Of a stretch of DNA of 64,000 nucleotides, positions 1 through 64,000 are shown piece after piece (positions within the stretch are counted from its first letter, which is position 1; every line of letters begins with the position of its first letter). Both the position numbers and the translations under genes were made by a program. The notes below the pieces were generated by a model. The model saw only the letters and a program-made list of their open reading frames with translations. It did no database searches and was not told the DNA's origin. This DNA comes from Sphingopyxis sp. (GTDB taxonomy: Bacteria > Pseudomonadota > Alphaproteobacteria > Sphingomonadales > Sphingomonadaceae): the NCBI GenBank assembly GCA_016793775.1, contig JAEULK010000014.1, positions 1 through 64,000 of the forward strand. Direction: 5' to 3'.

Positions 1-59
1 AGGCTACTATCGTCGGGGAGGCCGGGTGGGGGAGCGGGCCGGTGCGGGAACCCAGATAA
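1..59 (+). CDS. Possible 3' end of an upstream gene (partial)
   Basis: One forward frame runs from the window edge to a TAA at 57-59, directly abutting the ATG of the next gene at 60. Only about 18 residues are visible (ending VREPR), too few to recognise. The exact abutment is the kind of spacing expected inside an operon, but a chance open frame over this length is also likely. Confidence 0.3.
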   Translation, partial: ATIVGEAGWGSGPVREPR

Positions 60-641
60 ATGGTCAAGCTCAACAAGATCTACACGCGCACCGGCGACGA
101 CGGCACGACGGGTCTCGTAGACGGGTCGCGCGTCGCAAAGTCCGACGCGCTGATGGCGGCGATCGGCGATGTCGACGAGGCGAACAGCGCGATCGGCGTC
201 GCGGTCGCGGCGCTCGATGGGGCAAGCGACGCGGCGAAGATGCTCGCGCGCATCCAGAACGAATTGTTCGACCTCGGCGCCGATCTTGCGACCCCGCCCG
301 ACATCCAGTTCGGTTTTGGCCCGCACGACATGGCGCTGCGCATTATGCCCAGCCAGATCGCGCGGCTCGAGGACGAGATCGACGCGATGAACGAAGGGCT
401 GGAGGCGCTCAAAAGCTTCATCCTGCCCGGCGGCACCGAGGCGGCGGCGCGGCTGCACCTCGCGCGCGCCATCGCGCGCCGCGCCGAACGCGCGGGCGTG
501 GCGGCGGGGGCGGCGCGCGACCTCAATCCGCTCGCGCTCACCTATCTCAATCGCCTGTCGGATCATCTGTTCGTGCTGACGCGCCACCTCAACGCCGCGT
601 CGGGCGGCGACATATTGTGGAAGCCCGGCGCGACGCGCTGA
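60..641 (+). CDS. Cob(I)alamin adenosyltransferase, PduO type
   Basis: A 193-residue ATP:corrinoid adenosyltransferase, which transfers the adenosyl group of ATP to cob(I)alamin to make adenosylcobalamin, the cofactor of enzymes such as methylmalonyl-CoA mutase. The sequence shows the family landmarks in order: the N-terminal ATP loop YTRTGDDGTTGL (8-19), the PGGT segment (123-126) followed by an arginine-rich helix (RAIARRAER, about 136-144), and NRLSD (164-168). Length fits the MMAB/PduO family. A G-rich stretch at 28-33 could be part of its ribosome binding site, although it is distant. No cobalamin riboswitch is visible upstream, where only 59 bases are present. The trivial name varies (pduO, cobO, mmaB), so no symbol is assigned. 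Confidence 0.93.
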   Translation: MVKLNKIYTRTGDDGTTGLVDGSRVAKSDALMAAIGDVDEANSAIGVAVAALDGASDAAKMLARIQNELFDLGADLATPPDIQFGFGPHDMALRIMPSQIARLEDEIDAMNEGLEALKSFILPGGTEAAARLHLARAIARRAERAGVAAGAARDLNPLALTYLNRLSDHLFVLTRHLNAASGGDILWKPGATR

Positions 642-741
642 CCGAACCGTCGTTCTCTAAATGTTCTAGACAATCGCGCGGCCTGTAACGATATTCGGTC
701 GCGCAACGAAACCGAATCGCCACTCGGGGGATTGTCTCTTC

Positions 742-2058
742 ATGGCCAGCCAGACCGACGCTTCGCATGACCTAAGTTCCGCAGATTGCGTCGTAAAGCT
801 GACGCAGCGCTTCGCCGCGACGCGCCGCCTGACGCTCGATCTGGCCGCGACCTTGTCCGACGCCGATGCCAGCGCCCAGTCGATGCCCGACGCCTCGCCC
901 GCCAAATGGCATCTCGCGCACACCACCTGGTTTTTCGAAACCTTCGTGCTGCGCGACCATGTGCCTGGCTATGCGCTGTTCGACGCGCGCTATCCCTTTC
1001 TGTTCAACAGCTATTATGAGGCTGAGGGACCGCGCCACGCGCGCCCGAACCGCGGCCTCCTGACGCGCCCGTCACTCGACGATGTGCGCGTCTGGCGCGC
1101 GCATGTCGATGCCGCGGTGCAGAGCGCGATCCCCGACCTGCCGCGCGCCGCACTGGCGCTCGTCGAACTCGGTATCCACCATGAACAACAGCATCAGGAA
1201 TTGCTGCTCACCGATGTGAAGCATCTTTTCGCGCAAAACCCGCTCGGCCCCGCGGTATGGGAAAAATGCGCAATCGCGAATGAAGTTGCGCAGATTTCCG
1301 CGGTTTCGCCGCCGCCCGCCGCGCCGAATTCGATCCGTTGGGTGAAGGGCCGCGAAGGCGTCGTCAGCATCGGCCATGCCGGCGGCGATTTTGCTTTCGA
1401 CTGTGAACTTCCGCGGTTTTCCGCACTCCTCACCCCGCACGCGCTCGCCAGCCGCCCGGTCACCAATGGCGAATGGCAGCAATTCATCGCCGACGGCGGC
1501 TATCATAGCGCGTCGCTCTGGCTCAGCGACGGCTGGGCCTGGGTGCAGGACGCGGATGTGAACGCCCCCGCCTATTGGCACGAGGGACGGCACTTCACCC
1601 TGGCGGGCTGGCGGGATATCGATCCGGCCGCGCCGGTGACGCATATCAGCTTCTACGAGGCCGACGCCTTCGCCAGCTGGGCGGGCGCGCGGTTGCCGAC
1701 CGAGGTCGAGTGGGAGGCCGCCGCCGCGGCGCTCGATCCCGCGTCGGGCGACCAGCTCGACAGCGCGCGCGCCGTCCAGCCAGAACCCGCGCCCGCGCCC
1801 GCGACCGACATCGGCCTGCAACAGATGTTCGGCAGCGTGTGGGAATGGACCGGCAGCGCCTATCGCCCCTATCCCGGCTTCCGCGCCGCGCCCGGCGCGG
1901 TCGGCGAATATAATGGCAAGTTCATGAGCGGCCAGTTCGTGCTGCGCGGCGGCAGTGTCGCGACGCCGCGCGGGCATGTGCGCGCCTCCTACCGCAATTT
2001 CTTCTATCCCCACCAGCGCTGGCAGTTCACCGGCGTGCGGCTCGCCAAGGATCTGTGA
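742..2058 (+). CDS. egtB: Ergothioneine biosynthesis protein EgtB
   Basis: A 438-residue non-heme iron sulfoxide synthase. EgtB couples hercynine (trimethylhistidine) to a thiol donor (gamma-glutamylcysteine or cysteine) using O2, the middle step of ergothioneine synthesis. The N-terminal DinB-like half carries the iron ligands: a histidine in KWHLAH (H60) and the HX3HXE motif in HHEQQHQE (H147, H151, E153). The C-terminal half is a formylglycine-generating-enzyme/sulfatase-modifying domain (about 200-438), with typical segments such as RLPTEVEWE and GSVWEWTG and the closing RGGS...ASYRNF. One base separates its stop from egtD, so the two are almost certainly co-transcribed and translationally coupled. 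No egtA, egtC or egtE lies nearby, as is common in proteobacterial EgtB-EgtD pairs. Confidence 0.95.
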   Translation: MASQTDASHDLSSADCVVKLTQRFAATRRLTLDLAATLSDADASAQSMPDASPAKWHLAHTTWFFETFVLRDHVPGYALFDARYPFLFNSYYEAEGPRHARPNRGLLTRPSLDDVRVWRAHVDAAVQSAIPDLPRAALALVELGIHHEQQHQELLLTDVKHLFAQNPLGPAVWEKCAIANEVAQISAVSPPPAAPNSIRWVKGREGVVSIGHAGGDFAFDCELPRFSALLTPHALASRPVTNGEWQQFIADGGYHSASLWLSDGWAWVQDADVNAPAYWHEGRHFTLAGWRDIDPAAPVTHISFYEADAFASWAGARLPTEVEWEAAAAALDPASGDQLDSARAVQPEPAPAPATDIGLQQMFGSVWEWTGSAYRPYPGFRAAPGAVGEYNGKFMSGQFVLRGGSVATPRGHVRASYRNFFYPHQRWQFTGVRLAKDL

Positions 2059-2059
2059 C

Positions 2060-3046
2060 ATGAGTGTCGTTCGCCATCTTCGCCAGGTCGATGCCGATGC
2101 CGCCGGGGTCGACATCGCTTTCCGCGCCGACGTCCATGCCGGGCTGTCGCAGGCGCAAAAGGCGGTTCCGGCGCGCTGGTTCTACGACACGACCGGCTCG
2201 GCGCTGTTCGAGGATATCACCGCGCTTCCCGAATATTATCCGACGCGCAGCGAGACCGATTTGCTGAAGCGCCATGCGGGCGCGATGGCGGCGGCGATCG
2301 GCGCGGGCCGCGCGGTGGTCGAACTGGGGTCGGGCAGCTCGACCAAGACGCCGCTGCTGCTCGATGCGATCCAGCCCGCCGCCTATGTCCCCGTCGATAT
2401 CTCGGGCGATTTCCTGCGCGACAGCGCCGATGCGCTCGCGGCTCGCTTTCCGGGGCTTGCCATCTATCCGGTCGAGGCCGATTTCACCCAGCGCGTGGCG
2501 CTGCCGCGCGAAATCTGCCCGCTGCCCAAGCTCGGTTTTTTCCCCGGTTCGACGATCGGCAACATGGTCGCGCGCACCGCGGTCGATCTGCTCCGCAACT
2601 GGCGCGAGGCGCTCGGCGACGGGTCGCTGCTGCTGATCGGCATCGACCGAACCAAGGATATCGCGGTGCTCGAACGCGCCTATGACGATCCCGCGGGCGT
2701 GACCGCGGCGTTTAACCTCAACCTGCTCGCGCGCATCAACCGCGAACTCGGCGGCACGATCCCGATCGACAATTTCGAGCATCGCGCGATTTGGGACGAC
2801 GTTCATGCGCGTATCGAAATGCATCTGCTGGCGGCTTGCGATTTGGACTTCACCGTCGATGGCCGCAGCTATCATATGGCGAAGGGCGAGACGATCCACA
2901 GCGAGAACAGCCATAAATATGGCCCGCGCGACGCCAATCTTCTGCTCCGTGCCGGCGGCTGGACCCCGCTCGCGACGTGGGACGACGCCGACCCCGCCTT
3001 TGCCTTGATCCTGGCGCAAGCGACCGAGTTCCGCTCGGCCCCCTGA
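2060..3046 (+). CDS. egtD: L-histidine N-alpha-methyltransferase EgtD
   Basis: A 328-residue SAM-dependent methyltransferase that trimethylates histidine to hercynine, the substrate used by EgtB. Family hallmarks are WFYDTTGSALFEDIT (40-54) followed by LPEYYPTRSE, the SAM-binding VELGSGSSTKT (87-97), FFPGSTIGN in the middle and the C-terminal substrate-pocket segment with ETIHSENSHKY. The frame is open upstream inside egtB, but the ATG at 2060 is chosen because it begins the conserved region, gives the family's usual length and sits one base after the egtB stop. This pair supplies the complete proteobacterial route from histidine to the sulfoxide; the final C-S lyase would have to be encoded elsewhere. 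Confidence 0.95.
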   Translation: MSVVRHLRQVDADAAGVDIAFRADVHAGLSQAQKAVPARWFYDTTGSALFEDITALPEYYPTRSETDLLKRHAGAMAAAIGAGRAVVELGSGSSTKTPLLLDAIQPAAYVPVDISGDFLRDSADALAARFPGLAIYPVEADFTQRVALPREICPLPKLGFFPGSTIGNMVARTAVDLLRNWREALGDGSLLLIGIDRTKDIAVLERAYDDPAGVTAAFNLNLLARINRELGGTIPIDNFEHRAIWDDVHARIEMHLLAACDLDFTVDGRSYHMAKGETIHSENSHKYGPRDANLLLRAGGWTPLATWDDADPAFALILAQATEFRSAP

Positions 3047-3115
3047 TCCTCGCCCCTTGACGAAAACGACCGAAGCCGTAGGTGCGCAGGCAGATTTTCA
3101 GCGAAAGGGCAGCAT

Positions 3116-3982
3116 ATGATCGTCGGCGTCATCGGGGCAGGGCAAATGGGCGCGGGTATCGCGCAGGTCTCGGCGGGCGCTGGCCATGACGTCCTGCTCT
3201 CCGACATCGACCTCGCGCGCGCCGAGGCGGGCAAGGCGGGCCTCGCCAAGGGCCTCGCCCGCCTCGTCACCAAGGATAAGATGAGCCAAAGCGACGCCGA
3301 CGCGCTGCTCGGCCGCATCACCCCCGTGGCCGACCATGCCGCCTTCGCCCCCGCCGACCTCGTCGTCGAGGCCGCCACCGAGCGCGAGGAGATCAAACGC
3401 GCGATCTTTGCCAGCGTCGGCCAGCACCTGTCCGGCACCGCGATCCTCGCCTCGAACACCAGCTCGATCCCGATCACCCGGTTGGCGCAGGCGGCGCCCG
3501 ACCCGGCGCGCTTCATTGGGGTCCATTTCTTCAATCCGGTGCCGGTGATGGGGCTGATCGAACTGATCCGCGGTCTCGCGACCAGCGACGACACATTAGC
3601 GAAAGTCGAGGCCTATGGCCGCGGACTCGGCAAGGAAATCGTCCACGCCAACGACGCGCCGGGCTTCATCGTCAACCGCGTGCTGATGCCGCTGATCAAT
3701 GAGGCGATCTTTGCGCTCGGCGAGGGCGTCGCGACGATGCAGGACATCGACGCCGGCTGCCGCCTCGGCCTGAACCATCCGATGGGTCCGATCACCCTCG
3801 CCGACTTCATCGGCCTCGACACCTGTCTCGAAATCATCCGCGTGCTGCACAGCGGCACCGGTGACCCCAAATTCCGCCCCGCGCCGCTGCTGATGAAATA
3901 TGTCGAGGCGGGCTGGGTCGGCAAAAAGGCCGGGCGCGGCTTCTACGACTGGACGGGCGAGGCGCCCGTGCCGACGCGGTGA
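3116..3982 (+). CDS. 3-hydroxyacyl-CoA (3-hydroxybutyryl-CoA) dehydrogenase
   Basis: A 288-residue stand-alone NAD(P)-dependent dehydrogenase that oxidises or forms (S)-3-hydroxyacyl-CoA, in short-chain beta-oxidation or butanoate/aromatic catabolism. The N-terminal Rossmann loop is GAGQMGAG (7-14). The catalytic His-Glu pair sits in HFFNPVPVMGLIEL, followed by the NDAPGFIVNRVL segment that opens the C-terminal helical dimerisation domain and GLNHPMGPITLAD. A Shine-Dalgarno-like AAAGGG at 3104-3109 lies 6 bases before the ATG. It overlaps the next gene by four bases (GTGA). Without multienzyme neighbours its pathway is not defined by context; hbd, paaH and fadB2-type names are all possible. 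Confidence 0.92.
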   Translation: MIVGVIGAGQMGAGIAQVSAGAGHDVLLSDIDLARAEAGKAGLAKGLARLVTKDKMSQSDADALLGRITPVADHAAFAPADLVVEAATEREEIKRAIFASVGQHLSGTAILASNTSSIPITRLAQAAPDPARFIGVHFFNPVPVMGLIELIRGLATSDDTLAKVEAYGRGLGKEIVHANDAPGFIVNRVLMPLINEAIFALGEGVATMQDIDAGCRLGLNHPMGPITLADFIGLDTCLEIIRVLHSGTGDPKFRPAPLLMKYVEAGWVGKKAGRGFYDWTGEAPVPTR

Positions 3983-4524
3983 CCGCGCCGCCGGTCGACC
4001 TCAAGCGCGAACAGCGCGGCGTCGCCCGCGGCGCGGCGGGCGCGGCGGTCACCGGCCTTGTCATCGTCGCGCTCGCCTGGTTTTGGGGCGATCTACTGGT
4101 GCCGCGCATTGATGAGCCGGGGGCGCGGCTGGCGTTCGCGCTGCGCCTCGACCTCGCGCTGCTCTTCTGCCTCGTCGTCGCGATCGGCCGCGTCGCCAAT
4201 GCGCGCTTCGCGTCGGCGGAGGATATCGCCGCCGGGGCCGCGCCGACCGAAAGCGCCGCGGTGCGCGAGCGGCGCGCGATCCTCCAGAACACGCTCGAAC
4301 AAGTCGTGCTCGCCGTGCCGGTGCATCTGGCGCTCGCCTTGCTCGTTCCGGTCGAGCGGATGGCGGTGATCGCGGCGCTGGTGCTGCTGTTCGTCGCCGG
4401 CCGGGTCGCCTTCACGCTCGGCTATGCGCGCGGCGGTCCCGGCCGCGCCTTCGGTTTCGGCCTCACCTTCTACCCGACCGCTGCCGCGCTGCTTACGGCC
4501 GCCGTTCTGGCGCTCGGGATTTGA
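3979..4524 (+). CDS. MAPEG-family membrane protein
   Basis: A 181-residue integral membrane protein that begins with GTG at 3979, overlapping the stop of the dehydrogenase gene (GTGA). It has about four hydrophobic segments (around residues 20-40, 55-70, 110-130 and 160-180). The core RRAILQNTLEQVVLAVPVHL matches the loop-helix signature of the MAPEG superfamily (membrane-associated eicosanoid/glutathione metabolism proteins, NTLEQ motif). Bacterial members are sometimes membrane glutathione transferases, but many have no known reaction, and none is claimed here. Coupled translation with the dehydrogenase is likely from the overlap. Confidence 0.75.
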   Translation: MTAPPVDLKREQRGVARGAAGAAVTGLVIVALAWFWGDLLVPRIDEPGARLAFALRLDLALLFCLVVAIGRVANARFASAEDIAAGAAPTESAAVRERRAILQNTLEQVVLAVPVHLALALLVPVERMAVIAALVLLFVAGRVAFTLGYARGGPGRAFGFGLTFYPTAAALLTAAVLALGI

Positions 4525-4610
4525 GGCTGCGGCCATTTTTGCGCTGGACGCACGCGCCGCCGGGGCGCACAAAATGGACCGGGTCGGGCAGATTCGCCTT
4601 GGGGGGCAAT

Positions 4611-5093
4611 ATGATAAGAGCGATGGCAGGGGCCGCATTGGCGGCGTTGACGATCTGGGCCGCACCGGCGGCGGCGCAAACGGTGAGCATCAAGGATGCG
4701 ACCGCCTTTCGCGGGACGCTGGCTGCCATGGGCTACACCCCCACGGCGATGAAGAACCTCGACACCACTCCCGAATTCGACGTGACGATCGACGGCTTCG
4801 CCACGACCCTGCGCCTGCAACGTTGCGTCGCGGGCAAGGACTGCAAATATATGACCCTCGTCGCCTCCTACAGCGACGTCGTCAACGCGCCGCCGGCGTG
4901 GGTGCAGCAGATGAACGACGAATTCGACCTGCTGCGCGTCGGTTCCAACGACAAGGGCCAGCTCTATATGTTCGGCGCCTATGTGATCGAAGGCCTGCCG
5001 CAGAGCGAACTGAAACGCATCTTCGACTATTGGGCGGCCGACACCGCCGAAATCGGCGAAGAGGCGATCAACGGCGGCCACACGAGCGAGTGA
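4611..5093 (+). CDS. YbjN-domain secreted protein
   Basis: A 160-residue protein with a clear signal peptide (MIRAMAGAALAALTIWAAPA then AAAQ, cleavage near residue 23). The mature part (KDATAFRGTLAAMGYTPT..., FATTLRLQRCVAGKDCKYMTLVASYSD) resembles the YbjN/type III chaperone-like fold common in sphingomonad periplasmic proteins. Two cysteines spaced CVAGKDC may form a disulfide. The frame is open upstream to 4521, but the ATG at 4611 is chosen because it starts the signal peptide and follows a GGGGGG run at 4601-4606. It lies 18 bases before another small secreted protein. No function is assigned. Confidence 0.8.
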   Translation: MIRAMAGAALAALTIWAAPAAAQTVSIKDATAFRGTLAAMGYTPTAMKNLDTTPEFDVTIDGFATTLRLQRCVAGKDCKYMTLVASYSDVVNAPPAWVQQMNDEFDLLRVGSNDKGQLYMFGAYVIEGLPQSELKRIFDYWAADTAEIGEEAINGGHTSE

Positions 5094-5111
5094 GGCGAAC
5101 GGGAGGCTAAG

Positions 5112-5600
5112 ATGCGACGCAAATCCTTCGTGCTGTTGGCGTTTACCGGCCTTGCCCTCGCCTCGGCCGCGCACGCCCAAAAGGGTTCGCCCGAGGAATC
5201 GACGATCGAGAACACTGCCAATTCGGTGACCGAGCCCTTCGACGGCAAGGAGGTCCCCGAGAAGTTGCTGGCGATCCAGGACGATCCCTATTCGCTCGCG
5301 GGGCTCGGTAAATGCGCCGCGATCGTCCAGGAAATCACCGAACTCGACGCGGTGCTCGGCCCCGATGTCAACGCCCAGGCCGAAAAGAGCCGGGCGAAGA
5401 AGCGCGAGGAGACTGCGGGGCGCGTCGCGGGCAATGTCGCGGGGTCGATCATCCCCTTCGGCGGCCTGATCGGCGAGGTCACCGGTGCCAATGCCGAACG
5501 CCGCCGCTATGCGATGGCGATCTATGCCGGCACGGTGCGCCGCGGTTTCTTGAAAGGCGTGGGGCTGGAGCGCGGCTGCAAGGCGCCGGCGCGGCCGTAA
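5112..5600 (+). CDS. Secreted hypothetical protein with glycine-rich helix
   Basis: A 162-residue protein with a signal peptide (MRRKSFVLLAFTGLALASAAHAQ, cleavage after AHA). The mature part contains a charged helical stretch (EKSRAKKREETAGR, about 95-108) and then a small-residue membrane-like helix AGNVAGSIIPFGGLIGEVTGA reminiscent of glycine-zipper segments in outer-membrane lipoproteins. Two cysteines remain in the mature protein. GGGAGG at 5100-5105 is a good ribosome binding site for the ATG at 5112. It sits just downstream of the YbjN-like gene and probably shares its transcript. I do not recognise a named family. Confidence 0.75.
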   Translation: MRRKSFVLLAFTGLALASAAHAQKGSPEESTIENTANSVTEPFDGKEVPEKLLAIQDDPYSLAGLGKCAAIVQEITELDAVLGPDVNAQAEKSRAKKREETAGRVAGNVAGSIIPFGGLIGEVTGANAERRRYAMAIYAGTVRRGFLKGVGLERGCKAPARP

Positions 5601-5627
5601 CCGAAAACGGGCGAAGGAGAGACGGGC

Positions 5628-6770
5628 ATGAAGGTCGGCGATATCCGCTCCTTTACCATCGACGTGCAGCAGGTGGCGCTCGACGACCTTCGGGCGCGGC
5701 TGGCGAATATACGTTGGCCCGAAAAGGAGACCGTCGCCGACTGGGACCAAGGCGTGCCGCTCGCCTATGCGCAGGACCTCGCCGCCTATTGGCGCGACCG
5801 ATATGACTGGCGCCGGATCGAGGCGCGGCTCAATGCGCATCCCAATTATCTGGTCGAGATCGACGGGCTCGACATTCATTTCCTCCATATCCGCTCGAGC
5901 AATCCCGCCGCCCGCCCGTTGGTGCTCACCCATGGCTGGCCGGGGTCGGTCATCGAGTTTCTCGACGTGATCGAACCGCTGTCGGCCGACTATCATCTCG
6001 TGATCCCGTCGCTGCCCGGCTACGGCTTTTCGGGCAAGCCGGCGGAAGCCAAATGGAGCGTCGAGCATATCGCGGCGGCGTGGGACGCGCTGATGGTAGC
6101 GCTTGGCTACCCCCGCTATTTCGCGCAGGGGGGCGACTGGGGCAGCGCGGTGACTTGCGCGATCGGCGGCAATCACGCCGATCATTGCGCCGGCATCCAT
6201 GTCAACATGATCGTCGGCCAGCCCGATCCGGCGACGATGACCGACCTCACCGACGACGAAAAGGCCTATCTCGCGCGCTTCCAATGGTACCGCACGAAAG
6301 ACAATGGCTATTCGACCGAGCATGCGACCCGGCCGCAGACGATCGGCTATGCGCTCGCCGATTCGCCCGTCGGTCAGATGTGCTGGATCGTCGAAAAATG
6401 CCATGGCTGGACCGATTGCGGCCATGAACCCGGCGGCCAGTCGATCGGCGGCCACCCCGAACAGGCGCTGACCAAGGACGCGATGCTCGACACCGTCAGC
6501 CTCTATTGGCTGACCAACAGCGCGGCTTCGTCGGCGCGGCTCTATTGGCACAGCTTTGCGCAATTCGGCTTCGGCGAGATTCATGTGCCGACCGGATGCA
6601 GCCTGTTCCCGCTCGAGATCATGCGCCTGTCGCGGCGCTGGGCGGCGCAGCGCTACAAGAATATCGTGTATTGGAATGAACTCGACTGCGGCGGCCATTT
6701 CGCCGCCTGGGAACAACCCGACCTGTTCGTCGACGAAGTCCGCGCCGCCTTTGCCGCGATGACGCTATAA
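5628..6770 (+). CDS. Epoxide hydrolase, alpha/beta-hydrolase with EHN domain
   Basis: A 380-residue microsomal/juvenile-hormone-type epoxide hydrolase. An N-terminal EHN lid (about 8-115: RWPEKETVADWDQGVPL, YDWRRIEARLN) precedes the alpha/beta-hydrolase core. The oxyanion segment HGWPGS is at 102-107, the nucleophilic aspartate at D170 in GGDWGSAV, and the catalytic histidine at H357 in GGHFAAWEQPDLF. It would open epoxides to diols through an aspartyl-ester intermediate. No export signal is visible, so it is likely cytoplasmic. AAGGAGA upstream is a strong ribosome binding site. Its last six bases overlap the 3' end of the convergent lipoprotein gene. Confidence 0.92.
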   Translation: MKVGDIRSFTIDVQQVALDDLRARLANIRWPEKETVADWDQGVPLAYAQDLAAYWRDRYDWRRIEARLNAHPNYLVEIDGLDIHFLHIRSSNPAARPLVLTHGWPGSVIEFLDVIEPLSADYHLVIPSLPGYGFSGKPAEAKWSVEHIAAAWDALMVALGYPRYFAQGGDWGSAVTCAIGGNHADHCAGIHVNMIVGQPDPATMTDLTDDEKAYLARFQWYRTKDNGYSTEHATRPQTIGYALADSPVGQMCWIVEKCHGWTDCGHEPGGQSIGGHPEQALTKDAMLDTVSLYWLTNSAASSARLYWHSFAQFGFGEIHVPTGCSLFPLEIMRLSRRWAAQRYKNIVYWNELDCGGHFAAWEQPDLFVDEVRAAFAAMTL

Positions 6771-7076
6771 GGGCGTCATCACGGCCTGGCAGCGTTCGGC
6801 CGCGCTACGCGCTGCGGTGTTCCATATCACCTCGTTGCCGTTCCGGGCGAGACGCGCGCCCTTCTTGTTTTCATAGACCGAGCCGCCGACCGACGGCGTC
6901 TGTTTCAGCACCATCGATCGCATGCCGTTGACGCGGACGATCGCGGTGCTGCCGACATAGTTGACGTTGAGCTTGGTGCCGCCGTTGCAGGCATAGCTGG
7001 TCCCTGTCTGGCGCGGCATCGACGAACAGCCGGTCAGTGCGAGCGCACCGGCTGCGAGGGTGAGCGTTCGGATCAT
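6765..7076 (-). CDS. MliC-like lipoprotein (C-type lysozyme inhibitor family)
   Basis: A 103-residue lipoprotein. The N-terminus MIRTLTLAAGALALTGCSS has a lipobox (LTGC, lipidated Cys17). The mature part has the MliC pattern: YACNGGTKLNVNYVGSTAIVRVNG, then SVGGSVYENKKGARLARNGNEVIW, with a second cysteine near the C-terminus. MliC/PliC proteins block C-type lysozyme in the periplasm, so a role in resisting host or predator lysozyme is the family-based guess. The ATG at 7076 is preceded on its strand by GAGGAGAG. It lies 11 bases downstream of the crystallin-fold gene and is probably in the same operon. Confidence 0.82.
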   Translation of the reverse strand: MIRTLTLAAGALALTGCSSMPRQTGTSYACNGGTKLNVNYVGSTAIVRVNGMRSMVLKQTPSVGGSVYENKKGARLARNGNEVIWNTAARSAAERCQAVMTPL

Positions 7077-7087
7077 CGCGTCTCTCC

Positions 7088-7702
7088 TCAATAGCCCGAG
7101 CGGACGCAGAGCACGTCGGCCAGATATTCGCGTCCCGCGACCGTTTCCATATGCTCGCGCGCCGATCCGTTCCAGCCGGCCGAACGGCACCATGTGTCGG
7201 CTGCACGGGCTGCGCAGGCGGCGGTCGCCGATCCGGCGGTGCAAGCGAGCACGCGGTACCGGCTGGTGCTGGGCTGGGTGTGGAATTCGGCGAAATTGCC
7301 GCGCGCGACCTGGTCGTTGGCGATCGGCGGCTGCCAGCCACCCCCGCCGCCCGCGCCGACGGGGCGGATCGACTGGACGGTCATCCCGCGCAGCACGCTG
7401 CCCAGCATCGGTGTGTCGCGATCGACGGTGCGGCAATTGCCGCGATAGCGGGTTTTTTCGCAAAGTTCCCAGCGACCGCTGGCGACGCGGACCGAATTGA
7501 CCGGCCAGGCGAGGCCGAGGTTGGCCTTCGCCTCGCCGATGAACACCGCCGGGCCGCGATAGGCGGCGTCGCGATAGATGGTCGCCTCGGGCGGACGGTA
7601 CATCCGGTCTTCGGGGGTTTGCGCGGTGGAGGTGGCGAGCATCCCCCCGGTCAGCGACGCGAGGGCGGCGCCGACGATGGACAGACGATGCACGGCTTTC
7701 AT
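7088..7702 (-). CDS. Secreted beta/gamma-crystallin-fold protein
   Basis: A 204-residue protein with a signal peptide (MKAVHRLSIVGAALASLTGG..., ending near STAQ). Residues about 39-95 (ATIYRDAAYRGPAVFIGEA..., then WELCEKTRYRGNCRTVDRD) show the paired Greek-key pattern of bacterial beta/gamma-crystallins, a fold that often binds calcium. A glycine-rich linker leads to a C-terminal half with six cysteines and an alanine-rich CTAGSATAACAARAADTWC segment. The domain call rests on pattern only. It is followed by the MliC-like lipoprotein gene, so the two envelope proteins may serve a shared surface-defence or stress role. Confidence 0.75.
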   Translation of the reverse strand: MKAVHRLSIVGAALASLTGGMLATSTAQTPEDRMYRPPEATIYRDAAYRGPAVFIGEAKANLGLAWPVNSVRVASGRWELCEKTRYRGNCRTVDRDTPMLGSVLRGMTVQSIRPVGAGGGGGWQPPIANDQVARGNFAEFHTQPSTSRYRVLACTAGSATAACAARAADTWCRSAGWNGSAREHMETVAGREYLADVLCVRSGY

Positions 7703-7819
7703 AACACGCTCTCCCTGCTGTGGCTGCGACCCGGAGACTCGTTACAGAGCCGGTTTTACAGCATCGGCGGGAAGCGCGCAAACATCATCGGCCACTAACC
7801 ACCCGACGTTGCGGGGAAA

Positions 7820-9205
7820 TCAGGGCGCCTTGGCCGGTTCCGGTACGGGCGCCCTTTCCGCAACGGGCGTCGGCGCCGGTGTCGGTGTTGCGGCGGGTTC
7901 TGTCGCAGGGACGGCGACCGGCGCAGCGGGTTCGGGCTCTGGCATCGTCAGCGGCGGGGTGACGCTCAGGATCAGCCCCGCCAGCGCCGCCGACATCAGG
8001 TTGGACAGGCTGCCCGCGAGCAGCGCCTTCAGTCCCAGCTTGGCGATCAGCGGGCGCTGGTTGGGGGCAAGCCCGCCGGTCACCGCCATCTGGATCGCGA
8101 TCGAGCTGAAATTGGCGAAACCGCACAGCGCAAAGGTGCCGATCGCGATCGATACCGGCGACAGCGCGCCCGCCTTCTGCATGTCGCCGAGCGAATAGAA
8201 GGCGACGAATTCGTTGAGCACGACCTTGGTGCCGAACAGCGCGCCGACGCTGTCCGATTCGGCCCAGGGAACCCCCATCAGCCACAGCACGGGGCGGAAT
8301 ACCTGCCCGAGCAGCGCCTGGAACGACAGGCCCTCGACACCGACCCGGTCGCCGACTCCGGCCAGCAGCCCGTTGGCGAGCGCGACGAGCGCGACGAACG
8401 CCATGACCATCGCGCCGACCGCGACCGCCAGCTTGACGCCGGTCTGCGCACCCTGCGCCGCGGCCATGATGATGTTCGCGGGCTTTTCCTCGTCGTGGCT
8501 CGCCTCAGGCATGATGATCGGTTCGATGCCGATATCCTTGGGGTCGTCGGGCATCATGATCTTGGCCATCAGGATGCCGCCGGGTGCCGACATGAAGCTC
8601 GCCGCGAGCAGATAGGGGAGCAGATGCGGGCCGATCATGCCGGCGTAAGCGCCTAATATGGTGCCCGCGACCCCCGCCATGCCGACCGTCATCACCGTGA
8701 ACAGCTGCGCCGGGGTCAGGCTGGCCAGATAGGGGCGGATGACCAGCGGCGATTCGGACTGGCCGACGAAGATGTTCGCCGCCGCGCCCAGGCTTTCGAC
8801 CTTGGTGATGCCGGTGACCTTCTGGATCGCACCGCCGACCCATTTGATGATCAGCTGCATGATGCCGAGATAATAGAGGACCGAGATCAGCGAGGCGAAG
8901 AAGATGATCACCGGCAGGGCGCCGATCGCGAAAACCGCCTTGCCATAGGGTGCCTGGGTCAGCACTTCGCCGAACAGGAATTTCGTGCCTTCGTCGGCAT
9001 AGCTCAAGAGGTTCGACACCCCGGTCGACATCGCGCCGATCACCGCGCGGCCCCACGGCGTGCCGATCACCAGCAGCGCGAAACCGGCCTGGAGCAGGAA
9101 GGCGGGGATGACGACGCGCGGGCGGATCCAGCGGCGGTTCGACGAGAAGAGCACGGCGATCGCAAGCAATGCGACGATGCCGAGCAGACCGATCAGGCGT
9201 TCCAT
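7820..9205 (-). CDS. Concentrative nucleoside transporter, NupC/CNT family
   Basis: A 461-residue inner-membrane permease that imports nucleosides with H+ or Na+. It has multiple membrane segments and CNT motifs: a re-entrant loop near GQSESPLVIRPYL, GTKVVLNEFVAF in the substrate site and GFANFSSIAIQM near the end. The family normally ends soon after the last helix, but here the last about 45 residues form a proline/alanine/glutamate-rich tail (PEPEPAAPVAVPATEPAATP...). The gene is divergent from the S9 peptidase gene across a 147-base gap. Confidence 0.93.
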   Translation of the reverse strand: MERLIGLLGIVALLAIAVLFSSNRRWIRPRVVIPAFLLQAGFALLVIGTPWGRAVIGAMSTGVSNLLSYADEGTKFLFGEVLTQAPYGKAVFAIGALPVIIFFASLISVLYYLGIMQLIIKWVGGAIQKVTGITKVESLGAAANIFVGQSESPLVIRPYLASLTPAQLFTVMTVGMAGVAGTILGAYAGMIGPHLLPYLLAASFMSAPGGILMAKIMMPDDPKDIGIEPIIMPEASHDEEKPANIIMAAAQGAQTGVKLAVAVGAMVMAFVALVALANGLLAGVGDRVGVEGLSFQALLGQVFRPVLWLMGVPWAESDSVGALFGTKVVLNEFVAFYSLGDMQKAGALSPVSIAIGTFALCGFANFSSIAIQMAVTGGLAPNQRPLIAKLGLKALLAGSLSNLMSAALAGLILSVTPPLTMPEPEPAAPVAVPATEPAATPTPAPTPVAERAPVPEPAKAP

Positions 9206-9352
9206 AATATCAATGCGTCCCCCGCGAATTTCATGCGCCTGTCTAGCGGGCTGGGCGGCGGGAGCAAGGGGCGGTCGTCACCGCTCGCCGCACCCATGGC
9301 GCTTGGCGCGACCAAATTTCCTTTATACACAGGGGCATATTTTGGGGGTCGC

Positions 9353-11326
9353 ATGTTTCGTTTCTTGATCGCGGTGATTCTGCTCGCCGTTTCGCCGACG
9401 GCACTGGCTCAGGACGGCGCGGGCGCCGATGGCGGCCCGCCCGTTGCCAAGCCGACTGCCGCCAAGGTGTTGGAACCGCTGTCGACCGCGACATTCGCGC
9501 GGTTGCCCTTCCTTGAAATGGCCGAACTGTCGCCCAACGGACAGTCCGTCGCGGGAGTGTTCGCGATCAAGGGCGAGCCGCGGATCGGCATCATCCCGGT
9601 CGGCAAGGACATCAGCCAGACGGTCTTTGTCGGCGTGCCCGATCTGACCGAGGTCGACTGGATTCAATGGGTCGGGGACGACAATATCGTCGTCGGCCTG
9701 CGGGCGCTGGTGCCGGTCGAGGGCGATAATTGGTATATCTCGCGGCTGATCAGCGTCAGCCGCACGACGGGCAAGGCGACGCGCCTGCTCTGGGACCTGA
9801 ACGGACAGGATGCGGCGAGCATCGTCTGGGTGTCCACCGACGGCAGCCGCGAAATCCTCGTCGCGGGGCAGGCATCGGTCTATGTCGGCGATGGCTTCTG
9901 GCCCGCCGTCTATCGCGTCGATGTCGCCACGGGGCGCAAGAAGACCGAGATCAACGGGCGGGCCAGTGTCATGAACTGGGGTGCCGACCATCTTGGCCGG
10001 GTGCGCTACGGCATCGGCTATCGCGACCAGACGACGCAGGCGACGCTGATCTATCGCGGCGATGGCAAGGCCGCGTTTCGCTCGATCGACCGGGCGTCGC
10101 TACGCGACGACGAACAATTGTCGATCCCGTTCGTCTTCGTGCCCGGCACCGACCATGGCCTGGTCTATGCCGAGGCGCCCGACGGCCGCTCGGTGATCGC
10201 CGAGGTCGATCTGCCGACCGGCAAGCAGGTGCGGATCGCGCATCAGGTCGAGGGCGCCGATATCGAGGGTGCGATCCGCTCGCCCGACGGGTCGCGGCTG
10301 ATCGGCTTCTACACCTCCGACGACGCAAAGCCGGTCCAGTGGATCGACCCCGCGATGGCGGCGCATCAGAAGGAGCTGGACGCGGCATCGCCCCAGTCGC
10401 GTGTCCGCATCCAGAGTTATAGCAAGGACCTGTCGAAGCTGCTGGTGCGGATCAGCACCCCCGAAAATCCGGGTCTCTATTATTTTTACGACGCCGCGTC
10501 GGGGGCATTATCGAAGCTGGCCGAGGTGAACGAGGCGATCGGTAACAAGCGGCTGTCGCGGTCGAAATTCGTCCGCTACAAGGCGCGCGACGGGCTCGAA
10601 ATCGAAGGCGTGCTGACGATGCCGCGCGGGCGCGCGGCAACAAACCTGCCCTTCATCGTGATGCCGCACGGCGGCCCGTGGTCGCACGACACTTTGACCT
10701 ATGATTATTGGGCGCAGTTCCTCGCCGAGCGCGGCTACGCCGTACTCCAGCCCAACTTTCGCGGCTCGACCGGCTATGGCGACAAATTCCTGAAGGCGGG
10801 GCAGGGCCAGATGGGCTTTGCGATGCAGGACGATGTGACCGATGGCGTGCGCTGGGCGGTTGCCGAGGGGATCGCCGATCCAAAGCGTGTGTGCATCGTC
10901 GGAGCGTCCTATGGTGGCTATGCCGCGATGTGGGGCATCGCCAAGGATCCCGACCAATATCGCTGCGCAGTGTCGATCGCCGGCGTTGCGAATCTGCGGC
11001 GCGACGTCAACGACTTCGGAAACAGCTTTCGCGCCAAGCTCTATCGCGGCCAGTGGCAGAAAATGACCCCCGATTTCGCCGCGGTGTCGCCGATCAACGC
11101 GGTCGGCCGGATCAAGACGCCGTTGCTGCTGGTCCATGGCAAGAAGGACGTCACCGTCGACCATATCCAGTCAGTGAAGATGCACGGCGCCATGGCCAAG
11201 GCGGGCAAGTCTGTCGAATTCGTCTCGATCCCGCTCGCCGACCATTATTTTTCGCGCGAGGCCGACCGGATGACGCTGCTGACCGCGATCGAGACCTTCC
11301 TCGCCAAGCATAATCCGCCCGACTGA
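9353..11326 (+). CDS. S9 family prolyl oligopeptidase-like peptidase, secreted
   Basis: A 657-residue secreted serine peptidase (acylaminoacyl-peptidase/DPP-IV-like). After a signal peptide (MFRFLIAVILLAVSPTALAQ) comes a beta-propeller region (about 45-400) and an alpha/beta-hydrolase catalytic domain. The catalytic triad is visible: Ser519 in GASYGG, Asp599 in HGKKD and His631 in ADHYFS. MPHGGPW supplies the oxyanion HGGP motif. The frame is open further upstream to 9233, but the ATG at 9353 begins the signal peptide and follows a GGGGG run at 9344-9348. A weak promoter-like TATACA lies at 9324-9329. It probably trims short peptides in the periplasm. Confidence 0.92.
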   Translation: MFRFLIAVILLAVSPTALAQDGAGADGGPPVAKPTAAKVLEPLSTATFARLPFLEMAELSPNGQSVAGVFAIKGEPRIGIIPVGKDISQTVFVGVPDLTEVDWIQWVGDDNIVVGLRALVPVEGDNWYISRLISVSRTTGKATRLLWDLNGQDAASIVWVSTDGSREILVAGQASVYVGDGFWPAVYRVDVATGRKKTEINGRASVMNWGADHLGRVRYGIGYRDQTTQATLIYRGDGKAAFRSIDRASLRDDEQLSIPFVFVPGTDHGLVYAEAPDGRSVIAEVDLPTGKQVRIAHQVEGADIEGAIRSPDGSRLIGFYTSDDAKPVQWIDPAMAAHQKELDAASPQSRVRIQSYSKDLSKLLVRISTPENPGLYYFYDAASGALSKLAEVNEAIGNKRLSRSKFVRYKARDGLEIEGVLTMPRGRAATNLPFIVMPHGGPWSHDTLTYDYWAQFLAERGYAVLQPNFRGSTGYGDKFLKAGQGQMGFAMQDDVTDGVRWAVAEGIADPKRVCIVGASYGGYAAMWGIAKDPDQYRCAVSIAGVANLRRDVNDFGNSFRAKLYRGQWQKMTPDFAAVSPINAVGRIKTPLLLVHGKKDVTVDHIQSVKMHGAMAKAGKSVEFVSIPLADHYFSREADRMTLLTAIETFLAKHNPPD

Positions 11327-11369
11327 GCAGCATCTTTCCAGCGCCCGCAAAACCGACTATCGCGCGCCG

Positions 11370-12020
11370 ATGGAACAATCCTCGTCGCGCGCTATCGCCC
11401 CCTCGCTGTTTCTTTTCGCCATCCTTTATGGCGGCATGGTTCCGCTCGGCGGATTTCTGGGTGCGAAGCAGGTCGCGCTCGGGCCGCTCGCGGTCGAGGC
11501 GGGAATCTTTCCCTTCCTCACCCTCATCGCGATCTCCAGCGCCATTGCCGAACTCCATGGCCGCGTCGTCGCCGACCGGTTGGTGCGCTTCGGCTTCATC
11601 CCGCTGGTCGTCGCGATCGTCCTGACCGTCTTCGTGCTCCAGCTGCCGACCGACGAGGGCATGTACGAACCCGCGAAGGAAGCTTTCCCGATCATCGTCG
11701 GCCAGGGCTGGCGGATGATGGCGGCGGGCATCCTTGCCTATGGCGTGTCGGTCAGCCTCAACGTGTGGATCTTCTCGCGGATGACCGCGAACAACGGCCG
11801 GTTGCTCCCGATCCGCGGTTTCGTCGCGGCGGCGCTCAGCCAGATCGTCGACACGTTGATCTTCATCACGATCAGCTTTTACGGTGTCCGGCCGATCGCG
11901 GACCTGATGCTGGGGCAGATGCTGGCCAAGGTCGTGCTGTCGGCGGTGATGGTGCCGTTGCTGGTGATGGCGGTGGTTGCGATCGGGCGCCGCCTCGATG
12001 GCGCGGGAAAAGTCGCATGA
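11370..12020 (+). CDS. Queuosine precursor transporter, YhhQ/VUT family
   Basis: A 216-residue inner-membrane protein with about six hydrophobic segments. It matches the vitamin-uptake-transporter (VUT, formerly DUF165) family: [39 protein letters not shown] and the conserved [16 protein letters not shown]. YhhQ-type members import queuosine precursors (preQ0/preQ1) for tRNA modification. No queuosine gene lies next to it, so the substrate is family-based. Its stop overlaps the argB start (ATGA). It is the first gene of a compact same-strand cluster reaching marC at 15470. Confidence 0.88.
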
Positions 12021-12913
12021 ACCACGCCCCCGATCCCGCGATGCTGGCGAAAGCCGAGACGCTCGTCGAGGCTTTGCCCTATCTGCAGCGCTATGCCGGC
12101 CAGGCCTTCGTCATCAAATATGGCGGCCATGCGATGGGCGACCCCGAGGCGCAGCGCGACTTCGCCGAGGATGTCGTGCTGCTGAAAGCCGTCGGCATCA
12201 ACCCGGTGGTCGTCCATGGCGGCGGGCCGCAGATCGGCGCGATGCTGAAACAGCTCGGCATCGAATCGACCTTCGTCGGCGGGCTGCGCGTCACCGATGC
12301 CGCGACCGCCGAGGTCGCCGAGATGGTGCTGGCAGGCAAGATCAACAAGGAAATCGTCGGCTGGATCGCTGCGCTGGGCGGGCGTGCAGTCGGTATTTCG
12401 GGCAAGGATGCCAATCTGGTGCTCGCCGAAAAAGTGTCGCGCAGCGAAGCCGACCCCAATTCGGGGATCGAGCGCCATGTCGATCTTGGCTTCGTCGGCG
12501 AACCCGTCGCGGTCGATCCGACGATCCTCCGGAACCTGACCAAAGACAATTTCATCCCGATCGTCGCGCCGGTCGCGCTCGGCGCCGATGGCGCCACCTA
12601 TAATATCAACGCCGACACGATGGCGGGGGCGATCGCCGGGGCGCTGGGGGCGACGCGCTTCTTCCTGCTCACCGACGTCGCGGGGGTGCTGGGCAAGGAC
12701 GGCAATTTGCTCACCGATCTCGACCGTCCGGCGATCGATATGCTCAAGGCGGACGGCACGATAACCGGCGGCATGATCCCGAAGGTCGAAACCTGCGTCG
12801 CGGCGGTCGATGCCGGTGTCGAGGCGGCGGTCATCCTCGATGGGCGGGTGCCGCACGCGATGCTGCTCGAAATTTTCACCGCACGGGGTGCGGGCACGCT
12901 CATTCATCGCTAA
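12017..12913 (+). CDS. argB: Acetylglutamate kinase
   Basis: A 298-residue amino-acid kinase that phosphorylates N-acetylglutamate, the second step of arginine synthesis. Motifs in order are [10 protein letters not shown] (ATP-binding loop), [13 protein letters not shown] (substrate loop), and [16 protein letters not shown] followed by the LLTDVAGVL segment. The [10 protein letters not shown] near the C-terminus is typical. The frame is open upstream inside the transporter gene, but the ATG at 12017 (ATGA overlap with the preceding stop) gives the normal length and N-terminus. It is a lone arginine gene among unrelated neighbours, as is usual in sphingomonads. Confidence 0.97.
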
Positions 12914-12948
12914 ACTGACGTCATCGACCTTTTCGGCCGGAGCTTTTG

Positions 12949-13257
12949 ATGTATTTCATGTTTCTCGATATCCTGGCGATCCTCCTCAACATCCTGTGGT
13001 GGATCATCATCGTCCAGGCGGTGATGTCGTGGCTGCTCGCCTTCAACGTCATCAACACCCATAATGAATTCGTGCGCCAATTGTGGCTGGTGCTCGAACG
13101 GATCACCGAGCCGCTCTATCGCCCGATCCGACGGATCATGCCCGATTTCGGCGGCATCGACCTGACCCCGATGGTGGTGCTGATCCTGCTGATCATCATC
13201 CGCGGCCCGGTGCTGAACTATCTGTACCAGGTCGGCGCCAACGCCGGCTTGGCCTGA
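12949..13257 (+). CDS. YggT family membrane protein
   Basis: A 102-residue protein with two membrane segments (about 5-30 and 70-90) flanking a short loop [23 protein letters not shown], which is the YggT signature ([10 protein letters not shown]). In other bacteria YggT-type proteins have been linked to osmotic stress tolerance and to the division/shape region, but the molecular role is unsettled. A TTG one codon upstream is possible; ATG 12949 is preferred. It begins 35 bases after argB and ends 4 bases before folD. Confidence 0.9.
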
Positions 13258-13261
13258 TCCG

Positions 13262-14173
13262 ATGGCGACGGGGGCCGACACCGTAGCGCAGGTCATCGAC
13301 GGCAAGGCCTTCGCCGCCGGTCTGCGCAAACGGATCGCCGATGCGGTGCCCGCCTTTGTCGCGGCGATGGGCCGCGCGCCAGGGCTCGCGGTGGTGCTCG
13401 TCGGCGACGATCCGGCGAGCGCGGTCTATGTCGGTTCCAAAGGCAAGGCGACCATCGCCGCCGGCATGGCGAGTTTCGAGCATCGCCTGCCCGCGACCGC
13501 GACGCAGGGCGAGGTGGAGGCGCTGCTCGCGGCGCTCAACGCCGACGAGGCGGTCGACGGCATATTGCTCCAGCTGCCGCTGCCCGGTCACCTCGACGAA
13601 CAGGCGGCGGTCGCAACGATCGATCCCGACAAGGATGTCGACGGGCTGACCCCGGTCAGCGCCGGCCGCCTCGCGATCGGCATACCCGGCATGGTGCCTT
13701 GCACCCCTTATGGCTGCCTGCTGCTGCTTCAGGATCGGCTCGGCGACCTGTCGGGCAAGGATGCGATCGTCGTGGGCCGCTCGATCCTCGTCGGCAAGCC
13801 GATGGCGACACTGCTGCTCGGCGCGAATTGCACCGTCACCATGGCGCACAGCCGGACGAAGAATCTCGCCGACGCCGTGCGCCGCGCCGATATCGTCGTC
13901 GCGGCGGCCGGCCGCGCCGAAATGGTCAAGGGCGACTGGATCAAGCCCGGCGCGGCGGTCATCGACGTCGGTATCAATCGGCTGCCGCCCGCCGCGGGCG
14001 AGGCGAAGGGCCGGCTGGTCGGCGACGTCGATTATGCCTCGGTGCTGCCGCTCGCCTCGGCGATCACGCCCGTCCCGGGCGGCGTCGGTCCGATGACGAT
14101 CGCCTGCCTGCTGCGCAATACGCTCGTCGCGGCGTTTCGCCGCGCCGGCCTCGCCGATCCGGAGGGTTTCTGA
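13262..14173 (+). CDS. folD: Bifunctional 5,10-methylene-THF dehydrogenase / cyclohydrolase
   Basis: A 303-residue cytosolic enzyme of one-carbon metabolism that interconverts methylene-, methenyl- and 10-formyl-tetrahydrofolate with NADP. It shows the FolD landmarks: [20 protein letters not shown] with the catalytic lysine, [25 protein letters not shown], the NADP-binding [13 protein letters not shown] and [11 protein letters not shown]. Length is standard. The stop codon shares one base with the start of the next gene (TGATG), indicating coupled translation within the cluster. Confidence 0.97.
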
Positions 14174-14844
14174 TGCGCCGTTCTATCCTCGCCGTCGCAG
14201 CCTTTGGGGTGATCGCGGGCGGCGCGGTGTCGGCGCGCGAGCGCGACCCGCTGGCCGCAAACCCCAGCGCCTTCATCGCCGCCGAGATCGCCTTTTCGCG
14301 GCTGGCGCAAGAGAAGGGCCAATGGACGGCGTTTCGCGAAACATCGGCGCCCGAGGCGGTGATGTTCGTGCCGCAGCGGGTGAAGGCGCGCGACTGGCTG
14401 AAGTCTCAGAAGGACCCGGCCGAGGCGGTGAAGTGGCAGCCGCACGCGGTCTATATCAGCTGCGACGGCAATGTCGGGGTGACCACCGGCGCCTGGCAGA
14501 AGGGACCGGCCAACGGCTATTTCACCACCGTGTGGCTGCGCGATCCCAAAAAGGGCAAGCTTGCCTGGATCCTCGACCATGGTGACGCGCTCGCGGCGCC
14601 GCGCGAGGCCCCCGATTACATCGCCTCGAAGCAGGCGAAATGCGGCTCGCGCCCGGGCGTGGCGATCGAGGGCGGTAATGAGGGCGAGGACCGCGCGGTC
14701 GGCCTGTCGCCCGACCAGACTTTGAACTGGACCTCGGTCGTCCAGCCGGGCGGCGCCCGCCGGATCACCGTCCGGCTGTGGGACGGCAGCGCGATGCAGC
14801 CGGTTATCGACGACCTGGTCGCCGCACCGGCACCGAAAGCCTGA
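14173..14844 (+). CDS. Secreted NTF2-like (DUF4440-type) hypothetical protein
   Basis: A 223-residue protein with a signal peptide ([21 protein letters not shown]). The region after it (FIAAEIAFSRLAQEKGQWTAFRETSAPEAVMFVPQ..., ISCDGNVGVTTGAWQ) has the look of the SnoaL/DUF4440 cone fold: an N-terminal helix, then strands ending with a dynamic W/G-rich region. The C-terminal 70 residues are extra and acidic-to-neutral. It overlaps folD and marC by one base each, so it is produced with them, but no functional link to folate is apparent. Function unknown. Confidence 0.75.
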   Translation: MRRSILAVAAFGVIAGGAVSARERDPLAANPSAFIAAEIAFSRLAQEKGQWTAFRETSAPEAVMFVPQRVKARDWLKSQKDPAEAVKWQPHAVYISCDGNVGVTTGAWQKGPANGYFTTVWLRDPKKGKLAWILDHGDALAAPREAPDYIASKQAKCGSRPGVAIEGGNEGEDRAVGLSPDQTLNWTSVVQPGGARRITVRLWDGSAMQPVIDDLVAAPAPKA

Positions 14845-15470
14845 TGCTCGACCTCTTCATCTCGGCCTTCGTCACCCTGTTCGTGGTGATCGACCCGCCG
14901 GGCTGCGCGCCGATCTATGCCAGCCTGACGACGGGCGCGAGCGCGGCGCAGCGCCGTTCGATGGCGATCCGGGCGACGATCATTGCCGGCGGCATCCTGG
15001 TCTTTTTCGCGATGTTCGGCGAGGCTTTGCTCAGCTTCCTGCACATCGACCTCGACAGTTTTCGCATCGCGGGCGGGCTGATGCTGTTCATCATCGCGAT
15101 CGACATGGTGTTCGAAAAGCGCACCGAGCGTCGCGAGCAGCGCGCCGAAAAGGTCAAGGCGAGCCCCGAAGTCGAGGATGTGTCGGTGTTCCCGATGGCG
15201 ATGCCGATGCTCGCGGGGCCGGGGTCGATCGCCTCGGTGATGCTGCTGGTGTCGCAGAACAACGGACTCGACCGCGCTTTCGTGATCTTCGGCGCGCTGC
15301 TGCTCGTGCTGCTGCTCACGCTTGCCGCCTTGCTCGCGGCTGGGCCGCTGATGCGGCTGATCGGCAACAAGGGCGAGGCGGTGATCACCCGGCTGCTCGG
15401 TGTGCTGCTCGCCGCGCTCGCGGCGCAATTCGTCATCGACGGGATCAAGGCGAGCTTCAATCTCGCGTAA
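14844..15470 (+). CDS. MarC family integral membrane protein
   Basis: A 208-residue inner-membrane protein with six predicted helices and the MarC/UPF0056 signature FVVIDPPGCAPIYASLT at the N-terminus, GGLMLFIIAIDMVF in the middle and PMAMPMLAGPGSIASVML around 110. E. coli MarC was once linked to multiple antibiotic resistance, but that link has been withdrawn and the role is unknown. The ATG at 14844 shares a base with the preceding TGA; no separate ribosome binding site is needed. Last gene of the cluster. Confidence 0.92.
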   Translation: MLDLFISAFVTLFVVIDPPGCAPIYASLTTGASAAQRRSMAIRATIIAGGILVFFAMFGEALLSFLHIDLDSFRIAGGLMLFIIAIDMVFEKRTERREQRAEKVKASPEVEDVSVFPMAMPMLAGPGSIASVMLLVSQNNGLDRAFVIFGALLLVLLLTLAALLAAGPLMRLIGNKGEAVITRLLGVLLAALAAQFVIDGIKASFNLA

Positions 15471-15501
15471 AAAGAGGGCGCCGCCCGCAGGCGACGCCCT
15501 T
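15468..15501 (-). terminator. Rho-independent terminator of the ompA-like gene, overlapping the marC stop
   Basis: Read on the minus strand, an 11-bp stem (one G-T wobble) with a four-base loop spans 15475-15500 and is followed by a T run at 15468-15474. The T run is the complement of the marC stop and the A's after it. It lies just downstream of the OmpA lipoprotein gene, and lacks a T run in the plus direction. Confidence 0.85.
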
Positions 15502-15523
15502 CCTCCATCCACTGGAAGGTAGA

Positions 15524-16213
15524 TCAGCCCGCGTTGTTCACGTCGTTCTGGGTGACCGGCGCGATGCGGATTTCGACGCGGCGGTTGCACTGATAATCGG
15601 CCTCGCTCGTCTCGGGCGAACATTTCAGCTGCGATTCGCCGAAGCCCGCGGTCGCCATGCGCGCACGCTGGATGCCGCGGCCGCCGAGATAATCGGCGAC
15701 CGAGGCCGCGCGGCGTTCGGACAGGCCCTGGTTATAGCTGTCGCTGCCGGTCGAATCGGTGTGGCCATAGACGTCGATATAGGTCGACGGATATTCGGCG
15801 AGGGTCGAGGCGACGCTGTCGAGCGCGCTGCGGAACTGCGATTTCACCAGCGCGCTGTTGTAGTCGAAGGTCACGTCGCCGGGCATGTTGAGCACTAGCT
15901 GGTCGCCCTGGCGCTCGACGTCGATGCCGGTGCCCGCGGTGCGTTCGCGCAATTTCTTTTCCTGCTGGTCCATATAATAGCCGACGCCCGCGCCGGCGAC
16001 CGCGCCGATGCCCGCGCCGACGATTTCCTCGGTGCGGCTGTGCTTGCCGCCGATCAGGTCACCGAGCAGATAGCCGCCGAGCGCGCCGCCGACGCCGCCG
16101 ATGGCGGCCTTGGAAATCTTCTTCTCGCCGGTCGCCGGGTCGGTGACGCAGGCCGCCAGGCCGACGGCGGCGATGCTCGCCAGGGCGGCGAGTTTGATGG
16201 TCTTGATATTCAT
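15524..16213 (-). CDS. OmpA-family lipoprotein (YiaD-like)
   Basis: A 229-residue envelope protein. Its N-terminus ends in the lipobox-like GLAAC (Cys22) after a short hydrophobic signal. Residues about 35-85 form a glycine-zipper region (IGGVGGALGGYLLGDLIGG, AGIGAVAGAGVGYYMD). The C-terminal OmpA domain (about 115-229) has the peptidoglycan-binding pattern VYGHTDSTGSDSYNQGLSERR and CNRRVEI. It likely tethers the outer membrane to peptidoglycan. The start at 16213 is followed by a canonical signal; GGGAGC lies upstream on its strand. Confidence 0.92.
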   Translation of the reverse strand: MNIKTIKLAALASIAAVGLAACVTDPATGEKKISKAAIGGVGGALGGYLLGDLIGGKHSRTEEIVGAGIGAVAGAGVGYYMDQQEKKLRERTAGTGIDVERQGDQLVLNMPGDVTFDYNSALVKSQFRSALDSVASTLAEYPSTYIDVYGHTDSTGSDSYNQGLSERRAASVADYLGGRGIQRARMATAGFGESQLKCSPETSEADYQCNRRVEIRIAPVTQNDVNNAG

Positions 16214-16439
16214 TGATGCGCTCCCTTTTTGCGCGGCCCGCCGATGGAGGGCGTTGCTGTCGCCGTGCCGATAACATCCGGCCGCGCCTCTGGTTCCATT
16301 CATCGCCTGAACCCGGGATGGGCGCGGCGCCCTGCGGTGGTTCGGACGTGCCATTGTGCAGATCGCCGCCTTTCGCCTATAGGGCGGTGATGACCGAAAC
16401 CGACAGGGGCCAGGCGCGAGTGCGCCGGACACAAAACTG

Positions 16440-17762
16440 ATGACCCCTTTTCCCTGGGGCGACGTCGCGATCATCGCGGTCCTCGTCCTGCTCAACGGCG
16501 TTTTCGCCATGTCCGAACTGGCCATCGTCTCGGCCCGCGATCCGCGGTTGCAGGCGGCCGAGAAGCGCGGCATCCGCGGCGCCAGGATTGCGCGCCAGCT
16601 GGCCTCCGACCCCGGCCGCTTCCTGTCGACGGTGCAGGTCGGCATCACGCTGATCGGCGTCCTGACCGGCGCCTATTCGGGCGCGAGCCTGGGCCAGCCG
16701 GTCGCCGAGCGGTTGGAGCCGATCTTCGGTTTCGACGATGAGACCGCGATGACCGTGGCCTTTGCGGTCGTCATCGCGGTGACCACCTATTTTTCGCTGA
16801 TCGCGGGCGAACTGGTGCCCAAGCAATTCGCGCTGCGCGCGCCCGAACGCATCGCGATCGTCATGGCGGCGCCGATGCTGTGGCTGTCGCGCATCGCCGC
16901 GCCGCTCGTCTGGCTGCTCAACAACAGCTCGGGTCTCGTTTTCCGCCTGCTCGGCCTCAGCCGCGAATCGGAAGACCGGGTGACCGCCGAGGAATTGCAT
17001 CTGATCGTCGCCGAAGCATCGAAATCGGGGGTGATCGAGGAAAGCGAACGCGCGATCATCTCGGGCGTCGTGCGCCTCGCCGACCGCCCGGTGCGCGAGG
17101 TGATGACGCCGCGCATCGAGGTCGACTGGATCGACATCGCGGCTGACGCCGACGCGGTGCGCGCCAAATTGCTCGAAAGCCCGCACACCCGCCTGCCGGT
17201 GGCGCGCGGGTCGGTCGACGATATCATCGGGGTGGTGCAGGCGCGCGACATCGCGGGCGCGCTGTTCCGAGGCGAAACGCTCGACCTCGAACAGCTCACG
17301 CGCCGCGCGACGGTGATCCACGACCAGATCGACGCGATGGACGCGCTCGAAAGCCTGCGCGTCGCCGAGGTGCCGGTGCTGCTCGTCCACGACGAATATG
17401 GCCATTTCGAAGGCATGGTTACCCCCGCCGACCTGCTCTCGGCGATCGCCGGCGAATTCGCGTCGGACCAGGATATCGGCAGCGAGCCGTTCGTGGTCGA
17501 ACGCGACGACGGCAGCCTGCTGATCGCGGGGTCGATGCCCGCCGACCAGATGGCCGAGCGGCTGGGAATCGAACTCGGCGAAGACCGCGACTATGCGACC
17601 GCCGCGGGTCATGCGTTGGCGATCCTGAAGCATCTGCCCAAGGAGGGCGAGGTGTTCCGGGACCGCGGCTGGCGTTTCGAGATCGTCGATATGGACGGGC
17701 GCAAGATCGACAAATTGCTGGTCAGCGAGATCGTCAAGCCGAAGGCCGGCGAGGGCGAATAG
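16440..17762 (+). CDS. CorC/HlyC family protein (DUF21 - CBS pair - CorC_HlyC)
   Basis: A 440-residue inner-membrane protein of the hemolysin C/CorC (CNNM-like) family. It has an N-terminal DUF21 transmembrane domain (about 5-190, LLNGVFAMSELAIVSAR motif), two CBS domains (about 215-335, VMTPRIEVDWID and VPVLLVHDEYGHFEG) and a C-terminal CorC_HlyC domain (about 350-435). Homologues bind adenine nucleotides through CBS and are tied to Mg2+/Co2+ efflux or membrane integrity. A promoter-like TTGTGC-N18-TATAGG is at 16354-16383 but is only a weak match. Confidence 0.92.
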   Translation: MTPFPWGDVAIIAVLVLLNGVFAMSELAIVSARDPRLQAAEKRGIRGARIARQLASDPGRFLSTVQVGITLIGVLTGAYSGASLGQPVAERLEPIFGFDDETAMTVAFAVVIAVTTYFSLIAGELVPKQFALRAPERIAIVMAAPMLWLSRIAAPLVWLLNNSSGLVFRLLGLSRESEDRVTAEELHLIVAEASKSGVIEESERAIISGVVRLADRPVREVMTPRIEVDWIDIAADADAVRAKLLESPHTRLPVARGSVDDIIGVVQARDIAGALFRGETLDLEQLTRRATVIHDQIDAMDALESLRVAEVPVLLVHDEYGHFEGMVTPADLLSAIAGEFASDQDIGSEPFVVERDDGSLLIAGSMPADQMAERLGIELGEDRDYATAAGHALAILKHLPKEGEVFRDRGWRFEIVDMDGRKIDKLLVSEIVKPKAGEGE

Positions 17763-17776
17763 GGTCTGTCGGTGGC

Positions 17777-17833
17777 TTAAAGCCACAAAAGCCCCGCATG
17801 CGCGCATTCAAATTGTGGCCTTTGTGGCTTTAA
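17777..17833. repeat. 13-bp perfect inverted repeat between convergent genes
   Basis: The arms TTAAAGCCACAAA (17777-17789) and TTTGTGGCTTTAA (17821-17833) are exact complements, 31 bases apart, with a palindromic ATGCGCGCAT (17798-17807) in the loop. The right arm encodes part of the C-terminal residues of the minus-strand gene that ends at 17808. The position between the CorC/HlyC gene and a convergent gene suggests a transcription-end hairpin, though no clear T run follows. Confidence 0.7.
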
Positions 17834-18236
17834 GCGGCGCCGAGTCCTCGCGCAGCGCGGCGCGGACGATATCCATGTCGGGGCCGCCGCTGACATCGAT
17901 CGCGCCGCCGCGGAGCACGCGCACGGTGGTGACGCCGTTGAGCGCGCGGTCCATCGCATAGTCGAACTGGCGCAGGCGGCCCATCCAGAGCGCGCGATCC
18001 CAAGCGGCGGCGAAGCTTTCGGCACCCGGCCGTTCACGCAGGCGATAGGCGGAGCGGCGGTCCATTCCGACCGCCTTGGCGCCGCGCCCGACCGAGCCCA
18101 TCGCTTCGAGGGCGCGGATGAAGCATGTCTGGATTTCGGGCGTCCAGCCGTCGGCGCGCTTTCGCTGCGCCGGGACCGGGGTGAAGGCGAGGATTGTGCC
18201 GGCGAGCAGCGGCGCGGCGGAGTCGGTCTGTTCCAT
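17808..18236 (-). CDS. Hypothetical protein with helix-turn-helix-like region
   Basis: A 142-residue soluble protein I do not recognise by name. Residues about 28-75 (GWTPEIQTCFIRALEAMGSVGRGAKAVGMDRRSAYRLRERPGAESFAAAWDRAL) look like a small helical DNA-binding unit resembling HTH or terminase small-subunit style segments, with SVGRGAKAVGMDRRSAYRLR as the likely turn and recognition helix. No signal peptide. No phage genes lie nearby, so a regulator-like chromosomal gene is more likely than a prophage remnant. Its 3' end forms one arm of the 13-bp inverted repeat. Confidence 0.6.
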   Translation of the reverse strand: MEQTDSAAPLLAGTILAFTPVPAQRKRADGWTPEIQTCFIRALEAMGSVGRGAKAVGMDRRSAYRLRERPGAESFAAAWDRALWMGRLRQFDYAMDRALNGVTTVRVLRGGAIDVSGGPDMDIVRAALREDSAPLKATKATI

Positions 18237-18356
18237 CTGCCAGTTTGGAACATGGCGAAGTAAATTAGGACAGCGTTTTTTTGGGGAGCGGCGAAGGGCG
18301 GTTTTGGGGTGGTGAGCGGCCAGACCGCTGTGGTGCTAAGATAGTTGCCAAGCCGG

Positions 18357-18821
18357 TTATAGATAAAGACCGAGAAAGGACGCGCCGGGAACCGGATTGA
18401 ACGAGATCGGCTCGGCCTCGACGAAACCGAGGACCTTATACAGCTTGCGCGCGGGGACGAACTTTGCCTGCACATCGAGCCTCATTTCGCTGTAGCCCAC
18501 AGCGCGAGCTTCTTCGATCAGACGTTCGGCAAGGGCTCGACCAAGATGGCGTCCCTGGGCTTGGGGGCGAACATATAGTCGTTTCATTTCGCACATTTCG
18601 GGAGTGACTTGCCGCATTGCTACGCAGCCTTCGATTTCGCCCTCCCGGTCCGCGAGCAGCACGCAACCTTTCGGCGACGCATATTTCCCCGGTAGATTAG
18701 CGAACTCGGCATCGTTGTTTTGATAATCGAGATTCACCGGAGAATTGGCGATAAACTCGCGCCAGATGCCCAGCACTGCTGCTTTATCATCAGGGAAGAT
18801 CGCATGTCGGATGATCGTCAT
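18357..18821 (-). CDS. GNAT family N-acetyltransferase
   Basis: A 154-residue GCN5-related acetyltransferase. The acetyl-CoA motif is RLYVRPQAQGRHLGRALAERLIEEA (Q/RxxGxG/A type), preceded by GCVAMRQVTPEMCEMKRL and followed by the beta-5 segment YSEMRLDVQAKFVPARKLYKVLGF. Acceptor unknown. The gene is noticeably lower in GC than its surroundings (about 53-60 percent in hand-counted lines versus mid-60s), which hints at later acquisition. It is single and not obviously in an operon. Confidence 0.88.
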   Translation of the reverse strand: MTIIRHAIFPDDKAAVLGIWREFIANSPVNLDYQNNDAEFANLPGKYASPKGCVLLADREGEIEGCVAMRQVTPEMCEMKRLYVRPQAQGRHLGRALAERLIEEARAVGYSEMRLDVQAKFVPARKLYKVLGFVEAEPISFNPVPGASFLGLYL

Positions 18822-18908
18822 AGCATGACTGCGTTGCGCGAAATCGTGGCGGCAATTGGACAGCCGCGTGGCGAGGTCGAAACAACCGGCTTTGATCGAA
18901 ATCCGTCG

Positions 18909-19568
18909 TTACAGTTCGCCGCCCAGCGCGCCATATTTCGCCTCGAACCCGGCCTTGTCGCCGCGTGCCAGATAGCCCGCCTGGTCGACGAAATTGTCGC
19001 GCGCGATGCGGCCCTGGAAGGCGCCGAGCTGCGGATCGATCGCCGCGATATCGGCGTCGGTCCAGTCGGCGATCTGCCGGAAGCTGGTGACGCCGAGCCC
19101 GTTCAGCAGGCCGGCGAGCTTGGGGCCGAGGCCCTTGATCAGTTGCAGATTGTCCGCCTTCGCGGCAGCCGGAGCCGGAGCCGGAGCCGGAGCCGGTTCA
19201 GGAGCGGGGGCGAGGGCGGGCTCGGGTTCCGCTGCGGCGGCGGGCGGCGGGGGTGCCGGTTCGGCCGGTGCCGGCGGTGCCTCGGACTCGGGTGCCGCCT
19301 CGACGATCGGTTCGGGTGCCGGGGGCGCCGGTGGGGCCGCGAACGGCGGTGCGGGCGCCGGTGCGGGCTCCTTCGGCTTGAAGCGCGCGGGTGCGGCCGC
19401 GACGATCTCGGGCTTTACCGCTTCGAGCGGCTTTTTCGGTTCGGCGGGCGGCGCGATGGTCGGCGCGACATCCTCGGCCTCTTTTCGGCCGAACAGGAAC
19501 CATAGCAGGACGACCGCGACGACGAGGCCGACGACCGCTATGACATAATTTTCCTGAAGCCACGCCAT
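18909..19568 (-). CDS. Membrane-anchored helix-hairpin-helix protein with Pro/Ala-rich linker
   Basis: A 219-residue protein in three parts: an N-terminal membrane helix (about 8-27, YVIAVVGLVVAVVLLWFLFG), a long proline/alanine/glutamate-rich linker (about 35-140) and a C-terminal helix-hairpin-helix domain (about 140-219: LQLIKGLGPKLAGLLNGLGVTSFRQIADW...). Such DUF4332-like C-terminal domains occur in membrane-anchored proteins of unknown role. The linker holds an imperfect PAPAPAP repeat. It is directly downstream of purD on the same strand, 60 bases away. Confidence 0.78.
   Translation of the reverse strand: MAWLQENYVIAVVGLVVAVVLLWFLFGRKEAEDVAPTIAPPAEPKKPLEAVKPEIVAAAPARFKPKEPAPAPAPPFAAPPAPPAPEPIVEAAPESEAPPAPAEPAPPPPAAAAEPEPALAPAPEPAPAPAPAPAAAKADNLQLIKGLGPKLAGLLNGLGVTSFRQIADWTDADIAAIDPQLGAFQGRIARDNFVDQAGYLARGDKAGFEAKYGALGGEL
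19167..19196 (+). repeat. 6-bp tandem repeat (AGCCGG x5) in the linker
   Basis: Five contiguous copies of AGCCGG lie inside the Pro/Ala-rich linker of the helix-hairpin-helix gene, encoding alternating Ala-Pro residues on the minus strand. The unit length is a multiple of three, so copy-number changes would lengthen or shorten the linker without shifting frame. Confidence 0.85.
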
Positions 19569-19627
19569 GATGTTCTCCCTGTCTTTCCGTCAGCCTATGC
19601 GCGTGCGTCCGCGCCGTCCAGCGACGC

Positions 19628-20905
19628 TTATTCGGCCTCGCGCGCGACTTCGCGCCAGCCGATATCGCGGCGGCAGAAGCCGGTCGGGAAATCGAGCCTG
19701 TCGATCGCGGCATAGGCGCGCGCCTGCGCTTCGGTGACGGTGCGACCGGTCGCGGTGACATTGAGCACGCGGCCGCCCGCCGCGACGATCGTGTCGCCGT
19801 CGCGCGCGGTGCCGGCGTGGAAGACGCGCACCCCGCCGCGCTCGGCCTCGGCGATGCCGTGGATCGCGCCCCCCTTTTCGGGGGTCGCGGGATAGCCCTT
19901 GGCGGCCATGACCACGGTCAGCGCATAGTCGCTCGCGAAGGCGGGCGGGGTCGCGTTCGCCAGCGCGCCCGTCGCGGCGGCGTGGAGCAGCGCGGCGAGG
20001 TCGCCGGTGTAGCGCATCATTAGCACCTGGCATTCGGGATCGCCGAAGCGGGCGTTATATTCGATCAGCTTGGGACCTTCGCCGGTGAGCATCAGTCCCG
20101 CGAAGAGGACGCCGACATAAGGCGTGCCCTCGGCGGCGAGCGTCGCCACCGTCGGGCGGATGATGCGGTCCATCACCTGCGCCTCGAGATCAGGGGTGAG
20201 CACGGGGGCGGGGCTGTAGGCACCCATGCCGCCGGTGTTCGGACCCGTGTCGCCGTCGCCGACGCGCTTGTGATCCTGCGCGCTGGCGAAGGCCATGACG
20301 TTGCTGCCGTCGGAGAGCGCGAAGAAGCTCGCCTCCTCGCCGGTCATATATTCCTCGATCACCACCTCGGCGCCGGCGCCGCCGAAGGCGCCGCCCATCA
20401 TGTCGTCGATCGCGGCGGCGGCCTGTTCGGCAGTTTCTGCAATGATCACGCCCTTGCCCGCGGCGAGGCCGTCGGCCTTGATGACGACCGGGATGTCGAA
20501 GCCTTCGAGCACGGCATGCGCTTCCTCGGCGCTGGTGCAGCGGGCATAAGCGGCGGTGGGGATCGACGCGCGGGCGCACAGATCCTTGGTAAAGCCCTTG
20601 CTGCCTTCGAGCCGCGCCGCTGCGGCGCCGGGGCCGAAGGTCGCGATGCCGAGCGCGCGCAGCCGGTCGGCGAGCCCCGCGACGAGCGGCGCCTCGGGAC
20701 CGACGACGACGAAGTCGATGCCGTGCGCCGTGCAGAAGGCGGTGAGGCCGTCGATATCGTCGACGCCGATCGCGACACATTCGGCATGGGCCTCGATCCC
20801 CGGGCTGCCGGGTGCGGCATAGAGCTTGGCGCAGGAGGGCGATTGTGCCAGTTGCCAGCTCAGCGCATGTTCGCGGCCGCCCGAGCCGACCAGCAGGATA
20901 TTCAT
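19628..20905 (-). CDS. purD: Phosphoribosylamine--glycine ligase
   Basis: A 425-residue ATP-grasp ligase that joins glycine to phosphoribosylamine, the second step of purine synthesis. The N-terminus [20 protein letters not shown] is diagnostic. ATP-grasp features follow: [30 protein letters not shown] and [10 protein letters not shown]. The frame is open well upstream, but the start at 20905 carries the family's N-terminus; its ATG overlaps the divergent xseA start inside CATG. It may be co-transcribed with the helix-hairpin-helix gene. Confidence 0.97.
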
Positions 20906-22349
20906 GACCGTTCCTTTTCCCGATCCGGCGTCCGAAACCGACCCCGCGGCGCGGCTGTTAGCCGAGGCGGCGCCCGGCGACAATGTCGGTCGGTCGCCGT
21001 CCGGCGACGGGGCGCCCGATATGACGGTCAGCCAATTGTCCGCGGCGATCAAGCGCGCGGTCGAGGACGGCTTTTCGCGCGTACGCGTGCGCGGCGAGCT
21101 GTCGGGGACGAAGCGCGCGGCGTCGGGGCATTTTTATGCGGCGCTGAAGGACGATAATGCGCTGATCGACATGGTGATGTGGAAGGGGCAGGCGGCGCGG
21201 CTCGCCTTCCGGCCCGAGGACGGGATCGAGGTGATCGCGACCGGCAAGCTCACCACCTATCCGGGGCGCTCCAAATATCAGCTTGTCGTCGAAAGCCTTG
21301 AAGTCGCGGGCGAAGGCGCGCTGATGCTGCTCTTCGAGAAATTGAAGGCGCGGCTCGGCGTCGAGGGGCTGTTCGACGAGAGCCGCAAACAGGTGCTGCC
21401 GCGCCTGCCCAGGGTGATCGGCGTGGTGACCTCACCGACTGGGGCGGTGATTCGCGATATCCTCCACCGGCTCGCCGACCGTTTCCCGACGCATGTCATC
21501 GTCTGGCCGGTGCTGGTGCAGGGCGACGGTGCCGCGGCGCAGGTGGCGGGCGCCCTTCGCGGATTCGACGCGATCGAACCCGGCGGGCCGGTCGCGCGCC
21601 CCGACCTCGTCATCGTCGCGCGCGGCGGCGGGTCGATCGAGGATCTGTGGGCGTTCAACGAGGAGGTGGTCGTGCGCGCGATCGCCGACTGCCGCATCCC
21701 GACGATCAGCGCGGTGGGGCATGAGACCGATACGACGCTCGCCGACTATGCCGCCGACCGCCGCGCGCCGACGCCGACGGCGGCCGCCGAAATGGCGGTG
21801 CCGGTGCGCGCCGAATTGCGCGAACTGCTGCTCCAGCGCGCCGGGCGGATGATCGCCGCGGCGAACCGGCACCGGGCGCTGGCGGGCGAAAGGCTGGCGG
21901 CGCTGGCGCGGCATCTGCCCAGGCGCGAAGGGCTGTACGCACCGCAGCGCCAGCGGCTCGACGATTCGGGCGACCGGCTCGATCGCAGCCAGCGCCAGCG
22001 GCTGACGCTGACCGCCGAGCGGCTGGCGACGCGGGGCGCCGCGCTGCGCCCGGCCCTGCTCGCGCGGCGCTGGGACCGCGACCGCGCGCGGCTCGAAGGG
22101 CTGGGGCGGCTGCTCGATAGCCTCGATCCGCGCGCGCTGCTGTCGCGCGGCTATGCGATGGTGCGCGACGATGGCGGGGCGATCGTGGCCAGCGCGGGCA
22201 AGGCGCGCGCCGCGGGCCATCTGCGGCTCCACTTCGCCGACGGCGAGGTACCCGTCGCACTGGCCGATGGCGCCGCGCCGCCGGTTGCCAGGGCTGTGCG
22301 CAAGGCGCCGCCGACCGCGCCGAAACGGGGGCAGGGCGAGCTTTTCTGA
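20904..22349 (+). CDS. xseA: Exodeoxyribonuclease VII large subunit
   Basis: The 481-residue catalytic subunit of exonuclease VII, which degrades single-stranded DNA to oligonucleotides. It has an OB-fold N-terminal region (about 41-140, [24 protein letters not shown]), then the catalytic domain with [17 protein letters not shown] and the diagnostic [30 protein letters not shown] second possible start is the ATG at 21021, giving about 442 residues, nearer E. coli XseA. I keep 20904 because the preceding acidic leader ([20 protein letters not shown]) also occurs in sphingomonad relatives as I recall them. The small subunit xseB is not in view. Confidence 0.93.
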
Positions 22350-22424
22350 GGGCGGCGGGCTGGCCCGACGCGCACAAGCTGCTATGGTCGGCGTCACTCC
22401 CTTCCTGCCAATGGACCCAAGACC

Positions 22425-22631
22425 ATGTTGATCGCCAGCCGCAACCGCCTCGCCCGGCTCCATTACGGACCGAACGGATTTCGCGTGCTGGCGGACGGCG
22501 ACCATGTGCTGTGCGCGGTGACGGGCGTGCCGATCGGGCTCAACGAGCTGCGCTACTGGTCGGTCGCGCGGCAGGAGCCTTATGCGAGCGCGGCGATTTC
22601 GGTGCAGGCGGCGCTCGACCACCCGGCATGA
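22425..22631 (+). CDS. DUF2093 domain protein
   Basis: A 68-residue protein matching the alphaproteobacterial DUF2093 family: LARLHYGPNGFRVLADGDHVLCAVTGVPIGLNELRYWSVARQEPY. The family is widespread in Sphingomonadales and Rhizobiales with no known role. It overlaps the following M23 peptidase gene by four bases (ATGA) and follows xseA by 75 bases, the usual local order in sphingomonads as I recall it. Confidence 0.85.
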   Translation: MLIASRNRLARLHYGPNGFRVLADGDHVLCAVTGVPIGLNELRYWSVARQEPYASAAISVQAALDHPA

Positions 22632-23563
22632 CGCGCGCGAAGCGAGCGATGCGGTACGGCATGGCGCTGCCGCTGCTGATCGTCGCGGCGAGCTGCGTGC
22701 CGCCGGTCGGCGATGTGGCGGCGCTGCCGCCCCCGCCGCCCCCGGCTCCGGTCGCCGTTCCGCCGCAGCCGGTGGTGGTCGGCCCGATCGCGCCGCTGCG
22801 CCGCGATTTCACGTTGCGCGGGTTTGCCGAGCAAGGCGGCGCGATGGTCGGGCAGGCGCCGAGCGGGGCGGATGGCCTCACCCTCGACGGCCGACCGGTC
22901 GCGATGACCGCCGACGGCTGGTTCCTGATCGCCTTCGACCGCGATGCGGCGCCCGAGGCGCGGCTCGTGGCGACCATTGGCGACGGGGTGCGGATCGAGC
23001 GCGTGCTGGCGGTGGCGCCCGGCCAGTGGCGGATCGAGAATATCAATGCGCCCTATCGTGGCGGCGCTTCGAGCGATGCCGAGTTCGAACGGCGCCGGCC
23101 CGCCGAGCTGGCGCAGATCGCGGCGGCGCGCCGCGCCGATCGGCCGTCGGACGGCTGGCGCCAGCGCTTCATCTGGCCGGTGACGGGGCGGCGGTCGGGT
23201 TTCTTCGGTGCGCAGCGCGTCTATCAGGGCAAGCCGGGCAGCTATCACAGCGGCGCCGATATCGCGGTGCCTGCGGGCACCCCCTTCGTCGCGCCCGCCG
23301 ACGGGGTGGTCGTGCTCGCGGCCGCCTCGCCCTTCACGCTCGAGGGAAACCTGCTCATCGTCGATCATGGCATGGGGCTGAACAGCGCCTTTCTCCACTG
23401 CCAGCGGCTCGACGTGAAGGTCGGCGACCGCGTCGTTCAGGGGCAGGTGCTGGGAGCGGTCGGCCAGACCGGTCGCGCCACCGGTCCGCATATGCATTGG
23501 GGCCTGAAATGGGGCGATGCGCGGCTCGACCCCGGCAAGCTGGCGGGGCCGATGGGCGGCTGA
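22628..23563 (+). CDS. M23 family metallopeptidase, secreted (LytM-like)
   Basis: A 311-residue peptidoglycan-directed endopeptidase. The N-terminus (MTRAKRAMRYGMALPLLIVAASC) is a signal peptide ending at a lipobox-like Cys, so it may be a lipoprotein. A proline-rich linker and an Ig-like region (about 60-160) precede the M23 domain (about 190-300). The zinc motifs are present: YHSGADIAVP (H and D) and HMHWGLKWG (HxH). The frame is open upstream inside DUF2093, but the ATG at 22628 (ATGA overlap) starts the signal peptide. Confidence 0.9.
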   Translation: MTRAKRAMRYGMALPLLIVAASCVPPVGDVAALPPPPPPAPVAVPPQPVVVGPIAPLRRDFTLRGFAEQGGAMVGQAPSGADGLTLDGRPVAMTADGWFLIAFDRDAAPEARLVATIGDGVRIERVLAVAPGQWRIENINAPYRGGASSDAEFERRRPAELAQIAAARRADRPSDGWRQRFIWPVTGRRSGFFGAQRVYQGKPGSYHSGADIAVPAGTPFVAPADGVVVLAAASPFTLEGNLLIVDHGMGLNSAFLHCQRLDVKVGDRVVQGQVLGAVGQTGRATGPHMHWGLKWGDARLDPGKLAGPMGG

Positions 23564-23824
23564 AGCTGCTCCGTGAATTCGTAACCGATGAAACAATATG
23601 TCGCGAAACGCGCGGCGGCACCGCCTAGTGTTTCGCGATCGTCCGGGGTTGTTGCAAATACGTCACAATGGCCGGTGAAACGGCCCGGCGGCCCGGAAAT
23701 TTCCTTTACTCTACATGAATGAAGGGTCATCCCGCACGCTATCGGGGCATTTGTGCGCTGGCGTTTCGCTTGCGTCGCAGGGGGTCCGGGTATCTTTAAT
23801 CCATCAGTAGCAAGGGACTGCACT

Positions 23825-26800
23825 GTGAAGAAAACCCAATTTTCGATGCTGAAACTGGGCGCCGCGCCGCTGGTGCTGAGCGTCGCTCTGGCTTCGGCAC
23901 CCGCCTATGCGCAGGATGCCGCCGACGACGAAGGCGAAGCGATGATCGTCGTCACCGGTTCGCGTATCGCGCGTCCGAATCTCGATTCGAACAGCCCGGT
24001 TGCTGTGGTCAGCGGCGACGCGACGGTCGAGAACGCCGACGTCACGCTCGACACCTTCCTGAACACGCTGCCGCAGGTTAATCCGGCGGGCACCACCACG
24101 TCGAACAACCCCGGCAACGGCGGTCAGTCGAACATCAACCTTCGCGGCCTCGGCTCGAACCGCAACCTCGTCCTGATCAACGGCCGCCGCCCGATGGTGT
24201 CGGCGTCGGACCAGACGGTCGATTTGAACACCATTCCGCAGGGCCTGATCGAGCGCATCGAAATCGTGACCGGCGGCGCCGGCGCGGCCTATGGTGCCGA
24301 CGCTATTGCCGGTGTCGTCAACCTGATCCTCAAGGACAATTTCGAGGGCATCGACCTTCGCGCCAGCTACTCGAACTCGATCCCCGAGACCGACGCGCGC
24401 GAATATCAGATCAGCGGCATCATCGGCGGCAACTTCGCCGACGGCAAGGGCAACATCGCTTTCTCGGCCGAATATTCGAAGCGCCAGGGCATGATCAAGG
24501 CGCAGCGCGCCTTCGCATCGCAGGCGACCTCGACCACGGGTTCGTTCCCGACCGGTACCTTCGTCAACAGCGGCACCAACCCCATCAGCCAGGCGGCGGT
24601 CAACTCGCTGTTCGCCGGCTATGGCGTCACGCCGGGGCAGACGCCGAGCGTCAGCCAGCTGGGTTTCAACTCGGACGGTACGCTGTTCGGTCGCGGTTCG
24701 TTCAACAACCCCCTCAACGTGTCGAACTTCCGCTATGAACTCGATTCGCCGGCGAACCCGAACCTGAACTTCTTCCCGGACTTCTACAGCTACAACTTCG
24801 ACATCGTGAACATCCTCGTCCTCCCGCTCGAGCGCAAATCGGCGTTCCTGACGGCGAATTACGAGATCAACCCGGCGTTCGACGTGTTCGTCCAGGGCGG
24901 CTACACCGAATACAGCTCGTCGACCGCGCTGGCGCCGACCCCGGTCAGCACCGGCATCGTCAACCCGGCGAACACCACGGCCTCGGGGCTCAACGCGCGC
25001 TCGCCGCTCGTTGCGGTCGGCGGCCGCGTCACCGGCTTCATCGTGCCGGTCACCAACCCGTTCATTTCGAACGACCTGCGTGCGCTGCTCAACACGCGTA
25101 CGCTTGACGACGTGAACGTAGCGGGTGTCGGTGCCGCTGAAGGCGTCCGCATCGGCTATCGTTTCCTCGGCACCGGCCTGCGCGAGCAGAAGATCAACAA
25201 CCGCGTGATCCAGGGCCTTGCTGGCCTGCGCGGCGAGTTCGCGCCAGGCTGGCGCTACGAAGCCTATTACAGCTGGGGCGAAACCACGATCGACCAGGCT
25301 GCGACGGGCAACGTCAACGTCCAGCGTGTTCAGGAACTGCTCGAAGCTCCCGACGGCGGTGCCAGCCTCTGCGACGGCGGCTTCAACCCGTTCGGCATCC
25401 AGCCCTTCTCGGCTGACTGCGTCGATTATGTCGATGAAATTGGCGTGACCAAGACGAAGTTCTCGCAGAAGGTCGCTCAGGCCTATGTTTCGGGTGAACT
25501 GACCGACCTGCCCGGCGGCCCGCTTGGCGTCGTGTTCGGTGTCGAACAGCGCAAGTTCCGTTACGCCTTCGACCCGGGTTCGCTGTTCGGTCCGATCGCC
25601 GGTTTCAACACCGCGACCCCCGATCTTGGCACCAACAAGTTCCTCGACTTCTTCGGCGAACTTCGTGCTCCGATCATGGACAATCTGGAACTGTCGCTGA
25701 CCGCTCGTCGCTCGAAGAGCGACTTCAACGACATCCAGAACGGCGTGAACGGTGCGCCGTCGAACGACTGGACCTATGGTGGCACCGTCACCTTCAGCCC
25801 GATCGACGAAGTCCGCCTGCGTGCGAGCTATCAGCGTTCGGTTCGTGCGCCGAACTTCGGCGAACTGTTCTCGGGCGGCGGCAGCTTCCCGCAGATCTTC
25901 GACCCCTGCTCGATCAACTCGAACTTCCGCCAGACCGGCGGGACCGCAGCGCGCGATCTTTGCATCGCGACCGGCGTGGGTGCGGGTACCGTCAACAGCT
26001 TCGTTCCGTCGCCGGGCGCCCAGGCGTTCATCACGACCACGGGCAACCCCAATCTGAAGCCGGAAAAATCGGACACCTTCACCGTCGGTGCGGTGTTCCA
26101 GGCTCTCGGCTTCACGGGCTCGATCGACTATTACAACATCAAGATCAAGGACACGATCCTCAACCCCGACGTCAACGAAATCATCGCATCCTGCTATGGC
26201 TACAATGACATCAACTCGAACCTGAGCGGGACCAGCCCGTTCTGCGACGCGATCGGCCGTTCGGGCGATGCCATGACCGGTATCTACCTCCCGGCTTCGC
26301 TGGGCGGCGACGCAAGCGGTTATTTCCAGTTCGTCAACGCCGGCTCGGTCAAGACCTCGGGCGTCGATGTTCAGCTGGGCTATCGCCTGCCGACCGAGTT
26401 CATCAACGAGGACGCTGCGCTGAACTTCAACCTGGCGGTCAACTATCTGATCGACTTCAAGAACGTCGGCCTCGGCGGCCTGAAGACCGATTATGCTGGT
26501 ACGGCTTCCTACTTCGGTGCGGGTCTCGGCACGAGCTTCCCGCGCTGGAAGGCGACGCTCAACACCAAGTTCAACATCACGCGTGAACTGAGCTTCGACA
26601 GCCGCGTCCGCTTCATCGATGCGATGGAAAACCGTGCGGCGCGCCAGTTTGTCGGCGAAACCTTCACGGGTCCGGGCAGCGTGTTCTACTTCGACTTTGC
26701 GATGCAGGCCGAAGTCGATGCGTTCACCTTCCGCATCGGTCTGAACAACGCGTTCGACCGCAAGCCGGAGACCTACTCGCCGAACGTGCAGTCGGGTACC

Positions 26801-26863
26801 GATCCGTCGCTGTACGACGTCATCGGTCGCCGCGCCTATGCGTCGGTGCGCCTGAAGTTCTAA
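23825..26863 (+). CDS. TonB-dependent receptor (first of two)
   Basis: A 1012-residue outer-membrane receptor using GTG as start, with AAGGG at 23812-23816 eight bases upstream. After a signal peptide (about 30 residues, ending AYAQ) comes a TonB-box-like AMIVVTGSRI and a plug domain with the motifs RGLGSNRNLVLINGRR, IPQGLIERIEIVTGG and YGADAIAGVVNLILK. The rest is a 22-strand barrel ending in RRAYASVRLKF (C-terminal aromatic). Codon choice is biased toward C-ending codons and is less GC-rich than many neighbours, as in highly expressed genes. It imports an unidentified substrate. Its neighbours include sulfotransferases and hydroxylases; the second receptor at 32823 is a relative. Confidence 0.93.
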   Translation: MKKTQFSMLKLGAAPLVLSVALASAPAYAQDAADDEGEAMIVVTGSRIARPNLDSNSPVAVVSGDATVENADVTLDTFLNTLPQVNPAGTTTSNNPGNGGQSNINLRGLGSNRNLVLINGRRPMVSASDQTVDLNTIPQGLIERIEIVTGGAGAAYGADAIAGVVNLILKDNFEGIDLRASYSNSIPETDAREYQISGIIGGNFADGKGNIAFSAEYSKRQGMIKAQRAFASQATSTTGSFPTGTFVNSGTNPISQAAVNSLFAGYGVTPGQTPSVSQLGFNSDGTLFGRGSFNNPLNVSNFRYELDSPANPNLNFFPDFYSYNFDIVNILVLPLERKSAFLTANYEINPAFDVFVQGGYTEYSSSTALAPTPVSTGIVNPANTTASGLNARSPLVAVGGRVTGFIVPVTNPFISNDLRALLNTRTLDDVNVAGVGAAEGVRIGYRFLGTGLREQKINNRVIQGLAGLRGEFAPGWRYEAYYSWGETTIDQAATGNVNVQRVQELLEAPDGGASLCDGGFNPFGIQPFSADCVDYVDEIGVTKTKFSQKVAQAYVSGELTDLPGGPLGVVFGVEQRKFRYAFDPGSLFGPIAGFNTATPDLGTNKFLDFFGELRAPIMDNLELSLTARRSKSDFNDIQNGVNGAPSNDWTYGGTVTFSPIDEVRLRASYQRSVRAPNFGELFSGGGSFPQIFDPCSINSNFRQTGGTAARDLCIATGVGAGTVNSFVPSPGAQAFITTTGNPNLKPEKSDTFTVGAVFQALGFTGSIDYYNIKIKDTILNPDVNEIIASCYGYNDINSNLSGTSPFCDAIGRSGDAMTGIYLPASLGGDASGYFQFVNAGSVKTSGVDVQLGYRLPTEFINEDAALNFNLAVNYLIDFKNVGLGGLKTDYAGTASYFGAGLGTSFPRWKATLNTKFNITRELSFDSRVRFIDAMENRAARQFVGETFTGPGSVFYFDFAMQAEVDAFTFRIGLNNAFDRKPETYSPNVQSGTDPSLYDVIGRRAYASVRLKF

Positions 26864-26886
26864 TCTTCTGCGACGAACCAGACGGG

Positions 26887-26919
26887 GAGGGCGGGACTGG
26901 TGTCCCGCCCTCTTTTTTT
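26887..26919 (+). terminator. Rho-independent terminator after the first receptor gene
   Basis: A 10-bp G+C-rich stem (arms 26887-26896 and 26903-26912), loop CTGGTG, then seven T's at 26913-26919. It sits 23 bases after the receptor stop and only 14 bases before the ATG of the TPR-sulfotransferase gene, so most receptor transcripts should end before that gene. Confidence 0.92.
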
Positions 26920-26932
26920 ATAGACAGCGCCG

Positions 26933-28924
26933 ATGACCGTGACCGACCGATTGCGCGCCGCCTATGCGGCCTATGCCAAGGGCGATTTCGCCACCGCGAA
27001 AGCCCAGGGCGAGGCGGCGTTGCGCGCCCAGCCGACCAACCCGACCATTCTTCAACTGCTGGGCGTGGTATCGTGCCAGACCGGTTCGCTGCGGACCGGG
27101 GCAGACTATCTGCGCCGCGCTCTCGCCAGCGGCGGCGACACCAGCGACAACCGCGTCAACCTGGCGCGCGCTTTGCTCGACCTTGGCGATCTCGACGAAG
27201 CCGCCCGCGTCTGTGCCGAGGGCGACATCGCCGGATCGGCGGACCTGCAGGTGATGCAGGCGCAAATCCTGAAGGCGCAGGGGCGCACGACCGAAGCGGG
27301 CTGGGCTTATGAAAAGCTCGTCTCCGACAATCCGACCGACTTCAACGCCTGGAACAATCTGGGCAACGCGCGGCATGAGGGCGGCGACCTTGAGGGTGCG
27401 CTGGCGGCCTTTCAGCAGGCGCGGCAGATCGATCCGCAATCGTCGCTGCTCCACACCAATATGGGCCGCGTGCTGATCTCGATGGACCGTTATGAAGAGG
27501 CGTGCCTGATCCTCGAAAAGGCGGCGCTGCTCGCGCCCAAGGATCCGGCGCCCTTGCTCGAGTTGGGACGCACGCTGACCAGCATCAACCATCTCGAGGG
27601 CGGGCTCCGCGCGCTCGGCGCCGCCGCGCGGCTCGATCCGTCCGATCCCAAAATCTTCCTCGCCATCGCCGTCGCGCTGCTCGACCAGGAAAATAGCGCG
27701 CAGGCCGAAAAGGCGCTGCGCTTCGCGATCAAGGCCGATCAACGCTTCATTCCCGGCTATCTCAACCTCGGCATCCTGCTCGAAAAGGCCAATCGCACCG
27801 ACGAACTGCGGTCGCTGATCGCTGCCGCTGCTGGTGCAGGCCTGGCGGGCGACGAGATCGACTATCTGCGCGCGCTGCTGCTCAGCCGCGACGGCGACCG
27901 CGCCGCGGCGCTCGACCTGGTGCGCGACCTGCAATCGCCGGCGATCAGTCCGTCGATCAAGGCGCAATTCGCCGGGCAGCTCGCCGACCGGCTCGGCCGC
28001 ACCGACGATGCGATCCGTTTCTATGAGGATATGAACGCGGCGCAGGCGCAAAGCCCGATGGGCGTCGGGGTCGATCGCAGCGCCTATCAGCGCGCGATCG
28101 CCGCGCTCGACGCGCAGACGACCCCGGCCTGGTTCGCCGAATGGGCCGCGCCGCCGCAGGCGGCGAGCGACCGGCCCGCGCCCGCGTTCCTCGTCGGTTT
28201 TCCGCGGTCGGGGACGACATTGCTCGACACGATCCTGATGGGGCACAGCGACACCCATGTGCTCGAAGAGCTGACGATCATCGAGGATATCGCCAAATCA
28301 CTGGGTGATCTGGACGCTATCCGCGCCCTCGACGCCGGGGCGGTCGCCGACCTGCGGGCGCGCTATTTCGCCGAGCTCGACCGGCAGGCGCCGCCGCCGC
28401 CCGGCGCCCTTGTGATCGACAAGAATCCGCTGTCGATGATCCGGATGCCGTTGATCCACCGGCTGTTTCCCGACGCGAAGACCATCCTCGCGATGCGCCA
28501 TCCGTGCGACGTCGTGCTCAGCTGCTATATCCAGAATTTCAAGCCGACCGAGGCGATGGCGAGCTTCCTCGACCTCGCCAACGCCAGCCGCACCTATGAC
28601 CGGATCTTCCATTATTGGGAGACGTGCCGCGACGTGCTGCCGACCGACGTTCATGTGCTGCGCTATGAGGCGATGGTGGCCGATGCCGGCGCAGCGACGC
28701 GTCCCCTGTTCGACTTCCTCGGTCTCGACTGGCAGGACGCGGTGCTCGATCACCAGAAGACCGCGAGCGAGCGCGGCTTCATCCGCACCCCCAGCTATGC
28801 GCAGGTGATGGAGCCGATCTATTCCTCGGCGAGCGGACGATGGAAGCGTTACGAGCCGCATATGCGCGAGGTGCTGCCGATCCTCGCGCCCTGGGCCGAG
28901 CGTTACGGGTATAGCCTCGATTGA
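26933..28924 (+). CDS. Tetratricopeptide-repeat sulfotransferase
   Basis: A 663-residue protein with N-terminal TPR repeats (about 5-370, e.g. NAWNNLGNARHEGGDLEGALAAFQQA) and a C-terminal sulfotransferase domain (about 415-660). The PAPS-binding loop is VGFPRSGTT (421-429), and the 3'-phosphate motif is ILAMRHPCDVVLSC (about 518-531). It would transfer sulfate from PAPS to an acceptor, the TPRs probably recognising a protein or peptide. No signal peptide; cytoplasmic. It follows the receptor gene across a terminator, and a second sulfotransferase is at 31329. Acceptor unknown. Confidence 0.92.
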   Translation: MTVTDRLRAAYAAYAKGDFATAKAQGEAALRAQPTNPTILQLLGVVSCQTGSLRTGADYLRRALASGGDTSDNRVNLARALLDLGDLDEAARVCAEGDIAGSADLQVMQAQILKAQGRTTEAGWAYEKLVSDNPTDFNAWNNLGNARHEGGDLEGALAAFQQARQIDPQSSLLHTNMGRVLISMDRYEEACLILEKAALLAPKDPAPLLELGRTLTSINHLEGGLRALGAAARLDPSDPKIFLAIAVALLDQENSAQAEKALRFAIKADQRFIPGYLNLGILLEKANRTDELRSLIAAAAGAGLAGDEIDYLRALLLSRDGDRAAALDLVRDLQSPAISPSIKAQFAGQLADRLGRTDDAIRFYEDMNAAQAQSPMGVGVDRSAYQRAIAALDAQTTPAWFAEWAAPPQAASDRPAPAFLVGFPRSGTTLLDTILMGHSDTHVLEELTIIEDIAKSLGDLDAIRALDAGAVADLRARYFAELDRQAPPPPGALVIDKNPLSMIRMPLIHRLFPDAKTILAMRHPCDVVLSCYIQNFKPTEAMASFLDLANASRTYDRIFHYWETCRDVLPTDVHVLRYEAMVADAGAATRPLFDFLGLDWQDAVLDHQKTASERGFIRTPSYAQVMEPIYSSASGRWKRYEPHMREVLPILAPWAERYGYSLD

Positions 28925-28949
28925 GTCCCGCGCGGCTGGTTCGCCGGAA

Positions 28950-28978
28950 TTGACGCCGGAGCGTCACCGGCATAGATT
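28950..28978 (+). promoter_or_regulatory. Sigma-70-like promoter of the first small secreted gene
   Basis: TTGACG (28950-28955), 17 bases, then TAGATT (28973-28978). The following ATG is at 29007. The second paralog has the same -35 hexamer, same spacing and near-identical -10 (30041-30069). Confidence 0.65.
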
Positions 28979-29006
28979 TGGCGGATCGGAATATAAGGAA
29001 TCTCTC

Positions 29007-29270
29007 ATGGCAAGAGTTCGCACATTTGCGTTGCTGATATCGGCGTCGCTGCTCTCGGCCGCCCCGTCCTTCGCGCCGGCCCATGCCGAAGAGGCGCCGT
29101 CGGCGAATCCCAAGGACAAGATGGTGTGCAAGCGGACGCAGAAGACCGGCACGCGCTTTTATTCGCAGATCTGCAAGACCGTCGCGCAATGGGACGCGCT
29201 GGCCGAGCAGCAGCGGCGCGACCTGCGCGAAACGGTCGACCGGCCGCAGATCGAAATCCGCCGCGACTGA
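29007..29270 (+). CDS. Small secreted two-cysteine protein (paralog 1)
   Basis: An 87-residue protein with a signal peptide (MARVRTFALLISASLLSAAP..., cleavage near AHA). The mature core begins PKDKMVCKRTQKTGTRFY and continues SQICKTVAQWDALAEQQ, with two cysteines that could form one disulfide. Over 47 residues from PKD to RPQ it matches the protein at 30097 at 35 positions. Such short C-K-R...T-G-T-R...C proteins recur in sphingomonads and caulobacters, to my recollection, with no known role. Ribosome binding AAGGAA lies upstream. It may be a substrate of the nearby modifying enzymes or an unrelated surface protein. Confidence 0.85.
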   Translation: MARVRTFALLISASLLSAAPSFAPAHAEEAPSANPKDKMVCKRTQKTGTRFYSQICKTVAQWDALAEQQRRDLRETVDRPQIEIRRD

Positions 29271-29273
29271 CCC

Positions 29274-30005
29274 TCAGCCCCGGGCGCGCAGCCAGCCGGT
29301 GATCGATAGCCGCGCCTCGGGCGCGAAGGGCGTGACATAGCTGACGCTGTGCCGCTGCGGCACCGCGAACAGCCGCAGCGCCCCCATCCGCGGGGCAAAG
29401 GCCTCGTCGATATTGCCGTCGCCGCGGTGGAACATCAGCAGCCCGCCCCATTCGGCGCGCCACGCCGGCGCGAGCGAATAGACATAGGCCGCCTGCCGGT
29501 TCTTGCCCGCGACATCGTCGTCGTGACAGGTCAGGAAATGCCCGTCGCCATAGCTGGTCGCCTGCCCGTCGGCGAAGCGCGATCGCGCGTGACCGAGTAC
29601 ATGGCCCAGCCGCTCGAGCACCGCTGGCGACGAGAGAAAGGCAATGAAGCGCGCGATTGGATCGTCCGATGCGGCGTCGCCGCCATCGGGCGCACGGATC
29701 GCTTCGTAGCGATATTGGAAACCATCGCGCCCCGCCGCAACGATCAGCCGGTCGAGATCGCGGCGCTGCCCGGCGTCCAGCGCGGCATGGGCATCGCGGG
29801 TCAGCTCATAGACCTTGTCGCCGGCGTTCATCACCAGTTTCCAGTCGTGCCGCGCCAGCAGGTGCGCGCGCAGCGCCGCCGCCTGGCCGTCCGCCAGCAA
29901 CTCGGCGATCTCGACGCGTCCGCGCGCGGCGAACTGCCGTTTCAGCGCATCCCAGTCGATCCGGTCCGACAGGCAAAATTCGAGCATCATCGGGGTCTTT
30001 TCCAT
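29274..30005 (-). CDS. 2OG-Fe(II) oxygenase (prolyl-hydroxylase fold)
   Basis: A 243-residue dioxygenase using Fe(II), O2 and 2-oxoglutarate. The C-terminal half has the double-stranded beta-helix signature: HxD as H161-D163 (CHDDD), the second iron histidine H219 in QRHSVSY and the 2OG-binding arginine R232 in RLSITGW. The N-terminal half is helical. Acceptor unknown; the group includes prolyl 4-hydroxylase-like enzymes that modify proteins. It lies head-to-tail against paralog 1 (3-base gap) and divergent from paralog 2. ATG at 29990 or 29987 would shorten it by five or six residues; the choice is uncertain. Confidence 0.88.
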   Translation of the reverse strand: MEKTPMMLEFCLSDRIDWDALKRQFAARGRVEIAELLADGQAAALRAHLLARHDWKLVMNAGDKVYELTRDAHAALDAGQRRDLDRLIVAAGRDGFQYRYEAIRAPDGGDAASDDPIARFIAFLSSPAVLERLGHVLGHARSRFADGQATSYGDGHFLTCHDDDVAGKNRQAAYVYSLAPAWRAEWGGLLMFHRGDGNIDEAFAPRMGALRLFAVPQRHSVSYVTPFAPEARLSITGWLRARG

Positions 30006-30040
30006 CGGCCGTGCCGCCCTGTCCAGCCCGCGCGGCCGGT

Positions 30041-30069
30041 TTGACGGCGGCGGGCCAAGCGAATATATT
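30041..30069 (+). promoter_or_regulatory. Sigma-70-like promoter of the second small secreted gene
   Basis: TTGACG (30041-30046), 17 bases, then TATATT (30064-30069). It drives the gene starting at 30097 and, through it, the operon to 32580. Same architecture as the promoter at 28950-28978. Confidence 0.68.
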
Positions 30070-30096
30070 CGGCGCCAGCCGATAGAGGCGTGGAGA

Positions 30097-30378
30097 ATGA
30101 TTGTCATGCGTGGAATAAATCTGCTGGCGCTGGCGGCGACCGCCGCCTTGCTGCCGGCGACCCCGGGGTTCGCCGCCGTGGCGAGCGACGACAGCAGCGT
30201 CGATCCCAAGGACCGGATGGTGTGCAAACGCACGCAGAAAACCGGCACGCGTTTCTATGGCAAGATCTGCAAGACGGTCGGGCAGTGGGAAGCACTGGCC
30301 GAAGAAAATCGCCGCAGCCTGAGCGAACAGACCAACCGGCCGCAGCAAAATTATCAGCCGACACGGCCGGGCGAATGA
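30097..30378 (+). CDS. Small secreted two-cysteine protein (paralog 2)
   Basis: A 93-residue protein with a signal peptide (MIVMRGINLLALAATAALLP..., cleavage after GFA). The core PKDRMVCKRTQKTGTRFYGKICKTVGQWEALAEENRR is nearly identical to paralog 1, including both cysteines and the single Phe-Tyr pair. The start is uncertain: ATG 30097 (AGAGG eight bases upstream) or ATG 30106 (GGAG ten bases upstream). Its stop overlaps the next gene's ATG (ATGA at 30375-30378), so it is translationally coupled to a hydroxylase-fold protein, which links it to modification rather than to general secretion. Confidence 0.85.
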   Translation: MIVMRGINLLALAATAALLPATPGFAAVASDDSSVDPKDRMVCKRTQKTGTRFYGKICKTVGQWEALAEENRRSLSEQTNRPQQNYQPTRPGE

Positions 30379-31325
30379 AACTCGGCCTGCCGCTGGTCAA
30401 ACTGCCGCGGCAATATTGTTCCGAAACCCTGGCGAAAGAGGTGGCGGCGCTGCCGCAATCGGCGTGGCTGCCGCATCCGGGGCGCATCCCGGGCAACGAC
30501 GCGGTTCCGCTGATCACCCCGGCGGGTCAGGTCAGCAACGGTTTCGCCGGCCCGATGGCGCCAACCGACGCGCTGCGCGCCTGCCCCTATATCATGGAGA
30601 TTCTCGCCGACCTGGGCGCGGTCTGGGGGCGCAGCCGGCTGATGGGCCTCGCGCCAGGCGCGGTGGTGCCCGAGCATGTCGACGTCGGCTACTATTGGCG
30701 CACCCATATCCGCATCCATATCCCGGTGGTCACCAACCCCGAGGTCGCGTTCAGCTGCGACAAGGAAACGGTGCATATGGCACCGGGCGAATGCTGGCTG
30801 TTCGACAGCTTCTGCCTGCACAATGTGCGCAACGGCGGCGATGCCAAGCGTGTCCATCTGGTGCTCGACACGGTCGGCGGCGAGAAATTATGGGCGATGA
30901 TCGCCGATGCCAAGCGGCTGGGCCGCGACGGCCAGCCGGTGGTGACGGTCGCGCCGGGGTCGGTGGGCGCCGCGCCGCTCGCCTATGAACAGGTCAACCT
31001 GCCCGCGATCATGTCGGTCTGGGAGATACGCTGCCACGTCGATTTTCTGCTCCAGCAATGTGCCCCCGGCCCGGCGCGCGACGCGGTGACGGCGCGGCTC
31101 GAGCAGTTCGCCAACGCCTGGGGGGCGCTCTGGGCGCAATATGGCACCGATACCGCGGGCCTGCCCGCCTATCGCCAGATGATCGACCAGATCCAGCGCG
31201 ACCTGCAGCGGCTGGAGGCGCAGCGCATCCTGCTTCCCAATGCGGTGCCGCTCGACCGCGCGCTTGCCGAGCTGGTGTTCCTGGTCGCCGCGCCCAATGC
31301 GATGCCCGCCGCCGCCGCGGCCTGA
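30375..31325 (+). CDS. Aspartyl/asparaginyl beta-hydroxylase-fold protein (first)
   Basis: A 316-residue protein whose middle matches the aspartyl/asparaginyl beta-hydroxylase domain (about 85-165): PGAVVPEHVDVGYYWRTHIRIHIPVVTNP, then LHNVRNGGDAKRVHLVLD. Likely iron/2OG residues are H101 (HVD), H149 (LHNVRN) and R159. The family uses Fe(II)/2OG to hydroxylate Asp or Asn side chains in proteins. The helical C-terminal third (about 200-316) is additional and unassigned. It is coupled to paralog 2 upstream and sits three bases before the second sulfotransferase gene. No signal peptide. Confidence 0.85.
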   Translation: MKLGLPLVKLPRQYCSETLAKEVAALPQSAWLPHPGRIPGNDAVPLITPAGQVSNGFAGPMAPTDALRACPYIMEILADLGAVWGRSRLMGLAPGAVVPEHVDVGYYWRTHIRIHIPVVTNPEVAFSCDKETVHMAPGECWLFDSFCLHNVRNGGDAKRVHLVLDTVGGEKLWAMIADAKRLGRDGQPVVTVAPGSVGAAPLAYEQVNLPAIMSVWEIRCHVDFLLQQCAPGPARDAVTARLEQFANAWGALWAQYGTDTAGLPAYRQMIDQIQRDLQRLEAQRILLPNAVPLDRALAELVFLVAAPNAMPAAAAA

Positions 31326-31328
31326 CCG

Positions 31329-31952
31329 ATGATCGTTTCGCACAAGCACCGCTTCATCTTCGTCGCGATTCCCAAGACCGGGACCCATTCGGTGCGCCAC
31401 GCGCTGCGCGACCATATGGGCGAAGGCGACATGGAGCAGGCGCGGCTGTTCGTGGAAAAAACCTTCCCGATCCCCGAAATCGCGCGCATGGGGCACGGCC
31501 ATATCAGCTTTGCCGAAGTCCGGCCGTTCCTCGGCGAGGAGGCGTTCCAGAGCTATTTCAAATTCGCCTTCGTGCGCAATCCGTTCGATCGCTTCGTCTC
31601 CTATTGCGCCTTCGCCACCAGCCGCGAGGGCAGTTTCGAGCGCGATCCGAAGCGCGTGATGCGGCATTTCCTGTTCACCGCGCCGCCGATGAACCATATC
31701 ATCTTTCGCCCGCAGCATCTGTTCGTCACCGACCGCGACGGGAGCCTGCAGGCCGACATGCTGGGCAAGGTCGAGGAGATGCAGGCGTCCTACGACGCGG
31801 TCGCGGCGCGGATCGGGATCGATACGACGGCGCTCGACCACGCCAACCGCTCACGCCGCGGCGACTATCGCGACTATTATGACCAGGAACTGATCGACGG
31901 CGTCGCGAAAATCTATGCCCGCGATCTCGAATTGTTCGGCTATGATTATTGA
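31329..31952 (+). CDS. Sulfotransferase family 2 protein
   Basis: A 207-residue stand-alone sulfotransferase. The PAPS 5'-phosphosulfate loop is IPKTGTHS (14-21) and the 3'-phosphate motif VRNPFDRFVSYCAF (82-95). It belongs to the Golgi-type/family 2 group (carbohydrate and protein sulfotransferases in other organisms). Bacterial acceptors are mostly unknown. It is third in the operon after paralog 2 and the first hydroxylase-fold protein, and is clearly distinct in architecture from the TPR enzyme at 26933, which suggests two acceptors or two steps. Confidence 0.9.
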   Translation: MIVSHKHRFIFVAIPKTGTHSVRHALRDHMGEGDMEQARLFVEKTFPIPEIARMGHGHISFAEVRPFLGEEAFQSYFKFAFVRNPFDRFVSYCAFATSREGSFERDPKRVMRHFLFTAPPMNHIIFRPQHLFVTDRDGSLQADMLGKVEEMQASYDAVAARIGIDTTALDHANRSRRGDYRDYYDQELIDGVAKIYARDLELFGYDY

Positions 31953-31974
31953 GCGCGCAGGCTAGGCAGGCATC

Positions 31975-32580
31975 ATGTATCCCAACCCCCGCAAAACGAC
32001 GAGCATCCGGCGGCTGGGCGCGGTCGACATCGCCGCGCTGAAGGCGGCGGTGCTGGCAATCCCCGAGGATGTCTGGCAGACTGAAAATGCCGACAAGCCC
32101 AACCGCTTCGAGGCGCTCGACGCGACGGCGCATATCGTCTTTCGTTTCGTTTCGGACATGCGCGACTGGCGCAGCGCCTTTGCGCGGCCGCTGTGGGATG
32201 AGTGGGAAGCGTTGCTGGCGCCGGTGCTCGCCGCGGCGACCGCCGACTATGGCTATCGGAACGGCATATTCCCGCGCGTGATGCTCGCGCGCATGCCCGC
32301 GGGCGGCGTGATCCGGCCGCACCGCGACGCCAATCCCGCCGCGAAATGGCCGCACAAGATCCATGTGCCGATCCAGACCAACGATCGGGTCCTGTTCCGT
32401 ATTGAGGGTGCGACCCATCATATCGCCGAAGGCGAGGCGGCCGAGGTCAATAATATGGGCGTCCATGCGGTGGTGAACGGCGGTACGGCCCCCCGTATCC
32501 ACCTGATCTTCGAATATTATGACGCCGACCAGCCCGAACCCGCATGGCTGGCGGCGGTCGCGGCGGGGCAGCCCGCCTGA
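31975..32580 (+). CDS. Aspartyl/asparaginyl beta-hydroxylase-fold protein (second)
   Basis: A 201-residue protein with the same domain as the first but a shorter frame. Likely active-site residues are H116 and D118 (RPHRDAN), H164 (NNMGVHAVVNGG) and R174 in PRIHLIFEYYD. The sequence HKIHVPIQTNDRV supplies the middle strand. It begins 22 bases after the sulfotransferase. No export signal. Two different hydroxylase-fold proteins in one operon suggest two sites or two substrates. Confidence 0.87.
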   Translation: MYPNPRKTTSIRRLGAVDIAALKAAVLAIPEDVWQTENADKPNRFEALDATAHIVFRFVSDMRDWRSAFARPLWDEWEALLAPVLAAATADYGYRNGIFPRVMLARMPAGGVIRPHRDANPAAKWPHKIHVPIQTNDRVLFRIEGATHHIAEGEAAEVNNMGVHAVVNGGTAPRIHLIFEYYDADQPEPAWLAAVAAGQPA

Positions 32581-32822
32581 TCGCCTGCTGCCTGCCGTTC
32601 GTCGAACGCCGTGGTCGTTTGGACGGTCGGCGCTTGTTTTGCGGCGGGACCTCTGCATCGTCGTTCATGCACCGGGGATCCTCTGAAATAACAGAAAATT
32701 AAGGATAATCCCCGATTGCGCGAGGCGGGGTGGGTCGTGCCGGACGATAGGCGCGCAGGTTTTTGCGCGCAACCTTGCCCCGACAGGACACACCCCGATG
32801 GATGTAAAAAGGGAGTTTGTCC

Positions 32823-35800
32823 GTGAAAAATCTCGTCGTTTTGGCAAGCCTGCGCATGGGCGCGGCGCCGCTGGCTTTGGGGCTGGCGCTCTGTGCCGCC
32901 ACCCCCGCTTTCGCGCAGGACACGTCCGCCGATACCGCCGCCGATGACGCTTCGGCCGACAACGGCGAAGCGATCGTCGTCACCGGTTCGCGTATCGCGC
33001 GCCCCGAAGCCGATTCGCCCAACCCGGTGACCTCGATCAATAGCGAGACGATCCAGCAATCGGGCCTGACCAACCTCACCGACCTGCTCGTCCAGAACCC
33101 CGCATTGCTCGGATCGAGCACGACCGCCGATGCGGGGGGTTCGACCGCGCTGTTCGGCGGCGTCGGCATCAATCTGCTCAACCTGCGCAACCTCGGCACC
33201 GAACGCACACTCGTACTCGTCAACGGCCGCCGCCATATTTCGGGCATCACCGGCACCGCGTCGGTCGATATCAATACGATCCCCAACGCGCTGATCGACC
33301 GCATCGATGTGCTGACCGGCGGCGTGTCGGCGGTCTATGGCGCCGATGGCGTGTCGGGCGTGGTCAATTTCGTGCTCAAGCGCGACTTCGAGGGCATCGA
33401 CGCGCGTTTCCAGACGGGCATTTCGTCGCGCGGCGATGCGAACAACATTTACGGCTCGCTGACCGCCGGCACCAATTTCTCCGACGACCGCGGCAATGTG
33501 GCCGTGTCCTACGAATATAACCGCGACGCCCGCGTCCCCGCGAGCGCGCGCAAGACCGGGCGCAACCTCGGCCTGTTCAGCTTCCGCCAGAATCCGCTCG
33601 ACAATCCCGACCCGCGTTTCGACGATCCCGGCATCATCGACCGCATCCTCTACAACGACATCCGCTATGCCGACAGCGCGCCCGGGGGTGCGGTCGACGT
33701 CGATATCGACTTCACGCCCGACTTCACCGGCGCGGGCAAGGTCTATGATCTCGGCACCGCGATCCCGAGTTCGGGCGGCGTGGTGCAGGGCGGCGACAGC
33801 ACCCCGATCGCGGGCTATCAGGGCGACCTCCAGCCCAAGACCGAAAAGCATAATATCAACCTGCTCGGCAGCTATGAATTCAGCGATGCGCTGCGCTTTT
33901 TCGTCGAGGGCAAATATGTGACGACGAAGAATTTCTCCTTCGCGCAGCCGTCGTTCGATTTCTTCACCACGGTCCAGGCCGACAACCCCTTCATTCCAGC
34001 GGCGATCCGGAATGCCATCGTGCCCGATGCGCTGTCGCTCGGAATCTTCGGCGATGTCGGTTTCCTGCCCGACGGCGTTCTTGTCAGCCGTGACAATTTC
34101 GACCTGGGCGTGCGCGGCGAATATGCCGAGCGCGACACCTATCGCGGGGTGCTCGGCTTCGACGGGCGGCTGACCGACAATCTCACTTACGAGATCAGCT
34201 ATGTCTATGGTCAGACCAAAACGCGCTTCCTGAGCACCAATTACCGGCTGCGCGACCGCTATTTTGCGGCGCTCGACGCGGTCGATCAGGGCGCGTACCA
34301 GACCGGCACGCCGAACGGCAATATCGTCTGCCGCTCCACGCTCGACCCGACCGCGCCGGGTAATGATCCGAACGGTATCATCATCGGCGCCGATACAACG
34401 CCGATCACCTTTACACCGGGCGCGGGCAGCGGCTGTGTGCCGCTCAACATCTTCGGTGACGGGTCGCCGAGCCGGGCGGCGCTCGACTGGATCAACGTCG
34501 ATCTCGAAAACCGGATCAAGGTGCAGCAGCACGTCGTCAGCGCCTCGGTGTCGGGCGACACCGGCGCGGTGTTCGAGTTGCCCGGCGGGCCGATCGGCTT
34601 TGCATTGGGCGCCGAATATCGGAAGGAAAAGTCGAACTTCGTCCCCGACCCCTTCCTCGTTCAGGACGCGCTTGCCGACCTTGCGGCGCAATTCCCCGAG
34701 ACGGGCAGCTTCGACGTCAAGGAGGTCTTTGCCGAGATCAATATTCCGGTGCTGCGCGACATGCCCTTCGCCGACATATTGCAGTTCGGCGCGGCGATCC
34801 GTTTCTCGGATTATTCGACGATCGGGACCACGACGACGTGGAAGGTAGACGGTACCTGGGGTCCGGTGCGCGATATCCGGTTCCGCGGGACCTATTCGGA
34901 AGCGGTGCGTGCGCCGAACCTGACCGAGCTGTTCGCGCCCCAAAATGGCGCCTTCTCGTTCATCGACGACCCCTGCGATCCGAGCAACCTGGCCGAGGGC
35001 ACCTCGTTCCGCGTCGCCAATTGTACCGCGACGCTGACCGCGCTCGGCATCGATCCGGCGACGTTCAACCCGGTCAACGACCCGCAGGCAACCGCGTCGC
35101 TGCCGGGCCGCACGATCGGGACGCCTTTCCTCGACGAGGAAACGGCGAAGACCTGGACCGCGGGCGTGGTGCTGCGGCCAAGCTTCATCCCGGGGCTGGT
35201 CGCCACGGTCGACTGGTATGATATCACGATCAAGAATGCGATCACCACCGCGACCGCGCAGGACCTGACCAACGCCTGCGTCGACCAGCCGACGCTCGAC
35301 AACCAGTTCTGCGACCTGATCACCCGCGATCCGACGACGGGTTTCGTCTCGGACTATCTGCTGCGGCCGCTGAACGTGTCGCAGTTCGCGACGTCGGGCG
35401 CCGACTTCACGCTAAATTATGGCTTTCGGCCGAGCGACAGCCTCGGCCAGTTCAATGTGCGGGTGGCGGGTGGCTATCTCGACGGCCTGACCTTCATCTC
35501 GACCCCGGGGGCCGAGGTCGACAACGACCGGACCGAGGCGTTCGCGCCGAAGTGGAATGGCACGCTCGACGTCACCTGGGTGAAGGATAATTGGTCGCTG
35601 AATTACGGCGTCAATTATTTCAGCAAGACGCGGCGCTTCACGACCGAGCAGATCGAGGCCAACCCCGATCTCGTCGATCCGAAGTACATCTTCTACCGCG
35701 AGAAATGGGAGCATGACGTCCAGCTCGGCTTCAAGACCGACGACGCGCGTTTCCAATTCTATGCCGGCGTGAACAACCTCTTCGGCCGCGATCCCGATGT

Positions 35801-35885
35801 CGGCGAACTCAACTATCCGTCGAGTTTCCGCGGGCGTTATGTCTATGCGGGGGTGAAGGTGAATTTGGCGAGCATCGGCCTCTAG
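32823..35885 (+). CDS. TonB-dependent receptor (second of two)
   Basis: A 1020-residue outer-membrane receptor that, like the first, uses GTG (32823), with GGGAG at 32811-32815 seven bases upstream; a TTG two codons earlier is too close to that site. Signal peptide ends AFAQ, then EAIVVTGSRIARP. Plug motifs are RNLGTERTLVLVNGRR, IPNALIDRIDVLTGG and YGADGVSGVVNFVLK. The barrel ends FRGRYVYAGVKVNLASIGL. It shares the plug pattern of the first receptor but diverges in the barrel and loops. It lies 242 bases after the second hydroxylase-fold gene, so a separate promoter is likely. Confidence 0.92.
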   Translation: MKNLVVLASLRMGAAPLALGLALCAATPAFAQDTSADTAADDASADNGEAIVVTGSRIARPEADSPNPVTSINSETIQQSGLTNLTDLLVQNPALLGSSTTADAGGSTALFGGVGINLLNLRNLGTERTLVLVNGRRHISGITGTASVDINTIPNALIDRIDVLTGGVSAVYGADGVSGVVNFVLKRDFEGIDARFQTGISSRGDANNIYGSLTAGTNFSDDRGNVAVSYEYNRDARVPASARKTGRNLGLFSFRQNPLDNPDPRFDDPGIIDRILYNDIRYADSAPGGAVDVDIDFTPDFTGAGKVYDLGTAIPSSGGVVQGGDSTPIAGYQGDLQPKTEKHNINLLGSYEFSDALRFFVEGKYVTTKNFSFAQPSFDFFTTVQADNPFIPAAIRNAIVPDALSLGIFGDVGFLPDGVLVSRDNFDLGVRGEYAERDTYRGVLGFDGRLTDNLTYEISYVYGQTKTRFLSTNYRLRDRYFAALDAVDQGAYQTGTPNGNIVCRSTLDPTAPGNDPNGIIIGADTTPITFTPGAGSGCVPLNIFGDGSPSRAALDWINVDLENRIKVQQHVVSASVSGDTGAVFELPGGPIGFALGAEYRKEKSNFVPDPFLVQDALADLAAQFPETGSFDVKEVFAEINIPVLRDMPFADILQFGAAIRFSDYSTIGTTTTWKVDGTWGPVRDIRFRGTYSEAVRAPNLTELFAPQNGAFSFIDDPCDPSNLAEGTSFRVANCTATLTALGIDPATFNPVNDPQATASLPGRTIGTPFLDEETAKTWTAGVVLRPSFIPGLVATVDWYDITIKNAITTATAQDLTNACVDQPTLDNQFCDLITRDPTTGFVSDYLLRPLNVSQFATSGADFTLNYGFRPSDSLGQFNVRVAGGYLDGLTFISTPGAEVDNDRTEAFAPKWNGTLDVTWVKDNWSLNYGVNYFSKTRRFTTEQIEANPDLVDPKYIFYREKWEHDVQLGFKTDDARFQFYAGVNNLFGRDPDVGELNYPSSFRGRYVYAGVKVNLASIGL

Positions 35886-35908
35886 GGTCGACCGCGACAG
35901 CAAGAGAA

Positions 35909-35934
35909 AAGGGCGGCATTTCTGCCGCCCTTTT

Positions 35935-35936
<2 letters not shown>
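35909..35936. terminator. Bidirectional terminator between receptor 2 and clpB
   Basis: A 10-bp stem (AAGGGCGGCA, 35909-35918; TGCCGCCCTT, 35923-35932) with loop TTTC and T's to 35936. The minus strand also reads into A/T-rich ends, so it may stop both converging genes. The clpB stop codon lies at its edge (35935-35937). Confidence 0.85.
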
Positions 35937-38514
<2,578 letters not shown>

Positions 38515-38540
38515 CAATGATTCCCTTTGGACGTAGGGGA

Positions 38541-38572
38541 AAGATAGTGTTGCCATTGTGCAACACAAGGGC
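38541..38572 (-). promoter_or_regulatory. Heat-shock (sigma-32)-like promoter of clpB
   Basis: On the minus strand CTTG (38566-38569) is followed after 18 bases by CTATCT (38542-38547), fitting the alphaproteobacterial sigma-32 pattern only approximately. Between these elements lies the perfect inverted repeat at 38547-38566. Confidence 0.5.
38547..38566. repeat. Perfect 7-bp inverted repeat in the clpB promoter
   Basis: GTGTTGC (38547-38553), six-base spacer, GCAACAC (38560-38566). It occupies the space between the putative -35 and -10 elements, where a bound regulator would block RNA polymerase. It does not match the CIRCE element in size. Confidence 0.75.
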
Positions 38573-38644
38573 GGGCCTTTCCCTCGCCCGATATTTGCGC
38601 CATGACGCGTCGCAGCCGGCCGCCGGGGCCCGCGAGGACCAGCC

Positions 38645-40804
38645 ATGCTACGCAAATTTCTGATCGGCCTTTTGGTAATATTGCTGTTGGCGGGAGCCGG
38701 ACTTGCGGTGTGGGAGCCGCTGACCGCCGAGGCGCCCGCAGCGCCGAGCTTCAAGCCGACCGACGTCAAGATCGCGCGCGACAAGTTCGGCGTGCCGCAC
38801 ATCTTCGGCAAGACCGACGCCGACGTCGCCTATGGCGTCGCCTACGCCCATGCCGAGGATGATTTTGCGACGTTGCAGGAAGTGCTCGCGATGACGCGCG
38901 GGCGCGCGGGGGCGATGCTGGGACAGGACGGCGCGAAGATCGACTTTGCCGCGGCGCTGCTCGATGTGCGCAAGACCACCGCGCGCGACTGGCCGAACCT
39001 GCCCAAGGACGTGCAATCGCTGTTCACCGCCTATGCCGCCGGGCTCAACCGCTATGCCGACAAGCATCCGGGCGAGGTGCGGTTGTCGGGGCTGTTCCCG
39101 GTGACCGGCGAGGATGTCGTCGCGGGCTTCGTGCTGCGCTCGCCCTTCTTTTTCGGACTCGATTCGGTGCTCGGTTCGCTGGTCGAAGACAAGGTCATGG
39201 GGCGCGAGGGCGGTCCCGAGCTCGACGCGACGGGCAAGATCGTGCCGCGCAAGGACACGCCGCTCGGCAGCGATCCTGCCGCCAACGGGTCGAACGGCAT
39301 GGCGGTGGCGCCGTCGCGCGCGACCGACGGCGCGACGCGGCTCGTCTCCAACTCGCACCAGCCATGGACCGGCGGGGTCGCCTGGTACGAACTGGTCGTC
39401 CATTCCGAGGAAGGCTGGGACTTCGCGGGGGCGAACTTCCCCGGCTCGCCTTACCCCTTCCTCGGGCATAATAAATATCTCGGCTGGACCAACACGGTGA
39501 ACCGGCCCGACCTGATCGATATCTATCAGCTCAAACTCGACGACAGCGGCGAGAAATATCGCTTCGACGGGCAATGGCGCCCGCTCGAGACCAAGCGCAT
39601 CTGGCTCAAGGTCAAATTCGGGCCGTTCGTGCTGCCGATCCCGCGGACGATCTATCGCTCGGTCCATGGGCCGGTGATCAAGAATGCGAAGGGGGCCTTT
39701 GCGATCCGTTATGCCGGGATCGACCAGTCGGCGATGGTCACCCAATATTATCGGCTGAACAAGGCGAAGAATTTCGCCGAATGGCGCGCCGCGATGGCGG
39801 GGCAGGGCGTTCCGGCGACGAACTTCATCTATGCCGATGCGGCGGGCAATATCGGGCTGTTCTATAACGCGATGTTCCCCGACCGGCCGGCGGGCTATAA
39901 TTGGCGCGGCATCCTGCCCGGCGACACCTCGGCGGACCTGTGGACCAAGACGCTGCCGTTCGACCGCGTGCCCGCGCTGGTCAATCCGGGGTCGGGCTAT
40001 GTCATGAACGCGAACAACACGCCGTGGGTCGCGGCGGGGCCAGGAGACGAACTCGACGCCGCCGCCTTCTCGCCCTTGCTGGGGATCGAGGACGACATCA
40101 CCAACCGCTCGACGCGGCTGATCGAACTGTTCGAGGCATCGGGGCAGATCGACGAGGCGCGATTGAAGGCGATCAAATATGATACCGCCTATGCACGCTC
40201 GGGCTACGCCAAGGCGTGGATCGACCGGCTGCTCGCGCTCGACACCAAGGCCGATCCCGAACTCGCCAAGGCGCAGGGGCTGCTGCGCGCGTGGGACTGG
40301 AACCTCGACGGCAAGGGGCAGGGCGACGCGCTGGCGCTGATCGTGCTGCGTCCCGCGAACAAGCAGCATTATCAGCGTACGATCGACGGCCCCGACCCGC
40401 GCGCGACCTTGAAGGAAGCCGCCGATCATCTGCAGGAGCATTTCGGCACGCTCGATCCGAAACTCGGTACCGTGCTGCGGCTGCGGCATGGCGAGGGCGG
40501 CAATCGCATCGACCTGCCGCTCGACGGCGGCAACGACACGGTACGCGCCTCGACGCTGTGGGACGTCGAGCCCGACGGGCGCTTCAAGGTGCGCCACGGC
40601 GACAGCTTCATCATGTTCATCACCTGGGGCCGGGACGGGAAGGTGCGGTCGGAATCGATCCAGCCTTTCGGGTCGGCGACGACGCGGCCCGACAGCCCGC
40701 ATTATAACGACCAGGCCCCGCTGTTCGTGCGGCACCAGCTCAAGCCGGTGCTGTTCGACCCGGCGGCGCTATGGGCGACGAAGCCGCGCGTCTATCGCCC
40801 TTGA
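38645..40804 (+). CDS. Penicillin acylase family protein (Ntn hydrolase)
   Basis: A 719-residue N-terminal nucleophile amidase. The precursor is expected to self-cleave before Ser216 in the GSNGMAVAP motif, giving alpha (about 25-215) and beta (216-719) subunits. Beta-chain motifs include NSHQPW and [14 protein letters not shown] single hydrophobic N-terminal helix (4-24) anchors or exports it to the periplasm. Homologues cleave penicillins or acyl-homoserine lactones; the substrate cannot be assigned. It sits divergent from clpB with about 130 bases between. Confidence 0.9.
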
Positions 40805-40911
40805 ACGCGGCGCCATGCCGTCCTAAACCGCTGATACAGTGCCGTCCGGCACCCGGTTGCACGGGCCAGGTTTCAGACCCTGGCACTCGATCCCGAACCA
40901 AGAGGAACTTC

Positions 40912-43788
40912 ATGCCCCGTTTTCATCGTTTCGCCGTTGCCCTCGCCCTGTCGACCTCGCTCGTCGCCGCCGGCCCCACGCTTGCCAAGGCGAAGGCCCC
41001 CGCCCCCGCGCCGATCGCCGATCTCGTCAAGGCGGTCGATATTCCCTATCAGAGCTTCACGCTCGACAATGGCTTGCGCGTCATCGTCCATGAGGATCGC
41101 AAGGCGCCGGTGATCGCGGTGTCGGTGTGGTACCGCGTCGGGTCGAAGCACGAGCCCAAGGGCAAGACGGGTTTTGCGCACCTCTTCGAACATCTGATGT
41201 TCAACGGCTCGGAAAATTCGCCGGGCGATTTCTTCGAGCCGCTGCAACAGGTCGGCGCGACCGACGAGAATGGGACGACCAACGTCGACCGCACCAATTA
41301 TTTCGAGACGGTGCCGACCGGCGCGCTCGACATGGCGCTGTTCCTCGAAAGCGACCGCATGGGCCATCTGCTCGGCGCGGTGACGCAGGAAAAGCTCGAT
41401 AACCAGCGCGGCGTCGTCCAGAATGAAAAGCGCCAGGGCGACAACAATCCCTATGGCCTGCTGCGTTACGAGATTTTCGAGAATCTCTTCCCGACCGGTC
41501 ACCCCTATCACCACAGCACGATCGGCTCGATGGGCGACCTCAATTCGGCGAGCCTCGACGACGTGAAGAGGTGGTTCACCGACAATTATGGCCCGAACAA
41601 TGCGGTGCTGGTGCTCGCGGGGGACGTTGACGTCGCGACCGCCAAGGCCAAGGTGCAGCAGTGGTTCGGCGACATTCCCAAGGGTCCGGTGGTGCAGGCG
41701 CCCGCGACCGCGGTGCCGACGCTGCCCGCGCCGCTCGCCAAGGAGGTCAAGGACCTGATCCCGACGACGCGCATCTATCGCATGTGGGCGATCCCCGGGC
41801 TCAATGACAAGGATGCGATCCCTTTGCAGATGGCGATGTCGGTGCTCGGCGGGCTGTCCTCGTCGCGGCTCGACAATGCGATGGTGCGCAAGGACCCGGT
41901 CGCGGTCAGCGTCTCGGCCTTTGCCCAGCCGTTCGAGGATGCCGGCATCCTGCTCGTCCAGGCCGATGTGAAGCCAGGGGTCGAGCCGGCGCTGGTCGGC
42001 CAGCGGCTCGATGAAGAGGTCGCCAAATTCCTGGCGAGCGGACCGACCGCCGACGAATTGCAGCGCGCGGCGGCGAGCTATCTGGGTGGCGCGATTTCGG
42101 GCCTGGAATCGGTCGGCGGTTTCGGCGGCAAGGCGGTCGCGCTCGCCGAGGGCGCGCTCTATTCGAACGACCCCGGCTATTACAAGGTCGAGCTCGATCG
42201 CATGGCGAAGGCGACCCCCGAGCAGGTCAAGGCGGTCGCCAATAAATGGCTGTCGCGTCCGGCCTTCTCGCTGACCTATACGCCCGGCGAGCGGACCGAG
42301 GGCGGCGAGAACCGCGGCGGGGCGGTGACCGGCAAGGTCGCGGCCGCGATCGAACCCGACCGCTACTGGAACCCCGCGCTCGGCGATGTCGGCCCCGACA
42401 GCGGCTTCGGCACGGCCGTTGCCGATCGTTCGAAACTGCCTTCGGTGGCCGACCTCAAGGCACTCGAATTCCCCGCGATCGAGCGCGCCAAGCTCAAGAA
42501 CGGCATCGAAGTCGTCTTCGCGCGCCGCACCGCGGTGCCGACGGTCAACGTCGCGGTCAGCTTCGACGCCGGCTATGCCGCCGACCCGCATGATGCGCTC
42601 GGCACCCAGTCGCTGATGCTCAGCCTGATGGACGAGGGCACGACGAGCCTCGATTCGATCGCCTTCGCCGAAGCCAAGGAACGGCTCGGCACCCAGATCG
42701 ACGGATCGGCCAACGCCGACGAGACGGTGTTCGAGATGTTCGCGCTGAAGCCGAACCTTGCGCCGTCGCTGACACTGCTTGCCGACTATATCCGCAATCC
42801 CGCCTTCGACGCCAAGGAACTGGAGCGCGTGCGCGCGCAGCAGCTCAACCGGCTGAAGTCCGAACTCAACAACCCCAACGCCATCGCCGGCCGCGTGCTG
42901 ATGCCGGTGCTCTACGGAGCCGACCATCCCTATGGCATCCCGCCCTCGGGCCTCGGCGATGCGAAGGCGGTGACTGCGGCAACGCGAGAGCAGCTCGCAA
43001 GCTTTCATGCGACCTGGGTCCGTCCCGACATGGCGCGCATCTTCGTCGTCGGCGATACGACGCTGAAAGAGGTGACCAAGCAGCTCGATGCGGCGTTCGG
43101 CAACTGGAAGGCGCCGGCGAGCGCGAAACCGGTCAAGCATTTCGACATCGCGATCCCGGCGCCGCAGCCGCGCATCCTGCTCTTCGACCGTCCCAAATCG
43201 CCGCAGTCGGTGATCCTCGCGGGCAAGGTACTCGATGCCAAGGGCAGCGACGATCTGGAGGTGCTGCGTTCGGCAAACGATATCTTCGGCGGTAATTTCC
43301 TGTCGCGCTTCAATACCAATTTGCGCGAGACCAAGGGCTGGTCCTATGGCGTGCGCAGCCGGATCACCGGCGACAAGGATCGCATCGCCTGGATCGCCTC
43401 GGCCCCGGTGCAGGCCGACCGCACCGGCGATTCGATCAAGGAGCTGCAGAGCGACCTCAAATCCTTCCTCGGCGACAAGGGCGTCACCGCGGAGGAATTG
43501 CAGCGCACGATCAACGGCAGCGTGCGCGAATTGCCGGGCAGTTTCGAAACCTCGGGCGATGTGCTCGGCGGGCTGCGCGCAATCGTCAAATATGGCCGCG
43601 CCGACGATTATTATGAAAAACTGCCCGCCACCTACGAGGCGATGACCACCGCCGAAGTCGATGCCGCCGCGCGCAAGACGCTGAGCACCGACGGGCTCGT
43701 CTATGTCATCGTCGGCGACGCGGCGACGGTCAAACCACAGCTTGACGGATTGGGTCTGGCGGTGGAAATGGTGCCTCCCGCTAATTAA
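40912..43788 (+). CDS. M16 family zinc protease, double-domain, secreted
   Basis: A 958-residue pitrilysin-type protease of two fused M16 units. The N-terminal unit is active: HxxEH as H90-E93-H94 (HLFEH), with the distant zinc glutamate in VVQNEKRQGDNNPYG. The C-terminal unit lacks a matching HxxEH and is likely structural. A signal peptide (MPRFHRFAVALALSTSLVAA...) directs it to the periplasm. AGAGGA at 40901-40906 is a strong ribosome binding site and sets the ATG at 40912 despite an open frame upstream. Confidence 0.93.
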   Translation: MPRFHRFAVALALSTSLVAAGPTLAKAKAPAPAPIADLVKAVDIPYQSFTLDNGLRVIVHEDRKAPVIAVSVWYRVGSKHEPKGKTGFAHLFEHLMFNGSENSPGDFFEPLQQVGATDENGTTNVDRTNYFETVPTGALDMALFLESDRMGHLLGAVTQEKLDNQRGVVQNEKRQGDNNPYGLLRYEIFENLFPTGHPYHHSTIGSMGDLNSASLDDVKRWFTDNYGPNNAVLVLAGDVDVATAKAKVQQWFGDIPKGPVVQAPATAVPTLPAPLAKEVKDLIPTTRIYRMWAIPGLNDKDAIPLQMAMSVLGGLSSSRLDNAMVRKDPVAVSVSAFAQPFEDAGILLVQADVKPGVEPALVGQRLDEEVAKFLASGPTADELQRAAASYLGGAISGLESVGGFGGKAVALAEGALYSNDPGYYKVELDRMAKATPEQVKAVANKWLSRPAFSLTYTPGERTEGGENRGGAVTGKVAAAIEPDRYWNPALGDVGPDSGFGTAVADRSKLPSVADLKALEFPAIERAKLKNGIEVVFARRTAVPTVNVAVSFDAGYAADPHDALGTQSLMLSLMDEGTTSLDSIAFAEAKERLGTQIDGSANADETVFEMFALKPNLAPSLTLLADYIRNPAFDAKELERVRAQQLNRLKSELNNPNAIAGRVLMPVLYGADHPYGIPPSGLGDAKAVTAATREQLASFHATWVRPDMARIFVVGDTTLKEVTKQLDAAFGNWKAPASAKPVKHFDIAIPAPQPRILLFDRPKSPQSVILAGKVLDAKGSDDLEVLRSANDIFGGNFLSRFNTNLRETKGWSYGVRSRITGDKDRIAWIASAPVQADRTGDSIKELQSDLKSFLGDKGVTAEELQRTINGSVRELPGSFETSGDVLGGLRAIVKYGRADDYYEKLPATYEAMTTAEVDAAARKTLSTDGLVYVIVGDAATVKPQLDGLGLAVEMVPPAN

Positions 43789-43813
43789 CATCAGTTTCAG
43801 TAGGAGAGTTTCG

Positions 43814-44116
43814 ATGTCTCAAGTTGACGGCAGCTATGATTGCGTGACCAAGTCGCCGATGGGCGACCAGAAATCGGTCTTCACCGTCACCAGCGACGGC
43901 GACAGCTTCACCGGCCAGAATGCCGGTGCGATGGGCGCGCTCGACGTCGAAAACGGCAAGGTCGATGGCAACAAGCTGACCTGGACGATGAACATGAAGG
44001 TCCCGATGCCGATGACCCTCGAATGCGAAGCGACCATCGACGGCGATGCGCTGACCGGCACGATAAAGGCCGGCGCCTTCGGCTCGATGGCGATGACCGG
44101 CACCCGCCAGGGCTGA
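43814..44116 (+). CDS. Small beta-rich hypothetical protein
   Basis: A 100-residue protein rich in Gly, Thr and Asp, with alternating strands (VDGSYDCVTKSPMGDQKSVFTV...LTGTIKAGAFGSMAMTGTRQG) and the shape of a small beta-barrel, lipocalin-like at best. No signal peptide; two cysteines. TAGGAG at 43801-43806 sets the start. It follows the M16 protease by 25 bases and is closed by a terminator. Unrecognised family. Confidence 0.72.
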   Translation: MSQVDGSYDCVTKSPMGDQKSVFTVTSDGDSFTGQNAGAMGALDVENGKVDGNKLTWTMNMKVPMPMTLECEATIDGDALTGTIKAGAFGSMAMTGTRQG

Positions 44117-44141
44117 TCGCCGCATCTTGTGAACGGGCGAA

Positions 44142-44171
44142 GGGCCGCCTCCACCCGGAGGCGGCCCTTTT
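44142..44171 (+). terminator. Rho-independent terminator
   Basis: An 11-bp GC-rich stem (arms 44142-44152 and 44157-44167) with a four-base loop, then TTTT to 44171. Ends the transcript of the small beta-rich protein and probably of the M16 protease. Confidence 0.9.
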
Positions 44172-44242
44172 GCTTTGCATAGCATTGCTTTGGTCCCTTG
44201 GGGGTGGCCAAAGCCGGAGCGGGGGCGCATAGCGCCGCTGCA

Positions 44243-45502
44243 ATGCAACATGACCCCGCCTCCCCTCCGCCCGAACCGACCCGCCGGCGCCTTCCGGGCC
44301 CGCGCGAGATGGTCGCGATGATGGCGATGGTGATGGCGCTGAACGCGCTCGCCATCGACGCGATGCTGCCGGCGCTGCCCGCGATCGGCAAGGGGCTGGG
44401 CGTCGCGGTCGCCAACGACCGGCAATATGTGATCTCGCTCTACCTGCTCGGCACCGCGCTCGGCGCGTTGGTCTATGGGCCGCTCGCCGACCGGTTCGGA
44501 CGCAAGGGCGTGCTGGTGCCGGCGCTGTTCGCCTATATCGCCTTTGCGATCGGCTGCGGGCTGGCGACGAGCTTTCCGATGCTGCTGGCGCTGCGCTTCG
44601 CGCATGGCATGGTCAGCGCCGCGCTCGGCGTGATCGTCGTCGCGGTGATCCGCGACCTGTTCGCGGGCGATGCGATGGCGAAGCGGCTGTCGCTGATCTT
44701 TCTCGTCTTCATGATCGTGCCGATCATCGCGCCGACGATCGGCGCCGGGGTCGCGGCGATCGCGGGGTGGCGCGCGATCTTCCTCGTCCTTGCCGGCATG
44801 GGCGCGGTGATGCTGGTCTGGCTGCGCCGTCTGCCCGAAACGCTCGAGCCCGGCGACGTCCGTCCGCTCGACTGGCGGACGATGGTGTCGGGCTGGGCGA
44901 CGGTGACACGGCATCGCCGCGCCGCGGGCTATATGCTCGCGTCGGGGGTGATGCAGGGGGCGCTGTTCGGTTATCTCAACAGCAGCGAACAGATCATCGC
45001 CGAGGTGTTCGACGCGCAGTCACTGTTCCCGCTCGTCTTCGCCTGCGTCGCGATCGGCATCGCGATCGCCAATTTCTCCAACGCGGCGATCGTCGAGCGT
45101 TTCGGCGCGCGGCGTGTGTCGCAGACTGCGGTCTTCGCCTTCATGGCGACCTCGATCGCCCAGATCGGCGCGGCGCTGAGTGGGGTCGAGACGCTCGCGA
45201 TGTTCACCGCGTTGATGATGGTCAATGTCGGGCTGATCGGTTTTATCGGTAGCAATTTCGGATCGATCGCGATGGAGGATTTCGGGCATATGGCGGGCGT
45301 CGCCTCGTCGTATCAAAGCTTTGCCAAGACGCTGCTCGCGGCCGCCACCGGGGCCTTCATCGGCCAGCAATATGACGGATCGACCCTGCCGTTGGCCTAT
45401 GCCTTCGTCGGCTGTGCGATCACCGGGCTGCTTTTGGTGCTGTGGGCCGAGCGCGGCAGATTGTTCACCCGGCCGGGCACTGCCCCGAAAAGCCCGTTCT
45501 GA
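44243..45502 (+). CDS. MFS drug-resistance transporter, Bcr/CflA family
   Basis: A 419-residue 12-helix major-facilitator pump of the DHA1 (Bcr/CflA) group, exporting drugs or small metabolites with protons. The N-terminal motif ALAIDAMLPALPAIG, loop 2-3 signature GPLADRFGRKG and VIRDLFAGDAMAKRLS are typical. The frame is open slightly upstream (44198), but the ATG at 44243 is the better start. Substrate unknown. It follows a terminator and precedes another, so it is likely a single-gene unit. Confidence 0.9.
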   Translation: MQHDPASPPPEPTRRRLPGPREMVAMMAMVMALNALAIDAMLPALPAIGKGLGVAVANDRQYVISLYLLGTALGALVYGPLADRFGRKGVLVPALFAYIAFAIGCGLATSFPMLLALRFAHGMVSAALGVIVVAVIRDLFAGDAMAKRLSLIFLVFMIVPIIAPTIGAGVAAIAGWRAIFLVLAGMGAVMLVWLRRLPETLEPGDVRPLDWRTMVSGWATVTRHRRAAGYMLASGVMQGALFGYLNSSEQIIAEVFDAQSLFPLVFACVAIGIAIANFSNAAIVERFGARRVSQTAVFAFMATSIAQIGAALSGVETLAMFTALMMVNVGLIGFIGSNFGSIAMEDFGHMAGVASSYQSFAKTLLAAATGAFIGQQYDGSTLPLAYAFVGCAITGLLLVLWAERGRLFTRPGTAPKSPF

Positions 45503-45510
45503 CAAAGCAA

Positions 45511-45548
45511 GGGGGCCGCCCCGGCATTCGCCGGGACGGCCCCCTTTT
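45511..45548 (+). terminator. Rho-independent terminator between convergent transporter genes
   Basis: A long, slightly interrupted GC-rich hairpin (GGGGGCCG at 45511-45518 pairing with CGGCCCCC near 45537-45544, inner CCCGGC/GCCGGG) followed by TTTT. It lies between the MFS gene and the convergent amino-acid permease gene. Confidence 0.88.
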
Positions 45549-45565
45549 GTTTATGGCATCACGCG

Positions 45566-47128
45566 TCAGTGGATCGGCGTGTGCGGTTCCAGATCGTCCT
45601 CATGCACCTCGACAATGCCGCGGCCGAGGTGGCTGCGGCTGCGGCTGTAGAGATAATAGAAGACGAGGCCGATCGCGCCCCAGATGGGCAGCACGAGCAT
45701 AGCGTCGAGCGGCAGGTTGAAGAAGAGGAACACCGTACCTGCAATTGTCAGCGGGCCAATCAGCCACAATGCCGGCGTCTTGAACGCGCGCGGCGTGTCG
45801 GCGGCGGTCTTGCGCAGGATCATCACCGCAATGGCGACCATCATGAACGCATAGAGCGTGCCAGCGTTGGCAATGTCGGCGAGCTTGCCGACCGGCAGGA
45901 AAGCCGCAGCGAATGCCACGGCCGCGCCGGTGATTGCGGTGATGATGTGCGGGGTTTTCCACTTGGGATGGACCTTGCTCCACGATTCGGGGAGCAGACC
46001 GTCGCGGCTCATCACGAAAGCGACGCGGGTCTGGCCGAACAGCAGGATAAGGATGACCGACGGAAGCGCCACGAAAGCAGCGATACCGAGCATGTTGCCG
46101 ACGCCCGACCAGCCGATCTGGCGCAGCACATGCGCGAGGGCTTCGTTCGAGCAGACGAGCGGCAGCTGGTCGGCGGCGAAGGTCGCGCACTGGCGCGCCA
46201 GCTCTTCCGAACCGGCGGGGAAGGGGACCCCATTCGGGCCCATGATCGGCTGGCCGCCGATCGTGCCGACCGCGCCTGCGGCGACGAGGATGTAGAAGAC
46301 GGTACAGAAGAGCAGCGAGCCGATCAGGCCGATCGGAACGTTGCGCTGGGGGTTCTTGGTTTCTTCGGCGGCGGTCGAAACCGCGTCGAAGCCCACATAG
46401 GCGAAGAAGATCGTCGCCGCGGCGCCGACCGCACCGACCCCCGAACCGAAGCCGCCGAAGACACCGGCGGGCAGGAAGGGGTTGAACTTGTCGGTCGAGA
46501 AATAGTCGCTGGGCAGCGTCAGGACGATGAAGGCGGTGAGCGCGGTGACCTTGATCGCGACGAGGATCGCGTTGACGCGCGCGCTTTCGGTGGTGCCGAT
46601 CATCAGCAGCCAGGTGACGAGCAGCGCGATGACCACGGCGGGCAGGTTGATGAAACCACCCTCGACGCCGCCGAGCGCCAGCGGTGCGCCAGAGAGGAAG
46701 GCGGGCAGCTGTATCCCCAAGAATTCATTCAATATCGTTCCTGTGAAATAGCCGGACCACCCGACCGACACCGCGGACGCCGCGACCGCATATTCGAGGA
46801 CGAGGGCCCATCCGACGGTCCAGGCGAGCACCTCGCCCATCGTCGCATAGGTATAGGTATAGGCGGAGCCCGCGACCGGGATCATCGCCGCGATCTCGGC
46901 ATAGCAGAGCGCCGCGACGATGCAGATCAGACCCGCGATCGCGAAGGCGAGCATCAGGCCCGGGCCGGCTTTCTGCGCGCCGGCCGAGGTCAGCACGAAA
47001 ATGCCGGTGCCGATGACGCAGCCGATGCCGAAGAGAGTGAGCTGAAACGCACCGAGCGTTCGGTGCAGCGACTTTTTCTCGGCGGTGGCCAAAATGGCGT
47101 CGAGCGGTTTGACGCGACCAAATATCAT
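45566..47128 (-). CDS. APC family amino-acid permease
   Basis: A 520-residue inner-membrane permease with about 12-13 hydrophobic segments. The N-terminus has LTLFGIGCVIGTGIFVLTS, the first APC helix motif, and AGSAYTYTYATMGEVLAWTVGWAL follows. It resembles the cationic amino-acid transporter/YfnA group. An extra periplasmic loop (GPNGVPFPAGSEELARQCATF) lies in the middle. Substrate not determined. Start at 47128. Confidence 0.92.
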   Translation of the reverse strand: MIFGRVKPLDAILATAEKKSLHRTLGAFQLTLFGIGCVIGTGIFVLTSAGAQKAGPGLMLAFAIAGLICIVAALCYAEIAAMIPVAGSAYTYTYATMGEVLAWTVGWALVLEYAVAASAVSVGWSGYFTGTILNEFLGIQLPAFLSGAPLALGGVEGGFINLPAVVIALLVTWLLMIGTTESARVNAILVAIKVTALTAFIVLTLPSDYFSTDKFNPFLPAGVFGGFGSGVGAVGAAATIFFAYVGFDAVSTAAEETKNPQRNVPIGLIGSLLFCTVFYILVAAGAVGTIGGQPIMGPNGVPFPAGSEELARQCATFAADQLPLVCSNEALAHVLRQIGWSGVGNMLGIAAFVALPSVILILLFGQTRVAFVMSRDGLLPESWSKVHPKWKTPHIITAITGAAVAFAAAFLPVGKLADIANAGTLYAFMMVAIAVMILRKTAADTPRAFKTPALWLIGPLTIAGTVFLFFNLPLDAMLVLPIWGAIGLVFYYLYSRSRSHLGRGIVEVHEDDLEPHTPIH

Positions 47129-47250
47129 CCAAATTTCCCCTTTGGGACCCGATGCGGGCCTCTCATGGCGGGGTAGAGTAAAGGCTCCTTTCGTCAGCGC
47201 AACTTAATTTCACGGGGCCGAAAGTCGGATTTGCGTGGGTCCAGCTTGGG

Positions 47251-49422
47251 TCACCGCACCGTGAAACGGACGCGGTCGACCATGCGGCCGCCGGGATCGA
47301 CAAGCGCGAGCATATGGCTGCCCGGGCGCGGCAATATCTGCTGCCCGGCGTCGGCGTCGCCGAGAGTCTGTTTGTCGAGGATCAGGCGATAACCGGTCAC
47401 CTCGCCGCTGACCGCGATGCCGAGGCGCTGGCGGTCCAAGGGGATGTCGGGATCGAGCGCGTAGACGCTGCCGCTGACCGGGCTGGTGATGCGCGGACGG
47501 CGCGACGCGGCGGGCGCGGCGGCCATTTCGGACTGGGCGGTGCCGCGGATGAAATATTCGCGGCGCGGCGGCTCGCGGGTGCCGGGGAGGGCGATCTGGC
47601 GCGCCTCGACATCGGCGGGCATCGCGGGCGGCTTGCCGGGGCGGCCGGCGTGGAGCGCGAGCATCACGTCGCGCCACACCGGCGCGGCGCCCGAGGTGCC
47701 CGAGACCGCGCGCATCGAATCGCCCTCGAGATTGCCGACCCAGACGGCGACGGTGAAGCGGTCGGACCAGCCGATGCACCAATTGTCGCGCATGCCCTTC
47801 GAGGTGCCGGTTTTCGCGGCGGCCCAGAAGGGGAGGCGCAGCGCGCTGTCGGCGCCGAAGGCGTCGGTGCGCGCCGAGGCATCGGCGAGGATGTCGCCGA
47901 CGATGAAGGCGGCGGCGGGGGAGACGATCTGTTGCGGCGGATGTTGGCGAAGGTGCCGCGTGGCGTCGTAGTTCACGGGGGACCAGTTTCCACCATTTGC
48001 CAATGTTCTGAAGGCGTTGGCTTGTTCGACCAGCGACACTTCGGCCGAGCCAAGTGCAAGACTGAAGCCATAATATTCGCCGTCCTCGACGAGGCCGTGG
48101 TAGCCGAGCGCCCACAGGCGGTCGCGGAACTGCTGGACGTCGTCGATGACGAGCGCGCGGACGGCGGGAACATTGAGCGAGCTGGCGAGCGCGTGGCGGA
48201 CGCTGACGGGGCCCTTGAAGCTGTGGTCGTAGTTCTTGGGCACGTACAATCCCGAGGCGGTGTCGAGCTGGACCGGGCTGTCGTCGAGGATCGAGGCGGC
48301 GGTGAGCCAGCGATGCTCGATCACTTGGGCATAGAGATGCGGCTTCAGCGTCGAGCCGGCCTGCCGCCGCGCATTGGCGCCGTCGACCTGCGCCGCGGTC
48401 GATTTGAGGCCGACCCCGCCGACATAGGCGAGCACATCGCCGGTCGCATTGTCGAGCACGACGACCGCGCCGTCGCGGACGCGATCGGCGCCCAGCCCGG
48501 CGAGCTGGCGGCGGAGCGCGACGATCGCGGCCTCCTGGATGCGGCGGTCGATGGTGGTGGTGACGCGCTTGCCGGGCTTGTCGAGCAGGCGGACCGCGAG
48601 GTGCGGCGCGAGCGCGGGGTCGAGCTCGGCGATGCGCTCGCCCGAGACGAGCGTCGCGGCGGCGGCGCGGATCGGGCCGCAATCCTTTGTCGCGGCCACG
48701 CGGCAGGCGCGGATGCCGAGCGTCTCGGCGCCTGCGGCGGGGTTGGGGAGCAGGCCGGCGAAGAGCGCGGCGTCGGTGCGGTCCATGTCGGCGGGCTTTT
48801 TGCCGAACAGCGCGCGCGCGCCGGCGCCGATGCCCTGCGTCTCGCCGCGCAGGGGAACGAGGTTGAAATAGGCCTCGAGCATCTGCTCGCGCGACCAGGT
48901 CGAGGCGAGGGCCTGCGCGGCGCGCATCTGGCGGATCTTGTTCAGCCAGCCGCGCTGGCCGGGGAGCGCGAGGTCGGGCGACAGGAACCCGGCGAGCTGC
49001 ATCGGCAGCGTCGAGGCGCCGCGCGAGCGTCCGCCGGTCCCCCCCAATTTCAGGCGGGTTTTCGCGGCGCTGGCGATGGCGAGCCAGTCAACGCCGCCGT
49101 GCGACCAATATCTTTTGTCCTCGCTGGCGACGACGGCGATGCGGACGGGTTCGGCAATGTCGGCGAGCGGCACCCACGCCATGCGGCGGCGCTCGAAATC
49201 GACGCGCTCGCTGTCGAGCAGCCGCCCGTCGCGGTCGTAGAGCCAGGCCTCGCTGGGTTTCCAGCCGGCGCGGACGCGCTCATAGTCGGGCATCGCAGGC
49301 GGCTTGGTGGCGAGATGCGCGATGGTGGTGAGGATGAGAAGGGCGAGCGCCAGCCAGGCGAGGGCGTCGAACCAGCGGCGCTTGGGGGGTGGCGTAATCC
49401 TGCCCGCTCTTTCCTTCGTCAT
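47251..49422 (-). CDS. pbpC: Penicillin-binding protein 1C
   Basis: A 723-residue class A penicillin-binding protein that polymerises and cross-links peptidoglycan. A single N-terminal helix is followed by the GT51 transglycosylase domain with SEDKRYWSHGGVDWLA and GASTLPMQLAG. The transpeptidase domain has the SxxK active site in AGSTLKPHLYA and KTGTSKG. A C-terminal BiPBP_C domain completes PbpC architecture. The ATG lies inside the palindromic repeat at 49418-49450. Downstream on the same strand as the A2M gene; the pair is conserved from E. coli onwards. Confidence 0.95.
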   Translation of the reverse strand: MTKERAGRITPPPKRRWFDALAWLALALLILTTIAHLATKPPAMPDYERVRAGWKPSEAWLYDRDGRLLDSERVDFERRRMAWVPLADIAEPVRIAVVASEDKRYWSHGGVDWLAIASAAKTRLKLGGTGGRSRGASTLPMQLAGFLSPDLALPGQRGWLNKIRQMRAAQALASTWSREQMLEAYFNLVPLRGETQGIGAGARALFGKKPADMDRTDAALFAGLLPNPAAGAETLGIRACRVAATKDCGPIRAAAATLVSGERIAELDPALAPHLAVRLLDKPGKRVTTTIDRRIQEAAIVALRRQLAGLGADRVRDGAVVVLDNATGDVLAYVGGVGLKSTAAQVDGANARRQAGSTLKPHLYAQVIEHRWLTAASILDDSPVQLDTASGLYVPKNYDHSFKGPVSVRHALASSLNVPAVRALVIDDVQQFRDRLWALGYHGLVEDGEYYGFSLALGSAEVSLVEQANAFRTLANGGNWSPVNYDATRHLRQHPPQQIVSPAAAFIVGDILADASARTDAFGADSALRLPFWAAAKTGTSKGMRDNWCIGWSDRFTVAVWVGNLEGDSMRAVSGTSGAAPVWRDVMLALHAGRPGKPPAMPADVEARQIALPGTREPPRREYFIRGTAQSEMAAAPAASRRPRITSPVSGSVYALDPDIPLDRQRLGIAVSGEVTGYRLILDKQTLGDADAGQQILPRPGSHMLALVDPGGRMVDRVRFTVR

Positions 49423-49518
49423 GCTGAACTTGTTTCAGCATCCATGGCCTGATCTCTCGTCCCACGCCGCGCGGAAGGAGAAGGCAGGCCATGGACCCTG
49501 AACCAAGTTCAGGGTGAC
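49418..49518. repeat. Paired inverted palindromic repeat (REPIN-like)
   Basis: Two 33-base units (49418-49450 and 49486-49518) face each other in inverted orientation across a 35-base spacer. They differ at five positions, four of which are two compensating pairs (T-A/G-C in one, C-G/C-G in the other), so both units keep a hairpin stem. The outer 10 bp (TCCATGGCCT and AGGCCATGGA) are exact complements. The pbpC start codon falls in the left unit. Such paired units are known as REPINs/BIMEs. Confidence 0.85.
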
Positions 49519-49554
49519 GAGGGGAAAAGCGCGCCCGTCGCCTTCGCCTTCGAC

Positions 49555-49582
49555 GTGTCTCGACTTCGCTCGACACGAACGG
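49555..49582. repeat. Second palindromic intergenic element
   Basis: Starts GTGTCTCGACTTCGCTCGAC and ends at the CGAACGG of 49576-49582, with an imperfect hairpin (GTGTC with GACAC). I recall close copies in other sphingomonad and Erythrobacter genomes. It lies 22 bases before the alpha-2-macroglobulin stop. Confidence 0.7.
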
Positions 49583-49604
49583 GGGGAGGGCGACGTACTC
49601 TCCA

Positions 49605-52600
49605 TCAGTTCGCCGCGCTCGCCACCGTCACCGGCGCATTGGGCCATTGGCCGCGGATCGCGGGCGAGTACATCGCCTCGACGCGCGTCTGCGGCATGTT
49701 GAAGCGGCCCGATCCGTTGAGGCGCACGACATATTCGACGGCGTGAGTACCCGCGGGCATCCAGCCGAAATAGCCGCGCCAGCTGTCGCGCCCGCGTTCG
49801 ACATAGCTGGGCCACATGCCCTCGCCCCCGGCCTGCGCGGCGAGCATCTGCGACTGGCCGCCGAGATTGCCGACGATCGTCGCGCCCGGCGGGATCGGGT
49901 CGTTGACCACGACCCAGGTGCGGCCGGCGGCGGCGATGACCTCGATCCGCACCTTGATGACGTCGCCGCGGACGAGGCGGTTCGGGTCGGCGGCCTTGAC
50001 GACGCTGACGCTGCGCCTGATCCGGTAGCCGGCGTTGAGCGGTTCCTTGAGCGGCACCGGCGCCTTGACGCTGACCACCGCCCAGGGCGCGCCGGTGCCT
50101 TGGTGACGCAGGCTCATCTTGCCGGTGACCAGCGGCACGCGCAGCGGGCTCGCCGCATCGGGCAGCGGCCAGCTTTGCGCCGCGCTCGCGTCGGCGAGGC
50201 TGATCCGGGTGACGCCGGTGATCGCGGCGGCGGGGTATAGTTCGGCGAAGCGGCGGACGACGGTCGCGCCCCAGGCATTGGCGGGCGTGGTGTCCCAATG
50301 GCCCTTGCGCTGGCGCTGGGCGATGCCGACCATCAGCTTGCCCGTATCATCCTGCCAGCCCTTGCGGCCCATTACCGCGTCGAGTGCCTTGATCGCCATT
50401 TCGTCGCCGCTGACCATCATCCACCAGGGGGCATTGGCATCGTCGACCAGGTCGACGCGCGTGCCCTCGTACACGAGGCGCTTGCGCAGCTCAGTCTCGG
50501 CGCCGGTACGCAGCCCGGGGGCGCCCCGGACGTTGGGGGTGCGTTCGATCGCGACGAGCCAGTCGGCGAGGGTGCCGGTGGACATATCGACCGGCGCCAT
50601 GTCGATCGCCGCGACGAGCTTTGCATTGGACGCATTGTTGCGGGCGAGCGCGGCGAGCGCGGCGACGCGGACCGGGCGGATGTCGTAAGGGCCGTAGCCC
50701 TTGCGGGTCAGCCGGCCCTCGACCACCGCCTGCAACGCCTTGACCATCTTCGCCTTCGCATCGTCGGGGATGGCGAAGCCGTTGGCCGCGGTCACCGCGA
50801 GCACATAGGCGGTGAGCTCGGGCGAGCCTTCGATCCGGTCGCTCGGCCAGTAGCGGAGCAGCCCGTCCTTATCGAGATAGGTCGGGATCGACCCGGCGAG
50901 CGCCTGCCAGCGGCCGAGGTCGCCGAGCGCGACGGCGCGCGAGGTCTGCTGCTCGAAGCAATTATAGGGGTAGATCGTCATATAGTCGCGCACCCCGGCG
51001 AGCGGCGGCGCGAGCGTGCCGGCGAGCGCGATGTCGACATAGCCGCCGGTGAGCGCGCCTTCGGGGGTGGCGATCGGCAGGCTGGTGTCGGGGCCGACGC
51101 GGAACAGCGATGCCGCCCAGGTCTCGATCGGCACCGCGGGTTCGACGACCTGCTGGAAGACGAGCCGGTCGCGCGACTTGCCGCCCTTGGCCACCGCGTC
51201 GACCGTCCATTCGATCGGCCCGGTGGTGTCGGGTGCGGTCATCGACCAGCTGACCGGCACCGCGCCGCCCGCCGGGATGGTGACGGTGAGCGGCGGCGCG
51301 GTGGCGACGGCGGGCGACAGCGTCGGGGTCGCGGTGACGGTCATCGCCTTGTCGGTGCCGTTGCGGAGCGTGAAGCGCGCATCATAGGTGTCGCCGGTGC
51401 GGACGAGTTCGGGCAAGCCGGCGAAAACGCCGAGATCCTGCACGGTGCGGATGCTCGTTTCGCCGGTGCCGAAATATTGCGACCCGTCGGTGGCGATCGC
51501 GACGAGGCGGAAGCCCGAGAGATTGTCGCTGAGCGGCACCTCGACCGTGGCGCGGCCCTTGGCGTCGAGCGGGACGCGGCCCTTCCAGAGCAGCACGGGG
51601 CGGAAATCCTCGCGCGTCAGCCCCGAGAGGTCGCCGCCGCCGCCGCCGCCGGGTTCGAGCGCCTTGCGCCCATAATGGCGCTTGCCGACGACCTGCATCT
51701 GCGCGGTCGAGGTGAGCACGTCGAGCGTGCGTTCGCCCATCATCGCGTCGATCAGCTTCCAGCTTTCGTTCGGCGCGAGCTGGAGCAGGGCTTCGTCGAC
51801 CGCGACGAAGGCGACGTCGGCATTGGCGGGGGCCTTGCCGTTCGGGCCCTGGACCTCGATGCTCGCCCTGGCGGTTTCGCGGACGGCGTATTTTTCCTTG
51901 TCGGCCTTGACCTTGACGCCGAGCTGATGGCCTTCCCAGCCGACCTTGATGCGCGCGATGCCCATGCGGTAGCTCGGCTTGGCGAGATCGACGAGCGCGG
52001 TGGGCGGCGCGCCCTCGCTATGCTCGATCTTGAACCCCGCGGCGCGTTTGAGCTTGCGGAACCAGCTTTCGTTGCCGGTGACGCGGCCGCGCACCGCCAT
52101 CACCGAGACATAGACGTCGGGGGCGTAGGCGGCGGGCAGCGGCACCTTCACGACCGGGTTGGTGCCCTTCAAGGGCACGACGAAGCTCGACAGCACGCCT
52201 TCGCGCTCGACGGTGACCAGCGCGGTCGCTTCGCGGAAGGGCATGCGGACCTGGAAGTTCGCGGTATCACCAGCGGCATAGCGCGGTTTCTCGGCGATGA
52301 CGTCCATGCGGTCGCCATTGTCGCCGCCGAACCACCAGTCGTCGTCGCCCGCGAGCCAGACCGAGCGCACCGCGCGTGCCTCGTTACCGTCGGCATCGAC
52401 GGTGGTCGCGACGACGGTGACCTCGCCCGAGATGCCGGGCGCCATCGCGCAGCGCGCACGGCCGAGCTTGTCGGTGGAGGCGCTGCACGTCGCGGCGAGG
52501 CGCTTGGTGCGCATCTGGTTGTCATAGGCGTAGAAGCCGCCGATCAGGCGGCGCCGCGCGGTGATGATCTCGCGGCTGTAGAGCGCGACCTGGACGCGCT

Positions 52601-55451
52601 GGCCGGCGATCGGCCGTCCGTCGAGGTCGAGCGCGACGAAGTTGAGGCGCAGATCATTGTCGCGCATCAGCCAGCCGTCGGTCTTGACGCCGAGGCGGAC
52701 GGCGGAGGGGAAGAGGGTGATGCGGCGGCTCGACGTCAGCGTCTCGCCATTGGCATCCTCATAATCCATTTCGACCGCCATCTGGGTCGGCTGGGTGATC
52801 GGCTGGTCGACGATGACATTGGTCGTCGCGGCGCCATTGGCATCGAGCACGAGCGGCACCGAGCGCGCGAGCGGCAGATCGGCCTCGGGCTCCTCGCCGC
52901 TGTCGTCGAGCTGGATCACGCCTTCCTTGACCGGCTGGCCGTCGAAATCCCAGTCGCTGTAATCCTCCGGCGGCGACCAGCTCGGCGAGAAGCTGGTGCG
53001 CATCTCGACCGGCAGGTTTGGCGCGGGACCGCCCGACAAATAGCCGACGAACAGCGACAGCGGGATTTGCGTCGGGCGCACCGGGGGCAATTTGGGCCCG
53101 GTGACGGTCGCCTTCATCGTCGGCAGGCGATATTCGTCGACCTTGACCGATTGCGACGACCAGATCGTCTTGTCCTCGCCATCCCCTTTACCATTTGGGT
53201 CCTTGGTGACGAAGACGAGGTCGTAGTCGCCCATCGGAGCGGACGAAGGGACGTTCCAGACATTTTCGCCGGTGCCCGACGCGTCGATGCTGAACGGCAT
53301 GGTGAATTCGGTGTCCGAGCCGCGGTGGACGAGGCGCAGCTTGCCCGCCATTGGCTTGGGCGTGGCAAAGCCCGTGCCGACGGGGCGGCGCAGCACATGC
53401 TTCATGTTGACGCTCTCGCCCGCCTTGACCAGCGCGCGGTCGAAGATGGTGTGGAGGATATCCTCGCGTTCGGACCAGCCATAGGGCAGGTCGAAATCAT
53501 AGGGGCGGATGCCGTCGCCCCAGTCGGTGAGGGTGAAGCTGAAATCGTCGCCGCTGCGCGCGCTGACCATCAGCGCATGGCCCTCGGTCACCGCGGGGTC
53601 GGGTTTCTCTTCGCAGCCGGCATAGGTTTCGGGGGTCGGCAGCCCGGCGGGGAAAGCGAGGCGGCCCTGCTTGTCGGCGGTGCCGCGTGCGAGCTGGCGC
53701 CCGGTGCAGCTGTCGGTGACGCGGATCTCGGCGCCCGCGACGGGCAGGCCGGTGTCGAGCGAGGTCACCCAGGCGAGCGAGCTTTCGCGGCCCCATTTGA
53801 AATGCACCGCCATGTTGGTGACGAGCGCGGCGGTCGCGACGTAGCGCGTGGCCTTGCGGCCGAGCAACGCGGCGCCGAGTTCGGGGCTGGCGATCTCGAC
53901 GACATGGAAGCCCTTTTCGCCCAGGGGAATGCCGACGACCTCGAACTCCTTGCCGCCCGCGGCGGGGCTGAGCTGCATGTCGCGGCGTTCGCCGCCCGCG
54001 GGCGCGCCGTCGAACACCGACTTGCTGCCGGTATAGTTGACCGTAACCTCTTTGCCGGTGGCGTCGCGTTCGTCGCGATAGTCGCTGTCGTCGGCGCTAT
54101 CGACGCGCTTCATCCAGCGGATGATCGCGGCATCGTCGTCGCCGACCTTCAGGATGTTCGCGGGCATCTTGAGGTTCGATTGCGCGAGCGAGGCTTCGAC
54201 CCCGCGCACGGTGACGGGCAGCACGCCGCCTTCGCCCGCCTCGAGGATGCCGAATTCGGCGGCGAATTTGACCAGCGGCGGGGCGCGGTCGATGTGGAAT
54301 TTGAGCGGGAAATTCGACTGGTTGAGCAATTTGCGGCCGCTCTGGTCGGTGACGTCGGCGGGCAGGACGAGCGTCGCGTCGACATTCTGCGGCAGCGGGC
54401 CCTTGAAGCGGACAGAGGTGACGAAGGCGTCATTCTTGTCGTCGTCATCGATCTTGGGGGTCAGCTTCCTGCCGTCGGCGGTGCTGAGCGTCGCGGCGAG
54501 CGCGGTGTCGCGCGCGACCGGCGAGGCGAAGCTCAAGCTGATGTCCTTGACCGGGTTGCAGCCCGCCTGCGGATTGACGCGGCTGCACGACATTTTCGCG
54601 GTGAAGGCGGGGCGGACGTCATAATCGAAGCGCTGGTCGCGCCCGGCGGTGCGGCTCGGCGCCCCCGCTTGGCTGATGCGCGCGTCCCAGACGAGCGCCA
54701 TCTCGCGGCCGGGCGGCAGCGGGCGGCGGCATTTGACGGGGACGATGCGTTCGAGCGCGGCGGCGCGGTCGGCGCCCTTCGCAAGCCGCAGCGGGAGGTT
54801 GCCGTTATAGGCGAATTCCTGCCGGTCCCAGCTGTTGTCGCCGAGCCCGTCGAGGATTTCGCTCGCGGTTTCGTTGCCGAGCACGTCCACCGGAATCTTC
54901 TCGCCGATGCCGTCGACCGCGCAATAGGCGAAGCGGCCGACCGAGGCGCGGTCGGCGGCGACATTGGTGGCGACGAGGAAGATCTGGTCCTCTTCGACGC
55001 CATCATAGGTGCCGCCCACGAGGATGGCGCGCGCCGAGGGGCCGCCCGAATCGATCTCGAAGCGGCTGTTGCCGCCGACCGCGACGCCGCCGGCGGTCTT
55101 GAGGTCGGGGCGGAGTTCGACGGTGCAGGTCACGCCGCCGGGCAAAGACTTGTCGAATTCGAGCACCCAGGTGCGCGTATCGACCCAGCGGCCGGTGCCG
55201 GGGGTCTTGCAGTCGTTGGTCGCGGGCGCCTTGGCGCGCGGATCGCCCAAGGGCACGATGTCTTCGGAGAAGCGCAGGGTGAAGCGGCTGATCGTGCCGT
55301 CGCCATTGCCGGCGCTGCCGGGGGTGGCGAGGATGACCTGCGGGATGGTGTCGCCGCTCGCGGCGGCGACCGCCAGGGCGAGGGGGAGCATCAGGGCGAG
55401 CCGCGCCCTCGCGGCGAATCGGTTCGCGAGTCCTTGCCAAAAACGCCGCAT
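49605..55451 (-). CDS. Alpha-2-macroglobulin family protein
   Basis: A 1948-residue bacterial alpha-2-macroglobulin, a protease trap in the envelope. After a signal peptide come MG domains, a bait-region-like stretch and the thioester domain: the motif NCFEQ with Cys1498 (codon at 50958-50960). The fold continues to RLNGSGRFNMPQTRVEAMYSP at the end. A GGGAGG five bases before ATG 55451 fixes the start over the longer one at 55499. Unlike the E. coli protein it lacks a lipobox cysteine after the signal (SGDTIPQVILATP), so it may be soluble. Paired with pbpC downstream. Confidence 0.93.
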   Translation of the reverse strand: MRRFWQGLANRFAARARLALMLPLALAVAAASGDTIPQVILATPGSAGNGDGTISRFTLRFSEDIVPLGDPRAKAPATNDCKTPGTGRWVDTRTWVLEFDKSLPGGVTCTVELRPDLKTAGGVAVGGNSRFEIDSGGPSARAILVGGTYDGVEEDQIFLVATNVAADRASVGRFAYCAVDGIGEKIPVDVLGNETASEILDGLGDNSWDRQEFAYNGNLPLRLAKGADRAAALERIVPVKCRRPLPPGREMALVWDARISQAGAPSRTAGRDQRFDYDVRPAFTAKMSCSRVNPQAGCNPVKDISLSFASPVARDTALAATLSTADGRKLTPKIDDDDKNDAFVTSVRFKGPLPQNVDATLVLPADVTDQSGRKLLNQSNFPLKFHIDRAPPLVKFAAEFGILEAGEGGVLPVTVRGVEASLAQSNLKMPANILKVGDDDAAIIRWMKRVDSADDSDYRDERDATGKEVTVNYTGSKSVFDGAPAGGERRDMQLSPAAGGKEFEVVGIPLGEKGFHVVEIASPELGAALLGRKATRYVATAALVTNMAVHFKWGRESSLAWVTSLDTGLPVAGAEIRVTDSCTGRQLARGTADKQGRLAFPAGLPTPETYAGCEEKPDPAVTEGHALMVSARSGDDFSFTLTDWGDGIRPYDFDLPYGWSEREDILHTIFDRALVKAGESVNMKHVLRRPVGTGFATPKPMAGKLRLVHRGSDTEFTMPFSIDASGTGENVWNVPSSAPMGDYDLVFVTKDPNGKGDGEDKTIWSSQSVKVDEYRLPTMKATVTGPKLPPVRPTQIPLSLFVGYLSGGPAPNLPVEMRTSFSPSWSPPEDYSDWDFDGQPVKEGVIQLDDSGEEPEADLPLARSVPLVLDANGAATTNVIVDQPITQPTQMAVEMDYEDANGETLTSSRRITLFPSAVRLGVKTDGWLMRDNDLRLNFVALDLDGRPIAGQRVQVALYSREIITARRRLIGGFYAYDNQMRTKRLAATCSASTDKLGRARCAMAPGISGEVTVVATTVDADGNEARAVRSVWLAGDDDWWFGGDNGDRMDVIAEKPRYAAGDTANFQVRMPFREATALVTVEREGVLSSFVVPLKGTNPVVKVPLPAAYAPDVYVSVMAVRGRVTGNESWFRKLKRAAGFKIEHSEGAPPTALVDLAKPSYRMGIARIKVGWEGHQLGVKVKADKEKYAVRETARASIEVQGPNGKAPANADVAFVAVDEALLQLAPNESWKLIDAMMGERTLDVLTSTAQMQVVGKRHYGRKALEPGGGGGGDLSGLTREDFRPVLLWKGRVPLDAKGRATVEVPLSDNLSGFRLVAIATDGSQYFGTGETSIRTVQDLGVFAGLPELVRTGDTYDARFTLRNGTDKAMTVTATPTLSPAVATAPPLTVTIPAGGAVPVSWSMTAPDTTGPIEWTVDAVAKGGKSRDRLVFQQVVEPAVPIETWAASLFRVGPDTSLPIATPEGALTGGYVDIALAGTLAPPLAGVRDYMTIYPYNCFEQQTSRAVALGDLGRWQALAGSIPTYLDKDGLLRYWPSDRIEGSPELTAYVLAVTAANGFAIPDDAKAKMVKALQAVVEGRLTRKGYGPYDIRPVRVAALAALARNNASNAKLVAAIDMAPVDMSTGTLADWLVAIERTPNVRGAPGLRTGAETELRKRLVYEGTRVDLVDDANAPWWMMVSGDEMAIKALDAVMGRKGWQDDTGKLMVGIAQRQRKGHWDTTPANAWGATVVRRFAELYPAAAITGVTRISLADASAAQSWPLPDAASPLRVPLVTGKMSLRHQGTGAPWAVVSVKAPVPLKEPLNAGYRIRRSVSVVKAADPNRLVRGDVIKVRIEVIAAAGRTWVVVNDPIPPGATIVGNLGGQSQMLAAQAGGEGMWPSYVERGRDSWRGYFGWMPAGTHAVEYVVRLNGSGRFNMPQTRVEAMYSPAIRGQWPNAPVTVASAAN

Positions 55452-55569
55452 AGCTGCCTCCCAAAGACCCGCCTGCTTATGTGCCGAATCGCGGGCCAAT
55501 AGTCAACGGTTCGTCGATGTAATGGAACGGTTCGTCGCAGAAATCTTTGCGGTGGAAAATTGGGCCGAG

Positions 55570-55947
55570 TCAGCGCGCCAGCATCGGCCCGAGTTTTTGC
55601 CCAGCAAAAAGATGGACATGCAGGTGCGGGACTTCCTGATGGCTGTCGAAGCCGACGTTGGCGAGCAGGCGATAGCCCGGCGCGACGAGCCCGAGGTCGC
55701 GCGCGACGGTGCCGACGGCGCGGACAAAACCCGCGATTTCGGCATCGCTGGCGCGCTCGGAGAAGTCGTCCCAGCTGACATAGGGACCCTTGGGGATCAC
55801 GAGAATATGCGTCGGCGCCTGCGGGTTGATGTCGTGGAAGGCGAGGCTGAAATCGTCCTCATGGACCTTCCTGCACGGCAGCTCGCCGCGCAGGATGCGC
55901 GCGAAGATATTGCTGTCGTCATAGGGGAGGGTGGCGTCGATCGGCAT
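55570..55947 (-). CDS. HIT family hydrolase (HinT-like)
   Basis: A 125-residue histidine-triad nucleotide hydrolase or transferase, acting on AMP-type conjugates. The N-terminus DDSNIFARILRGELPCRKVHEDD and the C-terminal triad motif PHLHVHLFAG (HxHxH) are both present. Downstream of and on the same strand as hisE, as in most sphingomonads, so it is probably in the end of the his operon. No signal peptide. Confidence 0.93.
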   Translation of the reverse strand: MPIDATLPYDDSNIFARILRGELPCRKVHEDDFSLAFHDINPQAPTHILVIPKGPYVSWDDFSERASDAEIAGFVRAVGTVARDLGLVAPGYRLLANVGFDSHQEVPHLHVHLFAGQKLGPMLAR

Positions 55948-55958
55948 GAATGGCGTCC

Positions 55959-56291
55959 TTATGCTTGGCGCGCGGCCTTTTCGGCGTGGCCCGAGGTGCC
56001 GTGGCGGCGGGCGAGTTCGGCGGCGATGGCGTCCCAGCCGAGGCCGCGGTCGGCGAGCAGGACGGCGAGGTGGAAGAGGAGGTCGCTCGCCTCGCCGACG
56101 AGCGCGGCGTCGTCCTCGGTCAGCGCCGCGATGACGGTTTCGACCGCCTCCTCGCCGAACTTCTGCGCGATCTTGCCGCGACCCTTGGCGGCGAGGCTGG
56201 CGACGTAGGAGGCCTCGGCATCGCCTGCGGCGAGGCGTGTTTTCACCACCGTTTCGAGCTGGTCCAGTGCGTCACCGATCGCCATGGTCAT
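55959..56291 (-). CDS. hisE: Phosphoribosyl-ATP diphosphatase
   Basis: A 110-residue all-helical MazG-like enzyme that hydrolyses phosphoribosyl-ATP to phosphoribosyl-AMP in histidine synthesis. Motifs [30 protein letters not shown] and [16 protein letters not shown] (EExxE/D type) fit. Two in-frame ATGs (56291 and 56285) follow a GGGGGG run; the second has better spacing. The frame extends upstream but nothing conserved is there. Eleven bases before the HIT gene. Confidence 0.93.
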
Positions 56292-56382
56292 GTTCCCCCC
56301 TTTTTGCGGGCCCTGTCTGCGCGCCGTGCCTAGCGGGCCAATAGCCGCTGGACAAGGCGTGCCGGCTCCGGTCAAAGGCCGC

Positions 56383-57084
56383 ATGGCCGAGGTCAAGCTC
56401 CATCCCGACTGGCTCGCGCGCATCGGCGGCGAGTTCGAAAAGCCCTATATGGGCGAACTGAAGGCGTTTCTTGCCGGCGAGCGCGCCAAGGGCAAGATCA
56501 TCTATCCCAAAGCGCGCGACTGGTTCGCGGCGCTCGATGCGACGCCGCCGCAGGATGTGCGCGTGGTGATATTGGGGCAGGACCCCTATCATGGCCCCGA
56601 CCAGGCGCATGGGCTGTGCTTCTCGGTCCAGCCGGGGGTGCGCACCCCGCCGAGCCTGGTCAATATCTACAAGGAAATGCAGGGCGATCTGGGCATCCCC
56701 CCCGCGCGGCACGGCTATCTGGGGAGCTGGGCGGAGCAGGGCGTGTTGCTGCTCAACAATTGCCTGACGGTCGAGGCGGGGCAGGCGGCGTCGCACCAGA
56801 AGCGCGGCTGGGAGCGTTTCACCGACGCCGCGGTCGCGGCGGTCGCCGCCGATCCCGCGCCCAAGGTGTTCATCCTGTGGGGCAGCCATGCACAGCGCAA
56901 GGCGGCCGACGTGCCGGGGCTGGGCGCGGGCAGCCCGCATCTGATCCTGCGCGCGCCGCACCCCTCGCCGCTGTCGGCGCACAACGGCTTTTTCGGGTCG
57001 AAGCCGTTCAGCCAGACGAACGAATTTCTGGCGGCCAAGGGGCGCGGCACGATCGACTGGCAGCTTCCTGAAACGCCCGAATGA
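56383..57084 (+). CDS. ung: Uracil-DNA glycosylase
   Basis: A 233-residue family 1 uracil-DNA glycosylase that removes uracil from DNA. The active-site loop [14 protein letters not shown] (catalytic Asp) and the leucine/[13 protein letters not shown] minor-groove loop are both present, with [10 protein letters not shown] between. The start at 56383 begins the conserved KLHPDW region; an open frame continues upstream. Its stop overlaps the TauE/SafE start (ATGA at 57081-57084). Confidence 0.96.
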
Positions 57085-57839
57085 GCATCTTGGCCGACCC
57101 GGCAACGCTGGCGATCCTGATCGTCGCGGTGATCCTGCTCGGCATGGCGAAGGGCGGGCTCGCCGGGGTCGGCGCGCTGGCGACGCCCTTGGCGGCCTTG
57201 GTGCTGCCGCCCGCGACGGCGGCGGCGCTGCTGCTGCCGATCCTGATCGTGCAGGATGTCGTCAGCGTCTGGGCGTTCCGCAAGACGTGGGACGGGTGGA
57301 TCATCGGCTGGATGCTGCCGGGCGCCGCGGCCGGCATTGCGGCGGGATATTATTATGCCGAACGCGTCAACGAGGCGCAGCTGATGGCGGCGCTGGGCGC
57401 GATCACGCTGGCTTTCGGGTTGTACCGGCTGTGGGTCGAGCGCGGCGGGCGCATCGTCGCGGCGTCGACCTCGCCGGGCTGGGTCGGCACGCTGTTCGGG
57501 ACGGCGATGGGCTTCGTCAGCCAGATCGCGCATGCCGGCGGCCCGCCGTTCCAGATGTGGGTGACCCCGCGCAAGCTGCCGCACCTGACCTTCATCGGGA
57601 CCAGCGCGATCCTGTTCGCGATCGTCAACTGGATGAAGGTGCCCGCCTATCTCGCGCTCGGCGCCTTTCCGCACGAGGTGGCCGTCGCGGCGCTGCTGCT
57701 GATGCCGCTGGCGATCGTCAGCACGCTGGTCACGGTGCGCTGGCTGAAACGCATGGACCCGGCGCGCTTCTATGTGACCATCTATGTCCTGATGGTGCTG
57801 CTCGGTGCGAAACTCTTGTGGGACGGGGTGCAGGGATGA
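57081..57839 (+). CDS. Sulfite exporter TauE/SafE family protein
   Basis: A 252-residue inner-membrane permease of the TSUP family with about eight hydrophobic segments ([19 protein letters not shown] near the N-terminus is the signature). It may export organosulfonates or sulfite; a direct link to the sulfotransferases elsewhere in the window cannot be shown. Coupled to ung by a four-base overlap. Confidence 0.88.
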
Positions 57840-57891
57840 ACGGGCGCGGCGGAAACAGGCGACGCGCGCCGATCCAGCGCCTAGGGTCGCG

Positions 57892-57917
57892 GGCGGCGGG
57901 CACAGGCGCCCGCCGCC
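57892..57917 (+). other. 10-bp GC-only hairpin before the 43-residue gene
   Basis: A perfect stem (GGCGGCGGGC at 57892-57901, GCCCGCCGCC at 57908-57917), loop ACAGGC, without a T run. It lies 16 bases before the next ATG, in the region where the ribosome binding site would sit, and may affect its translation. Confidence 0.55.
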
Positions 57918-57932
57918 TCGAAGGTATTGACC

Positions 57933-58064
57933 ATGGCCAAGGGCCAGAAGAAATCGAACCGCGAAACGCGCAAGCCCAAGGCCGAAAAGCCGAAAAAGCC
58001 CAATGCGAGCAACCCGTCCACCAAGACCGGCGTCGTCGCCGGCCTCGACAATATGAAGAAATAA
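57933..58064 (+). CDS. Small basic conserved protein, 43 residues
   Basis: A 43-residue lysine-rich protein (MAKGQKKSNRETRKPKAEKP, then KKPNASNPSTKTGVVAGLDNMKK). Its N-terminus repeats Lys/Pro/Glu in a way seen in many short alphaproteobacterial proteins; I recall relatives as unannotated hypotheticals. Too short for many gene finders. Positive charge suggests nucleic-acid or membrane-surface contact but this is guesswork. It stands alone between the exporter and the DUF188 gene. Confidence 0.72.
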   Translation: MAKGQKKSNRETRKPKAEKPKKPNASNPSTKTGVVAGLDNMKK

Positions 58065-58095
58065 CGCCGCTGCGGCAGCGGGCGGGTGGCACGCG

Positions 58096-58554
58096 ATGAC
58101 GGCGACGACGATATTGGTCGATGCCGACGCCTGCCCGGTGAAGGACGAAATCTACAAGGTCGCGTGGCGCCACGAAGTCGCGGTGAAGGTGGTGAGCAAC
58201 AGCCGCCTGCGCGTGCCCGAGCATCCGCTGATCGAGCGGATTGTCGTCTCGGACGGCTTCGACGCCGCCGACGACTGGATCGCCGAGGCGTCGGATGCGC
58301 GCAGCATCGTCGTGACGTCCGACATCTTGCTCGCCGACCGCGCGCTGAAGGCGGGGGCGACGGTGCTCGCGCCGACGGGCAAGCCTTTCACCGCCGCGTC
58401 GATCGGCCCGGCGATCGCCACGCGCGCGATCATGGCCGACCTGCGCGCCGGGATGGGCGACGGCATGGGCGGCCCGCCGCCTTTCTCGAAAGCCGATCGG
58501 TCGGCCTTCCTGCAGGCGCTCGACACCGCGCTGGTGCGGCTGAAGCGCGGCTGA
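58096..58554 (+). CDS. YaiI/YqxD family protein (DUF188)
   Basis: A 152-residue protein of the UPF0178/DUF188 family: LVDADACPVKDEIYKVAWRH at the N-terminus, VSNSRLRVP and VVTSDILLADRALKAGATV in the middle. The fold resembles PIN-like nucleases and contains conserved acidic residues, but activity is not established. Soluble. Single gene. Confidence 0.88.
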   Translation: MTATTILVDADACPVKDEIYKVAWRHEVAVKVVSNSRLRVPEHPLIERIVVSDGFDAADDWIAEASDARSIVVTSDILLADRALKAGATVLAPTGKPFTAASIGPAIATRAIMADLRAGMGDGMGGPPPFSKADRSAFLQALDTALVRLKRG

Positions 58555-58709
58555 TTCGCGCCGCGTGCTACGACGCCATCGCCGACGGGAATTTTCTTTC
58601 CCTTTGTTTTCATGAGCTTGTGAACATTTTTCGGGGCGAGTGATGTGGCTCACCGAGCGCCGGCGCGCGCGCCGCCATAAGCGGGTCATCGGGAACGCCC
58701 CGCACCAGT

Positions 58710-58740
58710 TTTGAACCGAACCACAGACTTTGAACCGAAC
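58710..58740. repeat. Perfect 12-bp direct repeat before the 62-residue secreted gene
   Basis: TTTGAACCGAAC occurs at 58710-58721 and 58729-58740, 19 bases apart, just before the AGAAGGAAG ribosome binding site of the gene at 58756. Could be an operator or a slip duplication. Confidence 0.7.
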
Positions 58741-58755
58741 AGAAGGAAGTTCGAC

Positions 58756-58944
58756 ATGACCAGGAAGCTCATCCTCGCCCCCGTCCTCGCGCTCACCATG
58801 GCACTGTCGGCGACCCCCGCCATGGCCCAGTCGGCGCAGCCGTCGAACGGCATGATCATCGCCGTCAATCCGATGCCGGCGCTGATCGGCCTGCTGCTTC
58901 CCGCGGTGCAGAAGGTCCGCGAAGCCGCCGCTCGCATGAAGTGA
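58756..58944 (+). CDS. 62-residue secreted protein with pilin-like tail
   Basis: A 62-residue protein: a signal peptide (MTRKLILAPVLALTMALSAT, then PAMAQ) and a short mature part NGMIIAVNPMPALIGLLLP followed by AVQKVREAAARMK. The tail LLLPAVQKVREAAARM is nearly identical to the N-terminal helix of planctomycete DUF1559/type IV-pilin-like proteins. It contains no prepilin cleavage site. AAGGA upstream gives a good start. Likely single-gene transcript ended by the terminator at 59051-59090. Confidence 0.75.
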   Translation: MTRKLILAPVLALTMALSATPAMAQSAQPSNGMIIAVNPMPALIGLLLPAVQKVREAAARMK

Positions 58945-58955
58945 CACCCCCGGGA

Positions 58956-58981
58956 CCCGGCCGGCAATCGGGCCGGCCGGG
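58956..58981 (+). other. 10-bp GC-rich hairpin without T run
   Basis: CCCGGCCGGC (58956-58965), loop AATCGG, GCCGGCCGGG (58972-58981), just after the stop at 58944. Probably a 3' stabilising hairpin; the real terminator follows at 59051. Confidence 0.6.
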
Positions 58982-59050
58982 AGCGGGTGACCGCGAGCCA
59001 TGAGTTTTCGTCCCCGGTTCCGGCCCTCCGTCCGGCACCGGGTCCAGGGA

Positions 59051-59090
59051 AGCCCTTCCGCCGACGCGACCCCGGCGGGAGGGCTTTTTT
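59051..59090 (+). terminator. Rho-independent terminator of the 62-residue gene
   Basis: A 13-bp stem with one wobble (59051-59063 with 59073-59085), followed by six T's to 59090. About 100 bases of 3' untranslated sequence lie before it. Confidence 0.88.
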
Positions 59091-59154
59091 GGTGTCGGCT
59101 TGACCGGCTGCGCACGGCGGACAGGCCGCGGCTCTCGCGAAGGGGGGACTCGCC

Positions 59155-59437
59155 ATGATCGTCTTGTTGCCGCTGCCGCCCCGGCCCCGCCCGCCGCCCC
59201 GGCCACGACGCCGCCGGTCGTGATCGAACATATTACCGCGTCCGCCGGGACTTGCGCGTCACCATCACCTATCGGAGCGCCGAGGATGCGGTCGGCGACG
59301 GTACCGGTTATGGCGCGACCGCGGGCGCGGCCATGGACCGGCTCTGCACCGATCGTGCGGCCTTCGACGCCGAGGAAGCGCGGCGCTTTGCCCGGCTCGA
59401 CGAACATTGGGATGTGATCGTCAACGAGAGCGAGTGA
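59155..59437 (+). pseudogene. Frameshifted secreted protein remnant
   Basis: An excellent ribosome binding site (AGGGGGG at 59141-59147) precedes ATG 59155, but that frame stops after about 22 residues. A neighbouring frame reads a plausible signal/linker (RLVAAAAPAPPAAPATTPP, then VVIEHITASAGTCA), and a third frame from about 59222 carries the well-formed RVTITYRSAEDAVGDGTGYG...MDRLCTDRAAF...HWDVIVNESE to TGA at 59437. Two shifts would join them into one short secreted protein. A TTG start at 59252 alone would give 61 residues. Sequencing error in the GC-rich stretch is an alternative. Confidence 0.45.
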
Positions 59438-59467
59438 GGGGCGGGCGCCGGGCAGCGCCCGCCGCCC

Positions 59468-60949
59468 TCATTCGCCGTCGAGCAGCAGCCGCGCGTTGAT
59501 CGTCGGGTTGCCGGCGCGCGCCAGCGGGAATTGCGTGCCTTCCTCGACCTGCGACGGCACATGGATTTCGACCGTCAGCTTGTGGCCGACCAGCTGTTTC
59601 TGATCGACGCGGAAGTCGATGTTGACCAGATTGGCCTTGCTGCAGCTGGGGCAGCTTTCGGGCGCGACCGGCTGGAAAAAGGCCTGGCGCGCGATCGGCT
59701 TGCCGTCGGCGAGCAGATGGACGGCGAAGGTGCCCGGGATCTGCGAGCGGTCGATGCCCTTGATCCGCACCGACACCGGCGAGGCGCGATCGATGCTGAA
59801 CGCCGCGCTGGCCCGGACATTGCCGCGCTTGTTTTCCATGGCGGTCTGCGCCCCCTGCTGGTTCGGCGGCGCATAGGCGACGTCGGGAAAGTCGATCGTC
59901 TGATCGGCGGTCAGCGCGAAAGGCGGCAGACCGTTGAGCGGCGGGACGGTCAGCCAGGCGGTCGGCCCCGAACAGAGCGGGGTGAAGGTCGCCAGCGTCG
60001 TCGCCCCCACCTTTTGCTGCCATTCGAGCCACAGCCGGTCCCAATTGGCGTGGAAGAACCAGAAGATCGGGTCGAAGGCGGCGACATCCTGGTTCGCCAT
60101 CGTCGGGCCGATGTCGGTGTGGCCGTTGTCGTGCGCACCCCAGATATAGCGGTCGAACTGTTCCCACACCGATTGCCGGAGCGCTTCCTCGATCAGCGGC
60201 GGCACCGGATAGAGCGACTGGATATTCTCGTTCACCGTCGCGGCGTCGTAACGCTGGGTCTTGTAATTGGGGTCGTAGGGCGGCGCGACCGGCGCCTGCG
60301 CGACATAGCTGTCGAACGGCGGCTGATAGAGAAGGTCGGGCACCGGGGTGGTTATGTCCCAATAGGGCAGGGTGACGTCCGCGCAGCCGGGCACCGAGCG
60401 CATCGCATCCTCGAACGCCTGGAGATAGAGGCGGTGCCAGGGATTGTAGCGATTTTCGTGGTGCAGACAGTGGAAATTGGGGTTGGTCGTGATCGTCGGA
60501 TACCAATGCGTCCCGGCGATCGCGAAATAGCTTTGCGGGTCGCTCGGGTCGCGCGCCATCATGCCCTCGAACGCCTTGGTCACCAGCGCGATGTCGGCGT
60601 CGCCGAGGCTGGCGATATCCTTGCGGATGCGCGCCGGCGCCGCGGCGGCGACCGCCAGCGCGGCGGCCTGCGGCGCGGGCGCAGCGGTGCCGAGCGGATA
60701 TTTGTCGATGATCCAGTTGAGGAAGGTCTGGACCTGCGCGGCGCTCCACGGCGCGCCCGGCGGCATATGTCCACTTTGGGTCTGGCCGTAAATATCGGCG
60801 GCATTATTCTTCACGCCCTCGTAACTGCCCAGATCGACGCCCTTATTCGCCATATGCGCAATATCGACGTCGGTGAACAAGTGACGAATATCGCCCAGAT
60901 AGGTCGGATGTTCTATCGGTTGGTCCTGCGCCTCCGTCGATTCTGCCAT
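59468..60949 (-). CDS. Tyrosinase family copper oxidase
   Basis: A 493-residue type 3 copper enzyme that oxidises phenols or catechols. CuA: H163 and H172 (HHENRYNPWHR, spacing of nine) with H148 or H160 as the first ligand. CuB: H273, H277 (HDNGHTDIG) and H300 (FFHANWDRLW). The first 85 residues (YLGDIRHLFTDVDIAHM...NNAADIY...QTFLNWI) form a separate helical domain. The C-terminal part (about 330-493) is beta-rich. No signal peptide. AGGAGGGCGG just before the ATG is a strong ribosome binding site. It is a single gene; substrate unknown. Confidence 0.9.
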   Translation of the reverse strand: MAESTEAQDQPIEHPTYLGDIRHLFTDVDIAHMANKGVDLGSYEGVKNNAADIYGQTQSGHMPPGAPWSAAQVQTFLNWIIDKYPLGTAAPAPQAAALAVAAAAPARIRKDIASLGDADIALVTKAFEGMMARDPSDPQSYFAIAGTHWYPTITTNPNFHCLHHENRYNPWHRLYLQAFEDAMRSVPGCADVTLPYWDITTPVPDLLYQPPFDSYVAQAPVAPPYDPNYKTQRYDAATVNENIQSLYPVPPLIEEALRQSVWEQFDRYIWGAHDNGHTDIGPTMANQDVAAFDPIFWFFHANWDRLWLEWQQKVGATTLATFTPLCSGPTAWLTVPPLNGLPPFALTADQTIDFPDVAYAPPNQQGAQTAMENKRGNVRASAAFSIDRASPVSVRIKGIDRSQIPGTFAVHLLADGKPIARQAFFQPVAPESCPSCSKANLVNIDFRVDQKQLVGHKLTVEIHVPSQVEEGTQFPLARAGNPTINARLLLDGE

Positions 60950-61074
60950 GCCGCCCTCCTCTAGTGTTCGAGTCTATTTCTATTCTTGCTATACGAGAGG
61001 GCATCATAGGCGGTGAAGCGTGTCAATTGAATTGCGCTTGACCGGCGGGCAGCGGCGGGGGCATCTTTTCCGCC

Positions 61075-61413
61075 ATGCCCCGGCTCTATACCAGCTTCGC
61101 CGCCTTCTGGCCCTTTTACCTGCGCGAACACAGCAAGGCGTCGACGCGCGCGCTGCATTATGTCGGGACCAGCCTGGTCGTGCTGATCGCGATCGCGGCG
61201 ATGGTGACGGGGCGGTGGATGTGGCTGATCGCGCTGCCGCTCGCCGGCTATTTCTTCGCCTGGGTCGCGCATTTCGGGGTCGAGAAGAACCGCCCGGCGA
61301 CCTTTACCTATCCGCTGTGGAGCCTCGCCGCCGATTTCAGGATGTGGGCGCTGTGGCTGAGCGGGCGGCTGGGCCGCGAGCTCGACAAGGCCGGGGTGCC
61401 GCGCGGGCGCTGA
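61075..61413 (+). CDS. DUF962 (Mpo1-like) membrane protein
   Basis: A 112-residue protein with two membrane helices (about 29-60) and the family signature FYLREHSKASTRALHYVGTSL near the N-terminus and HFGVEKNRPATFTYPLWSL. Yeast Mpo1 acts in alpha-oxidation of phytosphingosine, which is intriguing in a sphingolipid-making order, but the bacterial role is unproven. Confidence 0.85.
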   Translation: MPRLYTSFAAFWPFYLREHSKASTRALHYVGTSLVVLIAIAAMVTGRWMWLIALPLAGYFFAWVAHFGVEKNRPATFTYPLWSLAADFRMWALWLSGRLGRELDKAGVPRGR

Positions 61414-61676
61414 TCGGACCCTCGCCCGTTACGAAGGCTTCGGCAAGGACGGCAAGGGGTCGAAAGCGCGGTGCATCGGCCCTAGGCGCGACCGGCGGCT
61501 CGGTAGCGAGCAGGGCGGCGGCGATCATCGACAGGAGCATGGACTGTTTCCGGCAGGGAGGCGCCGACCATAGCGGAGGGGCGCCGCCTGTCCAATCGGC
61601 GCCACGCGCTGCGCGCGATTGCATGGCGGCGGCATTTGCGACACGGTGGCGGCACGCAGGCGCAAAGGACGGGGCG

Positions 61677-62447
61677 ATGAGCGGCTATAAGGTCAGTTTC
61701 CAGATCGGCGGCGGCGACGGCGCAGCGACGGTGACCGACGCCGAAGCGCCGATAATCGAATTCCTCTGCGACCCCGAGCTGGTCGGTCGGATTCCGGTGC
61801 CCGAACGCGCGATCCGTTTCGCCCCCGACTGGTTCAAGCGGCTGAACCGCGAAATGGGCATGACCTATGAAAACGGCCTGCCCGCGATGACCGCCAAGGC
61901 GTGCCTGCCGATGACCGACGCCTTTTCGTTGGGTTTCGTCATCCCGCTGCCCTTCGACGTGCTGATCGCGGTGCCCGAGGACCGGGTGGCGATCCGGATG
62001 GGCTGGGCGGAGGGGGTGCCGTTCCAGCCGCTCGAACAGCATCACCCGGCGCAGATCGGTGCGCCCGAACCACCGTTCCAGAATGTGATGCCGCTGAAAT
62101 TCATCAACCCCTGGCGAATCAAGGTGCCCGACGGCTATTCGGTGCTGTTCGTCCAGCCGCTGAGCCGGCCCGACCTGCCCTTCACCTGTTTTTCGGGCTT
62201 CGTCGATTGCGACCGCTTCGACACGACCGTGAACCTGCCCTTTGCCTGGACGGGGCCGGTCGGCGAGCATCATCTGCCCGCGGGCACGCCGATCGCGCAG
62301 CTGATCCCGATCCGCCGCGACACGCTGATCAAACAGGACCGCGCAAGGGCGTCGACGGCCGAGGAGCTCGCCGATCAGACGGCGGCGCAGGGCAAGAAAT
62401 ATGGCGAGGCATCGGCCTATATGCGCGAGTGGCGGGTCAAGAAATAG
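61677..62447 (+). CDS. DUF6065-like protein
   Basis: A 256-residue soluble protein with conserved-looking blocks: ACLPMTDAFSLGFVIPLPFDVLI, PLKFINPWRIKVPDGYSVLF and FVDCDRFDTTVNLPFAWTGP, then AQLIPIRRDTL. It resembles proteins grouped as DUF6065; the name is a memory-based match, not a search. The blocks suggest a compact beta-rich binding fold. Family members are, as I recall, seen near 2OG-oxygenases and TonB receptors, but here it lies about 26 kb away from those. The frame is open upstream; ATG 61677 is chosen from GGGGC just before it. Confidence 0.65.
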   Translation: MSGYKVSFQIGGGDGAATVTDAEAPIIEFLCDPELVGRIPVPERAIRFAPDWFKRLNREMGMTYENGLPAMTAKACLPMTDAFSLGFVIPLPFDVLIAVPEDRVAIRMGWAEGVPFQPLEQHHPAQIGAPEPPFQNVMPLKFINPWRIKVPDGYSVLFVQPLSRPDLPFTCFSGFVDCDRFDTTVNLPFAWTGPVGEHHLPAGTPIAQLIPIRRDTLIKQDRARASTAEELADQTAAQGKKYGEASAYMREWRVKK

Positions 62448-62596
62448 CCGTCCTTGGCGTCCGCTGACGGTCGCCACCGTCGGCCGATCAAGCCCTGCCG
62501 ACCGCTGCGGCGAGCGCGCCGCCCAGTCCGTGGCCCCCTTTTCGATCCGACGACGCCTTAGCGGGTGCTGGAACGGATTTTCAGAGGGAGGGACGG

Positions 62597-62956
62597 ATGA
62601 GCCAGGTACGATGCGACGCGAGCGGTTGCGACCGCGGCCGGATCAAATGCGACGGTCCGGGATGCAAGGATGGCTATTATAAATGCTCCAAGTGCAAGGG
62701 CGGCAAGATAACCTGTACGACCTGCCACGGCGAAAGGGTGACGCGTTACGGCCACGCCGACTATCAGGGCTGTCCGGGATGCGGGGGCAGAGACCATGGG
62801 CCGCAGCTGAAGGACGTGACCGAAGGAAGCGGCTGGAACGATTGTCCGGATTGCGACGATGGTAAGATCCGCTGCGCGACCTGCGGGCGCGACGGCGGGC
62901 ACGGGACCGTCACCTGCAAGGATTGCGGGGGGACCGGCTGGGTCGATCCGAAATGA
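62597..62956 (+). CDS. DnaJ-type zinc-finger protein without J domain
   Basis: A 119-residue, cysteine-rich protein (about 16 cysteines) built of repeated CxxC-GxG units: CKDGYYKCSKCKGGKITC, CTTCHGERV, CPGCGGRD, CPDCDDGKIRCATC, CKDCGGTGW. This matches the DnaJ central zinc-binding region, yet the J domain and the C-terminal substrate domain are absent. It should bind several zinc ions. It overlaps the next gene by four bases (ATGA), implying a joint function. No signal peptide. Confidence 0.8.
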   Translation: MSQVRCDASGCDRGRIKCDGPGCKDGYYKCSKCKGGKITCTTCHGERVTRYGHADYQGCPGCGGRDHGPQLKDVTEGSGWNDCPDCDDGKIRCATCGRDGGHGTVTCKDCGGTGWVDPK

Positions 62957-63393
62957 CCATAGAGTTCAGCGACGATCAGGAGGCGATGTTCGCGCGCCTG
63001 CTCGACCTGCGCGTGCAGCATGCCGAGCGCGTCGACGCCGCCTATCGCGCGGCGCTGATGCCGATGACCCAAGAGGCCGAACGCATCCTGTATCAGGGGG
63101 GCGATTTTTACGCCTATCTGATCGCCGAGATGATCAAGCATCGCGATATGTACGCCGCCGCGGTGCAGGGCGTCGTCCATGCCGCCGAGCCGCTGGGGTC
63201 GGACGCGGCGCTCGTCTGGCGCGCGCGGCTGGCCGCGCACGACAAGATGATCGTCGACGTCGGCAAGTCGGGGTTCGCGGCGATGAAGGACTGGAACGAA
63301 AAATTCCATGAGACCCGGATGGAGGTGCTGGAGAAGGAGCAGGAGCTCGCCGACGCGCTGAACGATTTGCGCCGGCGATACGCGCCCTATTAG
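62953..63393 (+). CDS. Helical hypothetical protein, partner of the zinc-finger protein
   Basis: A 146-residue protein, almost wholly alpha-helical, with a C-terminal coiled-coil-like stretch (MEVLEKEQELADALNDLRRRYAPY). It begins in the overlap with the zinc-finger gene. No known domain recognised. The coupling to a DnaJ-type zinc-finger protein suggests a small chaperone-like or scaffold complex, which is inference only. Confidence 0.68.
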   Translation: MTIEFSDDQEAMFARLLDLRVQHAERVDAAYRAALMPMTQEAERILYQGGDFYAYLIAEMIKHRDMYAAAVQGVVHAAEPLGSDAALVWRARLAAHDKMIVDVGKSGFAAMKDWNEKFHETRMEVLEKEQELADALNDLRRRYAPY

Positions 63394-63498
63394 GGGCGGG
63401 CGGGTACCGGCGAGCGGAAGGGACAGAGATGGCTTGACCTCAACCAAGGTCGAGCTTTCATAAGCCGGGCCGATGATTCGCCGACTGGAGATTTGCCC

Positions 63499-64000
63499 AT
63501 GCCCGATGCCGCCGCCCCGCCCGTCGACCTGCCGCATTATTGCGCGCGGATCGGCTATGCCGGGCCGCTCGCCCCGACGCTCGACCTGCTGACCGCGCTG
63601 CAGGCGGCGCATGTCGCGGCGATCCCGTTCGAGGCGCTCGACCCGCTGACCGGCAAGGCGGTCGACCTGGCCCCCGCGGCGGTCGATGCCAAGCTGATCG
63701 GCGCGCGGCGCGGCGGCTATTGTTTCGAGCAGAACAGCCTGTTCCTGCGCGTGCTGCGCGCGATCGGCTTTGCGGCCGAGGGGCGGATCGCGCGGGTACG
63801 CTGGACCTTGCCCGACGACGCGCCGCCGACCCCGCGCACGCATCAGCTGACGCGCGTGATGCTCGGCGGGCGGGCGTGGCTGGTCGATGTCGGTTTCGGG
63901 TCGGCGGTCCCCGCCGCGCCGCTGGCGATGGACCGGACGGGCGCGCAGCCGACCGCGCACGAGCCGTGCCGGCTGGTGCGGACCGGCGACGCCTGGCGCG
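63499..64000 (+). CDS. Arylamine N-acetyltransferase, 5' part (cut by window end)
   Basis: The first 167 residues of an arylamine N-acetyltransferase, which moves acetyl groups from acetyl-CoA to arylamines. The catalytic cysteine is C75 in RGGYCFEQN, with the triad histidine expected in RTHQLTRVML and the aspartate in WLVDVGFG. The start ATG is at 63499. The reading frame is open to the last base, so the 3' end lies beyond the window; the family length is about 260-290 residues. Confidence 0.9.
   Translation, partial: MPDAAAPPVDLPHYCARIGYAGPLAPTLDLLTALQAAHVAAIPFEALDPLTGKAVDLAPAAVDAKLIGARRGGYCFEQNSLFLRVLRAIGFAAEGRIARVRWTLPDDAPPTPRTHQLTRVMLGGRAWLVDVGFGSAVPAAPLAMDRTGAQPTAHEPCRLVRTGDAWR

Follow-up and report, generated by a model that had tools for sequence, protein, structure and literature searches.

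The window analysed here is a 64,000-nucleotide stretch of Sphingopyxis DNA in which a cassette of receptor, enzyme and small-protein genes is located 3' of clpB (35935..38514, reverse strand), a conserved neighbour that marks the site. The cassette begins with a TonB-dependent receptor gene, TBDR1 (23825..26863), followed by a terminator-like hairpin (26884..26915; 14 pairs, then a T run) and by TPRST (26933..28924), which encodes a TPR protein with a protein-tyrosine-sulfotransferase-like enzyme (Sulfotransfer_3, 1e-32; PAPS loop FPRSGTT). SP1 (29007..29270; signal peptide recognised by eye) and its paralogue SP2 (30106..30378; read from the sequence) encode small secreted proteins, and each is preceded by a predicted sigma-70-like promoter that is a consensus match only (TTGACG-17-TAGATT at 28950..28978 and TTGACG-17-TATATT at 30041..30069). 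Between them lies PHD (29274 to about 30005, start codon assigned by eye), which encodes a prolyl-hydroxylase-type 2OG-Fe(II) oxygenase (2OG-FeII_Oxy_4, 6e-21) and is antisense to all other genes of the cassette, these being on the forward strand. The end of SP2 and the start of AspH1 (30375..31325) have ATGA in common (30375-30378); AspH1 encodes an Asp/Asn-hydroxylase-type oxygenase with an extra C-terminal half (Asp_Arg_Hydrox, 2e-18). The family-2 sulfotransferase gene ST2 (31329..31952; Sulfotransfer_2, 1e-16; PKTGTHS), a further Asp/Asn-hydroxylase-type oxygenase gene, AspH2 (31975..32580; Asp_Arg_Hydrox, 9e-11; motif by eye), and a second receptor gene, TBDR2 (32817..35885), complete the series. 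Domain-model scans and reading of the sequence confirmed every gene that a preliminary description had named between 23,825 and 35,885.

Residues 418-660 of TPRST align with the whole catalytic domain of TPST1/2 (5wri, 3ap1; 4e-14), and the full-length alignment retains the PAPS loop (PRSGTT) and the Arg, Glu, Lys and Ser positions that we take to be catalytic in TPST1/2. In contrast to TPST1/2, the protein is bacterial, is fused to TPRs and has no membrane anchor discernible by eye. TPRST is predicted to be of the protein-tyrosine sulfotransferase type, and for this reason a protein or peptide would be a reasonable substrate. The TPR region of the enzyme is similar to O-GlcNAc transferase and to designed TPRs. 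In a related locus, a 2OG-FeII_Oxy_5 oxygenase likewise shows clear repeats of this kind; those of a TPR-AspH protein are weak (7e-4, below the cut-off). TPR repeats are no proof of a protein client. Among the oxygenases, the nearest solved chain to PHD is OGFOD1 (4nhx, 4e-5). The HxD motif, second His and Arg of AspH1 are invariant in an alignment of 24 sequences, and its nearest solved chains are L-proline cis-4-hydroxylase, which acts on free L-proline, and a chain named proline oxidase, presumably proline 3-hydroxylase, followed by a beta-hydroxylase and then by AspH at an E value of 0.07. An assignment of AspH1 as LpxO was rejected (20.5 bits against a cut-off of 500).

Both receptors exceed the cut-offs of the Pfam Plug and beta-barrel models (3e-20 and 7e-34, respectively, for TBDR1). 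They had been described as related, which holds for the plug (45% over 193 aa) but hardly for the barrel (just 25%). TBDR1 carries a TonB-box-like sequence, IVVTGSRI, near its mature N-terminus, and the receptor motif was matched in 73 of 120 receptors, almost always in the form I-[VI]-V-T-G-[ST]-R-I. SP1 and SP2 are about 90 aa long and 56% identical to each other; SP1, which contains two Cys flanking TGTR, then W, R and P, has no match in Pfam or NCBIfam. Mimicry of the TonB box by the small proteins (TGSR in an SP and in receptor N-termini) was considered and rejected, as the SP core varies (ETGSL, VIGSR, PTGTR and others). The SP family was found in 70 of 119 genomes of the bacterial family, and the promoter hexamers of SP1 recur upstream of one SP gene of locus L218, those of SP2 upstream of one SP gene of L218 and that of L219.

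A check of neighbourhood conservation found the set to recur in related genomes, contrary to the absence that the preliminary description had named as speaking against its proposal of a dedicated post-translational modification system. Genes were labelled with a simple ORF caller and profiles built from the same loci (E<=1e-3 or E<=1e-5); as genes lying under longer ORFs were missed by these labels (e.g. PHD in L217), tblastn with nine window proteins served as a check. Three forms of the cassette can be distinguished. Form A, found in Sphingopyxis and some relatives, has nearly the same gene order as the window, and this order also persists in another genus (G114, locus L027), where the enzymes and TBDR1 are 54-74% identical (70.5% for TBDR1) and the SPs 39-43%. 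TBDR1 is 79-92% identical in L217, L218, L220 and L222. Of the form A loci examined, L217 alone has an orthologue of TBDR2 (91%), none being found in L027; TBDR2 does not belong constantly to the cassette. Form B, in other alphaproteobacteria, consists of TBDR-ST2, mostly with AspH2, TPRST and AspH1, and is defined by this order, so that a TBDR directly precedes ST2 in 16/16 loci; these clusters occur in other taxa with no clpB label nearby, and its receptors are nearly unrelated to those of form A. Form C, in Lysobacter-type genomes, comprises ST2, mostly with AspH2 only, and its nearest TBDR is approximately 6-9 kb from ST2-AspH2, with none adjacent. ST2 is 57-67% identical in forms B and C (61% between the window and the form B locus L028). 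No relatives of SP1 or SP2 were detected by tblastn (E<=1e-5) in form B or C loci; beside L028 lie two small, apparently secreted proteins that belong to other families. The small proteins are not what these loci have in common, forms B and C keeping enzymes in their absence; a TBDR accompanies the enzymes more often than SPs do.

The hairpin between TBDR1 and TPRST is near-identical in L217, L218 and L220 and is also present in L222 and L027. A perfect stem of at least 8 bp was found in 25 of 38 TBDR-to-enzyme gaps (two genomes being counted twice), and the enzyme gene starts 18-24 nt past the stem in 5/6 form A and 6/16 form B loci examined. This spacing leaves little space for a separate promoter, and suggests that transcription may read through from the receptor into the enzyme gene. 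Ten of the 16 form B loci have no perfect 8-bp stem before ST2, the called start being doubtful in a few. Taken alone, a terminator is nothing unusual behind a receptor gene with strong expression.

Within the genus, ST2 was found at 83% identity or more in 10 of 80 genomes, in nine of which it lies within 4.4 kb of clpB, the tenth being on a contig in which no clpB was found. A second cassette, carrying the unnamed family X341 (the X322 and X341 profiles being merged as one family), is present in 47 of the 80, in 45 of these within 10 kb of clpB. X341 has no match in PDB sequences, Pfam or NCBIfam, and hhalign aligned it with the TPRST domain over 63 columns only at an E value of 0.015 and a probability of 3%. 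It occurs in 0/10 genomes with cassette A versus 47/70 others (p=6e-5, phylogeny uncorrected), and within the genus the two cassettes exclude each other at a single site. Among close relatives, G147 and G143 carry the two cassettes at clpB, for instance, and the ClpB of each is 97% identical to that of the window. We also surveyed 83 genomes in which the sequence available 3' of clpB was 7 kb or longer, 31 of these loci having been selected through SP or AspH matches. A TBDR was present in 33/34 oxygenase loci versus 27/49 without an oxygenase (p=1e-5, one-sided Fisher test, uncorrected for phylogeny), and in all 17 SP loci. Recognised sulfotransferases were found in 14/34 oxygenase loci versus 8/49 others (p=0.012, X341 left out and phylogeny uncorrected), so that for these alone the association is weak; among the 52 loci selected by clpB alone, a sulfotransferase or X341 accompanies an oxygenase in 6/11 cases versus 6/41 (p=0.011, phylogeny uncorrected).

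The proposal of a modification system is partly supported, by the conserved set of genes and the type of TPRST, but not with the SPs as its common factor. We tentatively put forward, as possible though somewhat short of an even chance, that enzymes in the cytosol add hydroxyl and sulfate groups to the receptor encoded with them, and perhaps to the SPs, before export, and that these genes form an exchangeable cassette 3' of clpB. As no signal peptide is visible by eye on the enzymes, which would use PAPS or 2-oxoglutarate, they should act in the cytosol. There, AspH1, AspH2 and PHD would hydroxylate residues of the receptor and possibly of SP1 and SP2, TPRST would O-sulfate a tyrosine of the receptor, possibly also of the SPs, with its TPR domain holding the client, and ST2 would O-sulfate possibly a new hydroxyl or a side chain, all on still-unfolded chains ahead of Sec export. 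The modified receptor, with the SPs as periplasmic or secreted partners, would then function in ligand uptake. We infer the substrate, reaction order, compartment and ligand. Several observations speak against this reading: the near-unrelatedness of form A and form B receptors despite the similarity of ST2, the distance between ST2-AspH2 and a TBDR in Lysobacter-type genomes, the closeness of AspH1 to a hydroxylase of free L-proline, the weak oxygenase-sulfotransferase association and the inconstancy of TBDR2. Tyrosines in acidic context are no more frequent in receptors near TPRST (1.9 per protein, n=50) than in others (2.2, n=70; p=0.6); overall Tyr content is higher in the former (p=2e-5), which is probably confounded with form B receptors.

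An alternative that we consider unlikely is that a small molecule or short peptide is synthesised or tailored by the enzymes, leaves the cell by export and is re-imported by the TBDRs. The closeness of the AspH1 profile to L-proline cis-4-hydroxylase, the precedent of methanobactin operons (in the available part of PMC3621798), the conservation of ST2-AspH2 without an adjacent TBDR in Lysobacter-type genomes, and the presence in the same genome of a lasso-peptide-like cluster, C79, encoding PqqD, asparagine synthase and paralogues of AspH2 (47%) and ST2 (40%), all point in this direction. The type of TPRST, however, argues for a protein target, no peptide synthetase, lasso or export gene was seen in the locus, and inspection of the surroundings of ST2, for 19 loci of form C and 15 of form B, revealed no convincing conserved small precursor, as judged by eye on the largest clusters with ORFs overlapping large genes excluded; the clusters shown were only antisense-type artefacts and a CBS-domain protein. 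About as unlikely, and marginally more so, would be the SPs themselves as substrates, with PHD acting on a conserved C-terminal Pro, AspH1 on Asp/Asn and TPRST/ST2 on Tyr or hydroxyl groups, and the secreted modified peptide being retaken or sensed by the TBDR. The C-terminal Pro is indeed invariant in 13/13 aligned SPs, and in 1/2 from L027; the ATGA overlap of SP2 and AspH1 recurs in L217 and L218, PHD is flanked by SPs in the window, L217, L218, L223 and L027, each window SP has its own promoter-like site, and 32 of 97 SP-family matches have an oxygenase gene no more than 6 kb away. Against this, PHD is located elsewhere in L221 and L222, Tyr is not conserved in the SP alignments (RFY, RFF, RFQ, RFK, RLR), 24 of the 97 matches are beside housekeeping genes (rpsD/trmJ/nrdR/glyA or ribosomal rpl, named by eye), forms B and C retain ST2, mostly with AspH2 (form B usually also having TPRST and AspH1), with no SP relative, and five of the 17 SP-bearing clpB loci lack an oxygenase, four of them lacking any enzyme and thus combining an SP-family protein with a TBDR.

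The clpB interval may also be an allelic-exchange locus that places eukaryote-like Tyr sulfation and Asp/Asn/Pro hydroxylation on TonB receptors and their small partners, whole sets being swapped among close relatives to change the ligand or to escape phages or bacteriocins, which we regard as doubtful. More doubtful still is that the interval is merely a tolerant integration site, with receptor, enzyme and SP genes as unrelated passengers. Its content is certainly very variable: 19 of the 83 genomes have none of the classes and 17 a TBDR only, TBDR2 is frequently missing, and 14 genomes of the genus carry an SP gene no more than 400 bp from clpB, ten having neither cassette A nor X341. Against unrelated passengers stand a gene order shared across genera, form B clusters of other taxa that have no clpB label close by, the hairpin-linked TBDR-enzyme order in part of the loci, and the ATGA coupling of SP2 and AspH1.

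The receptor-modification reading can be compared with several known systems. The raxX-raxSTAB locus has a dedicated peptidase-exporter next to its precursor, and is not known to include oxygenases or a TonB receptor. In the available part of PMC6637879, this Xanthomonas locus has a sulfotransferase beside a 60-residue precursor, whose product carries a sulfated tyrosine. The window resembles it in having a bacterial sulfotransferase gene close to a small-protein gene, but its enzymes mostly partner a receptor; the SP alignments contain no conserved tyrosine of the RaxX precursor type, and reading of the genes from TBDR1 to clpB revealed no such peptidase-exporter. Methanobactin operons combine a ribosomal peptide with a TonB-dependent transporter and, in two Group II operons, the sulfotransferase MbnS (PF00685); these share with the window the conjunction of sulfotransferase and transporter genes, but have core MbnB/MbnC and a MATE exporter, none of which was seen at the window locus, and the available part of PMC3621798 mentions no AspH-type oxygenase or TPR sulfotransferase. 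AspH and sulfotransferase genes also occur in lasso-peptide-like clusters, as in C79 and in an annotation list (PMC10040529 Table 2). AspH2-like and ST2-like genes likewise lie near each other there, but together with PqqD, asparagine synthase and a predicted precursor, and no relative of the window TBDRs is labelled. A scan of eight proteins from TBDR1 to clpB found neither PqqD-like nor asparagine synthase-like proteins, and no methanobactin MbnA-MbnB core gene was recognised among the eight. Alphaproteobacterial TBDR loci with oxygenases, a tryptophan halogenase and SapC also exist; like the window they place a VTGSRI-type TBDR near modifying enzymes, but the enzyme set differs, and our search for TonB-dependent receptor, SapC and tryptophan halogenase found no paper. 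Among the matches listed, we recognised no paper on the combination described here; enzymes linked to TBDRs in this way may already have been predicted in a 2010 survey, which reportedly covered peptide-modifying dioxygenases.

To our knowledge, protein tyrosine sulfation in bacteria comes only from RaxX-like peptides, and we know of barely any study of bacterial Asp/Asn hydroxylation of proteins. A conserved, exchangeable cassette joining both chemistries to outer-membrane receptors would, if true, provide a tractable model, and the presence of the two clpB cassettes in close relatives such as G147 and G143 makes direct comparison possible. The cassette also offers candidate roles for the small secreted proteins, whose family is widespread but has no name, and for X341, and hints at possible chemical modification of surface receptors or their partner proteins in some bacteria.

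All of the genes attributed to this region in the preliminary description were found there, in the order TBDR1 (a TonB-dependent receptor), a hairpin, TPRST (TPR domain plus protein-tyrosine-sulfotransferase-like enzyme), SP1 (small secreted protein), PHD (prolyl-hydroxylase-type oxygenase, opposite strand), SP2 (paralogous to SP1), AspH1, ST2 (family 2 sulfotransferase), AspH2, TBDR2 and clpB; the locus occupies 23825-35885 and clpB 35935-38514 on the reverse strand. SP2 and AspH1 overlap at a common ATGA. The catalytic domain of TPRST aligns over its full length with TPST1 and TPST2, and the closest solved relative of PHD is OGFOD1. For AspH1, an Asp/Asn-hydroxylase-type oxygenase, the solved chain nearest to the profile is L-proline cis-4-hydroxylase (4p7w, 3e-9), followed by “proline oxidase” (1e5r, 4e-6) and a beta-hydroxylase (7v4f, 2e-5), with a weak match to AspH (5apa, 0.07). 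AspH2, of the same type, has no convincing relative among solved structures and ST2 none at E≤0.1. SP1 matched no model in Pfam or NCBIfam, and one SP from locus L044 none in Pfam.

The dedicated system proposed in the preliminary description presupposed a neighbourhood conserved in related genomes, and such a neighbourhood is present in G114 (locus L027), which retains TBDR1-TPRST-SP-(PHD)-SP-AspH1-ST2-AspH2-clpB and lacks a TBDR2 orthologue. When 119 genomes of the bacterial family were searched with AspH1, 17 had a match at E≤1e-5, in most cases a short segment of some other AspH gene; G114 provided the sole close match besides the window (67%), with two more at 38-41% identity. ST2 relatives in named genomes (the best 80 of 81 from a profile search) fall into three main forms, assigned without L259 and matches from L265 onward (33% identity or less), L291 excepted. 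Form A (L217-L223; Sphingopyxis, Sphingorhabdus, Sphingomonadaceae bacterium and Rhizorhabdus by title) keeps the full gene order in L217 and L218, while the contigs of L219, L221 and L223 are not long enough to contain all the genes and the L222 contig stops inside clpB. One SP apiece was found in L220 and L221, the PHD gene lies 3' of AspH2 in L221 and L222, and TBDR2 occurs only in L217 (91%). Within the genus, ST2 and clpB are about 4 kb apart in six genomes and about 0.7 kb in three, suggesting that TBDR2 is absent from some.

Form B comprises 16 loci (L238, L241-L251, L253, L256, L263, L264) in which a TBDR precedes ST2; by title they belong to Caulobacterales, to Sphingomonadales or to unplaced alphaproteobacteria or bacteria. 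By tblastn AspH2 is present at ≥60% in 13, TPRST in 15 and AspH1 in 14 of these, L263 being cut by a contig end, and SP1/SP2 are matched in none of the 16. L028, from the same genome as L246, encodes two small secreted-looking proteins other than SP1/SP2. Phospholipase C-like genes lie near the TBDR-ST2-AspH2-TPRST-AspH1 cluster in L238, L244, L248 and L251, as do phosphonate-use-like genes in L238 (all named by eye), a hint of phosphorus uptake. Form C consists of 17 loci (L224-L236, L239, L240, L252, L291) titled Lysobacter, Luteimonas or Lysobacteraceae, together with two gammaproteobacterial MAGs (L254, L255). SP, PHD and TPRST gave no tblastn match in this form. In the Lysobacter-type loci ST2 is 59-67% identical, AspH2 (58-72%) is present in 16/17, and the distance from ST2 to the nearest TBDR is about 6-9 kb in 16/17, none being adjacent. 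Genes resembling prfC and hemolysin III (named by eye) are found near ST2 in L224 and L226. Elsewhere ST2 is combined with TPRST-like and AspH1-like genes (L237, L260, L261, L262), with TPRST (L257) or with AspH2 (L258). Since the ST2-AspH2 pair is present across forms A-C, it is a module found in more than one class, and the receptors differ: TBDR1 of the window and the form B receptor have little in common beyond the plug.

The hairpin 3' of TBDR1 is nearly identical in the window, L217, L218 and L220, and is also found in L222 and L027; the stem lies 19-20 nt from the enzyme start in five form A-type loci and 79 nt in L027. Of 38 TBDR-enzyme gaps, covering several enzyme types, 25 contain a perfect stem of 8 bp or longer; two genomes are counted twice (L028/L246 and L094/L196), a further gap, too small for the test, is not among the 38, and some stemless gaps have limits set by doubtful start codons. 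On the simplest reading, read-through would yield more receptor mRNA than enzyme mRNA.

clpB is present in 115/119 family genomes, and in 83 of these at least 7 kb of its 3' side was analysed. These 83 loci contain a window-type TBDR in 60 cases, an oxygenase in 34, a sulfotransferase or X341 (an unnamed family of about 341 aa) in 34 and an SP in 17. A TBDR accompanies 33/34 loci with an oxygenase vs 27/49 without (p=1e-5), and a sulfotransferase or X341 25/34 vs 9/49 (p=5e-7), or 14/34 vs 8/49 for recognised sulfotransferases only (p=0.012); inside TBDR loci the SP-oxygenase association is not significant (12/17 vs 21/43, p=0.11). Among 80 genomes of the genus, the window-type cassette A occurs in 10 (9 near clpB) and X341, strongly tied to clpB, in 47 (45 within 10 kb of it), never in the same genome (two-sided p=6e-5). 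ClpB of G147 (cassette A) and of G143 (X341) are each 97% identical to that of the window, so close relatives differ in cassette. We read this pattern as exchange at a fixed site, the alternative being gain and loss by other routes. X341 copies (L044:9607-10632 and L042:3498-4523) have no Pfam match, and that of L044 no NCBIfam match; their HSxxCCSTL motif, invariant in five aligned copies, looks like a nucleotide-binding loop.

The SP core is C-x(n)-[TI]G[ST][RL]-x(n)-C, followed in most by W. The first profile gave 97 matches in 70/119 family genomes: 45 have a window-type TBDR within 6 kb, 40 have clpB within 9 kb and 32 have an oxygenase within 6 kb (39, 34 and 26 of 89 once the three genomes behind the model are set aside), with 24 in housekeeping context and 23 elsewhere. 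SPs are also found beside a TBDR without any enzyme; thus they accompany receptors at least as much as enzymes. The housekeeping surroundings are rpsD-, trmJ-, nrdR- or glyA-like or ribosomal genes, as near the SP paralogues of L097, L107, L110 and L138 (named by eye). In 14 genus genomes an SP-family gene lies 54-161 bp from clpB (e.g. G135:C1:313376-313573), and 10 of the 14 have neither cassette A nor X341. Promoter-like sites with identical -35 letters precede SP1 and SP2, and similar sites precede five of six SP copies in L217-L220 (9-10 of 12 letters; the sixth has 8), while scans of L221-L223 and L027 gave no convincing site; such scans are weak evidence.

Four readings of the cassette were weighed. 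That the enzymes modify the SPs is doubtful. Tailoring of a small molecule or peptide, though also unlikely, is kept alive by a methanobactin precedent (PMC3621798, in extract) and by a lasso-peptide-like cluster on C79, another contig of the same genome (L037, about 8000-14200). There AspH2-like and ST2-like paralogues are found with Sulfotransfer_1, PqqD, asparagine synthase, glycosyltransferase 8 and a predicted 47-aa precursor ending DDIFYDAS; similar predicted precursors in L034, L035 and L036 end FY[DNS]xS. C79 shows that relatives of AspH2 and ST2 sit in peptide-tailoring clusters; in the extract of PMC10040529 a C79-like cluster is given as annotations only. It is improbable that the genes are mere passengers at a tolerant site.

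The reading that we tentatively favour over these three, at somewhat less than even probability, is that the cassette enzymes would modify the receptor before its export. Related literature includes PMC6637879, on raxX, and PMC7142613, which deals with TonB transporters of sphingomonads and whose main text contains no word beginning sulfotransferase, hydroxylase or oxygenase. No description of a conserved, exchangeable assembly of this kind was found among the literature matches listed, and it is apparently new, at least to us.
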